The translations under genes were made by a program, and so were the position numbers. 64,000 bases of DNA. Origin: Bradyrhizobium sp. CB2312. GTDB lineage: Bacteria > Pseudomonadota > Alphaproteobacteria > Rhizobiales > Xanthobacteraceae. The stretch spans positions 3,059,501-3,123,500 of the forward strand of contig NZ_CP121668.1 in assembly GCF_029714425.1 (NCBI RefSeq), given 5' to 3'. The notes under the pieces were generated by a model. It was given only the letters and a program-made list of their open reading frames with translations, did not search any database and was not told the DNA's origin. Of the stretch, positions 1 through 64,000 are shown piece after piece; positions within the stretch are counted from its first letter, which is position 1, and every line of letters begins with the position of its first letter.

Positions 1-599
1 TCGACGATCCGCTGCTGTTGACCTTCGGCCTCAGCTACATCCTCGTCGAGGGCGTGCGCATCGTGTTCGGCAGCGACGGCATTCCGTTCCCGACCCCGCC
101 GCAATTGATCGGCGTGGTCGATCTCGGCATCGGCTTCTTCCCGCGTTACCGCCTGTTCGTGATCGCGCTGGTGGCGGTGGTGCTGCTGGTGCTCTGGCTG
201 ACGCTGGAGAAGACCCGCGTCGGCCTGATCGTGCGCGCCGGCGCCCGCGATCCCACCATCATGCAGGTGCTCGGCGTCGATATCGGCCGGGTATGGCTTG
301 CGATCTTCGGCCTCGGCGTCGGCCTCGCCGCGCTCGGCGGCGTGCTGGCCGGGCCCATGCGCAGCGTCAATCCGGAGATGGGCTCGCTGGTGCTGGCGGA
401 AGCTTTTGTGGTTACCGTGATCGGTGGTCTCGGCTCGATCGTCGGAGCCGTCGTTGCCGGCCTCATGGTCGGCATCTCCATCAGCATGGTCGCGCTGTTC
501 GCCCCTGAGATGGCGACCATCGTCATGTTCGCGCTGATGGCGGTGGTGCTGCTGATCCGCCCGCAAGGCCTGTTCGGCGTGAGGGGGAGGACCGCGTGA
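1..599 (+). CDS. livH: Branched-chain amino-acid ABC transporter permease LivH, 5' end outside window
   Basis: This is an inner-membrane permease of the LivHM type, which imports branched-chain amino acids or related compounds. The reading frame is open from the first bases (codons in phase with base 3) to a TGA at 597-599, so the true start lies upstream; a TTG at 18 is not a credible start. Hydrophobic segments and the conserved Glu-Ala-x-x-x-x-x-Gly-Gly-x-Gly loop near the C-terminus (EAFVVTVIGGLGSIVGA) match BPD_transp_2 permeases. Its stop overlaps the livM start. The cognate binding protein LivK is not in the window, so the substrate cannot be fixed. Confidence 0.93.
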   Translation, partial: DDPLLLTFGLSYILVEGVRIVFGSDGIPFPTPPQLIGVVDLGIGFFPRYRLFVIALVAVVLLVLWLTLEKTRVGLIVRAGARDPTIMQVLGVDIGRVWLAIFGLGVGLAALGGVLAGPMRSVNPEMGSLVLAEAFVVTVIGGLGSIVGAVVAGLMVGISISMVALFAPEMATIVMFALMAVVLLIRPQGLFGVRGRTA

Positions 600-1594
600 C
601 GGGATCATCGAGCGGCGAAGCGACCGCCACATCCTCGTCCGGCGCGATGGGCTGGCTCCTCGAGCAGCGTGTGCTGCTATCCATCGCCGTGCTGGCCGTG
701 CTGCCTTGGCTGCTGCCGTCCCAGGCGCTGGCCGTCAACGTCCTGATCTACGGCGTCGTGGTGATGGGCTACAATTTGCTGTTCGGCTACACCGGGCTGC
801 TGTCATTCGGCCAGGCGGCGTTCTTCGGTGCCGGGGCTTACTTCACGGGCATTGCGATCGGCCGCTACGGTGTGCCGTGGTTCGCCGCGGTGCCGATTGC
901 TGTGCTGCTGAGCACCTGTCTTGCCGCCGCGATCGGTATCGTCTCGACCCGCACGCGGGGCATCTATTTCTCGATGGTGACGCTCGCGCTCGCCCAGCTG
1001 GTCTATTACGTCGCGCTGCAGGCCTCGTTCTTCACTGGGGGCGAGAACGGCCTGCGCGGCTTCACAGTCGACCGGATCAGCCTGTTCGGCCTTCAGGTCA
1101 ATTTCCTCGATCCCGTCAACAAATACTACGTGCTGATGGCCTTCGCGGCGCTGGCGATGTGGTTCCAGTCGCGCATTCTCAACTCGCCGTTCGGGGCCGT
1201 GATCGAAGCCATCCGCGAGAACGAGCAGCGGGCTCGGGCCTGCGGCTATGACGTCGAGCGCAGCAAGCTGATCGTGTTCATGCTGTCGGGCGCGATCTCC
1301 TCGCTCGGCGGCTGCATGCTGGCGCTGCACTTGTCGATCGTGCCGCTGGACATCCTGCACTACCAGACCTCCGGGATGATCGTGATGATGGTGCTGCTCG
1401 GCGGCGCTCGCAGCTTCTTCGGGCCCTTCGTCGGCGCGGCGAGCTTCCTGATCCTGGAGGACGTCATCTCGCTCTGGACGCCGCATTGGCAGATCTTCGT
1501 CGGCGCGATCTTCGTGCTGTTCGTGCTGTTCCTGCCCAAGGGTATCTGGGGCACGCTGCTCGATACGCTTCGTATCGGAAAGGCGCGGCCATGA
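596..1594 (+). CDS. livM: Branched-chain amino-acid ABC transporter permease LivM
   Basis: Second membrane permease of the same importer, 332 residues, about the normal LivM length. It starts with a GTG that overlaps the livH stop (GTGA), which indicates translational coupling. About nine hydrophobic segments follow a short polar N-terminus. The typical motif GYTGLLSFGQAAFFGAGAY lies near residues 63-80, and the cytoplasmic loop with AIRENEQRARACGYD lies at about 203-217; it is the usual contact site for the ATPases. The stop overlaps the livG ATG. Confidence 0.95.
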   Translation: MTGSSSGEATATSSSGAMGWLLEQRVLLSIAVLAVLPWLLPSQALAVNVLIYGVVVMGYNLLFGYTGLLSFGQAAFFGAGAYFTGIAIGRYGVPWFAAVPIAVLLSTCLAAAIGIVSTRTRGIYFSMVTLALAQLVYYVALQASFFTGGENGLRGFTVDRISLFGLQVNFLDPVNKYYVLMAFAALAMWFQSRILNSPFGAVIEAIRENEQRARACGYDVERSKLIVFMLSGAISSLGGCMLALHLSIVPLDILHYQTSGMIVMMVLLGGARSFFGPFVGAASFLILEDVISLWTPHWQIFVGAIFVLFVLFLPKGIWGTLLDTLRIGKARP

Positions 1595-2346
1595 CCGGCG
1601 AACTGCTCCGCGCCGAGGGCATCGGCAAGCATTTTGGCGGCTTCGTCGCGCTTGAGGGCATCACTGTGTCCTTTGCAGCGGGACAGCTCACCTCGATCAT
1701 CGGGCCGAACGGAGCGGGCAAGAGTACCTTCTTCAACATTCTCTCGGGTGCCCTGGCCCCGACCTCGGGCAAGCTGCACTTCAGAGGAATTGAGCTCAAC
1801 GGCCTGCCGCAGCACCGCTTAGTGCACCAGGGCATCTCGCGCTCCTACCAGATCACCAACATCTTCCCTGACCTGTCCGTGCACGAGAATGTCCGCGTCG
1901 CGGCGCAGGCGCTCACCGTAAGCTACGATATCTGGCGGAGCCGCGCCCGGCTGACTGAGCTGAATGCGCGGGCCGATGCCGCACTGGAGGCCGTCGGGCT
2001 CCTCGGCAAGCGCGGCGAGCTGGCAAAATTCCTCTCCCACGGTCAGCAGCGCGCGCTGGAGATCGCGATCGCACTGGTTTCCGAACCGGAATTACTGCTG
2101 CTCGACGAGCCGACCGCCGGCATGGGGCCGGAGGAGACCAAGGACATGGTCGCGCTGCTCGAACGGCTCGCCGACAAGCGCACCGTGCTGCTGGTCGAGC
2201 ACAAGATGAAGATGGTGCTGGGTCTGTCCAAGCGGGTCGTGGTGCTGCACCACGGCCGCCTGCTTGCGGACGGCGCGCCCGACGAGATCAGGAGCAATCC
2301 GGAAGTCCGCCGGGTTTATCTCGGACAGAGTGAAGGCTATGGCTGA
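1591..2346 (+). CDS. livG: Branched-chain amino-acid ABC transporter ATP-binding protein LivG
   Basis: Cytoplasmic ATPase of the importer, 251 residues. I chose ATG 1591 because it overlaps the livM stop (ATGA) and gives the usual N-terminus (MTGELLRAEGIGKHFGGF). The Walker A motif GPNGAGKSTFFN is near residue 38, the signature region FLSHGQQRALEIA is near 149, Walker B LLLLDEPTAGM is near 168, and the switch histidine follows in LLVEHKM. The Gln-Gln variant of the signature is common in LivG. The next gene livF overlaps by 8 bases. Confidence 0.95.
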   Translation: MTGELLRAEGIGKHFGGFVALEGITVSFAAGQLTSIIGPNGAGKSTFFNILSGALAPTSGKLHFRGIELNGLPQHRLVHQGISRSYQITNIFPDLSVHENVRVAAQALTVSYDIWRSRARLTELNARADAALEAVGLLGKRGELAKFLSHGQQRALEIAIALVSEPELLLLDEPTAGMGPEETKDMVALLERLADKRTVLLVEHKMKMVLGLSKRVVVLHHGRLLADGAPDEIRSNPEVRRVYLGQSEGYG

Positions 2347-3055
2347 GACCGCGCTGCTCGAAATCAATGACCTCCACGCCTGGTATGGCACGAGCCATAT
2401 CCTTCACGGCATCTCATTGCAGGTGAATCCGGGCGAGGTGGTCGCACTCGTTGGTCGCAACGGCGCGGGCAAGACCACGACCCTGCGGGCGATGATGGGG
2501 CTGATGCCAAAGGCGGCGGGGCGCGTGCGCTTTGCGGGCAGGGACCTCCTGCCGCTGCGTGCCCATCAGCGGTTTCATCTAGGCTTGGCGTACGTGCCTG
2601 AGGAGCGCCGTATCGTCCCGGGCCTGTCCGTGCGCGAGAATCTCCGGCTTGGCCTCGTCGCCGGCGGCGATATCGATGAACGCGCCGCCATCGACGAAAT
2701 CGCGGAGACATTTCCACGCTTGAAAGAGCGCCTCGAGCAGGAAGGCGTGACGCTCTCAGGCGGCGAGCAGCAGATGCTGGCGATCGCACGCGCCCTGATC
2801 GCGAAGCCGAAGATGATTCTGCTCGACGAGCCCTCTGAAGGGATCATGCCCGTCCTGGTCGAAGAGATGGGCGTGCTGTTCCGCCGCTTGCGCGACGAGG
2901 GCAAGACGTTGCTGCTGGTCGAGCAGAACGTCGAATGGGCCCTGCGCCTCGCCGATCGCGCTGTCATCATCGACCAGGGTGAGGTGGTGCATCAGAGCAG
3001 CGCCGCGGCGCTGCTGGCGGACAAGGACATTCAGGAGCGCTACTGCGCGGTCTGA
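2339..3055 (+). CDS. livF: Branched-chain amino-acid ABC transporter ATP-binding protein LivF
   Basis: Second ATPase of the Liv importer, 238 residues, the family's usual length. ATG 2339 lies inside the end of livG, as is common for livGF, and gives MAETALLEINDLHAWYGTSH. Walker A is GRNGAGKTTTLRA, the signature is LSGGEQQMLAIARAL, Walker B is ILLDEPSEGI, and VEQN carries the LivF-type switch region. It is the last gene of the operon; the next gene is on the opposite strand with only 6 bases between the stops. Confidence 0.95.
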   Translation: MAETALLEINDLHAWYGTSHILHGISLQVNPGEVVALVGRNGAGKTTTLRAMMGLMPKAAGRVRFAGRDLLPLRAHQRFHLGLAYVPEERRIVPGLSVRENLRLGLVAGGDIDERAAIDEIAETFPRLKERLEQEGVTLSGGEQQMLAIARALIAKPKMILLDEPSEGIMPVLVEEMGVLFRRLRDEGKTLLLVEQNVEWALRLADRAVIIDQGEVVHQSSAAALLADKDIQERYCAV

Positions 3056-3061
3056 TGAGCC

Positions 3062-5071
3062 TCAGGCCACGACCTTGGCCGCTCCACCATCGAGCCGTTG
3101 CCGCTCGGTCGCCAGGTAGTCGCCGATCGCATCGCCCGGCATCGGTTTTGCGAAGTAATAGCCCTGGATGTAATCGCAGCCGAGGCGGCGCAGGGTGTCG
3201 AGCTGCGCACGAGTCTCGACGCCTTCGACGACGCAGGCGATCTCCATGTCGTCGCACAGACCTGTCAGCGACCTGATGATCTTGTGGCTGACGGGATTCT
3301 CGTTGATGTCGGCGACGAAGCTGCGATCGACCTTGATCTTGTCGAGCGGCAGCCGGTGCACATGGCTCAGCGAGGAATAGCCGGTGCCGAAATCGTCGAG
3401 CGAGATGCCACAGCCCATCGCCTTCAGCGTCGCGATAGACTGCTGCGCGCGCACGAAGTCGAAAGTGACGGCGGTCTCGGTGATCTCGAAATCGATCCGG
3501 TGCGGCGGCAGCCCGCTCGTCTCGATGATCGAGATCAGCGGCAGGATGCCCTCGACCGCGCAGACATCGTGGGCGGAGAGGTTGAACGACAGACGGACGT
3601 GGTCTGGCCAGGTCTTCGCCGTCGCGAGCGCGCGCGCCAGCAGCGCCTGCGTCAGCGGGCGGATCAGGCCGATGCGCTCGGCGGCCGGAATGAAATCGGC
3701 CGGCGAGACCAGGCCGAGGCGGGCGCTGTGCCAGCGCGCCAGGACCTCGAAGCCGGCGGTGTGCTCGCTCATGGCCTCCACGATCGGCTGGAACACCAGG
3801 TCCATCTCGGTGCTGAAATCGGCGGTGCGCAGCAGGGTCTCGATGACGCCGCGGCTGCGGATCTCGGCCTCGAGCTCGCTCGAGAAGATCACGGTGCGGC
3901 CGCGCACATGGCGTTTGGCGTGATAGAGCGAATAGTCGGCGCATTCATACAGCGCTTCTGACGTTGTCGCGGAATCCGGGAACAGCGCAAAGCCGATCGA
4001 GCAGGACAGGCCGGTATGGGCCGTGTCGAGCTGGTAAGGCAGCTTGACCTGCTCGCCGATGCGTTCGCCGAGCCGCGTCAGGTCCGCATCGTCAGGGTCG
4101 CCGCATACGACGAGGCCGAACTCGTCGCCGCCGAGCCTTGCGAATTCGACACGCTGCGGACCAAAGCCTTCGCAGACCTCGCGGATACGCCGGCCAGCCT
4201 CGATCAGGACGCGGTCGCCGACCGAATGGCCGTAATTGTCGTTGATTGGCTTGAAGCCGTCGAGGTCGATGATGCCGACCGCGACGCGAACCTTCCTGCG
4301 CTCAGCGTCGATGAAAGCACTCGACAGCTCGGCGAAGAAGCGGCGGCGGTTCGGCAGCTCGGTGAGCGAATCCAGATTGGCGAGACGGAAATTCTCGTCC
4401 GAGAGCGCCTGCGTCGCCGCCTGCTGTGCGAGTAGGGATTTGCGGCTGGCGACGAGATCGGCGAAGTCGCGATAGTAGATGACCAGCACGGTCACCATCG
4501 CGCCGGAAACCAGAAGGTTGTTGACGGCGATCGCCTTCAGGGTTGGCTCGCCGGTGGCCCAGAAGAACAGCACATAGGGCACGTCGACGACCAGCGTGAC
4601 GATCAGCGCCGCCGAACGCAGATGCATCAGTGAGAAGATGCAGCCGATCACGGTGACGGCCATGTAGAAGGCGACCTGGCTTTTGGCGAAGGGGTCGCCG
4701 TAAGGATAGAGCGCGAACGACCACGCGGTGAAGCCCGCGCCGATCGGCAGCGTCATCCAGTTGGTGGCGCGCAGATTGCGCAGGATGTCGGCATCGCTGC
4801 GCACGAGATGACGCTGGCGCAGCCACCAGATGGTCCGGAGCGCCGCAAGTACGGTCAGCACCGAGGGCACGACCATCGTCAGCCAGTCCGGCGCCACGTT
4901 AACATAGGTATAGGCGACGGCGATCGTGTTGCTCATGAGGATGAAGTAGAGCAGCGGGATCTGCTTGGAGAAGGCGTCGAACTGCGCGCGCGTCAGGTCC
5001 GGATTGTCGGCCGGCACGCGAAACAGCCGCATCGCGGCGGCGAGGTGAGACTTCAAATCGGCGACAGGCAT
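3062..5071 (-). CDS. Membrane-anchored GGDEF-EAL protein (c-di-GMP turnover)
   Basis: Predicted c-di-GMP enzyme of 669 residues. About six hydrophobic segments fill the first ~200 residues, then a GGDEF domain with intact GGDEF at about 314-318, then an EAL domain with the variant EVLARW at about 442-447 and the conserved DDFGTGYSSL and DKIKVDRSFV motifs. Both domains keep their main catalytic residues, so cyclase, phosphodiesterase or both activities are possible. I chose ATG 5071; the frame can be extended to a TTG at 5167, but that is a poor start. It faces the livF stop tail to tail. No partner gene is adjacent, so the controlled process is unknown. Confidence 0.9.
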   Translation of the reverse strand: MPVADLKSHLAAAMRLFRVPADNPDLTRAQFDAFSKQIPLLYFILMSNTIAVAYTYVNVAPDWLTMVVPSVLTVLAALRTIWWLRQRHLVRSDADILRNLRATNWMTLPIGAGFTAWSFALYPYGDPFAKSQVAFYMAVTVIGCIFSLMHLRSAALIVTLVVDVPYVLFFWATGEPTLKAIAVNNLLVSGAMVTVLVIYYRDFADLVASRKSLLAQQAATQALSDENFRLANLDSLTELPNRRRFFAELSSAFIDAERRKVRVAVGIIDLDGFKPINDNYGHSVGDRVLIEAGRRIREVCEGFGPQRVEFARLGGDEFGLVVCGDPDDADLTRLGERIGEQVKLPYQLDTAHTGLSCSIGFALFPDSATTSEALYECADYSLYHAKRHVRGRTVIFSSELEAEIRSRGVIETLLRTADFSTEMDLVFQPIVEAMSEHTAGFEVLARWHSARLGLVSPADFIPAAERIGLIRPLTQALLARALATAKTWPDHVRLSFNLSAHDVCAVEGILPLISIIETSGLPPHRIDFEITETAVTFDFVRAQQSIATLKAMGCGISLDDFGTGYSSLSHVHRLPLDKIKVDRSFVADINENPVSHKIIRSLTGLCDDMEIACVVEGVETRAQLDTLRRLGCDYIQGYYFAKPMPGDAIGDYLATERQRLDGGAAKVVA

Positions 5072-5371
5072 TGCAATACGGCCCCGGATCCCCTCAAAAT
5101 GCAGGCGATCTTGCACGGCTCGGGTAAAGAGCGCGTTAGATGGGAACCGGACCAAAAGCGCGCGCAAGTTGCGCGCTACCGCGGCGATCTTCCGGCCGCG
5201 TGTATTGGTGAGACGGCGTTAAGGATAGGTGGCGGAGGGGCGCGTCCGGATGACGAAAACCCCGCGAGAACCGCAGCTACGTTCTGCTAACCATAGGCAT
5301 CGGTGCGACGCGCGGCCGCGCATCGCGGGATGCCGGTCCACCTCTCCAGGAGGGAGAGGTGGAGGCTGCTG

Positions 5372-6259
5372 TCACTTCGCAGTTTGAAGCGCCGCCGTCT
5401 GCTTGGCGAGCTGCTTGTCGAAATCCTCCGACAGGGTCGTCGCGTAGGTCGTGAGTTCGCCCGGCTTGACGAACGGGTTTGGCGCGCCCTCCTTCATCTC
5501 CGCGCGCTTGGCCTGCATGCCGTAGACTTCCGGATGCGGTCCGAGCAGCACGTCGATCTTCATCGCCTTCACCTTGGCATAGGTCGCGCGGTAATCGTCG
5601 ACGATGCCGGGATAGGTCGGCTGGCCGACCAGCCTGTTCAGCGCCACCGTTCCGCTACAGAAGAACAGCACGTCGCGATCCTGGCTGCCGTCCTTGACGG
5701 TCATCTCCCAGCTCGTGCAGCCCGGCGAGTGGCCGGGGGTCGCATGCGCCGTCAGCGTGGTGTCGCCGAGCGTGACCTTGTCGCCTTCCTTCACCGTGCG
5801 GTCGACCTTCACCGCGGGGAAGGTGAGGTCCGCGTTCTTCTCGTCGCCGGGGTAGTAGCCGCCTTCGAGGAGCGGCTTGTCGCGCTCGCCGGCGATGAGC
5901 TGCGCGCCGGTTTCCTTCTTGATCTCGGCGAAGCCGCCGGTGTGGTCGAGATGGGCGTGCGTGTTGAGGATGATCTTGATGTCGGCGACCTTGAAGCCGA
6001 GCTTGGCGATGTTGTCCTTGATCATGCCGGTCGACTGCGACATCGCCGTATCCATCAGGATCAGGCCCTGCGAGGTCTTGATGACGTACACGGCGATGCC
6101 GTCGGTGCCGACATAGTAGATGTTGCCGATGAGCTGGAACGGCTCGAACGGCGCCGTCCACTTCTGCATGACCGTTGCCAGAAAGTCCTTGATGGTCTGC
6201 GCCTGCGCGCCGGTTGTGAGGAACGCCAGCGCACACAGCGCGGCCGTAAGCTTTCTCAT
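5372..6259 (-). CDS. Subclass B3 metallo-beta-lactamase (BJP-like)
   Basis: Periplasmic zinc beta-lactamase, 295 residues with a 20-residue signal peptide ending AQA. Zinc ligands are visible: HAHLDH at 101-106, His177 in ATPGHSPG and His242 in LLGPHPEVYG, the B3 pattern with no Cys ligand. The sequence closely resembles, as I recall it, the BJP-1 enzyme of Bradyrhizobium, which hydrolyses carbapenems and other beta-lactams. The start has a good ribosome binding site (GGGAGGC) 5 bases upstream. Neighbours are unrelated, so it looks like an ancestral chromosomal gene and not part of a resistance cassette. Confidence 0.93.
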   Translation of the reverse strand: MRKLTAALCALAFLTTGAQAQTIKDFLATVMQKWTAPFEPFQLIGNIYYVGTDGIAVYVIKTSQGLILMDTAMSQSTGMIKDNIAKLGFKVADIKIILNTHAHLDHTGGFAEIKKETGAQLIAGERDKPLLEGGYYPGDEKNADLTFPAVKVDRTVKEGDKVTLGDTTLTAHATPGHSPGCTSWEMTVKDGSQDRDVLFFCSGTVALNRLVGQPTYPGIVDDYRATYAKVKAMKIDVLLGPHPEVYGMQAKRAEMKEGAPNPFVKPGELTTYATTLSEDFDKQLAKQTAALQTAK

Positions 6260-6525
6260 GGTTGCCTCCCGAGTGTTCTTGTCGTTTCGGCCAGACGCGG
6301 CATCTGCGCGGCGCGGCCGGTGCGCAAGCTACGTCGTGCGGAGGACGGCAGCAACGGCATCACGCTCTCAAATTTTCGCTGCATGCGCGGAATAAGGGGC
6401 GCCGCCCGGTTTGAGCATGGGGCCATCGCTGCAATGCGGCCGCTTGCTGTTTGACCCGGCATCGGCGGCCCGGCATACTTTGCTTCAAGACGGGCCAGCA
6501 AGACTCGTCGGCACGGGGAGCTGAA

Positions 6526-7842
6526 ATGACCAATCCATTGTTCGTCCTTGCGGGGATGCTGATTTCCGTCGTCTCATTCTTGTCGATCGCGTCGGCCCAG
6601 CCGGTCTGCGTCACACAGAACATGGCCGTGCCGCCTGGTGCCAACACCACCGACAAGGCCGCGCCCTTCTTCATCGACACGACAGGCCTCGATTTCAAGA
6701 CGGCGCCGCCGACGCGGGATCCCTTCAGCGCCAACTACCCGCGCGCGACCGAGCTGCCGGACGGGACGCTGCCGCCGCCAGGCGCCGAAGGCAATTTCAT
6801 CATCGGCCCCACCCACAATCCCGCGCCGGAGACGATCGCAAAGGAAGGCGTGCCGCGCGGCACGACGAAATCCTTCACGTTGTCATCGAAAGAGAGCACG
6901 GTCTACAATCCCGGCCTGATCCGCGACGACGTCGCGGGCTGCACCAACTCCTCGATCATGACGACGGTCACCGCGCCGGACGACAAGTCGCACATGATCG
7001 TCACCACCAGCCATCCCGGTGTCTGGTCGCGCACGATCGACGTCTACGTGCCGGCGCAATATGTGCGCGGCTCCGAGGCGCCGTTCATCGTGGTCGGCGA
7101 CGGCGGCTCCAACGCCTACAAGGATCTCGCCACCACGCTCGACAATCTGATCGCGCAACGCCGCGTGCCGCCGATGATCGCGATCCAGATTGGCAATGGC
7201 GGGCAGGACGCGCAGGGCAGCCAGCGCGGCCGCGAATATGACGCGGTGTCGGGCACCTATGCGCAGTTCGTCGAGCGCGAGGTGCTGCCGCTGGTCGAGA
7301 AGAACGCCGACGTCAAGCTGACGAGGAATCCCGACGGACGTGCGACGATGGGATTGAGCTCGAGTGGCGCGGCCGCCTTCACCATGGCCTGGTTCTTTCC
7401 CGATCTCTATCACCGCGTGCTGGCCTTCTCGCCGACGATGGTCAACCAGCAATGGCCGCATGACCCGTCCCTGCGCGGCGGCGCCTGGGAGTATCACAGC
7501 GCATGGACGGGGCCGGTTGGTCCCAATTTGATCTCCAAGGCAGGTGTGCTGACGCCGGCCGAGCCGCCCGGCGTGCCCCTGATCGTCGCCGCGCCGGCCA
7601 AACCGATCCGCTTCTGGTTCTTCGGCGGCGACCAGGACCTGTTCTATCCGAACCCCACCATTCCCGACGGCATGCACGACTGGACCTTGTCGAACGCGCT
7701 GATGGCCAAGGGGCTGGCGGAGAAGGGCTATCAGTACCAGTTCCTGTTCGTGCGCAACGCCAAGCACGTCGATCGCCCGACGATCGCGCAGACGCTGCCG
7801 TCGGCGCTGGAGTGGGTCTGGAAGGGTTATCCGATCCCCTGA
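6526..7842 (+). CDS. Secreted esterase/alpha-beta hydrolase of the enterochelin-esterase type
   Basis: Predicted exported serine hydrolase, 438 residues. ATG 6526 starts a signal peptide ending SIASA/Q. The middle holds a putative-esterase (D-like) domain: PFIVVGDGGSNAYKD, then a nucleophile elbow GLSSSGAAAF at about residues 274-283, and a late His in NAKHVDRPT that could complete the triad with an Asp in GGDQDLFYP. The N-terminal ~130 residues are an extra region rich in Pro and Asp. The substrate is not evident; neighbours on both sides are on the other strand and unrelated. Confidence 0.8.
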   Translation: MTNPLFVLAGMLISVVSFLSIASAQPVCVTQNMAVPPGANTTDKAAPFFIDTTGLDFKTAPPTRDPFSANYPRATELPDGTLPPPGAEGNFIIGPTHNPAPETIAKEGVPRGTTKSFTLSSKESTVYNPGLIRDDVAGCTNSSIMTTVTAPDDKSHMIVTTSHPGVWSRTIDVYVPAQYVRGSEAPFIVVGDGGSNAYKDLATTLDNLIAQRRVPPMIAIQIGNGGQDAQGSQRGREYDAVSGTYAQFVEREVLPLVEKNADVKLTRNPDGRATMGLSSSGAAAFTMAWFFPDLYHRVLAFSPTMVNQQWPHDPSLRGGAWEYHSAWTGPVGPNLISKAGVLTPAEPPGVPLIVAAPAKPIRFWFFGGDQDLFYPNPTIPDGMHDWTLSNALMAKGLAEKGYQYQFLFVRNAKHVDRPTIAQTLPSALEWVWKGYPIP

Positions 7843-7852
7843 GTGCAGACGC

Positions 7853-8149
7853 TTAACGCCCGATCGTCACGCCGGCGGTCGAGCGCATGGCGTCGCGGAG
7901 GCTGGTGGCGTTCATGTCGTCGAGCCTTTGACGCGTCAGCACGGTGGTCTGGCCGGGCGTGTTGAGGAAGGTCTCGCCGCGCGAGGAGGACAGCCGGTCG
8001 GCCTTGTAGGGCGCTGCGGGATCGATCGCGGCCGCCGTTGTCGGCACATGGCGCGGCCGTTTGCCGGACGCCGCAAAAGCTCCTTGCGAGACGCAGAGAG
8101 CAGCGATCACGACCAGTCGCGATGATGTTGCGAACATGCGGTGTCCCAT
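7853..8149 (-). CDS. Small exported protein resembling the start of a TonB-receptor plug
   Basis: 98 residues with a signal peptide (VVIAALCVSQGAFA/A). The last ~45 residues (NTPGQTTVLTRQRLDDMNA, then SLRDAMRSTAGVTIG) resemble the opening of the plug domain of TonB-dependent siderophore receptors, but a TAA follows directly after VTIGR and no barrel sequence is present downstream. It may be a decayed receptor reduced to its N-terminus or a stand-alone plug-like protein kept in this lineage. A second in-frame ATG lies at 8137. Confidence 0.6.
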   Translation of the reverse strand: MGHRMFATSSRLVVIAALCVSQGAFAASGKRPRHVPTTAAAIDPAAPYKADRLSSSRGETFLNTPGQTTVLTRQRLDDMNATSLRDAMRSTAGVTIGR

Positions 8150-8200
8150 ATCCAGGGTGTCAGCCTGGCATATGGCGAGCGCGATCGCAGATGAAAAGGG

Positions 8201-9937
8201 TCAGGCGAGGGCGGCCTGGCGTTCCCGCACCGCCTCACGGACGGTCTTCACGGGTTCGGCGAGCCGGGTGAAGCTACGCTTGTCCACCTGCGCGGGCGCT
8301 TCGACGATGACGCCCTCACAGACAATCTGCCCGCCGAGCATCTTGAATTCCAGCTTGTCGTAGCGCGGCATCGTCTCGCCGGGCGCGGGCGGCAGCAGTC
8401 CGATCCGGCCCTGGATGTTCAGCGTCGCATCGCCGGTGCCGTGAAGCCGCGGATTCCACATCCTGATCCCGGTCTCCGCCCAGCGCTGTCGGATCAGCGC
8501 GGCACGGTCGGCGGGTTCCGTGACCCTTGTGCGGGTCTTCGGTGCGCGGAGAATTTCCGGAACGGGAGACTCGAGGACCGGCTCCGGCGCGCTCTCGGCG
8601 ACGCCGCTGGTTGCGTCGGCGGAAGAGTCCTCCGCCGCGACCACCATGACGGGGGCAGGATCGTTGACGGCGACCGGCTCGATCTCCGCCGCGACGCTGG
8701 GAGCGGGATCGCTGTCGATGTTGCTCTCGGAGACATCCAATGCCTTGTCATCGGCGCACGCGACACACGAGCCGTCGTTAGCGGCCGGCGCGTCAACCAC
8801 GAGAAGGTCGGGGGTGGGATCGTCGGCGACGAGAAGAACGGGAGCATCAACCACGTCGATCGCGACATCGACCGACGCGACCAGAGTCTCCTCCGCGACG
8901 ATGGGCTCGATCTCGATCGCGACATCGAACGATGGAACGCTGCCAATGACAGCCTCGGGAGCATCGGCCGGCTCGCTCGCAACCTCGATAGGCGAGACCG
9001 GTGCCTCCTCCACGATGACGGGCTCGATGCTCGCAAGCACTTCCGCCGGAGGATCGTTGCTGACGACTTCGGGAGCCTCAACCGCGTCGATCGCAACATC
9101 GACCGACGCGACCAGAGTCTCGTCCGCGGCTGCATGCTCGAACTCGGTCGCGAGTTCGTACGATGGAACGCTGCTGATGTCAGCTTCAGGAGCATCGGCC
9201 GGTTCGCTCGCAACCTCGATAGACGAGACCGGCGTCTCTTCCGCGATGACGGGCTCAATGCTCGCCAGCAGTTCCCCGGGAGAATCGCCGCTGACGACTT
9301 CGGGAGACTCATCCTGCTCGCTGGCGGCATCGATCGGCAGGACCGAAGCCTGCTCGACCACAACCGGATCGGCCTCAGTGGGCATATCCCGGGAGGGTTC
9401 GTCGTTGATGCTGATATCAGCTGGCGTGGCTGACGGACTCTCCGCGGTGACGGAGATCGTGGGAGCGTCCTCGGCTACGGGAGTCGTGGCCGTGATGTCG
9501 GCCTGGCCATGTAATGGTTCGGCGCTGCTCGTGTCGAGCGTCGGAGCGGCTTCCGCGACGTCGGCAAGGATGGCTGGCGAGTCGCTTGCTGCGTTCGCCG
9601 CGACGTCGATGGTTCCGCTGTGCGGCAAGGGCCGAAGTCGGGTGAACGCCCATTTCACCGCAGGAATGCGGCGCAGCAACGATATCAGTCTCGAAAGCAC
9701 TGGGAGTTGTCCAAGAGGTACTCGGCGTGAGGCAATCGCTGATTCGTCAGCAATATGAAAAACTGCCCCGCCTGTCACACCGATGTCAATCTGACTGGGA
9801 CCAATTGCAGAACATCCACACGTGCCGTGCAGGTGAGATTGCCGTCGGCACTTGCAGCGATGGCCGGCCGGATCGCGCCCGGGCTGGATCAACCGTCGGG
9901 GTTCCCTGTGCAGTTCGCCTGACATAGCTTGGAGCAC
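8201..9937 (-). CDS. Acidic Ala/Val/Glu-rich repeat protein with conserved C-terminal domain
   Basis: Long low-complexity protein of unknown function. The middle (about residues 120-440) is acidic and carries tandem repeats of about 77 residues (two well-matched units, each with ASIEPVI, EVASEPADAPEA and ETLVASVDVAID); the DNA is also repeated with a period of about 231 bp. The C-terminal ~120 residues look globular (RQRWAETGIRMWNPRLHG; LEFKMLGGQIVCEGVIVEA). A basic amphipathic stretch with LSRLISLLRRIP precedes the repeats. The start is uncertain: ATG 9937 gives an unconvincing Arg/His-rich leader, and GTG 9778 is an alternative. No family is recognised. Confidence 0.6.
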   Translation of the reverse strand: MLQAMSGELHREPRRLIQPGRDPAGHRCKCRRQSHLHGTCGCSAIGPSQIDIGVTGGAVFHIADESAIASRRVPLGQLPVLSRLISLLRRIPAVKWAFTRLRPLPHSGTIDVAANAASDSPAILADVAEAAPTLDTSSAEPLHGQADITATTPVAEDAPTISVTAESPSATPADISINDEPSRDMPTEADPVVVEQASVLPIDAASEQDESPEVVSGDSPGELLASIEPVIAEETPVSSIEVASEPADAPEADISSVPSYELATEFEHAAADETLVASVDVAIDAVEAPEVVSNDPPAEVLASIEPVIVEEAPVSPIEVASEPADAPEAVIGSVPSFDVAIEIEPIVAEETLVASVDVAIDVVDAPVLLVADDPTPDLLVVDAPAANDGSCVACADDKALDVSESNIDSDPAPSVAAEIEPVAVNDPAPVMVVAAEDSSADATSGVAESAPEPVLESPVPEILRAPKTRTRVTEPADRAALIRQRWAETGIRMWNPRLHGTGDATLNIQGRIGLLPPAPGETMPRYDKLEFKMLGGQIVCEGVIVEAPAQVDKRSFTRLAEPVKTVREAVRERQAALA

Positions 9938-9964
9938 CCGAAATCCAGGTCCGAGGACGACGCA

Positions 9965-10774
9965 ATGAGGAAGCTTGCCGCCATCGCAGCGGTTCTGTTC
10001 TGGTCGACATGCTCATTCGCGCAGGATCGCAGCATCACCGTGGCCTCCACGACCTCGACGGAGCAGTCTGGCCTGTTCGGCTATTTGCTGCCGCTGTTCT
10101 CGAAGGCCGAGGGCATCGAGGTGAAGGTCGTCGCCGTCGGCACAGGTCAGGCGCTCGACATCGGACGGCGCGGCGATGCGGATGTGGTGTTCGTCCATGA
10201 CAAGCCGGCCGAAGACAAGTTCATGTCCGAAGGGCAGGGCGTGAAGCGCTTCGACGTCATGTACAACGACTTCGTCATCGTCGGCCCGAAGGCTGATCCC
10301 GCGAAGATCGCCGGCGGCAAGGACGTCGCGGATGCCTTGCGCAAGATCGCGGCAGCGAAAGCGCCGTTCATCTCGCGCGGCGACAAGTCCGGCACGCATG
10401 CGGCCGAGCTGAGATTGTGGAAAGAAGCGGGCATCGACATCGCCGCCGGCAAGGACAGCTGGTATCGCGAGATCGGCCAGGGCATGGGCCCGGCACTGAA
10501 CATGGCCTCGTCGGCGAATGCCTATCTGCTGTCGGATCGCGGCACCTGGCTGTCGTTCAAGAATCGCGGCGAGCTTGCGATCCTGACCGAGGGCGACAAG
10601 CGGCTGTTCAACCAGTACGGCGTCATGCTGGTGAATCCGGAAAAGCATCCGAACGTGAAGGCGAAGGACGGGCAGGCCTTCATCGACTGGCTCGTCTCGT
10701 CGAAGGGGCAGGATGCGATCGCCGGCTACAAGGTCGGCGGGGAGCAGCTATTTTTCCCCAACGCGTCCCACTAG
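9965..10774 (+). CDS. tupA: Tungstate ABC transporter substrate-binding protein TupA
   Basis: Periplasmic oxyanion-binding protein, 269 residues, with a signal peptide ending SFA/Q. Family-typical motifs are ASTTSTEQSGLFGYLLPLF just after the signal, VVAVGTGQAL, and GDADVVFVHDKPAE, followed by SRGDKSGTHAAELRLWK. The TT/STxxSG pattern is that of TupA and not of molybdate-binding ModA. Tungstate could serve formate dehydrogenases. The 3' end overlaps the convergent tupB by 27 bases, an unusual arrangement because tupA and tupB are normally co-directional. No ATPase (tupC) is seen in the window. Confidence 0.88.
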   Translation: MRKLAAIAAVLFWSTCSFAQDRSITVASTTSTEQSGLFGYLLPLFSKAEGIEVKVVAVGTGQALDIGRRGDADVVFVHDKPAEDKFMSEGQGVKRFDVMYNDFVIVGPKADPAKIAGGKDVADALRKIAAAKAPFISRGDKSGTHAAELRLWKEAGIDIAAGKDSWYREIGQGMGPALNMASSANAYLLSDRGTWLSFKNRGELAILTEGDKRLFNQYGVMLVNPEKHPNVKAKDGQAFIDWLVSSKGQDAIAGYKVGGEQLFFPNASH

Positions 10775-11446
10775 CAGGAAAGCGACGGTCGACACCGCGA
10801 CGCTGAGCGCGAGCAGGATCAGCCCGAGCCCGAGCGCCAGCGGCAGGTCGCCCTTGCTGGTCTCCAGCGCAATCGCCGTCGTCATCGTGCGCGTGAAGCC
10901 GCGGATGTTGCCGCCGACGATGATGATGGCGCCGACCTCGGCGATGGCGCGCCCGAACGCGGCGAGAAAGGCGGTCAGCAGCGAGGTCCGTCCCAGCGCG
11001 AACAAAAGCGCCATGCTGCGCAGGGCCGACAATCCGTCGATCCGCGCGAGGTCGCCATACTCCGCCCACAGCAGGCTCGCCGGCCGGTGCACCAGCGCGA
11101 CCACGATCGGTGTGGCGAGCAGGGTCTGCGCGATCACCATGGCGGTCGGCGTGAACAAGAGGCCGGCAGCCCCGAGCGGACCGGACCGCGACAGCAACAG
11201 ATAGAGCGCGAGCCCGACCACGACCGGCGGAAGGCCGAGCAGCGCATTGGTCAGCACGATGATGACCTGCCGCCCGCGGAAACGGGTGATGGCAAGCAGG
11301 GCCCCGAACGGCGCGCCGATCAGCAGCGCGACGATGCTGGCAGTCAGGCTGACACGCACGGACAACGCGACGATGCCGAGTAGTTCGGCATCGGCTTCGC
11401 CGATCAGCGCGAACGCGGCGGCAACGGATCGCGCGAAATCGTTCAT
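10748..11446 (-). CDS. tupB: Tungstate ABC transporter permease TupB
   Basis: Inner-membrane permease of 232 residues with five or six hydrophobic segments. The conserved permease loop is FGRAIAEVGAIIIVGGNIRG (residues ~163-182) with EVGA, as in tungstate and molybdate permeases, and LLGLPPVVVGLALY is also typical. It lies tail to tail with tupA and overlaps it by 27 bases. The ATPase that should energise it is not found upstream; the next sequence on this strand is an aquaporin remnant. Confidence 0.85.
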   Translation of the reverse strand: MNDFARSVAAAFALIGEADAELLGIVALSVRVSLTASIVALLIGAPFGALLAITRFRGRQVIIVLTNALLGLPPVVVGLALYLLLSRSGPLGAAGLLFTPTAMVIAQTLLATPIVVALVHRPASLLWAEYGDLARIDGLSALRSMALLFALGRTSLLTAFLAAFGRAIAEVGAIIIVGGNIRGFTRTMTTAIALETSKGDLPLALGLGLILLALSVAVSTVAFLLVGRVGEK

Positions 11447-11582
11447 TCGGCCGGGCGCTTCGCCGGCGGGCCGAACGCCTCGGGATCATCGATGTCGAAG
11501 CTGCATGATCGCGTCACGGATAGGTCTCTGCTGGTCTGGTCGACATGCACAGAATACCCGCGGGAAGAGATTTGAAAACGCG

Positions 11583-11602
11583 ATTCATTTCAGGAAATGA
11601 AT
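11583..11602. promoter_or_regulatory. 20-bp palindrome, possible operator
   Basis: ATTCATTTC-AG-GAAATGAAT is a perfect 9-bp inverted repeat with a 2-bp centre, 137 bp upstream of the tupB start and just beyond the end of the aquaporin remnant. Its AT-rich symmetry is that of a dimeric repressor site. It could control tupB, or be a leftover operator from a lost metalloid operon (ArsR-type sites have similar form). No evidence beyond symmetry and position. Confidence 0.4.
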
Positions 11603-11613
11603 TTGACGCCCGG

Positions 11614-11871
11614 TTATACAGGCCCATCGGACGGAAGCGGAGAAGCGCTCCACGTCTTAGAGGCTGCGGCCCAGAGCCAGCGCGCCGGCAGAACGGCAAG
11701 GCCGGCCCCGATGAGTTGACCGGTGATGAACGCCGGAACGCCCCAAGGGCCGATCCCTGCGAACGTATCGGATAGCGAGCGGGCGATGATGACGGCGGGA
11801 TTGGCGAACGACGTCGAGGACGTGAACCAAGACGCCGATGTGATGTAAAGGCCGACGGAGTAAGGAACGGC
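11614..11871 (-). pseudogene. C-terminal remnant of an aquaporin/glycerol-facilitator gene
   Basis: Reading the minus strand from 11871 to the TAA at 11614-11616 gives the end of a MIP-family channel: VGLYITSASWFTSS, then the second NPA box in SFANPAVIIARSLSDTFAGI, then FITGQLIGAGLAVLPARWLW. The N-terminal half with the first NPA box is missing and no start is present. The sequence around the NPA box is like AqpS-type channels, which in rhizobia often sit in arsenic operons. It is a truncated leftover; no arsenic genes are seen nearby. Confidence 0.75.
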
Positions 11872-11881
11872 ATGTCTGTCA

Positions 11882-11914
11882 ATCGAGATCGGGGCGAGCT
11901 GCCCCGATCTCGAT
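11882..11914. terminator. Hairpin downstream of pstS
   Basis: A perfect 14-bp inverted repeat (ATCGAGATCGGGGC / GCCCCGATCTCGAT) with a 5-base loop lies 24 bp after the pstS stop on the minus strand. There is no good T run, so it is a terminator or mRNA 3'-end stabiliser by position and stem strength only. Confidence 0.6.
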
Positions 11915-11937
11915 CTGACGGCCGGCCCTTTGGGGCC

Positions 11938-12990
11938 TCAACGTTTCACGCTGGCCGCTGCGGAGACCGTCTGCGCTTCGAAGTTCTGCTGCCAGTAGCG
12001 CTCGATCTGATCGATCAGGGCGGCGGGCAGGGGGACGTAGTTGAGCGTCTGGGCTTCCGACTTGCCGTTCTCCAGAGACCAGCGGACGAAGTCGATCGCC
12101 GCTGCGGCACGCTCCTGTGATTTCGGCATCTTCGGCATCAGCACGAAGGTCGTCGCCGTGATGGGATATGCGTCTTCGCCCGGCGCATTGGTCAGCACGA
12201 GATGGAAATCCTTCTCCGCCTTCCAGTCCGCGCTCGAGGCCGCCGCCTGGAACGAGGCGGCGTCGGGAACGACGAAATTGCCGGCTGTGTTCTGCACCAC
12301 ACCGAATGAGATTCGATCGAGCCGTTGCAGCGCGTAGGTGTATTCGAGATAGCCGATCGCGCCCGGAACGAGGCTGACCAGCGAGGCGACGCCGTCATTG
12401 CCCTTGCCGCCGAGGCCGAGTGGCCATTCGACCGAGGTGCCTTCGCCGACGCTCGTCTTCCATTGCGGGCTGACCTTCGCGAGATAGTTCGACCAGTTGA
12501 ACGTCGTGCCGGATCCGTCGACGCGATGGACCACGGTGATCGCCGTGTTCGGCAGGTTGATGTCGGGATTGATGGCGCGAATGGCCGGGTCGTTCCAGGA
12601 TCTGAGCTTGCCGAGATAGATGTCGGCGAGCACCGGCCCGGTGAAGCGGATCTGGCCGGGCTTGACGCCGTCGATATTCACCACCGGCACGACGCCCCCG
12701 ATCACGATCGGGAATTGCATCATGCCGAGCCTGTCCAGCTCCTTGGGATCGAGCGGCAGGTCGCTGGCGCCGAAATCGACGGCTTCCTTCTTGATCAGGC
12801 CGACGCCGATGCTCGAGCCGACGGCTTGGTAGCTGACAATGTTTCCGGTCTTCGACCTGTACGCGTCGATCCATTTCGCCATCACGGGCGAAACGAAGGT
12901 TGAGCCGGCTCCCTTGGTCTCGGCCGCCGGGCCCTGCGTGGCGACGAGCAGAGCGGCGAGGAAGATGGGAAGTGCAATATGTTTTGTCAT
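11938..12990 (-). CDS. pstS: Phosphate ABC transporter substrate-binding protein PstS
   Basis: Periplasmic phosphate-binding protein, 350 residues, with a signal peptide ending GPAA/E. Typical motifs are KGAGSTFVSPVMAKW, YQAVGSSIGVGLIKK, VDFGASDLPL, and VHRVDGSGTTFNWSNYL, which supply the phosphate-binding Ser, Asp, Arg and Thr. pstCAB-phoU are not adjacent, so this is an orphan or second copy. No clear Pho box was found in the 400 bp upstream, but an FNR/FixK-type palindrome lies 127 bp before the start. Confidence 0.92.
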   Translation of the reverse strand: MTKHIALPIFLAALLVATQGPAAETKGAGSTFVSPVMAKWIDAYRSKTGNIVSYQAVGSSIGVGLIKKEAVDFGASDLPLDPKELDRLGMMQFPIVIGGVVPVVNIDGVKPGQIRFTGPVLADIYLGKLRSWNDPAIRAINPDINLPNTAITVVHRVDGSGTTFNWSNYLAKVSPQWKTSVGEGTSVEWPLGLGGKGNDGVASLVSLVPGAIGYLEYTYALQRLDRISFGVVQNTAGNFVVPDAASFQAAASSADWKAEKDFHLVLTNAPGEDAYPITATTFVLMPKMPKSQERAAAAIDFVRWSLENGKSEAQTLNYVPLPAALIDQIERYWQQNFEAQTVSAAASVKR

Positions 12991-13116
12991 GTGCGCGACG
13001 CTAACAGGTGGGGCACCAGGCTGATGTGGGCTATGTCACAATGGCGTCGCGAAGCATTCGCACTGGCCATTGCGCATCGATTACAGCACACCGTCAGCGG
13101 GCACCGCATCGTCCGA

Positions 13117-13130
13117 TTGATGTAGATCAA
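13117..13130. promoter_or_regulatory. FNR/FixK-type box between pstS and hbdA
   Basis: TTGAT-GTAG-ATCAA is a perfect match to the TTGAT-N4-ATCAA consensus bound by FNR/FixK regulators, which in Bradyrhizobium act at low oxygen. It lies 262 bp upstream of the 3-hydroxybutyryl-CoA dehydrogenase start and 127 bp upstream of pstS on the other strand. The 401-bp gap 12991-13391 holds no gene I can support. Confidence 0.6.
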
Positions 13131-13391
13131 GGTGGTCCGAACGGGTCGGGCTCAGCCGTCCCCCACTGCAAGGCGCCGGGGGCGAGCACGCGCAAATTCG
13201 GAAAAACAACCTGCCAGGCCGCCAAATCTTGCCGTTTCGCGGCCGAATGGCGGCTTTATTCCCGCTTCGGATGCTTTAAGGAAGGGGCATGATCAGGTCG
13301 CCCCCGCCCGGCGGCGGTGCTAGACCCTGATACGGGAACAATGGGGCCGGGCCGTACCGGCGCGCCCCGCAAGGATGAAGGATGTGAGGCA

Positions 13392-14243
13392 ATGATCCAG
13401 ACCGTTGGCATCATCGGGGCAGGGACCATGGGGAACGGCATCGCGCAGGTTTGCGCCGCGGCCGGGCTTTCGGTCGTGATGGTCGACATTTCCGATGCGG
13501 CGGTGAACCGCGGAATTTCGACCGTCGGCGGCAGCCTCGAGCGCCTGGTCAAGAAGGAGAAGATGTCGGTGGCCGATCGCGAGGCGACGCTCAAGCGCAT
13601 CACCGGCACCACCGACCGCGCCAAACTCTCCGATTGCGACCTCGTCATCGAAGCCGCGACCGAGAACGAGGAGCTCAAGGTCAAGATCCTGAAGGATCTC
13701 TGCGCCACGCTGTCGCCGCGCACACTGGTTGCGACCAACACCTCCTCGATCTCGATCACCAAGCTCGCCGCCGCGACCGACCGTCCCGATCGTTTCATCG
13801 GCATGCACTTCTTCAACCCGGTGCCGGTGATGGCATTGCTGGAACTCATCCGCGGCTTGCAGACCTCCGACGACACCCACGCCAAGGCGCTCGATTTCGC
13901 CCAGCGCGTCGGCAAGGTGGCGATCACGGCCAAGAACAGCCCGGGCTTTGCCGTCAACCGCATCCTGTGCCCGATGATCAACGAGGCGATCTTCGCGCTG
14001 CAGGAAGGGATCGCGACGGCGGAAGAGATCGACGCCGGCATGAAGCTCGGCTGCAACCATCCGATCGGACCGCTGGCGCTGGCCGATCTCGTCGGCCTCG
14101 ACACCATGCTCTCGGTGATGGAGGTCTTTTATAAGGGCTTCAACGATCCTAAATACCGTCCGGCTCCCTTGCTCAAGGAAATGGTCGATGCCGGCCATCT
14201 CGGCCGCAAGACGGGGCAGGGTTTTTACACTTACGGCACCTGA
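13392..14243 (+). CDS. hbdA: 3-hydroxybutyryl-CoA dehydrogenase
   Basis: NAD(P)-dependent enzyme that interconverts (S)-3-hydroxybutyryl-CoA and acetoacetyl-CoA, 283 residues, normal for the stand-alone short form. The Rossmann motif GAGTMG is at residues 9-14; [10 protein letters not shown], the catalytic His region [15 protein letters not shown], and [12 protein letters not shown] follow in order, then the C-terminal helical domain with [22 protein letters not shown] 13392 gives the usual N-terminus [11 protein letters not shown]. It is a single gene; a palindromic repeat and a globin gene follow. Confidence 0.94.
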
Positions 14244-14340
14244 TCATGGTGCAAGCGGCGGGCCTTGCGCGTCCGCCGTCCGATCCCCGCAATTTGCGCC
14301 GCGACAAAGACGCCGCGCGCAATTTCATCGAGCTTCCTTC

Positions 14341-14486
14341 CTTCTCCCCTTGTGGGAGAAGGTGGCGCGAAGCGCCGGATGAGGGGTTAGTTCCGCAGAC
14401 TCAAACGCTTGAGAGCATGCAGAGAGATACCCCTCACCCGTCTCGCCGCTCCGCGGCGAGCCACCCTCTCCCACAAGGGGAGAGGG
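14341..14486. repeat. Palindromic intergenic repeat, family A copy 1
   Basis: About 146 bp with complementary ends: CTTCTCCCCTTGTGGGAGAA on the left and CTCTCCCACAAGGGGAGAG on the right, with inner arms GAAGCGCCGGATGAGGGGT and ATACCCCTCACCCG. Two further copies lie at 17816-17961 and 36023-36172. This form of element is very common between genes in Bradyrhizobium. It sits between hbdA and the globin gene. Confidence 0.85.
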
Positions 14487-14512
14487 AAAGACGAAAACGG
14501 ACGAAGAGAAAC

Positions 14513-14977
14513 ATGTCGGATCGACTGAAGGCCGAGCGCGAGGCGGCGGCCGCGCGGCGGAGTCCGTTGACCCAGGATGCGATCGAGCGGACCGGGATCA
14601 CCGAGGAGATGATCGGGGAACTCGTCGCTCGCTTCTACGGACGCGTGCGCGAGGACGCGCTGCTCGGGCCGGTGTTCGCGATCGTGCAGAATTGGGACGA
14701 GCACCTCGCCAAGCTTAGGGATTTCTGGTCGTCGGTCGTGCTGATGAGCGGCCGCTATCATGGCTCGCCGATGCGGGCGCATGTGCCGCTGAGTCTGGTT
14801 GGCGATCATTTCGACCGTTGGCTCGATCTGTTCGAGCAGACGGCGCACGAAGTCTGTCCGCCGCCGGCGGCTGCGCTGTTCATCGACAAGGCGCGGCGCA
14901 TCGCCGACAGCTTTGAAATGGCTTCGGCCACCATCGCAGGTCGCATCGCTTCGCCGCGTCACCTCCTGAGGTCCTGA
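14513..14977 (+). CDS. Group III truncated hemoglobin
   Basis: Small heme protein of 154 residues. The sequence after residue ~17 follows the trHb3 pattern: LTQDAIERTGITEEMIGELV, RFYGRVREDALLGPVF, then DFWSSVVLMSGRYHGSPMRAHVPL with the proximal histidine region, and FDRWLDLFEQTAHEVCPPPAA. Group III globins are linked to oxygen or NO handling under microaerobic conditions. ATG 14513 follows the palindromic repeat directly, so its promoter is probably inside or just after the repeat. Confidence 0.9.
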   Translation: MSDRLKAEREAAAARRSPLTQDAIERTGITEEMIGELVARFYGRVREDALLGPVFAIVQNWDEHLAKLRDFWSSVVLMSGRYHGSPMRAHVPLSLVGDHFDRWLDLFEQTAHEVCPPPAAALFIDKARRIADSFEMASATIAGRIASPRHLLRS

Positions 14978-15123
14978 AATACAGAATGCCTGCACGAGAC
15001 ACGCGCAGGCTCGTATCGCGATGGCGCGTCGCACCAATTCCAGCATCATCGGTCTGATCTGCAAAATCATCATGCCGTTCGCGCGATGCGACGTAGAAGT
15101 CGCAAAAACGCGCGCGAACGCAT

Positions 15124-15876
15124 GTGTTCTCGCTCAATCAAAACGAGCAAAGACATATTGATGCACTGCGGCGCCAATCCTTCGCCTTGTTTTCGGCAGA
15201 GTTCCAGCGCCTGCTAGCGGGCATGGCCAGCGCACCGTTCAACACCCCTTTCTCATACTCCGAGACGATTGCGGAACCCGAAGCTGACGCGGGTACGGAG
15301 CAGACGCGACGAGCGATCCTGCTCGGCGCACTCGCTAGCACCGCGTGTCTCGGCTGTTCCACACGGGCGCGCGCGGGTGAGGATCCGCCCGGCTCCGACG
15401 AGCGTCCGCAAAACGGCGACGTGCTCGTCTTCTCCGAAGGAGACCAGGAGGGAAAGCTCATCACCGCCGCCGATCTGCCGGCGGGCGGACCGCCGGTGCA
15501 TGCCTGGCCGAAGGACCCCAAGACATCGGTCGTGCGCAGCGCCTCGCGCCTCAACGAGCTCCTGATCATCCGGCTCGATCCCGCCGAGCTCGACGAGAAG
15601 ACCCGCGCGCGTGCGGTCGACGGCATCCTCGCCTATTCGGCGATCTGCTCGCATGCCGGCTGTCCCGTCACCGCCTGGGTCAAGAGCGATGTCGGCGACA
15701 AGGATGTGTTCAAGTGCATGTGCCACAATTCCGAATACGATCCTCGCGAGGGCGCGCAGGTCGTGTTCGGGCCGGCGCCGCGACGGCTCGCCGCGCTGCC
15801 GCTGGCGCTCGCTGACGGCTCGCTCAGCGTCGCCGGCAATTTCATCGGAAAGGTAGGTGGCGCGCAGCCAGGATGA
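15124..15876 (+). CDS. Rieske [2Fe-2S] protein with Tat signal
   Basis: Predicted exported Rieske iron-sulfur protein, 250 residues. A twin-arginine segment QTRRAILLGALAS starts at ~60 and is followed by a short hydrophobic stretch, which fits Tat export or anchoring. Both cluster-binding motifs are intact: C175-S-H177-A-G-C180 and C198-M-C200-H201, where C175/H177/C198/H201 bind the cluster and C180/C200 can form the stabilising disulfide. It lies 117 bp upstream of a PQQ dehydrogenase on the same strand, so it may accept electrons from it; there is no cytochrome b gene as in a bc1 operon. The start is uncertain (GTG 15124; ATG 15223 possible). Confidence 0.85.
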   Translation: MFSLNQNEQRHIDALRRQSFALFSAEFQRLLAGMASAPFNTPFSYSETIAEPEADAGTEQTRRAILLGALASTACLGCSTRARAGEDPPGSDERPQNGDVLVFSEGDQEGKLITAADLPAGGPPVHAWPKDPKTSVVRSASRLNELLIIRLDPAELDEKTRARAVDGILAYSAICSHAGCPVTAWVKSDVGDKDVFKCMCHNSEYDPREGAQVVFGPAPRRLAALPLALADGSLSVAGNFIGKVGGAQPG

Positions 15877-15993
15877 TGGACGGTGCGGGTTGTGCCCGCG
15901 TCACGAGAGGCCGCATCCGCCGAGGGGCGGACGACGGGACGAACGACAAGAATTCAGAACAAGAATTCAAGCGGATGAAAAAGGGGAACGTCC

Positions 15994-17733
15994 ATGAAAA
16001 CGTCCATGACCAGGAAGCAATGGTACCTGTCCGGCTTCGTCGCCTTCACGTGTCTTGTCTCGACCGCTGCAATTGCCGGCCCGATCGAGAGCTACGCGCC
16101 AGTCACCCAGCAGCGCCTGGAAAATCCGGAAGCCGGCAACTGGATGCTCTACCGCCGTACCTATGACGGCCAGGGCTACAGCCCGCTCGACCAGATCAAC
16201 ACCTCGAACGTCAAGAATCTCACGCCGGTCTGGACCTTTGCCACCGGTGTCGTCGAAGGCCACGAGGCGCCGCCGATCGTCAACAACGGCGTGATGTTCG
16301 TGGCAACCCCGATGGGACAGGTGATCGCGCTCAACGCGAAGACCGGCGACGAATATTGGCGCTACAAGCGGCAGCTTCCCGACGATCTGTTCCAGCTGCA
16401 CCCAACCAGCCGCGGCGTCGGCCTCTGGGAGGACAAGCTTTATCTTGCCACCACCGACGACCATGTCGTCGCGCTCGACGCCAAGACCGGCAAGGTGGTG
16501 TGGGACACCAAGGTGCAGGACTACAAGAAGGGCCAGTACATGACCCTGATGCCGCTGATCGTCGACGGCAAGGTCATCGTCGGCGGCTCCGGCGGCGAGT
16601 TCGGCGTGCGCGGCTATGTCGCCGCCTATGACGCCAAGGACGGCAAGGAGCTGTGGCGCACCTTCACCATTCCAGGCGAGGGCGAACCCGGCCACGACAC
16701 CTGGAAGGGCGACGACTGGAAGAACGGCGGCGGCTCGGCCTGGATGACCGGCAATTACGACAAGGACACCAAGACGATCTATTGGGGCGTCGGCAATGCC
16801 GCGCCGTGGCCCGGCGAGATGCATCCCGGCGACAATCTCTACACTTCGTCGGTGCTCGCGCTCGATCCGAGCAACGGCAAGATCAAGACCTATCATCAGT
16901 ACCACCAGAACGATTCCTGGGACTGGGACGAGGTCGAGGCGCCGATGCTGATCGACCTGCAACGTGACGGCCGCAGCATCAAGAGCCTGGTCCATCCGGG
17001 ACGCGATGCGATCTTCTGGGTGCTCGAGCGCGCGCCGACCAAGATCAACTACGTCGCTGGCTGGCCGTTCGTGGCAACCGACGTCTGGAAGGGCATCGAT
17101 GCGGAGACCGGCAAGCCGATCGTCGATCCCGACCACAAGCCGGTCATCGGCAAGCGCGTCGAGTTCTGTCCGTCGCTGTGGGGTGGCAAGGACTGGCCGT
17201 CGGCGGCTTACAGCCAGAAGACGGGTCTCGTCTATGTCCCCGCTAACGAGAATTTCTGCGGCGGCTTCACCGGCGAGAAGCTTCCGCTCAAGCCGGGTGA
17301 GCTCTGGCTCGGCACCAAGCCGGAGGACATCGGCCTAAAGGCGAAGCCCGGCGCCGATCATTTCGGCGAGCTCCAGGCCTGGGATCCCACCACGGGCAAG
17401 AAAGTCTGGCAGCATAACTTCCCGAAATCGCAGCTGTTCGGCTCGGTGACGGCAACCGCGGGTGATCTCGTCTTCGCCGGGGGCACCAACGACCGCAACT
17501 TCCGCGCCTTCAACGCCAAGACCGGCGAGCTCTTGTGGGAGCAGAAGACCAACTCCGGCATCATGGGCATGCCGGTATCCTATGAGGTCGACGGCACCCA
17601 ATACGTCGCGATCCAGTCCGGCTGGGGCGTCGACGCGCAGCGCATCCAGGATGCGCTCGCGACCAACAATATCGGCATCGAGTCCAACGTGCCGCAAGGC
17701 GGCGTGATCTGGGTGTTCGCGCTGAAGAAATAG
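15994..17733 (+). CDS. PQQ-dependent alcohol dehydrogenase, DxD lanthanide type
   Basis: Periplasmic quinoprotein of the methanol/ethanol family, 579 residues with a signal peptide ending IAG. It has the eight-bladed propeller repeats (for example ALDAKTGKVVW). Predicted metal ligands are E202 (GGEFGV), N268 (GNAAPW), catalytic D310 and the extra D312 in SWDWDEV; Asp two residues after the catalytic Asp marks lanthanide-dependent enzymes. The vicinal Cys-Cys pair of MxaF and XoxF is absent (LHPTSRG in that place). The start has GGGGAA 6 bases upstream. It is not XoxF proper; the alcohol substrate is unknown. The upstream Rieske gene is its likely partner. Confidence 0.9.
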   Translation: MKTSMTRKQWYLSGFVAFTCLVSTAAIAGPIESYAPVTQQRLENPEAGNWMLYRRTYDGQGYSPLDQINTSNVKNLTPVWTFATGVVEGHEAPPIVNNGVMFVATPMGQVIALNAKTGDEYWRYKRQLPDDLFQLHPTSRGVGLWEDKLYLATTDDHVVALDAKTGKVVWDTKVQDYKKGQYMTLMPLIVDGKVIVGGSGGEFGVRGYVAAYDAKDGKELWRTFTIPGEGEPGHDTWKGDDWKNGGGSAWMTGNYDKDTKTIYWGVGNAAPWPGEMHPGDNLYTSSVLALDPSNGKIKTYHQYHQNDSWDWDEVEAPMLIDLQRDGRSIKSLVHPGRDAIFWVLERAPTKINYVAGWPFVATDVWKGIDAETGKPIVDPDHKPVIGKRVEFCPSLWGGKDWPSAAYSQKTGLVYVPANENFCGGFTGEKLPLKPGELWLGTKPEDIGLKAKPGADHFGELQAWDPTTGKKVWQHNFPKSQLFGSVTATAGDLVFAGGTNDRNFRAFNAKTGELLWEQKTNSGIMGMPVSYEVDGTQYVAIQSGWGVDAQRIQDALATNNIGIESNVPQGGVIWVFALKK

Positions 17734-17777
17734 CTCCGCGGCGGATCGACGAAAGCGGAGCAGCAGGGGGGTGGAGA

Positions 17778-17809
17778 ATGCGGCGGACGGCAACGTCCGC
17801 CGCATTTTG
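17778..17809 (+). terminator. Rho-independent terminator after the first PQQ dehydrogenase
   Basis: ATGCGGCGGACG, loop GCAA, CGTCCGCCGCAT, then TTTTGC: a perfect 12-bp stem with a tetraloop and short T run, 45 bp after the stop. Confidence 0.8.
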
Positions 17810-17815
17810 CTTCTT

Positions 17816-17961
17816 CCTTCTCCCCTTGCGGGAGAAGGTGGCGCGAAGCGCCGGATGAGGGGTTCTCTCCACGCGCAAGACCATTCGTGAGGATGGAGAC
17901 CCCTCACCCAAGCAAGGTTGTATCTCCCAGCGTCGCGGCCCTCTCCCGCAAGGGGAGAGGG
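17816..17961. repeat. Palindromic intergenic repeat, family A copy 2
   Basis: Same architecture as 14341-14486: outer arms CTTCTCCCCTTGCGGGAGAA and CCTCTCCCGCAAGGGGAGAG, inner CGAAGCGCCGGATGAGGGGT. The centre differs in sequence, so the arms are the conserved part. Confidence 0.85.
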
Positions 17962-17987
17962 CACATCCATGCGCAGCCGTCAGATAA

Positions 17988-18248
17988 CTACTTCCCCTGC
18001 CTGTCCACCTTGTCCTTCTCCTTCTGGTTCATCTCCCGAACCTTCGGATCCGGGTTGTGCTGCCCGGTGGTCTGGGTGGTTGAAGGAAGCGGGGCGTTGG
18101 CGTTGGGAAGCGAGTTCTGGTCGGGCGCGGTGGGGCGGGTCGCCGTGGTCGGCGGCGTCGTGTTGCTCTGGGCGAACGCGCCCATCGTGGTCATGAAAAA
18201 GGCGCCCGACAGAAACGAGACTGCGAGCGCCTTTGGAATGTTGGTCAT
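17988..18248 (-). CDS. Small exported Pro/Thr/Asn-rich protein
   Basis: 86 residues. A signal peptide (ALAVSFLSGAFFMTTMGAFA/Q) precedes a low-complexity region rich in Thr, Pro and Asn and a charged tail (REMNQKEKDKVDRQGK). Similar small exported proteins are frequent in Bradyrhizobium, but no function is known. It stands alone between two repeat elements. Confidence 0.65.
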   Translation of the reverse strand: MTNIPKALAVSFLSGAFFMTTMGAFAQSNTTPPTTATRPTAPDQNSLPNANAPLPSTTQTTGQHNPDPKVREMNQKEKDKVDRQGK

Positions 18249-18304
18249 CGATCTGCTCCTGTCAGATCGATGGAAACGGCGCGAGGCCGCCTTGTGTTCC
18301 CCGC

Positions 18305-18427
18305 CTAAAGCGCGATGAGATCAGAATCATCATCGCGCTTTAGCTTGTTGTTTGCGCATCATCTCCGCGCAAACGCGTTCCGCGTTTGTCGCGAGGGAAA
18401 ACCGCTGCGCACTTTTCCGGATCATGC
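18305..18427. repeat. Bradyrhizobium-type intergenic repeat with hairpin
   Basis: Begins with an inverted repeat TAAAGCGCGATGA ... TCATCGCGCTTTA and continues with a stretch ending GCGCACTTTTCCGGATCATG. This block recurs widely in Bradyrhizobium genomes, from memory. It lies right after the iorB stop on the minus strand and may act at its 3' end. Confidence 0.7.
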
Positions 18428-18428
18428 T

Positions 18429-20741
18429 TCAGGTTTCGAGTTGCTTGCCGAGCGGAAGGTTGCGGATGCGCTTTCCGGTCGCGGCGAAGATCGCGTTCAT
18501 CATCGCCGGTGCGAACGGAGGAACGCCGGGCTCGCCGACGCCGCTCGGCGGCGTGTCGGGTCCGGGCGGAACGATGTAGACGTTGGTGACGATAGGAGAT
18601 TCATCCATCCGGATGACCTGGAAGTCATCAAAGTTCTTCTGCTCCACCTTGCCGTCCTTGAAGGTAACCTCGCCGTATTTGGCAAGACTCAACCCCATGA
18701 TCGCCGCGCCCTCGATCTGCGAGGCGATGCGCTCGGGATTGACATAGGTGCCGCAATCGATCGCGGTGTCGACCCGCGGCACCGTCAGCTTGCCCTTGTC
18801 GTCGACGGCCACCTCGACGATGCTCGCGATGTAGCTGACAAAGCTGCGGTGGACCGCGATGCCGAGGCCATGGCCCTTGGGCACCTTGCGGCCCCATTCA
18901 CCCTTCTCTGCAACCAGCTCGACCACCTTGCGCAGGCGCGCGGTGTCGATCGGATAGCTGTCGAAGGGCTCGCCATAGTTCCACAGGTCCTTCACCGCCG
19001 GCTTGACGATGCGCGGGCTGCCGATCAGCGCGAGCAGCGTCTCCTTCTGGTCGCGGCCGGTCGCAGCTGCGATCTCGCCGACCATCGACTGCACCGCGAA
19101 GGCACGCGGAATGTTCGAGACCGAGCGGAACCAGCCAATACGGGTGAACGCCGCAGCTTCCGGGTTCTCGCAGGTGATGTTGGCGATCTCGAACGGCATG
19201 TCGACGAGGCCCATGCCGAGTTCGAAGGGAGCCGCGTGGTTGGCGCCGGCGGCGAAGGTCGAGGCGATCGTCGGTGCCACGCTGCGATGGCGCCATGCGA
19301 TCACCTTGCCGCTCTTGTCGAGCCCCGCCTCGATGCGTTCCACCGAGACCGTGTGCAGGAAGTCGTGGTGAAGATCGTCCTCACGCGTCCATTGCACCTT
19401 CACGGGTGCGCCCAGTTCTTTCGAGAGGAGGGCAGCCTCGAGCGCAAAATCGCATTTCGACTTGCGGCCGAAACCGCCGCCGAGCAGCGTCACGTTGACG
19501 GTGACGTTGCCCTCGGGGATGCCGAGCGTCTTGGCGACATCTTCGCGGGTGCCGCCGGGGCTCTGCACCGGCGCCCAGATCTCCGCCTTGTCGCCCTTGA
19601 CGTCGGCGACCGCGACTGGCGGCTCCATGCTGACGTGCGCGAGGTGCGGCAGATAATATTCGCCGACGATGACCTTGTCCGCGCTCTTCAGCGCGGTGTC
19701 GGCATCACCCTCCTGGCGCACGACAAGGCCCGGCTTGCGGGCGGCCTCCTCGAGCTCCTTGCGATAGGCGACCGAGTCGTACTTGCCGTTGGCGCCGTCG
19801 TCCCAGGTCAGCTTCAGTGCGTCACGGCCCTTGATCGCCGCACCGGTGTTGCGCGCGATCACCGCGACGCCGCCAAGCGGCTGGAATTTCGACGGCCATG
19901 GCCAGCCCTGCACCTGCATCACCTTCTCGACGCCGGGGATCTTCAGCGCGCCGTCCGGCTCGAACTTGACCAGCTTGCCGCCCGTCACCGGCGGACGCGC
20001 GATCACGGCATATTTCATGCCGGGCAGGCGTACATCGGCGCCATATTGCGCTTTGCCGGTGGTGATGTCGTGGAGGTCGACGATGCCGACCTGGCCCTTG
20101 CCGAGATAGCGAAAGTCCTTGGGGTCCTTCAGCTTGAGGCCTTCGATGCTCGGCACCGATTCCTTGGCGGCGTCGGCCGCGAGCTCGCCGAAGCCGAGCT
20201 TGCGACCACTGGCGCTATGGACGACCTCGTGGTTGACGGCCTTGACCTCGGTCGCCGGCACGTTCCAGCGCTTGGCCGCGGCCTGCTCCAGCATGGTGCG
20301 AGCGGAGGCGCCGATCTGGCGCATCGGAATCAGGTAGTGCCGCGTGCTGCGCGAGCCGTCGGTGTCCTGGTTGCCGAACTTGACCTCGTCGCCATGGGCC
20401 TGCTGCACCTTCACCTTGGACCAGTCGGCTTCCATCTCCTCCGCCACGATCAGCGGCAGGCTGGTGCGAACACCGGTGCCCATCTCGGAGCGGTGAGCGA
20501 GGATAGTGACGATGCCGTCGGGTGCGACCGCGACGAAGACGCGCGGATCGACCACGACGCCATGCGGCATCTTGCCGGCGCCGGTCTCGTAGGCGAAGGC
20601 CTGGCGCGACATCACGGGTGCGGCGAGCACGAACCCGCCGGTGATGCCGAGCCCCTTCAGGATGCTGCGGCGCGAGACCTTCTCGACTTTGATGTGCTTT
20701 TCGAAGCCACGGAGCTTGCCGGGATTGTCGATGAAATTCAT
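18429..20741 (-). CDS. iorB: Isoquinoline 1-oxidoreductase-like molybdopterin subunit (IorB/aldehyde oxidase large subunit)
   Basis: Large molybdenum-cofactor subunit of a xanthine-oxidase-family enzyme, 770 residues. A twin-arginine segment [14 protein letters not shown] near residue 23 indicates Tat export, typical of IorB-type enzymes. Motifs include [42 protein letters not shown] (cofactor binding), and a C-terminal [18 protein letters not shown] with the catalytic Glu. With IorA it would hydroxylate a heterocycle or oxidise an aldehyde in the periplasm. Lying between PQQ alcohol dehydrogenases, an aldehyde-oxidising role is plausible but inferred. No cytochrome subunit is adjacent. Confidence 0.87.
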
Positions 20742-20742
20742 G

Positions 20743-21195
20743 TCACACTCCCGTCGATGCGAGGTGGACGGCGTTCTCGATGCGCTGGTAACAGCCGCAG
20801 CGGCAGATGTTGCCGGCCATCGCCTCGCGGATCTGGTCGTGCGACGGCTTGGGGTTGTCCATCAACAGCGCCGCGGCCTGCATGATCTGGCCGGCCTGGC
20901 AGAAGCCGCATTGGGGCACGTTGACCTGGCGCCAGGCCTTCTGCACCGGGTGGTCGCCGTTCGGATGCAGTCCCTCGATCGTGGTGACTTCGCGTCCGGC
21001 GACGTCGTTGATCGACGTGATGCAGGAGCGCACGGCTTCCTTGTCGACGATGACAGTGCAGGCGCCGCAAAGGGCTTGGCCGCAGCCGTACTTGGTGCCG
21101 GTGAGCCCGGCCTCGTCGCGCAGGAACCAGAGTAGCGGGAGATCCGGGTCGCCGTCCCAGCTCTGTTCCTGGCCGTTGATCTTCACCTTGATCAT
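20743..21195 (-). CDS. iorA: [2Fe-2S] subunit of IorAB-type oxidoreductase
   Basis: Small electron-transfer subunit, 150 residues, normal length. N-terminal plant-type ferredoxin cluster: C38, C43, C46 ([13 protein letters not shown]) and C58. C-terminal helical cluster: C96, C99 (PQCGFC) and C131, C133 (NICRCGC). The stop lies one base before the iorB ATG, so the two are a tight operon with iorA first. There is no signal peptide; co-export with IorB through its Tat signal is the usual model. Confidence 0.9.
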
Positions 21196-21540
21196 GATCG
21201 TCCCTCGCTCTTCATAAGCATGTCGAATTCAAATGCGCCGATTTGGATCGGCAGTGGCTCGTGCGTCGTATCGCCAAATATCTGCCGTCGTTCCGCGCGG
21301 GCAAATCCCGGAGGGAGGCAGGAACGCCAATGGCGATGTCTGGATGTGCTCGATACCTCCCGTCTTGTTCTTAATTGATTGAACTTCGCGCGGCATCGTG
21401 ACGGCTCGACCGTAGCAGAGATCGCGCCGACCCGGCGTTCACAGCCGAGTGTTCTCACCGGGAAAAGATTGCATCGATGGTTTGTCAAAAGCAGGGCGCG
21501 ACATCGCGCCGCGCGCCTTCCAAGCGGACGCACAAAAAAG

Positions 21541-21575
21541 GCTTCGTCCGCGAGAAAAGACTGCACGGACGAAGC
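21541..21575 (-). terminator. Probable terminator of the xoxF-xoxG-frmA-gfa transcript
   Basis: 10-bp stem GCTTCGTCCG/CGGACGAAGC with a 15-base loop, followed on the minus strand by C and six T. It faces the gfa operon from about 240 bp downstream. Confidence 0.6.
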
Positions 21576-21742
21576 AGGATGCCTCAGTCGAGGGAGGGAG
21601 AAACGCAGGCACCGCGGACTTCAATCAGGAAGCAGGCGGCACTGCGCAGTCATTCAGAGACCAGGACTGAGGAGCCAATGGCCCTCACGCATACGCGCCG
21701 TACGGAGGCGGCGGGGCACGCCGCGATCGTTCCGAGGCCGGA

Positions 21743-21787
21743 CCCGTCCGGCTCACCGGCGTTGGTCGACGCCGGTGAGCGGACGGG
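21743..21787 (-). terminator. Strong hairpin just after gfa
   Basis: A long stem (CCCGTCC with GGACGGG, then GCTCACCGGCG with CGCCGGTGAGC, one bulged base) and a small loop, 25 bp past the gfa stop. There is no T run, so it may stabilise the mRNA end more than terminate. Confidence 0.5.
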
Positions 21788-21812
21788 CAGGGCTGTGTTC
21801 AGGCGGCCTCGC

Positions 21813-22376
21813 TCAGGCCGCTTTGGCCTTGGCCACGTGGGTCGCGATCGCGTCCATCAGTGCCGGCGACAGGCAGTCATAGGGCTCGAGCCCGATTTCC
21901 TTCAGCCGCGCGCGGATGCCCGCCATCTGCTCCGGCTTCACGCCCGATTCGATCACGGAGGAGACGAAGGCGGCGAATTGCGGCGCCTGCGAGCCCTGCT
22001 CCTGGAACAGCTCGGGATGGATGAAGTCGAGGCCGTAGAACGGGTGGTTCTTGTTCTCGATGCGGCCGTACATGTGCGTGCCGCAGGCCTTGCAGGCATG
22101 GCGCTGGATCACCGCGGACTCATCGACGATCTGGAGCTTGTCGCCGTTTTCGAGCACGCTGACGTTCTGGCGCGGCACCACGGCGACGACCGAGAAGGTT
22201 GCGCCCTGGGGCTTCCAGCACTTGGTGCAGCCGCAGGCGTGGTTGTGGGCGACGTCGCCCTTCACCGCGACCTTGACCGGGTGGTCCTTGCATTTGCAGA
22301 CCAGCGTGCCGCCGGCAAAGCTGCCGCTGCCCTGTTTGACGCCGTTATCGATCGAGGGATGGAGTGCAACAGTCAT
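21813..22376 (-). CDS. gfa: S-(hydroxymethyl)glutathione synthase (glutathione-dependent formaldehyde-activating enzyme)
   Basis: Gfa promotes the condensation of formaldehyde with glutathione, 187 residues, normal length. The zinc-binding cysteines are visible: CKC near 27-29, ACGCTKC near 48-54, and [10 protein letters not shown] near 96. It is the last gene of the xoxF operon, 33 bp after frmA, and supplies its substrate. Together they remove the formaldehyde made by XoxF. Confidence 0.95.
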
Positions 22377-22409
22377 GGGTCGATCCTCCTTGGGTGCGAT
22401 GCCTGTGGG

Positions 22410-23519
22410 CTAGTACACGACGACGGAACGGATGGATTTGCCCTCGTGCATGAGGTCAAAGCCCTTGTTGATCTCTTCGAGCTTGAGTACGTGGGTGATC
22501 ATCGGATCGATCTGGATCTTTCCGTTCATGTACCAGTCGACGATCTTCGGCACGTCGGTGCGGCCGCGCGCGCCGCCGAAGGCGGTGCCGCGCCAGTTGC
22601 GCCCGGTGACGAGCTGGAACGGGCGGGTGGCGATCTCCTTGCCGGCTTCGGCGACGCCGATGATGATCGAGGTGCCCCAGCCGCGATGGCAGGCTTCCAG
22701 CGCCTGGCGCATCACGGTGGTGTTGCCGGTGCAGTCGAAGGTGTAGTCGGCGCCGCCGTCGGTGAGGCCGACGAGATGTTGGACGATGTCGCCCGTGACC
22801 TTCTTCGGGTTGACGAAGTGGGTCATGCCGAACCGCTTGCCCCAATCTTCCTTGGAATCGTTGACGTCGACGCCGATGATCTTGTCGGCGCCGGCCATCT
22901 TGGCGCCCTGGATCACGTTGAGGCCGATGCCGCCGAGACCGAACACGACGACGTTGGAGCCCGGCTCGACCTTGGCGGTGTTGACGACGGCGCCGACGCC
23001 GGTGGTGACGCCGCAGCCGATGTAGCAGCTCTTGTCGAAGGGCGCGTCCTCGCGGATTTTGGCGACCGCGATCTCCGGCAGCACGGTGAAGTTCGAGAAG
23101 GTCGAGCAGCCCATGTAGTGATAGATCGGCTTGCCCTTGTAGGAGAAGCGGCTGGTGCCGTCGGGCATCACGCCCTTGCCTTGCGTCGCGCGGATCGCGG
23201 TGCAGAGATTGGTCTTCTGGCTCAGGCAGCTTTTGCACTGCCGGCATTCCGGCGTGTAGAGCGGAATGATATGGTCGCCCGGCTTCACCGAGCTCACGCC
23301 GGGGCCGATCTCGCGGATGATGCCGGCGCCTTCATGCCCCAGGATCGATGGGAAGATTCCCTCGCTGTCGAAGCCGTCGAGCGTGTAGGCGTCGGTGTGG
23401 CAGATGCCCGTCGCCTTGATCTCGACCAGGACCTCGCCGGCCTTGGGTCCTTCCAGATCGACTTCGACGATCTCGAGCGGCTTCTTGGCTTCGAAAGCGA
23501 CGGCGGCACGTGTCTTCAT
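22410..23519 (-). CDS. frmA: S-(hydroxymethyl)glutathione dehydrogenase / class III alcohol dehydrogenase
   Basis: Zinc enzyme that oxidises S-hydroxymethylglutathione to S-formylglutathione with NAD, 369 residues. Catalytic zinc site [12 protein letters not shown] and [12 protein letters not shown], structural zinc cysteines in [28 protein letters not shown], and the NAD-binding [20 protein letters not shown] are all intact. It lies 60 bp after xoxG in the operon. The name flhA is used for the same enzyme in Paracoccus. The formyl-glutathione hydrolase that should follow is not in the window. Confidence 0.95.
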
Positions 23520-23579
23520 CGGTAGCTCCTCAAATTCTCAGCAGACGCCAGGACGTAGTCTTGGCAGTCTCCGTAACGT

Positions 23580-24101
23580 TCATTTCTTGCCCATGCAGGC
23601 GTCTTCAGCCTTGGTGTAGGCCTCGTTCTTCTCTTCCTTCTTGGAAGGACGCTGCCGGCCCCAGGCTTCGGTCGAGCGGGCGCGGAGATAGACGTAGAGA
23701 TCGTCCATGTAGCAGGCGACATTCGGGTTGTCCCCGAACGCCGGCATGACGTTCTCCTGCGCGGTCGAGATGTTCTTGCGGCCGGAGGCGACCACGCCGA
23801 GGAAGTCGCCGTAGCTCATGGTCTTGACGGAATCCTTCAGCGCCGGTGCGTAAGTGGATCCCATGCCGTCGGGGCCATGGCAGACGTGGCAATCGGAGTG
23901 ATAACGGCGGTAGCCGGAATAGGTGAACCAGTCCACGGTGCCGTCGGCCGAAATCTTGTAGGTCGGATTGCCTTCCTTATCGAGCCACTTGCCGTCGTCT
24001 TCCTTCTTCACGGCGGTCGGGTCGCCCGGACCGTCCGCGATCGCAATTCCTCCCGACCCAACGAAGATCATCGCAGCAATGACAAAGCAGATTTTACGCA
24101 A
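23580..24101 (-). CDS. xoxG: c-type cytochrome of the methanol-metabolism family, XoxG-like
   Basis: Periplasmic electron acceptor of XoxF, 173 residues if it starts at TTG 24101, which has GAGGAA 7 bases upstream and gives a clean signal peptide (MRKICFVIAAMIFVG...IAIA). An ATG at 24158 would add an Arg-rich leader without a binding site. The heme motif is C71-H-V-C74-H75 and M119 (NVMPAFG) is the probable sixth ligand; two more Cys (130 and near the end) fit the four-Cys methanol-related cytochromes. It lies between xoxF and frmA. Confidence 0.9.
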   Translation of the reverse strand: MRKICFVIAAMIFVGSGGIAIADGPGDPTAVKKEDDGKWLDKEGNPTYKISADGTVDWFTYSGYRRYHSDCHVCHGPDGMGSTYAPALKDSVKTMSYGDFLGVVASGRKNISTAQENVMPAFGDNPNVACYMDDLYVYLRARSTEAWGRQRPSKKEEKNEAYTKAEDACMGKK

Positions 24102-24181
24102 GAGATTGTTCCTCGGAAGGCGTTCGGTGGAGACGAACCGGCGCGTGGAGCGATCCACGCGCCGGAGCGATGCTGAGGGGC

Positions 24182-25987
24182 CTAGTTGGGCAGCGAGAAC
24201 ACGGTCAGCGTGCCGCCGAGAGCCGTGTAGTTGCTGAGCGCCGCGTAGCCGCCGACTGCGCCGAGACCTGCGGTCGGATCGGTCAGACCGGCTGCCAGAC
24301 CGATGCCGGCCCAGCCGCCGACGCCCGAGAGCACTGCGACATACTGCTTGCCGCCGTTCTCATAGGTGGTGACGTTGCCGATGATGCCCGACGGAGTCTT
24401 GAACTTGTAGAGCTCCTTGCCGGACTTGGCGTCGACCGCCTTCAGGTAGCCTTCGAGCGTGCCGTAGAACACCACGCCGCCGGCGGTTGCGAGCGCACCC
24501 GACCAGACCGAGAACTGCTCCTTGTTCGACCAGACGATCTTGCCGGTCTTGCCGTCCCAGGCGATGAAGTTGCCCATGTGGCTTTCACCCTGCGGCGGAT
24601 ACATCGAGAGCGTCGCACCCACATAGGGCTGGCCCGCGGTGTAGCTCACCTTGAACGGCTCGTAGTCCATGCAGACGTGGTTGGTCGGGACGTAGAACAG
24701 CTGCGTGTCCGGCGAGTAGGCTGCCGGCTGCTCGTCCTTGGTGCCGAGCGCGGCCGGGCAGATGCCCTTCACGTTGTGGTCCTCGCCCGCCTTGTCGGTC
24801 GAAGCTGCGTCGAGCACCTTCGGACGGCCATAGGTCGCCGAGTTCTTGTCCATGTCGACGCCGGAGGTCCAGTTCACCTTCGGATCGTACTTTTCGGCGA
24901 CCAACAGTTCGCCGCTCTCACGATCCATGGTGTAGGCGAGACCGTTGCGGTCGAAATGGGTCAAGAGCTTGCGCGCCTGGCCGTTGATCTGCTGATCCGA
25001 GAGGATCATCTCGTTGACGCCGTCATAGTCCCACTCGTCGTGGGGCGTCATCTGATAGACCCACTTGGCCATGCCGGTGTCGGCGTCGCGCGCGAAGATG
25101 GTCATCGACCACTTGTTGTCGCCCGGACGCTGCTTCGGATTCCAGGTCGAGGGATTGCCCGACCCGTAATAGACGAGGTTCAAAGCGGGATCGTAGGACA
25201 TCCAGCCCCAGGTGCAGCCGCCGCCGATCTTCCACTGATCGCCTTGCCAGGTCTTCAGCGAGGAGTCGGCTCCGACCGGCTTGCCGAGCGACGTCGTCTT
25301 GGCCGGATCGACCTTGATCTGGTCATCCGGGCCTTCGGAGAAGGCACGCCAGACCTGCTTGCCGCTCTTGAGATCGTAAGCGGTGACGTGGCACTGCACG
25401 CCGAATTCGCCGCCGGAGATGCCGACCAGGACCTTGTCCTTGACGACTAGCGCCGCCGACGTGCCGGTCTCGCCCTTCGCCGGATTGCCGTTCGTCGCCG
25501 ACCAGGCCACCTGGCCGGTCTTGGCGTCGAGCGCGACGAGGTTGGTGTCGGCCTGATGCAGGATGATCTTGCCGTCGCCGTAGGACAGGCCGCGGTTAAC
25601 CGTGTCGCAGCACATCACCGGGATGACGTTCGGATCCTGCTTCGGCTCGTACTTCCAGATGATCTTGTTCTCGTTGGAAAGGTCAATGGCGTAGACCTTG
25701 TTCGGGAACGGTGTGTGGACGTACATGACGTTGCCGACGATCAGCGGGCCACCTTCATGGCCGCGCAGCACGCCGGTGGAGAAGGTCCAGGCGACCTGGA
25801 GCTTGCCCACGTTTTGTGCGTTGATCTGGTTCAGCTTGGAATAGCGGGTATTGGCGTAGTCGCCCGCCGGCATCACCCAGTCTTTCGGGTTCTGCGACAT
25901 CTTGATCAGCTCATCATTGGCTGAGGCGCTGCCGACGGCGAGAGCCGCCGCGGAGCCAAGATAGGTCGCCAGTAGCACCTTGCGCAT
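24182..25987 (-). CDS. xoxF: Lanthanide-dependent methanol dehydrogenase XoxF
   Basis: Periplasmic PQQ methanol dehydrogenase, 601 residues, oxidising methanol to formaldehyde (or further). ATG 25987 has GGAGGAATAACT directly upstream and gives a signal peptide ending SASA. Key residues by position: vicinal Cys126-Cys127 (MCCDTVNRG), metal ligands E194 (GGEFGV) and N278 (GNPSTW), catalytic D320 and the lanthanide-specific D322 in EWDYDGVNE. The sequence is of the XoxF5 type. It heads the operon xoxF-xoxG-frmA-gfa. Bradyrhizobium XoxF enzymes are known to need light lanthanides. Confidence 0.96.
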
Positions 25988-26502
25988 AGTTATTCCTCCG
26001 TTGGTCTCGTTTATTGTTTCCGAAGCATTGATCAATCACCGGGCTTCTCGTCCGGCGTCTGCTCGTGCAGGGCGGTCACGATTGGGACCAGAAACGATGC
26101 TGTGCTGTTTCCTCCTCCTGGATGAGAGCCACGGGTCCACCGTGCAGGAGCGGCCCGTTCTTGTTGTTCCTGACGCAATCCCTAACGGCTTCATCATAGG
26201 GAAACTTGCCCAAGAGAGAAGGCGGTTTGCTTGACAGCGCACGGAGGCGAAGATTTTGATTTTGCAGTAGCGAATTCAGCGGCTTCCGCGCGGCTTCTGG
26301 AGCGCCGTCAGCACTCAGGTTCCCCTTGACGGCGGTGCAACTAAGGCGGAGGATTAACCCTCAAGGGTGGCAATGGAGCGATGGCGCTCGCTGCAAAAGA
26401 CCGCTCAAATTCGAGGTAAACGTCACGCAATCACGGCTGAGGGCTCCGGCACGCCGGTCGCGATTCGCGTCGAATCTCCGGATCAAACCAGTGGCTGGAT
26501 TA
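25988..26502. promoter_or_regulatory. Divergent control region between xoxF and the AraC regulator
   Basis: 515 bp with no gene I can support. It must hold the promoters of xoxF (minus) and of the araC-type gene (plus). The only fixed element is the xoxF ribosome binding site GGAGGAATAA at about 25991-26000. A TTGACA at 26232 lacks a convincing -10 partner. Confidence 0.5.
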
Positions 26503-27471
26503 ATGTCCGACACAATTCACACGCTCTCGACGACCGGAATGACGCCGAAGCGCCAGATCCAAAGCTGGATCGACGGGCTCACGAGCCTGTGTGGGCATTT
26601 CGACGTCGATCCGCTGGAGGCGTCCTCGCTCGAAGGCCGCATCGACTACACCTCCGTCTCGCGCCTGAAGCTGTGCCAGATCGAGGTGAGTCAGCATCGC
26701 ATCGCGCATACGATGGCACGCGCCAAGGCCAATGAGCACCCGTACATCAAGATCCACTTCCAGACCTACGGCGTGTCCTATTTCGAGCAGGAAGGCCGCC
26801 ATATCGAACTCAATCCCGGCGACATCATCGCTTATGACGTCTCCTGTCCGCATTCGATCATCAGCCCCGCCTTCACCCGTCACGACGTCGTGATCGTGCC
26901 CAAGTCGTTGCTGCGCGATCGCGGCTTCCCGTCGCAGCGGATGCCGGCCTGCAAATTGTCGGCGAAGACCGGCACGGGTCGGATCGCGCACGACTTCGTC
27001 CATGCGACCTTCGACGAGGCGGCCAAGCTGTCGGCGAACAGCGCGGTCGGCGTCGCCGATTCGCTGATCGACCTGTTGCTGCTGCCGCTGCGCGAAGCCG
27101 ACACGATGTTCGATCGCGTCGGGCCCGAGGCGATGTATGTGCGCGCGCAGTTCTTCATCCGCGAGCACCTGCGCGATCCGGATCTGTGCATCGACCAGAT
27201 CTCGGCCGAGCTCGGCTGCTCCAAGCGCTATCTGCACATGCTGTTCTCCGAGCGCGGCACGACTGTGAGCGACTACATCTGGCAGGCACGCTTGCAGAAC
27301 TGCCGCCAGGAGCTCGAGGCCCACGCCGGCAAGACCATCACCGATGTCGCGTTCTCCTGGGGCTTCTCAAGCTCATCGCATTTCAGCCGCGTCTTCCGGA
27401 AATATTTCGGCGTGGTGCCATCCTCGATCCACAAGGCGCAGCAGGCCAGCGCCGTCGCAGACGAGCATTAG
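26503..27471 (+). CDS. AraC-family transcriptional regulator divergent from xoxF
   Basis: Regulator of 322 residues from ATG 26503 (MSDTIHTLSTTGMTPKRQIQ). The N-terminal half is an AraC-binding-like sensor domain (HPYIKIHFQTYG; LNPGDIIAYDVSCPHSI). The C-terminal ~100 residues hold the double helix-turn-helix: DQISAELGCSKRYLHMLFSE, then TITDVAFSWGFSSSSHFSRV. Divergence from xoxF suggests it controls the methanol operon, perhaps in response to an alcohol or aldehyde. That is an inference from position. The frame stays open upstream to an ATG at 26326. Confidence 0.85.
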   Translation: MSDTIHTLSTTGMTPKRQIQSWIDGLTSLCGHFDVDPLEASSLEGRIDYTSVSRLKLCQIEVSQHRIAHTMARAKANEHPYIKIHFQTYGVSYFEQEGRHIELNPGDIIAYDVSCPHSIISPAFTRHDVVIVPKSLLRDRGFPSQRMPACKLSAKTGTGRIAHDFVHATFDEAAKLSANSAVGVADSLIDLLLLPLREADTMFDRVGPEAMYVRAQFFIREHLRDPDLCIDQISAELGCSKRYLHMLFSERGTTVSDYIWQARLQNCRQELEAHAGKTITDVAFSWGFSSSSHFSRVFRKYFGVVPSSIHKAQQASAVADEH

Positions 27472-27511
27472 GCCGGCATTGCCGGGACAGCTCCGGCGAT
27501 AACGGTGCCGC

Positions 27512-27937
27512 TCAGGCCGTCGTTGCCATGTAGGGAATGCTGGCGAGGAGCGCGACGAGCAAAGCCGCGTTGCCGAGCATTCCGCTCCAGTGCAGCCGGC
27601 GTAGCCGACGCGGGGCCTCGGCATCGCCGGCATCCCTCGCGCTGAGCTCGTCGTCCATCCGTCGCATGAACCAGGGGCGTCCCCAGATGGCCAGGGCTGC
27701 GAGCATGCCGACGCCCAGCGCGGCGAGCAGGCGACCATCGAGGAGCAGAGCCACCGCTCCGATGAGGCCGGCAACGCGCATCACCAGGAAATGCGCATTG
27801 AACATTCCGCGCAGCAATTGAGCGACGGGCTGGATATCGAGCTTCACCAGCAGGAAGGCGGGCGAGGCCAGCGTGAAATAGCCCATCGGAAAGAGCAGGA
27901 TGATCATAACGGCGACGGCGACGGCATCGGGTGTCAT
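27512..27937 (-). CDS. Small integral membrane protein
   Basis: 141 residues from ATG 27937 with about four hydrophobic segments (AVAVAVMIILLFPMGYFTL; MRVAGLIGAVALLLDG; LAALGVGMLAALAIWG; LLVALLASIPYM) and a charged loop between the third and fourth. No family is recognised. It lies tail to tail with the AraC gene. Confidence 0.6.
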   Translation of the reverse strand: MTPDAVAVAVMIILLFPMGYFTLASPAFLLVKLDIQPVAQLLRGMFNAHFLVMRVAGLIGAVALLLDGRLLAALGVGMLAALAIWGRPWFMRRMDDELSARDAGDAEAPRRLRRLHWSGMLGNAALLVALLASIPYMATTA

Positions 27938-28072
27938 GCGATCGGCCTTTTTTGTGCGCGCCGGCGAGGGTTTCCGGCGCACAATCATAGCGGGAAAGTA
28001 CGTTTTCCGACACTAGGCTTTTGGTCGGACCCGGGCCGGAAGAGCGACCGGCGCCGCGTCGCGGTTCGTGCT

Positions 28073-29074
28073 TCAGGCCGGCTCGAGGCCGAGCGACTTT
28101 GCGCTCTCGATCCAGATTGGCAGCTCGCGCTGATACAGGTCATTGGTCGCCTTGAAGCCGATGGCCGACTCGAGCACGAAGGTCGCGAGAACCTCCTTCA
28201 CCTTCGGATCGCTGTTGGCGGCAACGCAGAGCTCGGCGAGGCGGTCGACGACCGGTTGCGGCGTCGCCTTCGGCACCGCCCACCCCGAAAAGCCGCTCAC
28301 CGTGAAGAACTTTGACGTCGCACCCTGCTCGGGGAGCGTCTTGACGGCCGGAAGCGCGTCGACCTTCTTCGAATGCACCGCGAAGACGGTGCCGCGATCG
28401 CTTTGCAGGACCGATTGCGCCGCCGTGTAGCTACCCATGGCGGCATCGAGCGTGCCTTCCAGCATGCCCGTCCACATCGGCGCTTCCCCGCGATAATGCA
28501 CCGGCTCGATGTTGAGGCCGTACTGCTTGTTGAGCTCGTTGATCGTCATGTGCGGCGCCGAGCCCGCACTGTAGGTGCCGAAGTTCACCTTGCCGCTCTT
28601 GCGCGCGAAGGCGACGAAATCCTCCAGCGTCTTGACGCCGGTCTTGGGGTTCGCGATCAGCAGCAGGCCGGCGCCCGGGATGACACTGACCAGCGTCAGA
28701 TCCTTGTCCATGTCGTAGCCCGGATTCTTTATCACCACCCGGTTCATGATGTAGGTGGTCGAGATCGAGCACAGCATGGTGTGGCCGTCGGACTCGGCGC
28801 GGGCGACTTCCGCCGTGCCGATCGCGCCGGAAGCACCCGGCTTGTTCTCGACGACGACGGTCTTGCCGACCTGCTTGGAGATGAATTCGCCATAGGCACG
28901 GGCGAGCAAATCGGTCTGCCCGCCAGCCGGGTAGCTGCAGATCATGCGGATCTGCCGCGAGGGCCAAGTACCCTGCGATGTACCCTGTGCCGAGGCGCCG
29001 CGCGGGACAAAGGGCATAGCGAGTACGGCGCTGCCGCCCGCGATGAAGTGGCGGCGGTCGAATTTTGCGGACAT
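28073..29074 (-). CDS. Tripartite tricarboxylate transporter substrate-binding protein (Bug/TctC family)
   Basis: Periplasmic binding protein, 333 residues. ATG 29074 has GGGAGGGAATC upstream. A Tat-like signal (DRRHFIAGGSAVLAMPFVPRGASA) is followed by the family pattern: RQIRMICSYPAGGQTDLLARAY, then VVENKPGASGAIGTAEVARAE. These proteins bind carboxylates or other small organic acids. The membrane partners TctA and TctB are not nearby, which is usual for the expanded Bug family. Confidence 0.88.
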   Translation of the reverse strand: MSAKFDRRHFIAGGSAVLAMPFVPRGASAQGTSQGTWPSRQIRMICSYPAGGQTDLLARAYGEFISKQVGKTVVVENKPGASGAIGTAEVARAESDGHTMLCSISTTYIMNRVVIKNPGYDMDKDLTLVSVIPGAGLLLIANPKTGVKTLEDFVAFARKSGKVNFGTYSAGSAPHMTINELNKQYGLNIEPVHYRGEAPMWTGMLEGTLDAAMGSYTAAQSVLQSDRGTVFAVHSKKVDALPAVKTLPEQGATSKFFTVSGFSGWAVPKATPQPVVDRLAELCVAANSDPKVKEVLATFVLESAIGFKATNDLYQRELPIWIESAKSLGLEPA

Positions 29075-29195
29075 GATTCCCTCCCGATTTTTGTCGAGCC
29101 TACTGCATCGGGCCGGCGCCATCATGGGCAGCAGGCGAGACAGATTGGCGCATTCGAAAAGGCGAGGAGGGCCCTTTCTCCCGTCTGCCGAACAA

Positions 29196-30206
29196 TCAGG
29201 CCTTCCGCATCATCCGCAGCCAGACGATCTCGGTCACGGCCACCGCAATCAGGCCGAAGGTGCCGCCGATCAGCACGTTGATGATACGCTCCTCGGCAAT
29301 GCCGCTGGCACCGCCGGCAAAGGAGGCCGCCAGCGCAATGAAGAAGCAGCGCAGGCCGAAGCCGACGATATAGCGGGAGAACGAGATCAGCGTGAGGGTG
29401 GCCGCGAGCACCGCGGTCGCATAACCGACGCGGCTTGGCGGCAGGGCAAGGCCAGCGAGAAAGCCGAGCGGCACGCCGACGAAGGCCCCGATCGCCCGCT
29501 GCTTCAGCTTGCCTGTGGACGCCGTGAGATCGCCGACCACGACGCTCGCGGCCGACCACATCACCCATTGCCCCTGCGCAAGGTTGAGGATCTCGACCAG
29601 CGCCGCTGCGGCAAAGACCGCCATCGCGCTCGCGAGCGCGGGCAGAAACCATTCGGCCGCCGGCGGTCCGAACGAGGTCGCGGCAGTGCCGCGCCGGCGC
29701 TGGTCGTAAATCTGGATGGCACAGACCAGCGCCAGCGCGATCGGCGAGGAGACGATGATCACGCCGGCATGGCGAAGCGCTTCCGAGGCGCTGACGCCCT
29801 CGCGCACCTCGCAGGCGAGATAGACGGCGGGGATGAACACCCAATTGCCGAGCGTGCGGAAATGTTCGCCATAGCGCGTTCCCGCGACAGCCAGGAAGCC
29901 GGCGAGCGCCGTCAGCACCACGAAGAGCGGCTTGACCGGAGCTGCAAAGAACAGCGCGGCGAAGGTGACGAGGATGGTGAGATAGTGCCAGGCGACCACT
30001 TTCGGCGGGAAGTGCTGCCGGAGCGCGGGAATGAGCAGCGACACCGCGACGAGGCCGAGGTTGAGCAGCGCGGTCTCGCGCGCGATGAAATAGGCGGCGA
30101 CCATCGGCCCGACCACGATCAGCGCGCGCACGAGCTCGGCGGTCTTGATCTCGCGGGCGAGGAGGTCGCGGAGGCCCGCGGCGGTGGGAATCGTGGGGGA
30201 ATTCAC
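29196..30206 (-). CDS. FUSC/aromatic-acid-exporter-like membrane protein
   Basis: Polytopic membrane protein of 336 residues from GTG 30206; an ATG at 30245 is also possible. About nine hydrophobic segments; WVMWSAASVVVGDLTASTGKLKQRAIGAF matches the FUSC-type pattern (a Trp-x3-Ser-x3-Val segment followed by a conserved basic/Gly region). FUSC proteins export aromatic acids such as fusaric acid. The assignment is by topology and this motif only. Confidence 0.6.
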   Translation of the reverse strand: MNSPTIPTAAGLRDLLAREIKTAELVRALIVVGPMVAAYFIARETALLNLGLVAVSLLIPALRQHFPPKVVAWHYLTILVTFAALFFAAPVKPLFVVLTALAGFLAVAGTRYGEHFRTLGNWVFIPAVYLACEVREGVSASEALRHAGVIIVSSPIALALVCAIQIYDQRRRGTAATSFGPPAAEWFLPALASAMAVFAAAALVEILNLAQGQWVMWSAASVVVGDLTASTGKLKQRAIGAFVGVPLGFLAGLALPPSRVGYATAVLAATLTLISFSRYIVGFGLRCFFIALAASFAGGASGIAEERIINVLIGGTFGLIAVAVTEIVWLRMMRKA

Positions 30207-30298
30207 GGGACACCAAAGCGGCGAATGAAATGCCGAGCATAGCACGGAATGCTGCAGAAACTTTGCGTATGGCGCGACAGCCTTTCCACACTCTCGCT

Positions 30299-30402
30299 GT
30301 CATCGCCCGGCTTGACCGGGCGATCCAGTACCCCGAGACGGTCGTGGCTCAATCGATAGGCTGCGGTGTACTGGATGCCGGTCAAGCCGGGGCATGACAG
30401 CG
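30299..30402. repeat. Palindromic intergenic repeat, type C
   Basis: About 104 bp with complementary halves: TGTCATCGCCCGGCTTGACC and GATCCAGTACCCCGAG on the left, GTGTACTGGATGCCGGTCAA and GGGGCATGACAG on the right. This is another common Bradyrhizobium intergenic palindrome. It separates the FUSC-like gene from the third PQQ dehydrogenase operon. Confidence 0.75.
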
Positions 30403-30440
30403 GAGTGCGGGGGCGATGCTGCCGCTCGCCGCCATGATCG

Positions 30441-31364
30441 TCACCGCTGAATGATCTTCATCCAGACGTCGCCCAGGATTGCGGGCTCGCGCGGCGGCAG
30501 ATAGGTGAGGCCGGCCTGCTTGCCGAGCTCCGCGATCCTGCCGTCCGCTGCAAGCTCCGTCAGCGCCTTGTTGACGGCATCCATCAGCGCGCCATTGCTG
30601 GCAAGCCCGACATAACCGCGATTGGCGCCGATCGGGTAATAATAGCCGGAGGCGGTGACGGCCGTATCGGGATGCGCGGCGCGATAGGCGTCGAACCGGG
30701 CAAGATCGATCAGGGTCGCGTCATAGTCGCCGCGCTGGAGCGCGCCGAGCAGGTCGTCGCGCCCGGGGACGAGATGGGTGATATTGTCGATCAGGCGTCC
30801 CCTGTCGAACGTCATCAGGATGGCATCGCCGAGCGAGCCGCTCTCGATCGCGAGGCGAAGGCCCGCGAGATCGCCGACGTCGCCGATCTTGCGGTTCTGC
30901 GCCGTCGGCCCCAGCACCACCGTCATCGGCGAATAGAGATAAGGCTGGCTCGGCGCAAGCACGCCGAGCGCGACACGGCGGCGCCTGTCATCGCGCGTCG
31001 CGCCGGAAAAGTCCGGCAGGCGCGCCGTCTTCATGCCGGGCTTGACGAGGGAATCCGCCGTCAGCGCGTAGCCGCCGACCAGCGCGCAGCGTCCGTCGGA
31101 GAGCAGCGCGTTGGCTTCGAGTTGCGGGCTGGAATCCTCATCCAGCTTGCTCTCGAACCACTGGATCGTCAGCGGTCGCCCCATACGCTGCGCGACCGCC
31201 TGGGCCAGCAGCACGTCGAAGCCGGCATCCGGCTTGCCCCTGTGATGCGCCGAGAGCGGCGGCCGGTCCTCGTCGAGGCAGATCTTGAGTGGATCGTCTG
31301 CCGCATGCGCGGTGGTCGCCGCGAGAATCGCGCCAACGCTCCATGCTGCAAGCCAGGTCTTCAC
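30441..31364 (-). CDS. XoxJ/MoxJ-like quinoprotein-associated periplasmic binding protein
   Basis: Periplasmic protein of 307 residues with a signal peptide ending AHA/A and a type 2 periplasmic-binding fold (LKICLDEDRPPLSAHH; GFDVLLAQAVAQRMGRPL; GLRLAIESGSLGDAIL). It is the last gene of an operon PQQ dehydrogenase-cytochrome c-this gene, and its ATG overlaps the cytochrome stop. The same gene order is seen for xoxF-xoxG-xoxJ, where XoxJ is thought to help activate the dehydrogenase. The role here is inferred from that order and the fold. Confidence 0.8.
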   Translation of the reverse strand: MKTWLAAWSVGAILAATTAHAADDPLKICLDEDRPPLSAHHRGKPDAGFDVLLAQAVAQRMGRPLTIQWFESKLDEDSSPQLEANALLSDGRCALVGGYALTADSLVKPGMKTARLPDFSGATRDDRRRRVALGVLAPSQPYLYSPMTVVLGPTAQNRKIGDVGDLAGLRLAIESGSLGDAILMTFDRGRLIDNITHLVPGRDDLLGALQRGDYDATLIDLARFDAYRAAHPDTAVTASGYYYPIGANRGYVGLASNGALMDAVNKALTELAADGRIAELGKQAGLTYLPPREPAILGDVWMKIIQR

Positions 31365-31717
31365 GGCTTTCTCCGGCTCGAAACGAAGGCCCAGAGATTC
31401 CCGATCTCATCGTCGCTGAGGATGTCGCCCCAAGGCGGCATCTTGTTGTTCTTGCCGTTCTTCACCGTGGTGACGAAGCGCGTCTTATCGTCGGGAAAGG
31501 CGCGCAGGTCCGGCGTGATGGTGCCGGAGTTCATCAGATTTGGACCGTGGCAGTGCGAACATTTCGAGGCGTAGGTTGACTTGCCATGGTCGATCTGCGC
31601 CTGCACGGGATCGCCGGTCGTCTCATCCGCGGCACGGACGGTCGCCGCAAGCGCGACCGTCAGCACCAGGGCGGTGGCGAGGACCGCCACCGTCTTGTGA
31701 GAGATGTGTTTCAGCAT
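31361..31717 (-). CDS. Small c-type cytochrome partnered with the third PQQ dehydrogenase
   Basis: Periplasmic monoheme cytochrome, 118 residues from ATG 31717, signal peptide ending TVRA/A. The heme motif is C53-S-H-C56-H57 and M93 (NKMPPWG) is the probable axial ligand. It lies 10 bp after the PQQ dehydrogenase stop and its own stop overlaps the start of the XoxJ-like gene, so the three are one operon. It should take electrons from the dehydrogenase. Confidence 0.9.
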   Translation of the reverse strand: MLKHISHKTVAVLATALVLTVALAATVRAADETTGDPVQAQIDHGKSTYASKCSHCHGPNLMNSGTITPDLRAFPDDKTRFVTTVKNGKNNKMPPWGDILSDDEIGNLWAFVSSRRKP

Positions 31718-31727
31718 CGTGCCGCGG

Positions 31728-33392
31728 TTATTGCTTGACCGCAAAGACCCACAGCGAGCCGCCGGCCGGCACGCCCGCAAGCCGTTCGTCCCCCGAGAAG
31801 ATCGAGTAGACGCCGCCATAGCCGCTGGTCACGGCGACATATTGCACGCCGTCCTGCTGCCATGTGATCGGTTGTCCCTCGATCCCCGAGCCGGTCTGGA
31901 ACTGCCAGAGCTTCTTGCCGCTGTCGGCGTCGAATGCTTCAAACTCTCCGGTCAACGCGCCCGTGAATACGACGCCGCCCGCGGTCGACAACACCCCAGA
32001 GAAGCGGGGGATGTCGCTCGGCGCCTCCCACTTCGCCTTGCCGGTCATCGGATCGATCGCCTTGAGGTGACCACGCGGCCCGTCGGGCCAGTCCCAGAGG
32101 TCCGTCAGATCCATGCCGAGGTACCATTCGCCGGCCTTATAGGTCACTGGCTCGGTCTTGTAGTGACCGCCGAATGCGAGCGTGTTGGCATAGGCGAGTC
32201 CGGTCTGCGGATTGAACGACATCGGCTCCCAGTTCTTGCCACCGAGCAGTGATGGGTAGACGACAACCTTCTTGCCTTCGCGTGCGTCCTTCGAAACGTC
32301 CGTCTCGATTGGCCGGCCCGTCTTCATGTCGATGCCGGTCGCCCAGTTCACCTTCACATAAGGATTGGCCGCGAGCAGCTTCCCATTGGTGCGGTCGAGC
32401 ACGTAGAAGAAGCCGTTGCGGTTGGCGTCCATCAGCACCTTGGTCGGCTTGCCCTCGACGTTCATGTCGGCGAGCACCATCTCGGCCACGCTGTCATAGT
32501 CGAACGGGTTGTTCGGCGAGAACTGGTAGTGCCACTTGATCTTGCCGGTCTTGGGATCCATCGCCAGCACGGAGCAGGTGTAGAGATTGTCGCCGGGGCG
32601 TACTGCCGAATTGAACGGTCCGGGATTGCCGATGCCCCAATAGACCGTGTTCAGCTCGGGATCGTAGGAGCCGGTGATCCAAGTCGAGCCGCCGCCGAGC
32701 TTCCAGGTGTCGCCCTTCCAGGTATCGCCGCCGGGCTCGTCCGGCGAGGGGATCGAATGGGTGCGCCAGAGATGCTTGCCCGTTGCCGGATCCCAGCCGT
32801 CGATGAAGCCGCGGGTGCCAAACTCGGCGCCGGAGATGCCGGTGATGACGACGCCGTCGGCCACCAGCGGGGCCACGGTCATCGAATAGCCTTCCTTGAT
32901 GTCGGCCGCCTTCTGCCGCCACAGCTCCTTGCCATCCTTGGCATCGAGCGCGATCACGTTGGCGTCGAGCGTGGTGCGAAACACTTTTCCGTCGTAGAGC
33001 GCGGCGCCGCGGTTGATGATGCCGCAGCAGACGACGCGCGGCGTCTCGGCGGGATATTCGATCTTGGATTTCCAGATCTGCTTGCCGGTCTTGGCGTCGA
33101 CCGCCATGGTCGCGTTGTGGGAGGTCACGTAGATCACGCCCTGGTACACCAGGGGCTGGGATTCCTCGCTACGATCATCGTTGAAGGAGTAGTTCCAGAC
33201 CGGGACGAGGTTCTTGATCGTGTCCTTGTTGATCTGGTTCAGCGTCGAGAAACGCTGGAGATTGTAGCCCATCCCGTAGTTGAGAACGTTCGATGTATCG
33301 GTCGCGCCATTGACCAGTTGCTCGGTGGTCTGAGCGCTTGCACATGTCGATGCAAGCATGACGAGGCTCGCGGCCATCGCAAAGCGTTTCAT
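31728..33392 (-). CDS. PQQ-dependent alcohol dehydrogenase with Cys-Cys pair and DxD motif
   Basis: Periplasmic quinoprotein, 554 residues; ATG 33392 has GGGAGGAACGG upstream and gives a signal peptide ending CASA/Q. Vicinal Cys122-Cys123 (VVCCGIINRG), metal ligands E190 (GAEFGT) and N256 (GNPGPF), catalytic D298 and D300 in PFDYDSVAE. The DxD pair predicts lanthanide use, but sequence away from the active site differs from XoxF, so ethanol or longer alcohols are possible substrates. It heads an operon with a cytochrome c and a XoxJ-like protein. Confidence 0.92.
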   Translation of the reverse strand: MKRFAMAASLVMLASTCASAQTTEQLVNGATDTSNVLNYGMGYNLQRFSTLNQINKDTIKNLVPVWNYSFNDDRSEESQPLVYQGVIYVTSHNATMAVDAKTGKQIWKSKIEYPAETPRVVCCGIINRGAALYDGKVFRTTLDANVIALDAKDGKELWRQKAADIKEGYSMTVAPLVADGVVITGISGAEFGTRGFIDGWDPATGKHLWRTHSIPSPDEPGGDTWKGDTWKLGGGSTWITGSYDPELNTVYWGIGNPGPFNSAVRPGDNLYTCSVLAMDPKTGKIKWHYQFSPNNPFDYDSVAEMVLADMNVEGKPTKVLMDANRNGFFYVLDRTNGKLLAANPYVKVNWATGIDMKTGRPIETDVSKDAREGKKVVVYPSLLGGKNWEPMSFNPQTGLAYANTLAFGGHYKTEPVTYKAGEWYLGMDLTDLWDWPDGPRGHLKAIDPMTGKAKWEAPSDIPRFSGVLSTAGGVVFTGALTGEFEAFDADSGKKLWQFQTGSGIEGQPITWQQDGVQYVAVTSGYGGVYSIFSGDERLAGVPAGGSLWVFAVKQ

Positions 33393-33717
33393 CCGTTCCT
33401 CCCAATATGCGCGCCTTTTGACGCTGCGACGTAACACTCCGCCCGAATGCAAAACCCGTCAATACGAAAGTCGAAAGTGCGCCGCCGATATGCGGATGTG
33501 CCTTACGGAAACCTGACAATCGACCCGCGCTTGTGTGCAGGCGCTGCAAAAAATTCCGTGGCATGAAGCGGTGCCGAGCGCAGACCACCGGTTTCGACCA
33601 GCGGGTTCCGCGGGTTGTGCGGTGCGCAGGTTGCATTCCGGGCTTGAATCGGGGCAGGCTTGTGGACTTATGTCATTTTCGCCCCGCGAGATCAGGGGCT
33701 CTGGCCAGGAGGTTTCG

Positions 33718-34110
33718 ATGATGTCACGTCGCTCTATTGCGCTTGCGCTCACCATTGCAGTGCTGTCCGGTCCGGCCTGGTCGGCTTCCGGCAGCGCGGT
33801 GAAGATGTTCGACACCGACAATGACGGCACGCTCGATCTCGCCGAGGTGAAGAAGGCTGCGAGCGCCTTGTTCGCCAAGCTCGATCCCGACCACGACGGC
33901 ACCCTCGATGCGCGCGAGTTGCGCGGGCGGTTATCGGCGAAAGAGCTCGCTGCCGCCGATCCTGATCACGACGGGACTCTCACGCTCGACGAATACCTGG
34001 CGGTGGTCGAGCAGCGCTTCAACGCAGCCAATCCCGACAAGGACGGGACGCTGGATGCGAAGGAGTTGAACTCGCGCGCCGGCCGCGCGCTGCTGCGCTT
34101 GCTGCGCTGA
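33718..34110 (+). CDS. lanM: Lanmodulin homologue (periplasmic lanthanide-binding EF-hand protein)
   Basis: 130 residues; ATG 33718 (or 33721) follows AGGAGG by 5 bases. A signal peptide (ALALTIAVLSGPAWSA) precedes four EF-hand loops: 32-43 (DTDNDGTLDLAE), 56-67 (DPDHDGTLDARE), 81-92 (DPDHDGTLTLDE) and 105-116 (NPDKDGTLDAKE). The spacings of 24, 25 and 24 residues, Pro at loop position 2 in three loops and Asn at position 1 of the fourth are features of lanmodulin of methylotrophs, which binds lanthanides with picomolar affinity. The C-terminus (RAGRALLRLLR) also aligns. Odd points: loop 1 has Thr in place of Pro and loop 3 has Thr at position 9. It is divergent from the third PQQ dehydrogenase operon, 325 bp away. 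Confidence 0.9.
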   Translation: MMSRRSIALALTIAVLSGPAWSASGSAVKMFDTDNDGTLDLAEVKKAASALFAKLDPDHDGTLDARELRGRLSAKELAAADPDHDGTLTLDEYLAVVEQRFNAANPDKDGTLDAKELNSRAGRALLRLLR

Positions 34111-34254
34111 GCGCCTCAACCGGAACAAGCCGACGACGGCGGATTGCGATCAATTCCGCCCCGACATCAGGAACATCGGGCTGCCCGGCCTGTTCTCTCC
34201 GCAACTCCTGCCGGCGCCCGGGGCTGCGCGAAGGGAAGAGAGGAGATGATGCAG

Positions 34255-34584
34255 ATGAACACGAAACGATCCGTACTTGCTGCATGCGCGATCCTGACGT
34301 TGAGCGCCGGTGTCGCCGTCGCGGGCCCCTGCAACACCGGCAGCGCAGCCAACGACAAGGATGCCGGCTCCGGTCCCGTCACGGTGGGCTCGGCGCAGTC
34401 CCATTCGTCGAGTCCAGCGAGCGACACCAGCCAGCATCCGCCGACCAGCACGATGAATCGCGCGAGCGGTGAAACACCGGCGTCGTCCGAGGATGCGCAG
34501 CGGCAGATGCAGAGCGAGCCGACAGCGGCTCAGCGGGCCGAAGGTGCCAAGCCGAACACAGCGACGGCCGACAAAGGTTGCTGA
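34255..34584 (+). CDS. Small exported Ser/Thr/Ala-rich protein next to lanM
   Basis: 109 residues from ATG 34255 (AGGAG 9 bases upstream); ATGs at 34246 and 34249 are in frame but too close to the binding site. A signal peptide (VLAACAILTLSAGVAVA/G) is followed by a low-complexity chain with one Cys near each end (GPCNTGSA and DKGC), which could form a disulfide. No family is recognised. It lies 144 bp after lanM on the same strand and may be co-transcribed. Confidence 0.6.
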   Translation: MNTKRSVLAACAILTLSAGVAVAGPCNTGSAANDKDAGSGPVTVGSAQSHSSSPASDTSQHPPTSTMNRASGETPASSEDAQRQMQSEPTAAQRAEGAKPNTATADKGC

Positions 34585-34812
34585 CGGCGAGGCCCAGGGT
34601 CGTGTCGATTCGACGCCCGGTGCGCCGCACAAGCTGGCTCTCAGTGGGTCGTGTTTGACCAAGAGGGAACTGGCTTTGCCCGAGAGAGAAATGCAGTCGC
34701 GAAGAATCGACACAGACCTGCACGACACTCGAATCGAAGCTTGAACTATGGAGGAGGCAGCCCTAGGTTTTGCCCCGCGCGATGTCGCGCTCAATTCCTT
34801 GGGGAGACCCGA

Positions 34813-34893
34813 ATGGCCTGGAAAGCTCCGAAGATCGTGGAAGTGCCGGTCGGCATGGAAATCAACATGTACGCCTGCGCTGCGCGCAAGTAA
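34813..34893 (+). CDS. pqqA: PQQ precursor peptide PqqA
   Basis: A 26-residue peptide starting MAWKAPKIVEV with the invariant Glu16 and Tyr20 in GMEINMY; these two side chains are cross-linked by PqqE to form PQQ. Length and residue positions match PqqA exactly. GGGGAGA lies 6 bases upstream of the ATG. A strong hairpin follows 19 bp after the stop and pqqBCDE are not downstream, so pqqA stands alone here; the rest of the pathway must be elsewhere. Confidence 0.93.
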   Translation: MAWKAPKIVEVPVGMEINMYACAARK

Positions 34894-34912
34894 GCAAGTA
34901 AGTCTGACGACC

Positions 34913-34952
34913 TGCCGCGGCTTCGATGGCGAATGCCGTCGAAGCCGCGGCA
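34913..34952 (+). terminator. Hairpin after pqqA
   Basis: TGCCGCGGCTTCGA, 12-base loop, TCGAAGCCGCGGCA: a perfect 14-bp stem with no long T run. It would end or attenuate the pqqA transcript. Confidence 0.65.
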
Positions 34953-35144
34953 GTGTTGCTGCCGCTCATGGCCGCGTCCCGCAGGTTGTCCTCGATGCTT
35001 TGCCGTTGATGCAAAGCCACACTTGTCCGGACGTCGGCACTTCTCCTCCAAAATCCCAATCGTGCTCTAGCCGCAGTGTGTTACGCTGATCCCTCAGTCA
35101 GCGCTGTTGCCGTATCAAATCGGCGCGCGCATGCGGAAGACGGG

Positions 35145-36014
35145 ATGCGGATCGGAGCTCTCAGATTTTGGACGGCGGTGGTGTGCGGCCTCGCGGCTGC
35201 ACCGACATGCGTCAGCGCCGAGGACGGCTTCGATACCGAGCACATCTTCGGCTTCATGATCGGCACCGATGTCGGCAATCCCGGTGAGCGTGAATTCCAG
35301 ACCCAGACCACGGGGCGCTTCGGCAAGGGCGGCGGCACCTATCGCGCCCTCGCGCAGGAGGTCGAGATCGAGGTGGTGCCGCTGCCGAACTTCCGCATCG
35401 AGCTCGGCGGCACCGCCAGCTGGCACGACATCACCGGCGTCCCTGACATCGACGACCGCCGCCAGTTCAACTTCCAGGGCGCCTCGCTCGACCTGCGCTA
35501 TCGTCTGCTCGACCGCGAGCGTGCGCCGTTCGGCCTGACCATCGCCGCTGAGCTCCACGGCGACCGCATCGACGAGATCAGCGGCGCCAAGGGGCGGATG
35601 TACGGGACCGACTTCAGGCTCGCCTTAGACCGCGAGCTCGTCCCGAACTTCGTCATCGGCGCGCTCAATTTGATCTATCAGCCGGAATGGGCGCGCTTCG
35701 AGCTGGCGGGCGTCTCGGAAAGGAGCTCGACCATCGGTGCCGCCTTCGGCGGCCTGGTGCGCGTGCGCCCCAACGTGCTGCTCGGCGGCGAGATGCGCTA
35801 CTTCCGGCAATATGAAGGCATCGGCCTCGGCGAGCTCTCGGGGCAGGCCCTGTTCGTCGGACCCACCGCCTATTTCCAGCTTTCGGAGCAATCGCGGCTC
35901 ACTCTCAGCTGGAGCATGCAGGCCTGGGGACGCCCGGCAGGGATGAGCGGCAATCTCGATCTCGTCAATTTCGAGCGGCACCAGGCGCGGCTCGTGTTCG
36001 GGGTGAATTTTTAG
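35145..36014 (+). CDS. Predicted outer-membrane beta-barrel protein
   Basis: 289 residues from ATG 35145 with a signal peptide ending CVSA/E. The mature chain has alternating hydrophobic strands (FRIELGGTASWHDI; LDLRYRLLDRERAPFGLTIAAEL; VLLGGEMRYFRQY; LTLSWSMQAWG) and ends in VNF, a C-terminal Phe as in outer-membrane barrels. No family is recognised. It is downstream of lanM and pqqA on the same strand, so a link to metal or alcohol handling is possible but unproven. An upstream in-frame ATG is at 35076. Confidence 0.7.
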   Translation: MRIGALRFWTAVVCGLAAAPTCVSAEDGFDTEHIFGFMIGTDVGNPGEREFQTQTTGRFGKGGGTYRALAQEVEIEVVPLPNFRIELGGTASWHDITGVPDIDDRRQFNFQGASLDLRYRLLDRERAPFGLTIAAELHGDRIDEISGAKGRMYGTDFRLALDRELVPNFVIGALNLIYQPEWARFELAGVSERSSTIGAAFGGLVRVRPNVLLGGEMRYFRQYEGIGLGELSGQALFVGPTAYFQLSEQSRLTLSWSMQAWGRPAGMSGNLDLVNFERHQARLVFGVNF

Positions 36015-36022
36015 GACGCTCT

Positions 36023-36172
36023 TTCCCTCTCCCCTTCTTGTGGGAGAGGGTGGCTCGCCGCGATAGCGGCGAGACGGGTGAGGGGTCTCTCTCCGCGGGT
36101 CCGTCTCACATTTGAGTTCGCGGATAGAACCCCTCATCCGGCGCTTCGCGCCGCCTTCTCCCACAAGGGGAA
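36023..36172. repeat. Palindromic intergenic repeat, family A copy 3
   Basis: Outer arms CCCTCTCCCCTTCTTGTGGG and CCTTCTCCCACAAGGGGAAG, inner GACGGGTGAGGGGTC and GAACCCCTCATCCGGCGCTT. Compared with 14341-14486 this copy is inverted: the thin-stem order of the two arms is swapped. Confidence 0.8.
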
Positions 36173-36378
36173 GCTCATTTCGGCGAAAAACGCAACACTC
36201 TCAATGGCTAACCCCGCGAGTGTCCGTCAGGTGTCGGGAATAGCGGATTTCAAGCCTTTTCCAGTATTTTTTCGCCGCGCATCCTATGCACGGCCCGATT
36301 CGGGACCGTCGGCCGGTGCTGCACACTTGCACCTGCACCAATACAAGGAACCGATCGGAGGCATGCAGGCGCTCGGTC

Positions 36379-36636
36379 AATCTGAACAACTTGTACTTCT
36401 ACACCTATGTAGATCTGACATCGGCTTACGGAGCCACGGGGCAATCGGAACAGGCACAGCAGAGTTTGACCGAATTGAACAAGCTTCGACCAGACTTTAC
36501 GGTCCAGTGGTACCGTGATCTTGGCTACTCAATTTCAAGCAACCCGCAGTTTCGTCGGGAGTTCGATGACATTGTCGATGGGCTAAGGAAGGGAGGCGTC
36601 CGGGAGCAACAAAATGCAAGTCTATTCGCTTGCTGA
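36379..36636 (+). pseudogene. C-terminal remnant of an adenylate-cyclase/TPR-type protein
   Basis: About 85 residues (VDLTSAYGATGQSEQAQQSL; ELNKLRPDFTVQWYRDLGY; FDDIVDGLRKGGV) match the last TPR unit and tail of the cyclase-TPR proteins common in Bradyrhizobium. There is no start or cyclase domain upstream; the sequence before it runs into unrelated DNA. The 5' part was lost, perhaps by events tied to the IS elements that follow. Confidence 0.65.
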
Positions 36637-36672
36637 CGTGGACGGCCTCTTTCATCTCGAATGTCACCTATT

Positions 36673-36767
36673 GGCGCATCGGCGAAGTTGCGCCTCGCGG
36701 GTCGTAAGTCCGCTCGTTGAGCCAGAGCGGACCAGATTTGCTCAACCTGAGTTCTTCGTTTTGACCC
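36673..36767 (+). repeat. Dispersed intergenic repeat, family D copy 1 (interrupted by IS)
   Basis: Starts GCGCATCGGCGAAGTTGCGC and ends GAGTTCTTCG ... TTGACCC, where the IS1182-like element begins; the sequence after that IS (GGAGCGGACATC) looks like the rest of the repeat, so the IS landed inside it. Other copies: 43593, 45173, 50152, 61093, 62311. Confidence 0.75.
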
Positions 36768-38423
36768 TGGCTGTGTGAAAAGTCACGAGTCGGCTAGGAT
36801 TCTTCCGTTTCCTGATGGGGGATACGGATGGGACGCTTCGTTGAAGGCGCGGACAGATCCCAGCTGACGCTCTTGCCGGAATGTCTGGAGGATTGGGTAG
36901 GCGAGGACAACGCGGTCCACGTGATCGATGTGTTCGTCGAGGCGCTCGACCTGCATGGAATGGGGTTTGAGCGTGTGATCGCCAAGGAGACGGGCCGGCC
37001 CTCCTATCATCCGGCAGTCCTTCTGAAGCTTTACATCTACGGTTATCTCAATCGGCTGCAATCCAGTCGCCGCCTGGAACGTGAGACGTGCCGCAATGTC
37101 GAGGTAATGTGGCTGATTGGGCGCCTGGCTCCCGATCACAAGACGATCGCCGATTTCCGGAAGGATAACGGCGCGGCGATCCGGAAGGTTTGCGCGAAGT
37201 TCGTTGCACTATGCCGGCAAATGGGCCTGTTGCAGACCGCAAGCGTCGCAATCGACGGCAGCAAGTTCAAGGCGGTGAACAACCGCGACCGCAACTTCAC
37301 GCATGCCAAGATGGCAAGGCGGATGGCGCAGATCGAGGAAAGCGTCGGTCGATATCTGCGTCAACTCGATAGCGCCGATCGGCAGGAGCCATCGGAAGCG
37401 ATCAGCATCAAGACGACGAGGATCAAGGAAAAGATCGCTCGGCTGAAGCAGGAGATGAGCCGCCTGGAAGTGCTTGATGCGCAGATGCGCAACACGCCGG
37501 ATCAACAGATATCGCTGACCGATCCGGATGCCCGTTCGATGGCCACCAGCGGACGCGGATCGGGTGTCGTCGGCTACAACGTCCAGGTCGCGGTGGACAC
37601 CGAACACCATCTGATTGTGACGCACGAGGTCATAAACGTCGGCAACGACCGTGGGCAGCTTGCTCGGATGTCGAAGCAGGCCAAAGAAGTGCTCGCAGTG
37701 GACAAACTCGATGCGGTCGCCGATCGTGGCTACTTCGACGGAGAGGAGATATTGGCCTGCGAAGAGGCTGGCGTTGCAGTCACCTTGCCCAAGCCCATGA
37801 CGTCGAACGCCAAGGCGGAGGGCCGGTTCGGCAAACAGGACTTCGCCTACCTGCCTGATGAGGATGTCTACCGCTGCCCATCGGGCCAGCTGCTGCCCTA
37901 TCACTTCACCAACATCGAGCATGGAATGACGCTGCGCCGTTACTGGTCGACGGCGGCATGCCAAGGCTGCGCGATCAAGAGCCAATGTACGCCGTCCAAG
38001 GAGCGCCGGATCACGCGCTGGGAGCATGAGCATGTGGTCGAGGAGGTCCAGCGACGGCTCGATTCCAATCCTGACGCCATGCGGACGCGACGTGAGACAG
38101 TCGAGCATCCCTTCGGCACGATCAAAGCCCGTATGGGTGCGACCCACTTCCTGATGAAGCGCCTACGGAATGTCGCCGCTGAGATGGCGCTGCATGTTCT
38201 CGCCTATAACCTCACACGGGTGATGAACATCGTCGGCAAACCGCGCCTGATTGCAGCCATCCGCGCCGCCTGAAGGCCGGAAAGCGCGTCCAAAACCGCA
38301 ATACCCCGTCGCGATACCCACTTTGGCCGGTCATTGGACGATCCGATGCGTCAGCACCGGCCGCCTGCAATGATTGGCGACCACGCCGCGTCCGACCTAT
38401 CCGTTTGCACACAACCAAGACCC
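36763..38423 (+). mobile_element. IS1182-family insertion sequence, copy 1
   Basis: 1661 bp identical to 39987-41647 over its full length. Ends: GACCCTGGCTGTGTGAAAA on the left; the right end read in reverse is GGGTCTTGGTTGTGTGCAAA. The GACCC on both sides may be a 5-bp target duplication or part of the ends. It encodes one transposase. Confidence 0.9.
36828..38273 (+). CDS. IS1182-family transposase, copy 1
   Basis: 481 residues, complete. N-terminal DUF772-type region (RPSYHPAVLLKLYIYGYLN; SRRLERETCRNVEVMWL; PDHKTIADFRKDNG), then a DDE domain with Asp in VAIDGSKFKAVN, Asp in DAVADRGYFDGEEI and a late Glu in RRETVEHPFGTIKARMG. A Cys-rich insertion (ACQGCAIKSQC) lies before the final Glu, as in IS1182. 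It is intact and identical to the second copy, so it may be active or recently so. Confidence 0.95.
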   Translation: MGRFVEGADRSQLTLLPECLEDWVGEDNAVHVIDVFVEALDLHGMGFERVIAKETGRPSYHPAVLLKLYIYGYLNRLQSSRRLERETCRNVEVMWLIGRLAPDHKTIADFRKDNGAAIRKVCAKFVALCRQMGLLQTASVAIDGSKFKAVNNRDRNFTHAKMARRMAQIEESVGRYLRQLDSADRQEPSEAISIKTTRIKEKIARLKQEMSRLEVLDAQMRNTPDQQISLTDPDARSMATSGRGSGVVGYNVQVAVDTEHHLIVTHEVINVGNDRGQLARMSKQAKEVLAVDKLDAVADRGYFDGEEILACEEAGVAVTLPKPMTSNAKAEGRFGKQDFAYLPDEDVYRCPSGQLLPYHFTNIEHGMTLRRYWSTAACQGCAIKSQCTPSKERRITRWEHEHVVEEVQRRLDSNPDAMRTRRETVEHPFGTIKARMGATHFLMKRLRNVAAEMALHVLAYNLTRVMNIVGKPRLIAAIRAA

Positions 38424-38446
38424 GGAGCGGACATCACGTTCGCCGC

Positions 38447-39769
38447 CTACACGATTGAAGTTCGCCGCGCAGCGAAGATCCGCACCCCTTCGGCCAGTCC
38501 CTTGAGCGCATGAACGCCGCGATCCTCGAAGGAGAGACCAGAGCCCGCAACCAGATCCCTGAGCACACTCGACGTTAGGATCTCCCCCGGGGCAGCCAGT
38601 TGAGCAACGCGAGCTGCGACGTGTACGGCAATCCCGCCAATATCATTCGGTAAAATCTCTATCTCCCCGGTGTGCAGACCGGCCCGAACTTCCAGGCCCA
38701 GGTCGCGCACGGTTTCACGAACAGCCTCGGCGCAACGTACTGCACGGGCGGGACCGTCGAACGTTGCAACAAACCCATCGCCGGTCGTCCTGATTTCCTT
38801 GCCACGAAATCGAGCGATCTCGCGACGCACGCTCGAATCATGCCTAACCAAGAGATGGCGCCATTCGCGGTCGCCAAGTGAGCACACGCGCTCTGTCGAA
38901 CCGACAATATCGGTGATCAATACGGTCGCTAAACAACGTTCCATTTCGGAATGAGAGCGTGACCCGGTCAAGAATTCTTCTATTTCGTCAAGAATGCGTT
39001 GTGAGTCTCCTGCGCAGAACAGGTGATCACTTCCCGACAACTCGACGTAGCGCGCACCGGCAATGTGTGTGGCCAGATAACGGCTCGCCGCGACATTCAC
39101 CCGCGGGTCATTTGTTCTGTGCATTATCAACGTGGGTACGTGAATGACGGGTAAGACGCCGCGGATGTCAATTTCGCTGTTCATGCGCATGAGCGTTTTC
39201 ACGTCCGACGGGCTGGCGCCGAGGCGCTCGAAGCGCGCCCACCAGTTGCGAAACGCCCTGTCTTGGGCAAGGCTCGGTGCAAACCCGGGAACAAGCGCTC
39301 CGCTCCCCCATGACTGTTCAACCTCTTCCAAGAAACCGGCAAGTTTATCCGGCGACATCACGGCCGTCGAAAACAGGCCATAAGAGCCATAGAGCATCAG
39401 AGCAAGGGTACGGTCAGGATGTGTGGCAGCGAACAGCAGTGACATCGGACCGCCCTCAGAAATGCCGAGGAATGCTGCGCGTTTCGAACCGACCGCGTCC
39501 ATCACCGCACGCGCGTCATCCATTCGCTCCTCAAGCGTAGGAATTGCCGTAACCCGATCTGACAACCCCGTTCCGCGCTTATCAAAGCAGATCAAGCGAG
39601 CGAAGGAGGCGAGCCGTTCCATGAAGCCGGCCCAGCGAGGTTCATCTCAAACATGATCGACATGCGAGATGAATCCCGGTACCCAGACAAGATCGAGTGG
39701 ACCGTTCCCAATGACCTGATAAGCGATATGGACCTCGCCGCTTCTGGCGTATCGGGTTTCGGGAAGCAT
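38447..39769 (-). pseudogene. Alpha/beta-hydrolase-adenylate cyclase fusion with one in-frame TGA
   Basis: From ATG 39769 the frame reads MLPETRYARSGEVHIAYQVI and continues to a TGA at 39647-39649 after 40 codons, then goes on in the same frame for 400 codons. Homologues of this hydrolase-cyclase family have Trp at that place. The hydrolase part keeps DKRGTGLSDRV and GISEGGPMSLL (Ser nucleophile) and a late SDHLF; the class III cyclase part has VLITDIVGSTERV, RTTGDGFVATFDGP and VRAGLHTGEIE. One base change (TGG to TGA) would explain the break. Restart at ATG 39622 would lack the first strand of the hydrolase. The gene lies between two identical IS copies. Confidence 0.8.
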
Positions 39770-39890
39770 CACTAACCACTCTGGCTGATGCGATCGGAAT
39801 TGAAGCTTTCACTATTTAGCACACGTCGCTAGTCGGCGCCCTCATCTTTCGACCAAGAGCGGGACATTCCTACGGCTCGTTCCACGTCGG

Positions 39891-39991
39891 ATTTTGGCCC
39901 GTGGCTGACTTCCCCTCTTGGCCTCGCACGGTCCGCTTCGGAGGGCTGAGCGGAAAGCCATCATGGAGACGCCGAGGGCAGTCTATGACCC
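39891..39991 (+). repeat. Dispersed intergenic repeat, family E copy 1 (interrupted by IS)
   Basis: TTTTGGCCCGTGGCTGAC ... GGTCCGCTTCGGAGGGCTGA ... GGCAGTCTATGACCC. It resembles 47308-47407 and 63490-63592 and ends in GACCC where the second IS1182-like copy begins. Confidence 0.6.
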
Positions 39992-41647
39992 TGGCTGTGT
40001 GAAAAGTCACGAGTCGGCTAGGATTCTTCCGTTTCCTGATGGGGGATACGGATGGGACGCTTCGTTGAAGGCGCGGACAGATCCCAGCTGACGCTCTTGC
40101 CGGAATGTCTGGAGGATTGGGTAGGCGAGGACAACGCGGTCCACGTGATCGATGTGTTCGTCGAGGCGCTCGACCTGCATGGAATGGGGTTTGAGCGTGT
40201 GATCGCCAAGGAGACGGGCCGGCCCTCCTATCATCCGGCAGTCCTTCTGAAGCTTTACATCTACGGTTATCTCAATCGGCTGCAATCCAGTCGCCGCCTG
40301 GAACGTGAGACGTGCCGCAATGTCGAGGTAATGTGGCTGATTGGGCGCCTGGCTCCCGATCACAAGACGATCGCCGATTTCCGGAAGGATAACGGCGCGG
40401 CGATCCGGAAGGTTTGCGCGAAGTTCGTTGCACTATGCCGGCAAATGGGCCTGTTGCAGACCGCAAGCGTCGCAATCGACGGCAGCAAGTTCAAGGCGGT
40501 GAACAACCGCGACCGCAACTTCACGCATGCCAAGATGGCAAGGCGGATGGCGCAGATCGAGGAAAGCGTCGGTCGATATCTGCGTCAACTCGATAGCGCC
40601 GATCGGCAGGAGCCATCGGAAGCGATCAGCATCAAGACGACGAGGATCAAGGAAAAGATCGCTCGGCTGAAGCAGGAGATGAGCCGCCTGGAAGTGCTTG
40701 ATGCGCAGATGCGCAACACGCCGGATCAACAGATATCGCTGACCGATCCGGATGCCCGTTCGATGGCCACCAGCGGACGCGGATCGGGTGTCGTCGGCTA
40801 CAACGTCCAGGTCGCGGTGGACACCGAACACCATCTGATTGTGACGCACGAGGTCATAAACGTCGGCAACGACCGTGGGCAGCTTGCTCGGATGTCGAAG
40901 CAGGCCAAAGAAGTGCTCGCAGTGGACAAACTCGATGCGGTCGCCGATCGTGGCTACTTCGACGGAGAGGAGATATTGGCCTGCGAAGAGGCTGGCGTTG
41001 CAGTCACCTTGCCCAAGCCCATGACGTCGAACGCCAAGGCGGAGGGCCGGTTCGGCAAACAGGACTTCGCCTACCTGCCTGATGAGGATGTCTACCGCTG
41101 CCCATCGGGCCAGCTGCTGCCCTATCACTTCACCAACATCGAGCATGGAATGACGCTGCGCCGTTACTGGTCGACGGCGGCATGCCAAGGCTGCGCGATC
41201 AAGAGCCAATGTACGCCGTCCAAGGAGCGCCGGATCACGCGCTGGGAGCATGAGCATGTGGTCGAGGAGGTCCAGCGACGGCTCGATTCCAATCCTGACG
41301 CCATGCGGACGCGACGTGAGACAGTCGAGCATCCCTTCGGCACGATCAAAGCCCGTATGGGTGCGACCCACTTCCTGATGAAGCGCCTACGGAATGTCGC
41401 CGCTGAGATGGCGCTGCATGTTCTCGCCTATAACCTCACACGGGTGATGAACATCGTCGGCAAACCGCGCCTGATTGCAGCCATCCGCGCCGCCTGAAGG
41501 CCGGAAAGCGCGTCCAAAACCGCAATACCCCGTCGCGATACCCACTTTGGCCGGTCATTGGACGATCCGATGCGTCAGCACCGGCCGCCTGCAATGATTG
41601 GCGACCACGCCGCGTCCGACCTATCCGTTTGCACACAACCAAGACCC
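39987..41647 (+). mobile_element. IS1182-family insertion sequence, copy 2
   Basis: Identical to 36763-38423, same orientation, 3224 bp downstream. The flanks differ completely (CTAT before, AAACC after). With copy 1 it brackets a 1.56-kb segment that holds the hydrolase-cyclase gene, the form of a composite transposon. Confidence 0.9.
40052..41497 (+). CDS. IS1182-family transposase, copy 2
   Basis: 481 residues, identical in sequence to the protein of the first copy, with the same Asp/Asp/Glu motifs (VAIDGSKF, VADRGYFDG, TVEHPFG). It is complete. Full identity indicates very recent duplication or gene conversion. Confidence 0.95.
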   Translation: MGRFVEGADRSQLTLLPECLEDWVGEDNAVHVIDVFVEALDLHGMGFERVIAKETGRPSYHPAVLLKLYIYGYLNRLQSSRRLERETCRNVEVMWLIGRLAPDHKTIADFRKDNGAAIRKVCAKFVALCRQMGLLQTASVAIDGSKFKAVNNRDRNFTHAKMARRMAQIEESVGRYLRQLDSADRQEPSEAISIKTTRIKEKIARLKQEMSRLEVLDAQMRNTPDQQISLTDPDARSMATSGRGSGVVGYNVQVAVDTEHHLIVTHEVINVGNDRGQLARMSKQAKEVLAVDKLDAVADRGYFDGEEILACEEAGVAVTLPKPMTSNAKAEGRFGKQDFAYLPDEDVYRCPSGQLLPYHFTNIEHGMTLRRYWSTAACQGCAIKSQCTPSKERRITRWEHEHVVEEVQRRLDSNPDAMRTRRETVEHPFGTIKARMGATHFLMKRLRNVAAEMALHVLAYNLTRVMNIVGKPRLIAAIRAA

Positions 41648-41918
41648 AAACCTGACATCGATCTACGCGGTCAAACGAGATAGGCTGATGCCAAGGTCTG
41701 GGGGTCTAATCGGGAATCGGGACGACCGAATATTCGTCATTGGCGCACCACCGCAGGAAACCTCGCCGTCCCAGCTTTTCGGAGGCGGCGACATTTCCTC
41801 AATCGTCGTCCGCCGTCCCATGTGCAGAGATACGGTGAACTTTGCAGCGTGTGACGGGAATGGCGAAGCTGCTTGGGTTTCGTGCTGCGTGTTCTAGCCG
41901 CTGCGAGGAGCCGCTGCG

Positions 41919-43517
41919 ATGATGAAGCCGGACATCATGCCAGAGGATCAGCCTTTCACCCTTTCGACCTTACCGCCCGGGCGCGCGCAGAAACGGCTTG
42001 CCCTTGCGGTTATGCTCGCCTTCCTTGGCGTCCTTTTAATCTTGGCAGGGGGCCTCTCGAATATCCAGCTGAGGCGGATCGACTCCTTCGTCCCGGCCTA
42101 CGGCATGGCGATGTTCGTGAATGACATGATCACCGCGGTCCTGCTGTTCAACCAGTTCGCCATCCTGCGCTCGTGTGCCATCCTCGCAATCTCAACCGGG
42201 TATCTCTTCACAGCGCTCATGCTTGTCCCCTGGATGCTGGTCTTTCCGGGAGCGTTCGCGCCAGCTGGCCTGCTTGGCACGGGGTTACAGAGCACGGATT
42301 GGCTCAACGCTGTGAGGTACGCCGGTTTTCCTACGTTCGTCATCGCGTATACCCTCTTGAAGGGTGTCAATTCGCCTAAGCGATTATGGGAGGGCTCAGT
42401 GGGCGCGACGATTCTTTCGAGTGTTGCGATGACGTCAGCCGTTGTGTGTTCCGTGACAGTCCTTGCCATAGTGGGTGATGCATACTTACCCCGCATCATG
42501 CTCGACCCGGTCTATTTTTCTACCTTCGCGCTTTATCTTGCCGGTTGTCTAATCCTGTGGAACGCAATTGCGCTCACTTTGCTCTGGATACGCCAGCGCT
42601 CGGTGCTCGATCTGTGGCTGATGGCGGTTGTTTGTGCCTATGCAATTGAGATCTATCTGGTCTCGTACCCCGGTCTGGCCCGGTTCAGCGCCGGCTGGTA
42701 TGCCGGCCGCGTCTTCGGGTTCGTCTCCAGCATTCTTGTGCTCATTGTGCTGTTGCATGAGATAACCACGCTTTACGCGCAGCTGCACCGCGCGGTCCTG
42801 GCGCAGCGTCGCGAACGTGAGGCGCGGCTGATGACCGGCGATGCCGTTTCGGCATCAATTGCCCACGAAATCAAACAGCCACTCACAACGATCAAAGCCA
42901 GTGCAAACGCAGGATTGAATTGGCTTGATCGCGGCGAGCCTGAGCTCGATCGTGCCAGGGATGCTTTGCGGCGCGTTGTGACTGCAGGAGACCGTGCGGA
43001 CGCCTTGGTCGAAAATATCCGGACGCATTTCAGGATGGGCGTACGGCCCCGCACTTCCCTTGATATCAACGATGTCATCCGGGGAGCCCTGACGGTCGTT
43101 GGCGACAAGCTGCGAACAAATCGGATCGCCGTTCGAGCCGACCTTAACGAACGACTGCCGAGGATAAGAGGCGAACAGATTCAGCTCCAGCAAGTGCTGG
43201 TGAATTTGATTGGGAATGCAATCGACTCCATGGCCACCGGGGATGGGGAGCGCTTGCTCTCCATAAGGTCCGAAGTCCATCAGTCCAGATATGTGATGGT
43301 GTCGGTGCAAGACACGGGGAAAGGACTCGAGCCGGGCACCGACGATCGAATATTCAACCCGATGTTCACGACCAAGGAGGACGGCATGGGCATGGGGCTG
43401 GCGATCTGCCGATCGATCATCGGGGCGCATGAAGGAGAAATATCGGTAACCCCCCATAAGGGCCCCGGCGCCATTTTTCACTTCACTGTGCCTTTCGATC
43501 CGGGCAGCGCATCCTAA
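41919..43517 (+). CDS. Membrane sensor histidine kinase with MASE4-like N-terminus
   Basis: 532 residues. About eight hydrophobic segments in the first ~285 residues (IQLRRIDSFVPAYGMAMFVNDMITAVLLF is typical of MASE4 sensors), a short linker, then the dimerisation domain with phospho-His in SIAHEIKQPLTTIKASANAG and the ATPase domain with N (LVNLIGNAIDSM), G1 (VQDTGKGL) and G2 (GMGMGLAICRSI) boxes intact. There is no receiver domain or response regulator next to it, so its partner is unknown. GAGGAG lies about 9 bases upstream of the start. Confidence 0.87.
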   Translation: MMKPDIMPEDQPFTLSTLPPGRAQKRLALAVMLAFLGVLLILAGGLSNIQLRRIDSFVPAYGMAMFVNDMITAVLLFNQFAILRSCAILAISTGYLFTALMLVPWMLVFPGAFAPAGLLGTGLQSTDWLNAVRYAGFPTFVIAYTLLKGVNSPKRLWEGSVGATILSSVAMTSAVVCSVTVLAIVGDAYLPRIMLDPVYFSTFALYLAGCLILWNAIALTLLWIRQRSVLDLWLMAVVCAYAIEIYLVSYPGLARFSAGWYAGRVFGFVSSILVLIVLLHEITTLYAQLHRAVLAQRREREARLMTGDAVSASIAHEIKQPLTTIKASANAGLNWLDRGEPELDRARDALRRVVTAGDRADALVENIRTHFRMGVRPRTSLDINDVIRGALTVVGDKLRTNRIAVRADLNERLPRIRGEQIQLQQVLVNLIGNAIDSMATGDGERLLSIRSEVHQSRYVMVSVQDTGKGLEPGTDDRIFNPMFTTKEDGMGMGLAICRSIIGAHEGEISVTPHKGPGAIFHFTVPFDPGSAS

Positions 43518-43592
43518 TTGGGGCCGGCCCCATCCGTATCACGGTCGGCCGCGAGTGCTTGAGCGATCTTCTGAGCCGCCTGAGTCCGACTA

Positions 43593-43700
43593 TGGCTCAT
43601 CGGCGAAGTTGCGCCGCGCCTGACGGAGGTCCGTTCGTTGGGGCAGAGCGGACCAGACTTGCTCAACCTGAGTTCTTCGCGTTTTGACCCGAAGCGGTCA
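43593..43700 (+). repeat. Dispersed intergenic repeat, family D copy 2
   Basis: Uninterrupted copy: CATCGGCGAAGTTGCGCC ... CGGACCAGACTTGCTCAACC ... GAGTTCTTCGCGTTTTGACC CGAAGCGGTCA. It gives the layout of the family: conserved ends and a more variable middle. Confidence 0.8.
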
Positions 43701-43762
43701 TGGACGCATCGATGTACATGATGCGCTGGGCGGGCCGATCGCAAACGTTACCAACGAAATAA

Positions 43763-43791
43763 CGAAGGCCCGCGAGGAAGACGGGCCTTCG
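43763..43791 (-). terminator. Terminator of the beta-propeller gene
   Basis: CGAAGGCCCG, 9-base loop, CGGGCCTTCG; 10-bp stem, 25 bp past the stop of the minus-strand gene, followed there by TTATTT. Confidence 0.7.
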
Positions 43792-43815
43792 ACGGATATT
43801 CGAATGGCGAAAGCT

Positions 43816-44985
43816 TTAAGGCCCCATCCTGGCCGAGGCGGGATGTCCGGGCACCTGGAAGCGCTTGCCGGTGTCCATGATGTTGCTGCCATCGACCTTC
43901 AGGATCGAGAAGTCCTGCGTAAGGTAGTTGCCAACAAGGAGGTAATTGCCGTCGGGCGTGAACACTGCCGCTTCGGGTAAGCCGCCCACCTCGATGTCTC
44001 CAGTCTTGCTCACTTTCTTCCCGTCGATCTTGAGCACCGAAATGCTGCCGTTCTTTTCGTAGAAGTATGCGTTCTTCATATTTGAACCGCGCAGAATCAC
44101 GGCAACCGCGACGTCGCCCTTTGGGCTGATTGCGAGTCCCTCGGGGCCGTCGCCCACCACCACGCGATCGATGATGCGCGGCGGATTGGCCTCCAAATCA
44201 ATGACGCTCGTGGTATCCACACTTCCATCGGAAGCACCCGCATTACCATTGTCAGAGGTTAGGGCGATTTTCCCGGCCGGTGCGACCGCAACATTGTACG
44301 GCCATTGGCCGGTGGGCAGATCAATCTTGTTGTACGTCACCTTTTCGCCCGCAACGTCCAGCATGGAGATCTTATGAGCAGGGAAGCGGGCGACCAAGGC
44401 TCGCTTGCCATCCGGGGTGAACGTCACGTGCGACGGACTGTCCGGCATCGCAACGGTGTCCGTGATCTTCACGTCCGTGCCGTTCACGGAGAGGACGCTG
44501 ATCGAATTGTCTCCGCGATTGGAGACCAGTGCCATCTTGCCATCTGGGCTGAAGCTGAGCCCTGAAGGCTGCTTCCCACCCGTGAGCGTTGCCGCCAGCT
44601 TAGGCGGATTGGCCTGCAGGTCGACGACGTAGATCCTATTATCGAGCATCTGTTTCAGCGCGTCGCCGTCCTTGACGACATCGACGGAGTCGGCGACCAG
44701 CGCCACCGCGCCGCTGGGATCGATCGCAACGTTCACGGGCGGTCCGACGACCGAGTTCTTGAGCGGCAGGGCAGCGATGATCTTGGGGGTCTCAGGAGAT
44801 GCGAGGTCGACGATCAGAACTTGATCCTTGCCGGGTGCGGACAGAATGGGCTTGCCGCTTTCGTCCCACAGAAGTTTCTCATCGAGGCCGACAATCATGA
44901 AGGGCTTCGCGTGCCCAGTGCTAAAGCTCGTAGTTAGCAGCATGACGGCCGCGAATGATAGTCCTATGGAACGGTTACGCGACAT
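43816..44985 (-). CDS. Exported YVTN/YncE-type beta-propeller protein
   Basis: 389 residues with a signal peptide (AAVMLLTTSFSTGHA/K). Repeated units of about 45 residues of the form PSGLSFSPDGKMALVSNRGDN and PSHVTFTPDGKRALVARFP indicate a seven-bladed propeller. Such proteins bind partners or ligands in the periplasm and have no clear enzyme motif. It is divergent from a Tat-exported sulfatase 545 bp away. Confidence 0.8.
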   Translation of the reverse strand: MSRNRSIGLSFAAVMLLTTSFSTGHAKPFMIVGLDEKLLWDESGKPILSAPGKDQVLIVDLASPETPKIIAALPLKNSVVGPPVNVAIDPSGAVALVADSVDVVKDGDALKQMLDNRIYVVDLQANPPKLAATLTGGKQPSGLSFSPDGKMALVSNRGDNSISVLSVNGTDVKITDTVAMPDSPSHVTFTPDGKRALVARFPAHKISMLDVAGEKVTYNKIDLPTGQWPYNVAVAPAGKIALTSDNGNAGASDGSVDTTSVIDLEANPPRIIDRVVVGDGPEGLAISPKGDVAVAVILRGSNMKNAYFYEKNGSISVLKIDGKKVSKTGDIEVGGLPEAAVFTPDGNYLLVGNYLTQDFSILKVDGSNIMDTGKRFQVPGHPASARMGP

Positions 44986-45172
44986 CTTGGCGTCCTCCGA
45001 AAATAACGCCCGCCTCTGGCGGGCGGTTCTCGGCAGCTTACGCCGTGAATCATTCCTTTGCTAGTAGCGCTTCGTCTGCTCGTGGCCCGAGCTGCCTAAC
45101 TCAATGCTTGCCCAAGCGTCGGCAGTCGAGGAAGACCGGAAGCGGCTCGCAGCGGCCTCCACCGCCGGCTTT

Positions 45173-45275
45173 GGGCCATCAGCGAAGTTGCGCTTCGTTC
45201 AGCGAAGGCCCGCTTCCTGCGGCTGACCGGACTGCATTTGCTCGCTCTGAGTTCTTCGCCTTTGACCCTTAGCGG
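45173..45275 (+). repeat. Dispersed intergenic repeat, family D copy 3
   Basis: GGGCCATCAGCGAAGTTGCG ... GGACTGCATTTGCTCGCTCT GAGTTCTTCGCCTTTGACCC. It fills part of the 545-bp gap 44986-45530, which otherwise holds only the FNR/FixK-type box. Confidence 0.8.
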
Positions 45276-45321
45276 ATCTGCTCTCCCTCTCGCGTAGCCA
45301 GAACCCACCTCGGATATTCTT

Positions 45322-45335
45322 TGATCTATATCAAC
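45322..45335. promoter_or_regulatory. FNR/FixK-type box upstream of the sulfatase
   Basis: TTGAT-CTAT-ATCAA, a perfect match to the FNR/FixK consensus, 196 bp upstream of the sulfatase ATG. It suggests low-oxygen control of the sulfatase, or of a transcript starting near 45375. Confidence 0.6.
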
Positions 45336-45530
45336 CGGCGCGGGAATCGCTTGGCTTTGATCGCCTGGCTAAAGATCCGATCCAAATAAGCGCCAGGTGC
45401 TTAAGGCGGCAGACACCCTTGCGCTCGCGACTCTTGCCGCCGTCATCGATCGGCGCGGATAGCTCGAGCTGATCGACGCCGCCGCAAGCCATTCCGGCTT
45501 CAGGCGCATCGCCAGGAAGAGGATCATGTA

Positions 45531-47240
45531 ATGAGTAACGATAGGATTCCGGCCGAGCCAAACAAGGAGACCGGACCCGGCAGCGCAGGATTGAAACGCC
45601 GCGATCTCCTTTTGAGCGGCAGCTCCATCGTCGCAGCTTCAGCGCTCTCTGCGGTCGGCGCGACAGGTTTTGCGCAAGCACAGCAGCCGGCACCCACTCC
45701 CGCGCCAGCCGGACAAAGGCCCAATATTGTCGTCATCATGGGGGACGATATCGGAATCTGGAATATTGGTGCTTACCATCGTGGCATGATGGCCGGCCGG
45801 ACGCCGAACCTCGACAAGATTGCGGCGGAGGGGATGCTGTTTACCGATTACTACGCCGAAGCGAGCTGCACAGCGGGCCGCGCCAATTTCATCACCGGAG
45901 AGCTGCCGATCCGCACCGGCATGACCACGGTCGGCCAGGCCGGCGCTCCCACCGGCTTGCCGGCGGAGGCCGTGACCATCGCCACCGCGCTCAAAGGCAT
46001 GGGCTATGCCACCGGCCAATTCGGCAAGAATCATCTTGGCGACAAGAACGAGTTTTTGCCGACGGTGCATGGCTTCGACGAATTCTTCGGCTACCTGTAT
46101 CACCTCGATGCGATGGAAGATCCGGCCCACCCCGGTTATCCGCAGGACCTGTTGAACGTCGTCGGTCCGCGCAACATGCTCCATACGTGGGCGACCGATG
46201 TCGACGATGCCACCGTGGACCCGCGCTGGGGCAAGGTGGGCAAGCAAAGGATCGAGGACGCCGGCACGCTCTATCCCAAGCGGATGGAAACCGTGGACGA
46301 CGAAATCCGGGACCTTGCTTTGAAGTTCATTGAGAAGGCCAAGGCCGACAACAAGCCGTTCTTCCTGTGGCTCAATCCAACCCGCATGCACATCGTCACG
46401 CACTTGTCGCCAAGATACCAGGCGATGCGCAATTCCAAGAACGGCTGGACGATTCATGAAGCCGGCATGGCGCAGCTCGACGACGATGTCGGCATCGTTA
46501 TGCAAAAGCTCAAGGACATGGGCGTGGATGACAACACCATTGTAATCTTCACTACTGACAACGGCACAGAGGTCTTCACCTGGCCGGATGGCGGACAGAC
46601 GCCATTCGCGCAAAGCAAAGGCACCGTCATGGAAGGCGGTTTCCGTGTGCCGGCAATGATCCGCTGGCCTGGCAAGGTGCCGGCCGGCAAGGTCGAGAAC
46701 GGCATCATCTCCGGGCTGGACTGGTTCCCGACCTTACTAGCCGCAGCGGGCAACCCGAACATTGTCGAGGAGTTGAAGAAGGGCAAACACATCGGGGACC
46801 GCACCTACAAGTGCCATCTGGACGGTTACAATCAGATGGACATGATCACCGGCAAAGGGCCGTCGAGCCGGCACGAAATCTGGTACTTCGGCGAGAGCGA
46901 GCTGGGAGCCGTGCGCATCGACGACTTCAAGTATCGTTTCATCGACCAGCCTGGAGGCTGGCTGGGCGAAAAAAGCAAGGTTGACGTGCCCTATTTGACC
47001 AACCTTCGCCTCGATCCGTTCGAGCGGACGGGCTGGCCCGATAGCGGGACCAAATTTGGCGCGCAGCAATACTTCGACTGGTTCAAATATGAATTCTGGC
47101 GCTTCGTGTTCGTTCAGCAGGAGGTCGAGAAACTGGCCATGACGGCGATCGAGTTTCCGCCGATGCAGAGGGGGGCAAGCTTCAATCTAGACGCGGTGAA
47201 GGCCAAGATCGAAGCGGCGCGGGCGGCGGTAGCGAAATAA
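45531..47240 (+). CDS. Tat-exported arylsulfatase
   Basis: Type I sulfatase of 569 residues. A twin-arginine signal (LKRRDLLLSGSSIVAASALS ... AQAQ) sends it to the periplasm. Metal-site DD at 72-73 (VVIMGDDIG), then the formylglycine motif C113-T-A-G-R117, the allowed C-x-A-x-R variant, which needs a maturation enzyme not seen here. GQFGKNHLGD, FTTDNGTE and SKGTVMEGGFRVP are further conserved stretches. Substrate unknown. It may release sulfate from organic sulfate esters. Confidence 0.92.
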   Translation: MSNDRIPAEPNKETGPGSAGLKRRDLLLSGSSIVAASALSAVGATGFAQAQQPAPTPAPAGQRPNIVVIMGDDIGIWNIGAYHRGMMAGRTPNLDKIAAEGMLFTDYYAEASCTAGRANFITGELPIRTGMTTVGQAGAPTGLPAEAVTIATALKGMGYATGQFGKNHLGDKNEFLPTVHGFDEFFGYLYHLDAMEDPAHPGYPQDLLNVVGPRNMLHTWATDVDDATVDPRWGKVGKQRIEDAGTLYPKRMETVDDEIRDLALKFIEKAKADNKPFFLWLNPTRMHIVTHLSPRYQAMRNSKNGWTIHEAGMAQLDDDVGIVMQKLKDMGVDDNTIVIFTTDNGTEVFTWPDGGQTPFAQSKGTVMEGGFRVPAMIRWPGKVPAGKVENGIISGLDWFPTLLAAAGNPNIVEELKKGKHIGDRTYKCHLDGYNQMDMITGKGPSSRHEIWYFGESELGAVRIDDFKYRFIDQPGGWLGEKSKVDVPYLTNLRLDPFERTGWPDSGTKFGAQQYFDWFKYEFWRFVFVQQEVEKLAMTAIEFPPMQRGASFNLDAVKAKIEAARAAVAK

Positions 47241-47307
47241 AAATTCATATCGTCAAGGTGGGGCGGCCGGCCTCTCGGCCGCCCCACGCTGCACCAAAAA
47301 ATGTCTC

Positions 47308-47407
47308 CTTCTGGCCCGTGCCTGACCTTAGCTCAAAGCGCCTAGAGGTCTGCTTCCCGTAGGTGACCTGAACCGGCGATGTGAGCGGGCAAGGCAGCTT
47401 TTGACCC
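47308..47407 (+). repeat. Dispersed intergenic repeat, family E copy 2 (interrupted by IS)
   Basis: TTCTGGCCCGTGCCTGACC ... GGTCTGCTTCCCGTAGGTGA ... GGCAGCTTTTGACCC; the third IS begins at the final GACCC. Compare 63490-63592, where the repeat continues past GACCC. Confidence 0.65.
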
Positions 47408-48972
47408 TGGCTGTGTGAAAACGCTGTGCCGCTGCTATGATTCTCCGGTGATTCTTTTTGGGGGAATCGATGAGGCGCTTCGTTGAGGAGGCGGATCGTG
47501 GGCAATGCACGCTGTTGCCGGAATGCCTCGATAATTTCATTGACGAGAGTAATCCTGTCCGTGTGATCGATGCGTTTGTCGATGCGCTCGATTTGGCCGA
47601 GATGAGCTTCGAGGTTGAGCCGGCGGCGACCGGTCGGCCATCGTACCATCCCTCGGTTCTCTTGAAGCTCTACATCTATGGCTATCTGAACCGGGTGCAG
47701 TCGAGCCGGCGGCTCGAACGAGAAGCCGGACGCAATGTCGAACTGATGTGGCTGCTGGGTCGGCTCACTCCCGATCACAAGACGATTGCCGACTTCCGCA
47801 AGGACAATGGCCTGGCGCTGCGCAGGGTGTGTACGCGCTTCGTTGAACTCTGCCGTGGGATGGGTCTCCTGACGACGGCGAGCGTTGCCATCGACGGCAG
47901 CAAGTTCAAAGCGGTGAACAACCGGGACAGGAACTTCACCCGGGCGAAGGTGGAGCGGCGACGCTCCCAGCTGGAGGAGAGCGTCGCGCGGTATCTAGGC
48001 CAACTTGACACGGCCGACCGGCAGGAGCCGACGGAGGCCCTGGCCACAAAGGTGACGAGTCTTACCGAAAAGCTGACGAAGCTGAAGGAGGAAATGGGCA
48101 AGCTTGCCGCTTACGAGAAGCAGATGCTTGCATCGCCTGACCAGCAAATCTCCTTGACTGATCCCGATAGCCGCTCGATGGCGACGAGCGGCCGCGGCTC
48201 CGGCGTCGTCGGCTACAATGTGCAGGTCGCCGTGGATACCGAGCACCATCTGATTGTGACCCATGAGGTAACGAACAGCGGCTCAGATCGGGCTCAACTG
48301 GCCAATATGGCAAAGCAGGCGAAAGAAGTGCTCCAGACCGATGCGCTCGAGGCCGTTGCCGATCGCGGCTACTTCAGCAGCGTGGAGATCCTCGCGTGCC
48401 ACGAGGCCGGCATCACGGTAACTCTGCCCAAGCCACAGACGTCGGGTGCCAAGTCAGATGGGCGCTTCGGCAAGCAGGATTTTGTCTATTTGCCTGAAGA
48501 GGACGCCTATCGCTGCCCAGCTGGAGAGCAACTGCCTTATCGCTTCACGAGCGAGGAAGACGGGAAGCGGCTACGGCGCTACTGGACCACGGCCTGTCAA
48601 AATTGTTCGCTTAAATCGCAGTGCACGACAGGGCCAGAGCGGCGGATTCCACGATGGGAGCATGAGCATCTGCTCGAGGCTGTGCAGCAGCGTCTCGATG
48701 CAAACCCACAGGCCATGCGCCAGCGTCGAGAGACAGTCGAGCATCCGTTCGGCACGATGAAGGCCCGCATGGGAGCGACACACTTCCTCACCAAAACGCT
48801 TCCAAAAGTAGCCGCCGAAATGGCACTCTCGGTGCTGGCCTATAATCTGACACGGGTCATGAACATCGTCGGGATCAAGCCGCTGATCGCTGCGATCGGG
48901 GCCTGAGACACACGCGGCTCCCCGCTTCCGGGACCGACGCCCTTTGAGATCGTTTTTACACGGCCAAGACCC
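47403..48972 (+). mobile_element. IS1182-family insertion sequence, copy 3 (different member)
   Basis: About 1570 bp. Left end GACCCTGGCTGTGTGAAAAC; right end in reverse GGGTCTTGGCCGTGTAAAAA. Ends are like copies 1 and 2, but the body differs clearly. It is again flanked by GACCC on both sides. Confidence 0.88.
47470..48906 (+). CDS. IS1182-family transposase, copy 3
   Basis: 478 residues from ATG 47470 (MRRFVEEADRGQCTLLPECL). Same architecture as the other two: RPSYHPSVLLKLYIYGYLN, DDE residues in VAIDGSKFKAVN, VADRGYFSS and TVEHPFGTMKARMG, and a CQNCSLKSQC Cys cluster. It differs from copies 1 and 2 at roughly a quarter of positions, so it is a separate IS member. The gene is complete. Confidence 0.93.
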   Translation: MRRFVEEADRGQCTLLPECLDNFIDESNPVRVIDAFVDALDLAEMSFEVEPAATGRPSYHPSVLLKLYIYGYLNRVQSSRRLEREAGRNVELMWLLGRLTPDHKTIADFRKDNGLALRRVCTRFVELCRGMGLLTTASVAIDGSKFKAVNNRDRNFTRAKVERRRSQLEESVARYLGQLDTADRQEPTEALATKVTSLTEKLTKLKEEMGKLAAYEKQMLASPDQQISLTDPDSRSMATSGRGSGVVGYNVQVAVDTEHHLIVTHEVTNSGSDRAQLANMAKQAKEVLQTDALEAVADRGYFSSVEILACHEAGITVTLPKPQTSGAKSDGRFGKQDFVYLPEEDAYRCPAGEQLPYRFTSEEDGKRLRRYWTTACQNCSLKSQCTTGPERRIPRWEHEHLLEAVQQRLDANPQAMRQRRETVEHPFGTMKARMGATHFLTKTLPKVAAEMALSVLAYNLTRVMNIVGIKPLIAAIGA

Positions 48973-49096
48973 TAAGCAGACTTTAGGTGCTGCCCCGGTC
49001 TGGACTTCGTGCGCACGATCATACTTGCCTGCCAATGGCCCAGGAAGTTGCGGATGCGCTGCATCGGCTTGCCCGATGCAGCGCCAGGCACGTTCC

Positions 49097-49245
49097 TCAC
49101 TGCCTTTCGTAGATGGCAACGCTGCTAATGGGCTGACCGTTGGCGCCGGTGCCCTCGGTAGTAACCGCGAAAGTCTTTCCGTCGGGCGAAATCTCGTTGG
49201 AGCCGGTTTGAATCGGCTTTTCGGCTTTGGACCGGACGCCGTGTT
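49097..49245 (-). pseudogene. C-terminal remnant of a small exported protein
   Basis: Minus-strand reading gives EKPIQTGSNEISPDGKTFAV followed by TTEGTGANGQPISSVAIYE, then stop at 49097. This is the ending of a family of small Bradyrhizobium exported proteins (SPDGKT...TGxxxxGQxxxxVAVYxKQ). The N-terminal part is missing; upstream sequence belongs to the PCMT remnant on the other strand. Confidence 0.55.
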
Positions 49246-49323
49246 TCGCTGAGGTGATGCGTCGAATCGGCTCATTGCGCTCGAGCGGTCGATGTGAGCC
49301 GATTACTTCTCGGAGAGCGCACG

Positions 49324-50057
49324 ATGAAAGCCTTGCTGCCGTCTCGTGTTTGCCGTGGTTGTCGTGGCCCGGGAAGCGACCGCTCAAGACGCACCCAAGG
49401 ACGCGCAATGCGTCCGCGAGCGCGCCGCCATGGTCGAAACCATCCGGGCATACGCCCGTTCCGCCGCCAGTGCCTTGGGACAGCAAGGCCTGTCGGAGAG
49501 TGTCCTTAAGGCCATGGCGCAAACGAAGCGCCATCTGTTCATCCCCGAGCAACCTTGCTCCATCGCATACGCGGACAGACCGATGCCGATCGGCCTCGGG
49601 CAGACCATATCGCAGCCGTACATCGTGGCTTTGATGACCCAGTTGGTCGAGGTCGCGCCCGATCACGTTGTGCTGGAAGTGGGGACGGGCTCGGGCTATC
49701 AGGCCGCCGTCCTTGCTCACCTGGCGCGAAAGGTCTGCACCATCGAGATTGGCCGAGACCGCCGCGAAAACATTAAGGGACCTTGCGTATGACAACGTGA
49801 GCGTCAAGCTTGGCGACGGATACGACGGCTGGCCCGGATGCGGTCCTTTTGACGCCATCGTCGTGACTGCCGCTCTCGGGCAGCCACCGCCGCCCCTGAT
49901 TGAACAGCTTAAAGTAGGTGGCCGGCTCGTTATGCCGGTGGGGCCCGGTTACACCACTCAGCAGCTCACGGTCGTCGAAAAAATCGCGCCCGACAAGACG
50001 ACGACGCGCGCCGTCGCCCTCGTGCGCTTTGTCCCCTTTACGCGTTCACAACACTAA
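49324..50057 (+). pseudogene. Frameshifted protein-L-isoaspartate O-methyltransferase
   Basis: Pieces of an exported PCMT (repairs isoaspartyl residues with SAM) lie in three frames. ATG 49324 opens a signal peptide (MKALLPS), which shifts frame near 49343 into VFAVVVVAREATAQDA; from there to ~49755 the frame has RHLFIPEQPCSIAYADRPMP, IGLGQTISQPYIVALMTQL and the SAM motif VLEVGTGSGYQAAVLAHLA; a second shift near 49755 moves to LAETAAKTLRDLAYDNVSVK and GRLVMPVGPG to the stop at 50057. All domains are present, so only two indels break it. Confidence 0.85.
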
Positions 50058-50151
50058 GCTCGCCAACGTCCCGTTGTTGCTGAGCCGGAATTCGGGGGCG
50101 TCGAGGTGCCTGGCACCTTCCGCGAATGCACGTTTGGAGCGGCAGCAATTG

Positions 50152-50246
50152 GCCCATCAGCCAAGTGGCGGAGGTCTGCTTATCGGCGCATAGCGGACTA
50201 GATTTGCTTACCCTAAGTTCTTCGCATGTTGACCCGAACCGGACAT
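50152..50246 (+). repeat. Dispersed intergenic repeat, family D copy 4
   Basis: A more diverged copy: GGCCCATCAGCCAAGTGGCG ... GCGGACTAGATTTGCTTACC CTAAGTTCTTCGCATGTTGA CCCG. Confidence 0.65.
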
Positions 50247-50285
50247 AGCCCGTCATCATCTTGTGTCGTCGCTTACAGTCATTCC

Positions 50286-51110
50286 CTAAGGAAAGAACAC
50301 GATTGTCGCGTCGTCGGTGGTCTGCCCGACCTCTCTGAGGTCATGCTGAGGTGCCTGAGGAATTGCCGTCGATTGGCCCGGCAAGACGAGCATCGAATTC
50401 GGGGGTGAACCGGCAAGGTCAAGAAGAAGGCCCTGGAGTTGCTTAGCAAACTCGAGCCCGACAGCGTAAATCAGCAGCATTCCCCAGCGGTGTGGCGGCG
50501 GGAAATCATGAGAGCCGCCTCGCCAAGGAGGTGGAACATCATTCGAGATCGAGGTTCCGTCCCATTGGATGGGACGCAAATCGCCAGGGCACCAAAACGT
50601 GTTTTCGGCAGTCATTGTTCCAACCGTGATTCCGTAATCGATGTCGATTTGGAAATCCCATCGAACGCGCAATGCGGCTCTCTTATTAATAGAACATTTT
50701 GTGGGGGTGCCCGGCGGTTCTCTCAGCCAGTGGTCGTAGCCGTCCCAAGAGAATTGCGGGGCGCGCGTCAAGGTCGCCGTGCCGTAAGCGGAAGCTGCCG
50801 CCGCGCTTGCGAAGCACTGCTCTGCTGCTTGAGTGAGCCGCGCGGATGCGCTGAAGCGACGACCGGACGTGTTGAACTCGCCGCCGAGCAGGCTGCGTGC
50901 CTGACCCCGCAACGACTGCTCGTCGAGTTCGATCGGCAAATCGGCGTTCGGAGTCCACATCCGGGCGAAGCGCGCCATCCGGCCTTGCAGGTCGGGGCCG
51001 TCGAACAGGAACAGCTCGACGAAGGGCCGCCAATTGTTAAGCCACACTTGGGATATCCGACGATCGATGTGGCGCGGCTGCAGCTCTTTTTCGGGCCAGA
51101 CGGATTTCAT
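50286..51110 (-). CDS. Hypothetical protein, probably the second part of a frameshifted gene
   Basis: 274 residues, not recognised. Trp- and Pro-rich (NNWRPFVELFLFDGPDLQGR; PPPWRGGSHDFPPPHRWGML). Its start overlaps the end of the gene 51037-51528 by 74 bases in another frame. Dropping one A from a run of five near 51094 would join the two frames through LARKELQPRHIDRRISQVWL, so the ATG at 51110 is probably not a true start. Codon use favours this strand over the opposite one. Confidence 0.55.
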   Translation of the reverse strand: MKSVWPEKELQPRHIDRRISQVWLNNWRPFVELFLFDGPDLQGRMARFARMWTPNADLPIELDEQSLRGQARSLLGGEFNTSGRRFSASARLTQAAEQCFASAAAASAYGTATLTRAPQFSWDGYDHWLREPPGTPTKCSINKRAALRVRWDFQIDIDYGITVGTMTAENTFWCPGDLRPIQWDGTSISNDVPPPWRGGSHDFPPPHRWGMLLIYAVGLEFAKQLQGLLLDLAGSPPNSMLVLPGQSTAIPQAPQHDLREVGQTTDDATIVFFP

Positions 51111-51528
51111 CTTGCCAGGGATTGAGCCAGACGCCTGGATTGGCGCCTGGAAATATTACTGGAACGTCGGCGGGGGAAACAATGATGGCCGGATCCCTTA
51201 ACCCGACGGGCGCGGCGACATGCGGTTCGTAGTCGAGCGTCAGTTTGTAGGCGAAGTCTGGGCCGAGAATGAGGTCAGCGGCGTCCCGACCTTCTCGCCA
51301 CAGAGCGAACTGCTCGAACACCGTGAAGAGTTCTTTACGCTGATCCATGGTACGGGCGTCTCGCGCCCGATCGCCCAGAGCCGCCAGAAACTCCGCGACC
51401 GAGGCAGACTTGCCAACAAGTGCCTGCACCCATTCGGGGGGGTCTCGGATGAGATCCCGGGGCATCGAAGTTCTTTCTTGCGCAGAAGAAGCGTTGCGGA
51501 AATATGCAACGCCATCGCGGAAGACCAC
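51037..51528 (-). CDS. Hypothetical protein, probably the first part of a frameshifted gene
   Basis: 163 residues, not recognised. DPPEWVQALVGKSASVAEFL and DQRKELFTVFEQFALWREGR look like a helical soluble domain; ADLILGPDFAYKLTLDYEPH follows. The last ~20 residues after the A run near 51094 are Arg/Ala-rich and look out of frame. With the next frame the product would be about 410 residues. There is no signal peptide. Possible alternative start at 51465 (MPRDLIRDPPEW). Confidence 0.55.
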   Translation of the reverse strand: MVFRDGVAYFRNASSAQERTSMPRDLIRDPPEWVQALVGKSASVAEFLAALGDRARDARTMDQRKELFTVFEQFALWREGRDAADLILGPDFAYKLTLDYEPHVAAPVGLRDPAIIVSPADVPVIFPGANPGVWLNPWQDEIRLARKRAAAAPHRSSDIPSVA

Positions 51529-51763
51529 CTCTGGATCGTGTTCACCGACGCTTTTGCTTTTCTCTCACAGGCATATGCTCGTGAGCTGGAGGCTAAAGGC
51601 GACGGCATTTTCACCGCTGAGAAGCGAAGCAGGGCTGGTCATGTGAAAGTCGCTACCCGGTGATCGGAATACTTGTGTGGGACCAACTTGAGGCTGCGCG
51701 GCTGCCAAAATGGGCGGTGCCCTATCCACACGAACGGTTCTCGACCGAGGGGATGCCAGTTTA

Positions 51764-52051
51764 TTAGGAGCTAAGGGCTTCAGCGCATTCGCAATCTCCT
51801 GCGCGGCTCGCTGGCAGTTCAAGTGATGAAGGCCGATCACCCTCGTCGAGCTGGTCTGTTAGAACGCCTCTCCGCAAATTGTGTCCGGCAGCCGTCAAGT
51901 GCGATCCCACGATCAGGCCGATCCGCCTCAAGGTCAGGAGAGCCATGGGGTCACACAGCTCGATCGAGAGCCCCGCCCCGAGGACCGCAATTGCGCGTTG
52001 CTCATCCTCATCGAGATCATCCCATGCGATACCATCCATGGCGTGCCCCAA
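51764..52051 (-). CDS. Small conserved hypothetical protein
   Basis: 95 residues; MDGIAWDDLDEDEQRAIAVL, then LTLRRIGLIVGS has the look of a small winged-helix-like or helical protein. I recall similar short proteins in Bradyrhizobium but know no function. The more likely start is the Met at residue 5. The tail after ~75 is less typical and may be decayed. Confidence 0.45.
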   Translation of the reverse strand: MGHAMDGIAWDDLDEDEQRAIAVLGAGLSIELCDPMALLTLRRIGLIVGSHLTAAGHNLRRGVLTDQLDEGDRPSSLELPASRAGDCECAEALSS

Positions 52052-52068
52052 AGTAGTCCCAGATGGAC

Positions 52069-52206
52069 TTATCCAAACCCGAACGCGGACCTGATCTGTT
52101 GCAGCATCGCCGAGGCCCCCTCGGTGTAACGACCGCTGGTTAGGTATTGGTCTAGCTGCACCACAATCGTGACCGCAAAAACCGCTGCCGCGAAGCCCTT
52201 AAACAT
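52069..52206 (-). CDS. Very small single-pass membrane protein
   Basis: 45 residues from ATG 52206: one N-terminal hydrophobic segment (FAAAVFAVTIVVQLDQYL) and an amphipathic tail (LQQIRSAFGFG). Small proteins of this shape recur in Bradyrhizobium. GGAGAC is near the start codon. No function known. Confidence 0.5.
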   Translation of the reverse strand: MFKGFAAAVFAVTIVVQLDQYLTSGRYTEGASAMLQQIRSAFGFG

Positions 52207-52450
52207 CGCGTGTCTCCTACAAGAGACCGCCAACCGGGCGAGGTGAAATATCAAACTGTCTTCAGAACGCGCTGTCGCAAATGGCGGCCAGCGCAGTGAT
52301 CGTGCCAGTCACTAATGACCAATTTCTTAACAACGTGGCGATCAACCTCGCAGTTAAGGCCCGCCGAATTTCGATAGGCATCGGTAGTCCACCGGAGGTG
52401 CGGCCGGCACCGTTGGAACTTATGCTGCCCGCTTTCAAACGGGCATTGCG

Positions 52451-52681
52451 ATGACGCGGGACAATCCTCCGATCCTTATTTGCAGGCAATGCAGGCAGCC
52501 TATGGATTACCTTGCGATGCTCCCAGAGATCGCAAACTTGCCGGCTGCATATGCCTATCGATGCTTGCCCTGCCGGAGGGTCGATACTGTCACCTTAGGT
52601 TTGCACCCAGCAGCACTGAATTGCCAATTCACGAGCTTGCTGATGTTCGATACCGCGCACCCGGCGACCGAAAGCCACTAG
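52451..52681 (+). CDS. Small protein with two CxxC pairs (zinc-ribbon-like)
   Basis: 76 residues. ICRQCRQPMDYL and YRCLPCRRVDTV give two Cys-x2-Cys pairs about 35 residues apart, the layout of a small zinc ribbon. The C-terminal 25 residues show no motif. No family name; weak support from pattern and codon use. Confidence 0.45.
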   Translation: MTRDNPPILICRQCRQPMDYLAMLPEIANLPAAYAYRCLPCRRVDTVTLGLHPAALNCQFTSLLMFDTAHPATESH

Positions 52682-52805
52682 CTCCAAACTCGGCCGAGCG
52701 TTTAGGGCCACCCGCATCGGGTTTCTTAATACCTGCAGCCGTCATTGAACCTTCATAAAAAGCCGATTAGCTTTCGCTCCTTTCTAACGTTTTTGGAGAG
52801 CGTAA

Positions 52806-53015
52806 GTGGCGATGGGTACTGTAAAGTGGTTTAACGCAACCAAGGGCTATGGCTTTATTCAGCCAGAGGATGGCGGCAAGGACGTGTTCGTCCACATCTC
52901 TGCAGTAGAAAGAGCCGGATACACCGGCTTGGCGGAGGGCGCGAAGGTCAGCTACGAGGTCGTGGCGGACCGCCGCTCCGGCAAGGCTTCAGCGGAGAAC
53001 CTACGTATCGGGTGA
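52806..53015 (+). CDS. Cold-shock protein (CspA family)
   Basis: Single-strand nucleic-acid-binding protein of 69 residues (67 from ATG 52812). RNP1 KGYGFIQ and RNP2 VFVHISA motifs are intact, after [13 protein letters not shown] lies 6 bases before GTG 52806, which favours that start. It is used as an RNA chaperone. A terminator follows. Confidence 0.95.
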
Positions 53016-53036
53016 TTGCGGACGATCTAAACAAAT

Positions 53037-53064
53037 AAGCCCGCCGCGAATGGTGGGCTTTTTT
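53037..53064 (+). terminator. Rho-independent terminator of the cold-shock gene
   Basis: AAGCCCGCC, loop GCGAAT, GGTGGGCTT, then a run of T; 8-bp stem with one G-T pair. Confidence 0.85.
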
Positions 53065-53223
53065 GATGCGTTCACCGACCTGCTTGGCGGTACGACATGG
53101 ACGAAGACGGTTATTAAGCCCTCTTCAGCTTGCGCCGCGCAATGCGGCTCTTTCCCTTCGATTTGAACTCCGAGACCTAGCGACGGGTCAAAGCCCGCAT
53201 CCCACCAATGCACGCCATCATCG

Positions 53224-53340
53224 TCAGCCAAAGAATAGCCCCACGACCATGCGAGCGAAGCATATCATAAGGCTAGACATGCAAACGGCTATCGCAATGT
53301 CGATGTAGAATAGCAGCCATTCGCGGTCCTCATCGCGCAT
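53224..53340 (-). CDS. 38-residue membrane protein coupled to the DUF3606 gene
   Basis: ATG 53340 lies inside the last codons of the DUF3606 gene, so the two overlap by 11 bases. The product begins MRDEDREWLLFYIDIAIAV and continues with CMSSLMICFARMVVGLFFG, one long hydrophobic segment after a short charged head. The overlap suggests translational coupling. No family known. Confidence 0.6.
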   Translation of the reverse strand: MRDEDREWLLFYIDIAIAVCMSSLMICFARMVVGLFFG

Positions 53341-53521
53341 CTGCCTCTTTGCCCAACTCCTTGCGCACCGTAGCTGCGGAGTTGCCCACCTTATCGACTG
53401 CTTTCTGAAGCTCTTCGCGGGTCACGCCAAGCGAGTGGGTCCAGTACTTCACCTCGTGAGCCTCATGCATGTTTATCTTGCTGCGGTCGGGCTGACCACG
53501 CTTGGTTAGGTTATCGGTCAC
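53330..53521 (-). CDS. DUF3606 family protein
   Basis: 63 residues: DNLTKRGQPDRSKINMHEAH, EVKYWTHSLGVTREELQKAV and a Lys/Glu-rich end match the short DUF3606 pattern (RxxQDRSRIN...EVxYWTxxLGVSxEEL). Function unknown; such genes are often stress-related in rhizobia. GAGGAGAACTC-like purine stretch upstream. Confidence 0.85.
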   Translation of the reverse strand: MTDNLTKRGQPDRSKINMHEAHEVKYWTHSLGVTREELQKAVDKVGNSAATVRKELGKEADAR

Positions 53522-53833
53522 GCTCGTCCTCCCTATTTGAAGAGGAGAACTCAGCTAGGAACGGCGCGTTCCTTTACTCAGTCCCTTAAACGAGCTTGCG
53601 CGCAGCAAGCCTTCCGAGGTGATGTCCCGATACTCGATGTCGGCGTAGAATGCCGGTTCGACCCACGTCGCCTTAGGCTTTTTGATAGGCTTTATTAGCT
53701 TGGCTTTTGGGCTCACCACCGTGTCCAGCGCCTTGCGGATTTGAGCAGATGTCGTGCGGGTGTCAACGCCGACATAAATCTGACCCACCTTCGCGGAAGT
53801 CGCCGAAGTAATTCTGACCCACCCCGGCGCTAT

Positions 53834-53886
53834 ATTGTGCTGGCCAGCTGCGGAGGGCGGAGCCCGTAGCGGCTGGCCAGCACAAT
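53834..53886. repeat. Inverted repeat at the 3' end of istB
   Basis: ATTGTGCTGGCCAGC (53834-53848) pairs perfectly with GCTGGCCAGCACAAT (53872-53886). It lies 3 bp past the istB stop, inside the IS, and may serve as its terminator or block readthrough from ligD. Confidence 0.7.
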
Positions 53887-53889
53887 GTC

Positions 53890-55121
<1,232 letters not shown>

Positions 55122-55939
55122 TATTTCCCAGGTGGGTCAGTTTTACTTCGGCGCAGTGGATCACTTTTGCATCGGCGCTAACATGCGGGACCAGCCGGTG
55201 CCGACCTTGCCCACGTAAACCAGCTCTTCGCCTTGCTGCTTGCCAAGGTACAGCGCGGCTGCTCCCGACGGGTCTTTGATGAACCCAACCACCGGGAAAG
55301 TACCCTTGTGTATAGTTTTGACCTTTAAGCCAAGCCTCGGTGCGCTCCGAGCGATATGGAGCCTCGGCCTTCTTGGATACGATACCTTCGTAGTGCAGCT
55401 TGCTTGCGGCCTCGAACAGCTCGTTACCATCGCCGATCACATGTTCACTGTAGAGCGCAGGTGCCTCGATTTTGTGAGTATAACAATTCCTGCAGCAGCT
55501 CCTTGCGTGCGAGCTGCGACGCACTTCGCAAGTCTTTGCCATCGAGCCATAGAAGATCGAAGGCGTAATACAACAGGCGATCCTGATTGCCTCCGGCGAG
55601 GTCAGCCTGCAACTCGGAGAAGTTGGTCCGGCCGTCATGCACGACAACGACTTCGCCGTCGATGATCGCCTGACCGGGAAGGTCAAAAGCGCCGGCGATG
55701 ACGGAGAAACGCTTGATCCAATTCAGGACGGTGCGGGTAAATGCTTTGCGGCCATCGCCGTCGATATGGAGCTGGATGCGGTAACCGTCATATTTAATTT
55801 CATGGAGCCAATTTTCTCCTGAGGGCGCCTTGCTTTTGAGCGTGGCAAGTTGGGGCTTGATGAAGCCCGGCATCGCAGGTGCTTTGGTACGCCTCGCCAC
55901 TACGCAACTCACAAAAAATCCGACGACGGGCAGCCTACC

Positions 55940-56656
55940 CTGTCAGCAACGAGTTCAAAAACGTGCGGGCCGGCACTGCCGTTCCAAGGCCGCCGCAAGA
56001 CCTCGGGACCCGGTCGATTACAACACGCTAAAGATCGAAATCCAGATTCGGTCGCAACTGCAGCATGCGTGGGCAACGGCCGTCGAGACCGTGGGCACAC
56101 TCCAGCAGCGGGCGCTCAAGTCCAGCCAAGGCGAGAAGGATTGGCTGCGATTCTTTGCTTTTGGCCAGCAGCGCCTTTGCATTGCGGGAAGGCACGCCGC
56201 CCGTTCCGGGAACGCCCAACGTCTATCGTGAACTCGTCCACGAAATGCGCGACTACGTGCGTCGGCTCGATCTGGCGAAGCGGCTGGAGGCCTACGGGCA
56301 CGCCATGAACCTGTTGTCCAGCCCGCAGCACAACAGAGGCGACAATCACTATTTCCTGTTGGAGATGAACCCCCGCGTTGATGTCGGTCCAGGTCACCAC
56401 CTTTAAGTTCGGCGAATCGACGCTGGCGAATCAAAGATATCTCGACTTCGAGCGCAGGCTGAAAGGCATCCCCGGCGCGGAGGCCGTCCTTGTCTCGGTT
56501 GTTTCCTCTGACGCGGTGCGGAAAGCCTATCCTAATTATTTTCTCGACACTCAGGTGTTCGTGCGGCTTATTCGAGAGGCGACCAAAACACTCAGGCCGC
56601 CACCGCGCCCCTCAAGGGGGCCGCCCGACACAAGGCAGCTCGATCTGTTCAAGTAG
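55940..56656 (+). pseudogene. RelA/SpoT-domain protein, frameshifted
   Basis: Remnant of a ppGpp-synthetase-like domain protein. Frame 1 holds YNTLKIEIQIRSQLQHAWAT and ALKSSQGEKDWLRFF; near 56160 it shifts to ALREGTPPVPGTPNVYRELV and LDLAKRLEAYGHAMNLL; near 56380 to TTFKFGESTLANQRYLDFER and AEAVLVSVVSSDAVRKAYPN, ending at 56656. EIQIRTQLQHAW is the hallmark of the RelA/SpoT catalytic domain. The 5' part before 55940 is not readable as the family, so it is truncated too. Confidence 0.75.
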
Positions 56657-56684
56657 CAGGCGCTTTGGTAGTTCGGACCGGCAT

Positions 56685-56906
56685 TTAGGCTTTCCCTTCC
56701 GCCTCGCTCTCCTCAAGCGCGATCTTCATAAACTCATCGTGGTTGAATGCGACCTGCCCGACCGTTTTAGCCTCGAATAGCGGCGCACGTGCTTCCCTTA
56801 AATGCTGTGCCCGGCTCGCACGTGTAGAGCATAGGTCGGAACGGCCCCAAGCCCATCTCCAGGGCTGGCAGGTGACGAGCCGCCCGTGCACGCTAACCCA
56901 ACGCAT
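56685..56906 (-). CDS. Possible small hypothetical protein or remnant
   Basis: 73 residues, weak. The last 35 residues (ARAPLFEAKTVGQVAFNHDE; LEESEAEGKA) look like real protein with acidic helical character, while the first half is Trp/Arg-rich and unlike it. It may be the tail of a decayed gene. The stretch 56657-57175 holds nothing else apart from the hairpin at 56991. Confidence 0.3.
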   Translation of the reverse strand: MRWVSVHGRLVTCQPWRWAWGRSDLCSTRASRAQHLREARAPLFEAKTVGQVAFNHDEFMKIALEESEAEGKA

Positions 56907-56990
56907 GCGCTGGCAGTAATCTCATTTCTCTTCGTCTGTACGAAATGGACCGGATTGGAGATTAAATTCGAGGCGACCGGCTAGATGAAA

Positions 56991-57027
56991 GACGGCTCCG
57001 TTTGACCCGGGGGGACCCGGAGCCGTC
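56991..57027. terminator. GC-rich hairpin
   Basis: GACGGCTCCG ... CGGAGCCGTC, 10-bp perfect stem and 17-base loop, without a T run. It lies alone between a decayed gene and the Gly-rich protein gene. Confidence 0.45.
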
Positions 57028-57175
57028 CTGCCAACCCTTCATGCCAGCCCGTGTGAAGGGCTAACAACCAAATTTCACCCCCGGTGTGTTGTTCCTGCTG
57101 GTTCGCCGTTGGGCGCGATCAGAACAAAGGGGATCGCGAAGCGTTTAAGTCGCGCAACTCAATCCGGAGGTCGTC

Positions 57176-57535
57176 ATGATCAAGAAGGCGTTTTTCGCTC
57201 TTAGCGTCGCAGCGGTGCTTGCCCTGGCGCCCAGTGCAGCGTCCGCCCAACGCGGCTTTCATGGAGGATGGCACGGCGGCGGTTGGCATGGCGGCGGTTG
57301 GGGAGGCGGTTGGCGCGGCGGCGGATGGGGAGCACCAGCTGTGGGCATAGGTCTCGGCCTTGGGCTCGCCAGCGCGGCAGCTTGGGGACCTGGCTGGGGG
57401 TGGGGAGGACCTGGCTGGGGACCCGGCTGGGGAGCGCCGGGTTGGAGTTACGCAGCGTATGGCGGTTGCACGCGATGGCGTCGCGTCTGGACTGGCTGGG
57501 GTTGGAGGCTCAGGCCAGTGAACGTGTGTTGGTGA
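57176..57535 (+). CDS. Exported Gly/Trp-rich protein
   Basis: 119 residues with a signal peptide (FALSVAAVLALAPSAASA/Q). The mature part is almost only Gly and Trp with His at first (GWHGGGWHGGGWGGGWRGGG) and ends with a Cys-containing tail (GGCTRWRRVWTGWGWRLRPV). Such proteins are common in Bradyrhizobium envelopes; the role is unknown. GGAGG lies 8 bases before ATG 57176. Confidence 0.75.
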   Translation: MIKKAFFALSVAAVLALAPSAASAQRGFHGGWHGGGWHGGGWGGGWRGGGWGAPAVGIGLGLGLASAAAWGPGWGWGGPGWGPGWGAPGWSYAAYGGCTRWRRVWTGWGWRLRPVNVCW

Positions 57536-57650
57536 GATTGAAGCGGCCCCGACCGCAGCGACTGGAGGGGGTCTGTTGGTCCGGGGCCGCACTTGCTGGC
57601 TCAGCGGCGAATCAGTTTGAGCAAAAGATGCGGTCCGTCAACCGTCGTTC

Positions 57651-57875
57651 CTATTTTCCGGAGAGCAGCTCGTCGCCCGGCGTCAGCAGGCGCACATAGG
57701 TGCCGCTCTCGTGGAGTTCGAGCCAGCCTTTCTCGACCGCATACTTGATCCCAGCGCCGAACTCCGGGCCGCTCGCCTTCAGCTGGTAGAGGAACGGCGC
57801 GTTGAGCTTCTCGATGCGAATGCGCCCGTCCTGGATTGGCGGGATGCCTAGCGTCGTGCTGCTGATGCGGTGCGC
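57651..57875 (-). pseudogene. Conserved small protein lacking a normal start codon
   Basis: The minus strand reads PPIQDGRIRIEKLNAPFLYQ, LKASGPEFGAGIKYAVEKGW and LELHESGTYVRLLTPGDELL before a TAG at 57651-57653. It looks like real coding sequence (a small domain of basic-acidic balance), but between the upstream TGA and this region there is no ATG, GTG or TTG in frame, only ATT/ATC. The 5' end was probably lost next to the gene 57880-58230. Confidence 0.5.
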
Positions 57876-57879
57876 CGTG

Positions 57880-58230
57880 TCAATCGGTCAGGTTAAGCGT
57901 CTTATCGGCGCAGACGTTTATGCCGGAAGCATCCGCCAACTGGCCGTCGTCGAACCTCCCGCGCAGATCGAAGCGGCAATCGCTGGCCTGTGGCAGTTTA
58001 GCCGACGCTTGCTTGCCGGGTTTCAGCGGGCCGAGCACTTCCTTCCAGTCTGCAGAGCCGGACTTGGTCGCCTCTAGCTGGATCAGATCCGCTTTGCGCG
58101 AGTTCGTCACTGTGACGGTGACCGCGCCCGCTTGGTTCGCCTTCGCCTTCGGTTTAGGCGCGGCGTGCGCGGCGCTAAAGCCGAACAGAGTTGCTCCCAC
58201 GAGCGCTGCAGCAAGTGTCCGAGTGTACAT
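57880..58230 (-). CDS. Small exported protein of unknown function
   Basis: 116 residues; signal peptide ALVGATLFGFSAAHA/A, then a Lys/Ala-rich linker and a beta-rich domain (VTVTVTNSRKADLIQLEATK; LPQASDCRFDLRGRFDDGQL; NVCADKTLNL) with two Cys that could pair. No family is recognised. GGAGAC is 5 bases before the ATG. Confidence 0.65.
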   Translation of the reverse strand: MYTRTLAAALVGATLFGFSAAHAAPKPKAKANQAGAVTVTVTNSRKADLIQLEATKSGSADWKEVLGPLKPGKQASAKLPQASDCRFDLRGRFDDGQLADASGINVCADKTLNLTD

Positions 58231-58696
58231 CGGATTGTCTCCGTTTGGCCCCCAGCAGCGACGGTCTCATTCTTCAACGCGAAACGGTCCCGACTATGGC
58301 CAGTTCGCGTGTTTCATAGATCAAGGTGAAGAAATCCCTTCACCCAGTAGTCCAGCGCTCCCGGCGCGCAGTGCGGCCTTCCTGCGGGCCTCTGACCTGC
58401 CCATCGCCTGTCTCGCCGTGATGGGAGCTGCGCTCGATGGTGACGCCGTGAGACGAGATAGCTCGATCCAGCTACGTGCGTTTTGTCGGCGGTGCAGAAA
58501 TTTCTTGCTGATGCGACCCTTTCGCCATGTACTCGTCCCGGCACACACAAAAAATGGGAACCGCACCAATGATCGATCCAGCGCGGCACTACCGTTGCAA
58601 CGTGCAGGACTTCGTGTTCGATCTGACCGACTTCGTCAAAGAGCGGATCGGCCGGGCGCGTTGCGATGTCCCGCCCCGGTACATAGATCGCGGCTT
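58231..58696. other. 466-bp stretch without a supported gene
   Basis: Plus-strand reading near 58569-58660 gives a short open stretch with DFVFDLTDFVKERIGRA that looks protein-like but has no usable frame on either side, so it may be a remnant. Nothing else is recognised. Confidence 0.4.
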
Positions 58697-59296
58697 ATGG
58701 TATCGCGTACTGAGTTCGCCCTCCCGGTCAAGGGCATCAAAGTCCCGACTGGTGACAACTGGCTCCACGAGATCAAGCACGACGGCTACCGCATCAAACT
58801 GATGCGGGAGGGCAAGCGCGTGCGCCTCATCACCCGGGGCGGCAACGACTGGACCGACCGCTATCCCTGGATTGTCGAGACCGCGCTGACGCTCCGCAGC
58901 GAGCAGTTCATTCTTGATGGCGAGGCGGTCGTGCTCGGCGTCGATGGCAATTCCGACTTCAGCGCGCTGCATTCGCGCAAGCACGACCACGAGGTGCAGT
59001 TCTACGCCTTCGACATCCTGAGCGCCGATGGTGACGACTATCGCCTCTTGCCGCTCTCACTCCGCAAGACGAACCTTGCGCGGCTGTTGCGCAACCGAGC
59101 CGAGGGCATTGCCGCCGCTCCGTTCGAGCAGGGCGGGATCGGACCCGACCTGTTCCGGCACGCTTGCATCATGGGGCTGGAGGGCATGGTCTCGAAGCAG
59201 GTTGATCGCGCCTATCGCGAGGGCCACTGCGACCACTGGATCAAGAGCAAGAACCCGAAGCATCCCGCCTACCGCCGGGTGCAGGATCAGTTCTGA
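58697..59296 (+). CDS. Stand-alone ATP-dependent DNA ligase catalytic domain
   Basis: 199 residues from ATG 58697, only the adenylation domain: motif I EIKHDGYR (Lys is the adenylated residue) near 27-34, motif III-like FILDGEAVVLGVDG, motif IV GLEGMVSK and motif V IKSKNPKHPAY. It lacks the OB-fold domain of full ligases. Short ligases of this form are common in Bradyrhizobium next to NHEJ genes; here the only neighbour of that kind is the broken ligD 3 kb away. Activity is uncertain. Confidence 0.88.
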   Translation: MVSRTEFALPVKGIKVPTGDNWLHEIKHDGYRIKLMREGKRVRLITRGGNDWTDRYPWIVETALTLRSEQFILDGEAVVLGVDGNSDFSALHSRKHDHEVQFYAFDILSADGDDYRLLPLSLRKTNLARLLRNRAEGIAAAPFEQGGIGPDLFRHACIMGLEGMVSKQVDRAYREGHCDHWIKSKNPKHPAYRRVQDQF

Positions 59297-59360
59297 TCTA
59301 GGGCGAAAAGAAAAGGCCGCCCCGAGGCGGCTAGTCCAAGATCGATCTTCCTTCTTCTAC

Positions 59361-59552
59361 TTATTTCTTGAGGGCGTCAGCGGCGTCCCGCGCTGCGTCC
59401 TTCACATCTCCTGCAGCCTGGTGGGCCGATCCCTTAGCCTTATCCATCTTGCCTTCGCCTTCGAGGTCCCTGTCTCCGGTAAGCTTGCCAGCGCCCTCTT
59501 TGATCGCGCCTTTTGCCTTGTCGGCAGCGCCCTTCACATGTTCGCGGTCCAT
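59361..59552 (-). CDS. CsbD family stress protein
   Basis: 63 residues: DREHVKGAADKAKGAIKEGA, GKLTGDRDLEGEGKMDKAKG and a C-terminal helical Lys/Ala region. This is the CsbD pattern, a small soluble helical protein often induced by general stress. Function is unknown. Confidence 0.93.
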   Translation of the reverse strand: MDREHVKGAADKAKGAIKEGAGKLTGDRDLEGEGKMDKAKGSAHQAAGDVKDAARDAADALKK

Positions 59553-59752
59553 GATCGTGTTCCTTTGCCGTTCTTAAGACGGCACAACGAAAGCGTAGCA
59601 AAGAGGTTCCTTGAGAACGTGCGCCGTGGTGGTCTGCTGCTGGCCTGAGCCCAAAGCCGGACGCAGGGCAGCGTACCGTCACAAGCCCCCTCGTGACCGA
59701 GGGGAAGTATTGGGTGAATGCTCACTCTTCTGCGACGAGAGTGGCTGCGCCT

Positions 59753-60934
59753 TCATCGCTTCTGTTGGTCGGTGCGTGCTGCAAAGGTTGCCGTGAAAAT
59801 CGTGCTGTCGTCCGTCGAAGTGGCAGAGATCTGTCCACCATGCGCCCTTGCGATTTCCTGTGAGATATAGAGACCAAGCCCCAATCCCTTCTGGTTAGGC
59901 AGAACGTCACCTCGGTGAAAGGCGGTAAAAAGGTGCGGCATCGCTTGCGCTGGGATCGGCGGTCCCTTGTTGATCACCTGGATCCTAAAGCCCGCATCAC
60001 TGGACCTCGCAACAATATTGATGGGCTCGTCGGGCGCACCATAGGTAATCGCGTTGCCGAGCAAATTGGATATCATCTGACTCAATCGACCCGCGTCAAC
60101 GTTTACCGCCGCTGGTGCGTCAACATCCAACAAAATGCGGCGCTCTGAGTGCACGCTTTCGAACTCGGATACGATCTGAATTATGATGGGTCGCAAGTCC
60201 TGGCGTTCGGACCTCAGTTGCATCCCGGCACCCAGGCGGAAGCGGGCGAAATCCATGACGTTGTCTATCAAACCCGCCATCCGATTGACGCTGCCCTGCA
60301 AAAGCGCGATCCAATCTTTCCCTTCCTGATCGACCTTCTTGTTTAAGAGCCGCAGGCCGCCCTGAATCGAGGCAAGTGGATTTCTGAGGTCATGGCCGAG
60401 GACGGCGATGAATTGCTCACGAAGCTCCGCATTCTTCCGTTCCGCTGCAAGCTTGCTTTCGGTCAATTCCATTCGTTCGGCTGCGTCGAGATGAGCTGCA
60501 ATCAGCTCCGCAAACAGCTTGAACATGCCAACGACTTCAGGGGTATTTAGCTTGCGCGGTTTCGGGTCGATTGCACAGAGCGTTCCGAAGAATGAGCCAT
60601 CCGGAAGAACAATCGGGACCGAGATATAGCTCTGAAAACCGTACTGAGCCGGAGTATGGTGGTTGCAGTACTCTGAGTCCTCGCTGACATTGTCGATGAT
60701 CACAGCCTCGCGGCTTTGGCGAATTTCGTGGCAAATCGTGCTCTCGATCTTCAGCTCGTCGCCCGGCTTCAGCCCGAAGGCGAGGTCGTCTCGCGATGCA
60801 CAGGTGATCCATCTGTCCTCGGTGACGCGGGCAACTGCGGTAAACCCCATGCCCGTCGTTCGACTCACCACGTCAAGAATGGTCGAGACAGCGGCAATTC
60901 CGCTGACTTTCGTGATGTCATGTTCGAATTCCAT
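59753..60934 (-). CDS. GAF-domain sensor histidine kinase
   Basis: 393 residues from ATG 60934, preceded by GGGGGA; the frame is open further upstream to 61288 but that part overlaps an intergenic repeat. GAF domain at ~10-165 (VSRTTGMGFTAVARVTEDRW; GFQSYISVPIVLPDGSFFGT), His-kinase dimerisation domain with the phospho-His in AVLGHDLRNPLASIQGGLRL, and ATPase motifs MISNLLGNAITYG and QKGLGLGLYISQEI. It is soluble, no membrane segment. No response regulator is adjacent. Confidence 0.9.
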   Translation of the reverse strand: MEFEHDITKVSGIAAVSTILDVVSRTTGMGFTAVARVTEDRWITCASRDDLAFGLKPGDELKIESTICHEIRQSREAVIIDNVSEDSEYCNHHTPAQYGFQSYISVPIVLPDGSFFGTLCAIDPKPRKLNTPEVVGMFKLFAELIAAHLDAAERMELTESKLAAERKNAELREQFIAVLGHDLRNPLASIQGGLRLLNKKVDQEGKDWIALLQGSVNRMAGLIDNVMDFARFRLGAGMQLRSERQDLRPIIIQIVSEFESVHSERRILLDVDAPAAVNVDAGRLSQMISNLLGNAITYGAPDEPINIVARSSDAGFRIQVINKGPPIPAQAMPHLFTAFHRGDVLPNQKGLGLGLYISQEIARAHGGQISATSTDDSTIFTATFAARTDQQKR

Positions 60935-61092
60935 CCAGTCCCCCACGCACAGGAACTCTTTGTTCCAGTCTGAACGCTGCTTCAGCCTAACCAAATAAAT
61001 ACCCGTCTGCACAGCGCGAAAAGTGCCTGGGGTGCCGTGCCTGCCATCGAATTGTGCCCGCTGCTTGGCCATCGGACCAAGTTTTGCTTGTG

Positions 61093-61197
61093 CCCCATCG
61101 GCGAAGTTGCGCCTCGTCTGCCGAAGGTCCGCTAACTGCGCCCGCGCGGACCGGATTTGCTCAATCTGAGTTCTTCGCACTTGACCCAAAGCAGTCA
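61093..61197 (+). repeat. Dispersed intergenic repeat, family D copy 5
   Basis: GCCCCATCGGCGAAGTTGCG ... CGGACCGGATTTGCTCAATC TGAGTTCTTCGCACTTGACC CAAAGCAGTC: a well-kept copy. Confidence 0.8.
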
Positions 61198-61290
61198 AAT
61201 TAGGGCCAGACCACCCGTGGCTGGGCCGATGCTCCACCGTCGTGCTTAAGAACATTTCTCCCGTCGCAGCGTTAGCCGTCAGGAGCAATC

Positions 61291-61452
61291 ATGAATCATC
61301 AGGACTGGCGCTTTTACGGATTTGTGGGCGGATGCCTACTGGCCGCCGTCATATTCGTCGCAGCGGTTGTCGGCGGCCAGGTTGGTGGAACACGAGTGGC
61401 TGAATTGCCTCAAAATTCGTACAGTAAGCCGAGTCAGAACCCGGGAATGTAG
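61291..61452 (+). CDS. Very small single-pass membrane protein
   Basis: 53 residues: MNHQDWRFYGFVGGCLLAAV then IFVAAVVGGQVGG, one clear membrane segment with a polar head, followed by a short tail ending NPGM. CAGGAG lies 7 bases upstream of the ATG. No family known. Confidence 0.55.
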   Translation: MNHQDWRFYGFVGGCLLAAVIFVAAVVGGQVGGTRVAELPQNSYSKPSQNPGM

Positions 61453-61689
61453 TGATGAATTACGGCGCGCGATGCAATCTGCGGAAATAGTAGTAAGGTT
61501 GTTAGGGCTGTCCGGCCAATGAAGATGCTGAAAATTCAGGTCAGCTTTTTGGGGTAGATCGGACGCAACTAGTCTTCCTTTCCGAGGGGCGCTCGTGACC
61601 CGAAGCGGTCCTGACCCACTCGCGTTGCAGCGTTCGCACCTGTGCAACTACCGACGACCCTCAGTTTTTGATGAGGATCGAACGAACCG

Positions 61690-61890
61690 GCGGGATTTTA
61701 TTGCGGGTAGTGCGGCACTGCTTGTCTCGCCGCGCATTCGTGGGCAGAGGGGCCGACATCGCCGGATTGGCTATCATGATGGTGCGACCCTGTAGTTGCC
61801 ACTCTTCAAAGGTGTGGCAGTGAAGTTTGCGCGATCATGGTCGGATTGAAGGGAAGAACCTGATCATTGACTACAGATCGCCTGTCGCGA
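61690..61890 (+). pseudogene. Remnant of an ABC-transporter substrate-binding protein (PF04392 type)
   Basis: Two pieces in different frames: TNRRDFIAGSAALLVSPRIR (a Tat-like start) with RRIGYHDGA, and GRIEGKNLIIDYRSPVA at ~61839-61890. These match the N-terminus and the GYVEGKNLxIEYR element of the family, which normally are ~65 residues apart; most of the protein is gone. Confidence 0.6.
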
Positions 61891-61946
61891 TTAGACATAC
61901 TCTCCGAGCGTCAATGCAAGACGCGGGAAAGGCTCGCCGATGCACA

Positions 61947-62135
61947 CTACCAGTTAGACCAGTCCTGACGCTCTTCGATGGCGAGTTCCACCTTGGTGGT
62001 GAGCCACAATAGGTTTGAGGAGAGATCAGCAAACAACTCCTTCTTCGATTGGTCGGCTGCATGGCGTCTGCTGATAAGCGCGCACTCCTCCGCTTCGGTG
62101 AGGAGTTTTTCTAGGTGGGTTTGCATGTCGTGCAA
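61947..62135 (-). CDS. Small conserved helical protein
   Basis: 62 residues: QTHLEKLLTEAEECALISRR, ADQSKKELFADLSSNLLWLT and a Glu-rich end; it has the shape of small rhizobial helical proteins. ATG 62126 (residue 4) is an alternative start. No function known. Confidence 0.55.
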   Translation of the reverse strand: MHDMQTHLEKLLTEAEECALISRRHAADQSKKELFADLSSNLLWLTTKVELAIEERQDWSNW

Positions 62136-62310
62136 GGCTGTACCCTTGCGGCACTAACGTGTCGGCACGCCAGCGTGTCGCGGAACTGACGTCGCTCATC
62201 TTCAATCGGCCGCCGGGTTGGTCGTTCCTAAAGTGAATTAGGAATTCGGGAGGATCTTGTGTGCGATATGACACCAATGCCGCGTAGTTCGCATACTTGA
62301 AAGACAGCTT

Positions 62311-62401
62311 ATGGCCCTTCAGCGAAGTTGTGCCTCGTCTGGCGGAGGCCCGCTCCTTGCGGATAAGCGGAGTGGATTTGCTCGCTCTGAGTTCTTCGCA
62401 T
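62311..62401 (+). repeat. Dispersed intergenic repeat, family D copy 6
   Basis: ATGGCCCTTCAGCGAAGTTG ... GAGTGGATTTGCTCGCTCTG AGTTCTTCGCA; the TTGACCC end is replaced by a G run. Confidence 0.7.
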
Positions 62402-62523
62402 TTTTGGGGGGCGCCGAGCGCCGCCCTGGTGCTAGGATCGACCGAGCAGACCACGGTTCCCGGAAAGTATACCTGCCTCACCGTGTGGATCACGGGCGGT
62501 ACGCACTGCTCTACGCTCGCTAC

Positions 62524-62664
62524 GTTAGGGCCTACCGGGAGAGCCTTGAGACGTTGAAGCTCCCCAAGCCTGACACTTTCCTAGGCCTGAAGACACAAGA
62601 GCCGTTCCCGCTGGAACCGCAACCGGCGGAGCCAGCGGACAGAGGCTTGAAGCCCAGCAACTAA
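62524..62664 (+). pseudogene. Small protein remnant with LPxPxTFLGxK motif, copy 1
   Basis: Frame ending at TAA 62662 reads VRAYRESLETLKLPKPDTFL then GLKTQEPFPLEPQPAEP. No start codon of its own is clear; the frame runs upstream into the family D repeat. Compare 62805-62938. Confidence 0.35.
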
Positions 62665-62804
62665 TCCTCAACGCGGCTGGTCCTCATCACCGGCTTCGGC
62701 TCTGCCCGTAGGTGTCGGTGGCTGAGAGACCCAGCGCGCTCCCGCCTGCTAACAGGGGAGTGCTGCTATATCGGAGTATTCTCGAAAAATTTCAGTTCAG
62801 ACCG

Positions 62805-62938
62805 CCCTCATCGCCGAAGAGATTGAGCGAACCAGGGAAATATGTGCGCAGTCGCTGGCGCTTCTCCGGTTGCCCATTCCGAGCACGTTTCTCGGCAACA
62901 AACTGCACCCACCGCCTAAGACGGAAGAGGACGAGTAG
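62805..62938 (+). pseudogene. Small protein remnant with LPxPxTFLGxK motif, copy 2
   Basis: Frame ending at TAG 62936 reads AEEIERTREICAQSLALLRL then PIPSTFLGNKLHPPPKTEED. There is no ATG, GTG or TTG between the preceding in-frame TAA and this text. It shares the LxLPxPxTFLGxK pattern with 62524-62664. Both lie in the otherwise gene-poor stretch 62665-63019 and before. Confidence 0.4.
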
Positions 62939-63019
62939 CCGCCTCAGTCTGCTAAGGTCGAGCGTAGTGTAGGAACGACTTTAACTGCTGCTCTGTTGCA
63001 CACCCGCTGGGAGAACTTC

Positions 63020-63157
63020 ATGTGCGACAAATGCGTAGAACTCGACATCCAGATTGCTCGCTATCGCCTGCTCGACCGGAAGCTGGAGGTGGCGGCAATG
63101 GAAATGGTAGCCGACCTCGAGGCGCAAAAGGTCGCGCTCCACCCCCTCAGTGAGTAA
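63020..63157 (+). CDS. Very small CxxC protein
   Basis: 45 residues starting MCDKCVELDIQIARYRLLDR and ending with a helical Glu/Ala stretch (MVADLEAQKVALHPLSE). GGGAG lies 6 bases before the ATG. Small proteins with this MCDKC start and one helix recur in Bradyrhizobium. No function known. Confidence 0.6.
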   Translation: MCDKCVELDIQIARYRLLDRKLEVAAMEMVADLEAQKVALHPLSE

Positions 63158-63179
63158 TGACCCGAACGAGGGCCGATTG

Positions 63180-63410
63180 ATGCCGAGATACTTCTTCAAC
63201 GTCCACGATACAAAACCAATCATCGACACCGAAGGGGAAGAGTTGCCGGATGCTGAGGCTGCTTGGCGGGAAGCAATAAAGTTTGCTGGTGCAATCTTCC
63301 ACGACGTGGACGGAAAGTTTCGACCTGGGCAGGAGTGGTCACTCGAAGTTGCCGACGAAGCCCGGCGGCCGGTCTACTTCATCGTCATAAGCTCAAAGAG
63401 AATGCAGTAA
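63180..63410 (+). CDS. DUF6894 family protein
   Basis: 76 residues from ATG 63180: MPRYFFNVHDTKPIIDTEGE, ELPDAEAAWREAIKFAGAIF, WSLEVADEARRPVYFIVIS. This is the DUF6894 pattern (PRYFFxVxDG...D.EG.ELPD...A...A). It is a common small protein in Bradyrhizobium and relatives; function unknown. It starts 23 bp after the small CxxC gene and may be co-transcribed. Confidence 0.9.
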   Translation: MPRYFFNVHDTKPIIDTEGEELPDAEAAWREAIKFAGAIFHDVDGKFRPGQEWSLEVADEARRPVYFIVISSKRMQ

Positions 63411-63489
63411 AGCGTCTCAAACGCGACTTCGATTGGCCTCTTGGAGGCCGCGCGGCCCTAGCGGGCGGCTTCGTTCTTTCGAATGTCTC

Positions 63490-63592
63490 CTGATGGCCCG
63501 AGGCTGACCAAGCCCAGGGCGTAGCGACGTCTGCTTGCCGAAGGAAAGCTGACCACTGTCGGACCGGCTTCGAAGGCAGCCTTTGACCCAAC
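63490..63592 (+). repeat. Dispersed intergenic repeat, family E copy 3
   Basis: Uninterrupted: TGATGGCCCGAGGCTGACC ... GTCTGCTTGCCGAAGGAAAG ... GAAGGCAGCCTTTGACCC. It shows the site (GACCC) where the other two copies carry an IS. Confidence 0.65.
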
Positions 63593-63633
63593 TCAGACAT
63601 CGCAAATGCAGCAATCGCGAGCAGTTCATAACC

Positions 63634-63661
63634 AAAAAAGCCCCGGCGCGCCGGGGCTTTG
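63634..63661 (-). terminator. Terminator of the outer-membrane protein gene
   Basis: AAGCCCCGG CGCG CCGGGGCTT with a T run on the minus strand (TTTTTTGG); 9-bp GC-rich stem. It ends the minus-strand gene that begins outside the window. Confidence 0.85.
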
Positions 63662-63681
63662 GTTGGCGCAGACTGAAGCGA

Positions 63682-64000
63682 TTAGTATCTGGTCGGAGAG
63701 CCGTAACCGCCGAAGCGATAGTTCAACCGGACGGTGACCATGTCGACGTCCTGGCTGAACCTTTCGCCAACGAGAGTGACACCACCGGGCGTGACCAAGC
63801 CTGCACCCACGAATGTGCGGGTGTCATTCCCCATCCAGAGGTGGTCGTATTCAACACCAACCGTCCAGTTGGGCGTGAAGCCATATTCCCAGCCGACGCC
63901 CAAGGCGCCGCCCCAGCGCGTATGACTTGCCGAGTCCAGGCCCACTCCGGTGAAGTTGTTGAAGACATCAAGACGATTGTGGGTCACGGCCGCACCACCC
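63682..64000 (-). CDS. Outer-membrane beta-barrel protein (Omp25/31-like), 5' end outside window
   Basis: C-terminal ~105 residues: WGGALGVGWEYGFTPNWTVG, VEYDHLWMGN, and VDMVTVRLNYRFGG before GSPTRY at the end. This is the last strands of an opacity-type porin, as in Omp25/Omp31 proteins of rhizobia; RLNYRF is its usual final strand. The frame is open to base 64000, so the N-terminus with the signal peptide lies beyond. A short tail after RFGG is normal for the family. Confidence 0.87.
   Translation of the reverse strand, partial: GGAAVTHNRLDVFNNFTGVGLDSASHTRWGGALGVGWEYGFTPNWTVGVEYDHLWMGNDTRTFVGAGLVTPGGVTLVGERFSQDVDMVTVRLNYRFGGYGSPTRY

Follow-up and report, generated by a model that had tools for sequence, protein, structure and literature searches.

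Here, we describe a lanmodulin gene (lanM) of the nitrogen-fixing soil bacterium Bradyrhizobium sp. CB2312 (GCF_029714425.1) and the genes around it, in a 64,000-nucleotide stretch of contig NZ_CP121668.1 (positions 3,059,501 to 3,123,500) that was analysed as a whole and is called the window below; all coordinates are those of the window. Papers cited by PMC number are represented by excerpts, except where a main text is named. The locus contains the following features, in which ADH is the alcohol dehydrogenase gene divergent from lanM and Asp+2 denotes an Asp at the second residue past the catalytic one:

15994..17733, + strand: third PQQ alcohol dehydrogenase, Asp+2
21813..24158, - strand: xoxF partners, namely a c-type cytochrome (TIGR03874), a class III alcohol dehydrogenase (TIGR02818) and an S-(hydroxymethyl)glutathione synthase (TIGR02820)
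24182..26035, - strand: xoxF, lanthanide methanol dehydrogenase (best PDB match 6oc5)
30441..31364, - strand: solute-binding protein (SBP_bac_3) of the ADH cassette, by domain search
31361..31819, - strand: cytochrome c (CBB3-type domain) of the ADH cassette, by domain search
31728..33452, - strand: ADH, PQQ alcohol dehydrogenase of the ethanol-dehydrogenase (PedH/ExaF) type, Asp+2, likely start ATG 33392, by profile and alignment
33393..33717, no strand: ADH-lanM intergenic region, taking ATG 33392 as the ADH start, with conserved blocks at about 33457-33473 and about 33643-33672
33718..34110, + strand: lanM, lanmodulin, 130 aa, with an N-terminal signal-like segment (residues about 1-23, by eye)
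33811..33846, + strand: EF loop 1, DTDNDGTLDLAE, Thr at position 2 (starts at residue 32)
33883..33918, + strand: EF loop 2, DPDHDGTLDARE (starts at residue 56)
33958..33993, + strand: EF loop 3, DPDHDGTLTLDE, Thr at position 9 (starts at residue 81)
34030..34065, + strand: EF loop 4, NPDKDGTLDAKE, Asn at position 1 (starts at residue 105)
34249..34584, + strand: small secreted-looking, Ser/Thr-rich protein between lanM and pqqA
34813..34893, + strand: stand-alone pqqA, 26 aa

The lanM reading frame comprises 130 codons, and AGGAGG is found at 33707-33712, 5 bases 5' of its ATG (33718). A longer in-frame start is available at GTG 33535; the 130-codon start is favoured because homologues are mostly 130-135 aa long (120 listed of 4889 homologues). 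The gene is single-copy in the genome and encodes a protein with four carboxylate-rich EF hands in fewer than 200 residues, as in other lanmodulins (LanMs), and with an N-terminal segment that is hydrophobic by eye and may direct it to the periplasm. The protein passes the NCBIfam LanM equivalog NF053806 over residues 3-130 (186.6 bits against a cut-off of 135, E 1.8e-55). Its best PDB sequence matches are to the LanM of Methylorubrum extorquens AM1 (Mex-LanM; E 8.4e-34 and 1.2e-33), followed by a lanthanum-bound Ancylobacter lacus protein (3.2e-22) and Hans-LanM (5.7e-22), and the next match is to a chain named HeliScrew4 (1e-7). The predicted model has the LanM fold. In the phylogeny, 12 distant EF-hand proteins of the class lie outside the LanM group (SH-aLRT 87); Hans-like rows amid the Bradyrhizobium rows of this tree form an unresolved long branch and were not used.

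Curated profile, sequence, predicted fold and tree thus all agree with the first-pass annotation, which had named a lanmodulin homologue in a Bradyrhizobium-like genome; the host is borne out by the nearest named LanM loci (best 80 of 286), 79 of which are from Bradyrhizobium and one from a record titled Frankia sp. RB7. The latter (L207, JAUEPE010000019.1) carries a Bradyrhizobium-type LanM locus at 93% identity with the same neighbours, and is likely mislabelled or contaminated. Public records name LanM homologues as calcium-binding or EF-hand protein, and Thr aligns at position 9 of loop 3 in 5 of those 12 distant proteins, with a gap in 2 others, as might suit an ordinary calcium-binding EF-hand protein that is LanM-like by descent and has no lanthanide selectivity. 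We consider this highly improbable, given the equivalog match, the position of those 12 proteins outside the LanM group, and a predicted fold and short inter-loop spacing that are those of LanM and unlike those of calmodulin. A calmodulin-like protein is ruled out by profile, fold and tree.

Direct reading of the loops gives starts at residues 32, 56, 81 and 105 (spacing 24/25/24), Pro at position 2 of loops 2-4, Thr at that position of loop 1 and Thr at position 9 of loop 3, all as first annotated. LanMs are described as having 12-13 residues between adjacent EF hands (PMC10232371), and 12, 13 and 12 residues separate the 12-residue loops here; LanMs also carry Pro at position 2 in one or more EF hands, as loops 2, 3 and 4 do here. 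The spacing was also counted in 84 cores, omitting 12 of the 120 listed proteins whose loops did not match the pattern; this count is partly built in, since the search pattern admits near-LanM spacing alone. The Asn that starts loop 4, which had been listed as a lanmodulin feature, is present here but not fixed, being N in 105 and D in 36 of 141 distinct Bradyrhizobium cores (a group set by locus number, so that the Frankia sp. RB7 record may be among them). Across these cores, EF1 position 2 is T in 106, P in 32, S in 2 and L in 1, EF3 position 9 is T in 140 and S in 1, and position 9 of EF1, EF2 and EF4 is D in 141/141. The 140/141 and 106/141 counts rule out that the loop differences are a quirk of one genome: EF1 Thr2 and EF3 Thr9 are clade traits of Bradyrhizobium LanM. 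Bradyrhizobium LanMs outside the ADH/pqqA locus (L046, L049, L088, L097, L099, L175-L177, L180) also keep Thr at EF3 position 9.

Among LanMs of known structure, Mex-LanM (PDB 6mi5, 8fns) is identical to the window LanM at 63 of 102 residues and shares with it the 24/25/24 loops, EF4 Asn1, Pro2 in EF2-4 and the LanM fold (predicted for the window protein), but has Pro at EF1 position 2 and Asp at EF3 position 9, where the window LanM has Thr. The Hans-LanM cluster (Hansschlegelia 8dq2; Ancylobacter 9pi2) has the same LanM spacing, with the fold also shared by 8dq2; however, the Glu at position 9 of EF1-3 that marks Hans-LanM is D, D and T here, and the Asn1/Lys2 of EF1 and EF3 are lacking. The residues at loop position 9 and positions 1/2 rule out a Hans-type LanM, and the window LanM is nearer to Mex-LanM. 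The LanM of M. aquaticum 22A shares Thr at EF1 position 2 with the window LanM, but has Lys instead of Pro at EF2 position 2; it is itself La-induced and La-responsive, still changes shape with La, and is encoded beside neighbours that, as described, differ from the window's (PMC9260416).

Positions 1, 2 and 9 of LanM EF loops have been named as important, and D9 of Mex-LanM hydrogen-bonds metal-bound solvent (PMC10232371). At EF3 position 9, LanMs of other genera have D in 9, T in 3 and E in 2 cases (n=14), and the D/T state changes 4 times on a tree made with this column masked, at least 3 of the changes being forced by supported branches. From the genus counts, the tree changes and the role of D9 in Mex-LanM, EF3 Thr9 is a lineage trait at a meaningful site. 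Loss of Asp9 at EF3 alone, with EF1, EF2 and EF4 unchanged, may have retuned this hand, altering affinity or light/heavy lanthanide or actinide preference, and EF3 could be weaker or more Ca-tolerant. A published study reportedly dealt with engineering selectivity. The repeated T/D changes suggest that the substitution may be tolerated instead of selected, and we advance a retuned EF3 only tentatively.

The window encodes three PQQ alcohol dehydrogenases that pass TIGR03075 (15994-17733, 24182-26035 and 31728-33452), and all of them are Asp+2 by alignment (WDWD, WDYD, FDYD), which is the lanthanide signature of PQQ alcohol dehydrogenases; these signatures and the nearby pqqA (34813-34893) had been read correctly at first pass. 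The best PDB matches of ADH are the quinoprotein ethanol dehydrogenases 6zcv (E 6.8e-138), which we take to be the lanthanide-type PedH, and 1flg (5.8e-132), presumably the calcium-type enzyme, and its FDYD aligns to WDFD of the former and WDFS of the latter. Such Asp pairs are also listed for XoxF (PMC11845868).

An AraC-type regulator lies left of the ADH cassette, followed by xoxF. Conserved blocks occur at both ends of the ADH-lanM intergenic region, which was aligned over 33453-33717 for 97 of 117 distinct sequences (200-330 nt; the other 20 are longer). A sigma-70 scan of 33380-35100 returned 0 sites, and an Rfam search of 15000-48000 returned no match. The genome has two copies of pqqA, and the one at 34813-34893 is regarded as stand-alone because the other adjoins pqqB, C, D and E. 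The small protein between lanM and pqqA has no Pfam match and has a relative in 21 of 60 genus loci, once on the other strand; a 312-aa protein past pqqA is without an NCBIfam match and is present in 43 of the 60. Right of the lanM locus, two 481-aa transposase-like ORFs of identical translation (36828-38273, 40052-41497) bracket a hydrolase/adenylate-cyclase-like ORF (38447-39622; all names by eye), a relative of the two lies at 47458-48906, and a beta-propeller protein (43816-44985) has a sub-threshold match to the PQQ-associated TIGR03866 (77.9 vs 287.3 bits). A lut-like cluster starts about 71 kb downstream of lanM, with TIGR03863, 03866, 03864 and 03861, a TonB receptor and SoxH/SoxYZ-like genes. 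The lanM of AM1 lies inside the lut cluster (PMC9260416), whereas that of the window lies at this distance from the lut-like cluster, beside ADH and pqqA.

Gene order was compared at 60 genus loci (58 genomes) hand-chosen among the matches listed, mostly from complete genomes. The divergent ADH, cytochrome and binding protein and a downstream pqqA accompany lanM at 53 of them, which are orthologous and not independent, and none of the four is found at the remaining 7. This count comes from a tighter pqqA pattern, the first one having given spurious, uncounted hits in L061, L071, L072, L097, L173 and L177; pqqA is retained even though roughly 0.34 to 1.2 kb separate it from the midpoint of lanM. 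Not one of these four neighbours is found at any of 18 loci of other genera (14) or with other lanM types of the genus (4), looser limits included. Among the named loci (best 80 of 286), all four are present in 74, one is without the binding protein, and the cassette is missing beside a retained pqqA in five, of which one is at a contig end; the sets of 60 and 80 share genomes and are not additive. Four loci (L238, L244, L250, L256) have lanM and pqqA with the ADH cassette absent at that locus. A close xoxF (at least 90%) lies in the fetched stretch at 40 of the 53 cassette loci (40/60 across genus loci) and is missing from it at 13, one of these stretches being only 11 kb long; conversely, xoxF lies 2.5-6.3 kb from lanM in L244, L250 and L256, where the cassette is missing. 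XoxF as a fixed lanM neighbour was accordingly not upheld.

In L285-L287, ADH lies near pqqA but lanM is missing; these loci come from genomes with no LanM match and are natural empty sites for lanM. The same is seen in L263-L265, where another lanM lies elsewhere in the genome; from these loci, lanM looks like a part that comes and goes. Other surroundings of lanM were also seen: it lies near lut-like genes and a TonB receptor in another genus (L171), 2.5 kb from a TonB receptor at three genus loci (L175-L177), and beside another PQQ dehydrogenase in L046 and L049, with a TonB receptor about 5 kb off.

All 62 LanM-bearing genus genomes examined have ADH, as against 8 of 36 in the genus that have no LanM passing the cut-off (ADH identity at least 87%; xoxF in 28/36), a contrast evaluated by a Fisher test. 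The 36 were drawn from 65 genus genomes below the LanM cut-off (48 without any match and 17 with a weak match), and comprise 20 of the 48 (the other 28 are not among the matches listed) and 16 of the 17 (G127 was left out). With kinship controlled by means of an rpoB tree (30 chosen genomes, among which G152 filled only 10% of columns and G065 was partial), the co-occurrence was not significant; three supported independent pairs differ in LanM, and ADH agrees in about one and is contrary in none. That LanM goes with this ADH across the genus is a lead, not a result.

A search for LanM in Bradyrhizobium, as proposed at first pass, placed 200 of 265 genus genomes over the NF053806 cut-off; LanM was found in 110 of 391 genomes of a family sample (genus included) and in 3 of 385 of a class sample, two of them Bradyrhizobium. 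The window gene is a new LanM of a known family, ordinary in kind and common in the genus. The novelty implied by the first-pass annotation did not hold, as LanM in Bradyrhizobium is already published, both from one genome, with three Pro-bearing EF domains and no co-localisation with XoxF (PMC10875860), and as 15 plasmid LanMs (PMC12482762). Neither the ADH/pqqA linkage nor EF3 Thr9 is mentioned in the excerpts of these two reports. The main text of a Bradyrhizobium XoxF-CBB paper (PMC12628762) contains no lanmodulin or LanM term, that of PMC10232371 does not name the genus Bradyrhizobium, and no description of the ADH-lanM-pqqA linkage was found in listings and excerpts of the literature on lanmodulin with Bradyrhizobium, pqqA or rhizobial nodules.

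The results above establish the family of the window protein, its predicted fold, the make-up of its loops, how widely the gene occurs in the genus and the order of its neighbours. It is a Bradyrhizobium lanmodulin that, in our judgement, quite probably acts as a secreted four-EF-hand lanthanide binder. By analogy with known LanMs, it would be periplasmic and would bind lanthanide ions, probably with high affinity at EF1-3 and low affinity at EF4, folding as it does so. LanM may then buffer or carry lanthanide for the divergent PedH/ExaF-type dehydrogenase, and also for the nearby xoxF, while the pqqA behind it may raise PQQ supply, such that one locus would provision both enzyme cofactors. 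The carrier and PQQ-supply reading, which is drawn from conserved gene order, is less certain than the rest. Against it, neither a lanM deletion mutant of M. aquaticum 22A nor a lanM knockout made in the delta-mxaF background of M. extorquens PA1 is impaired in methanol growth (PMC9260416), so that delivery by LanM to an enzyme is a proposal.

LanM might instead act as a sink for lanthanides or as a signal, protecting the envelope or tuning regulators, since delta-lanM cells of M. aquaticum aggregate and turn permeable when exposed to La, with altered mxcQ expression and methanol growth kept (PMC9260416). The gene is, however, tied to the ADH cassette and pqqA at most Bradyrhizobium loci seen, and we give such a role somewhat less than even standing. 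We would be similarly cautious with the fullest form of the carrier reading, which we put forward as a possibility: in Bradyrhizobium, lanM, pqqA and the PedH/ExaF-type dehydrogenase could make up one compact module for cofactor provision, built around a single divergent control region; LanM would there serve a multi-carbon alcohol dehydrogenase instead of, or besides, XoxF, and EF3 would be retuned by the genus-wide Asp9-to-Thr change.

The cellular role of LanM is unsettled, as methylotroph mutants have little growth phenotype (PMC9260416), and growth of Bradyrhizobium symbionts on methanol has been reported when lanthanides are supplied (PMC12997859). A genus in which lanM usually lies beside a lanthanide-type enzyme and a PQQ precursor gene is a place to test delivery. 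Specialist interest lies in two features, the Thr9 of EF3 as a genus-wide trait and the conserved order of ADH, lanM and pqqA, and the natural EF3 Thr9 series is a set with which position 9 and metal preference may be tested, with a use in rare-earth separation.
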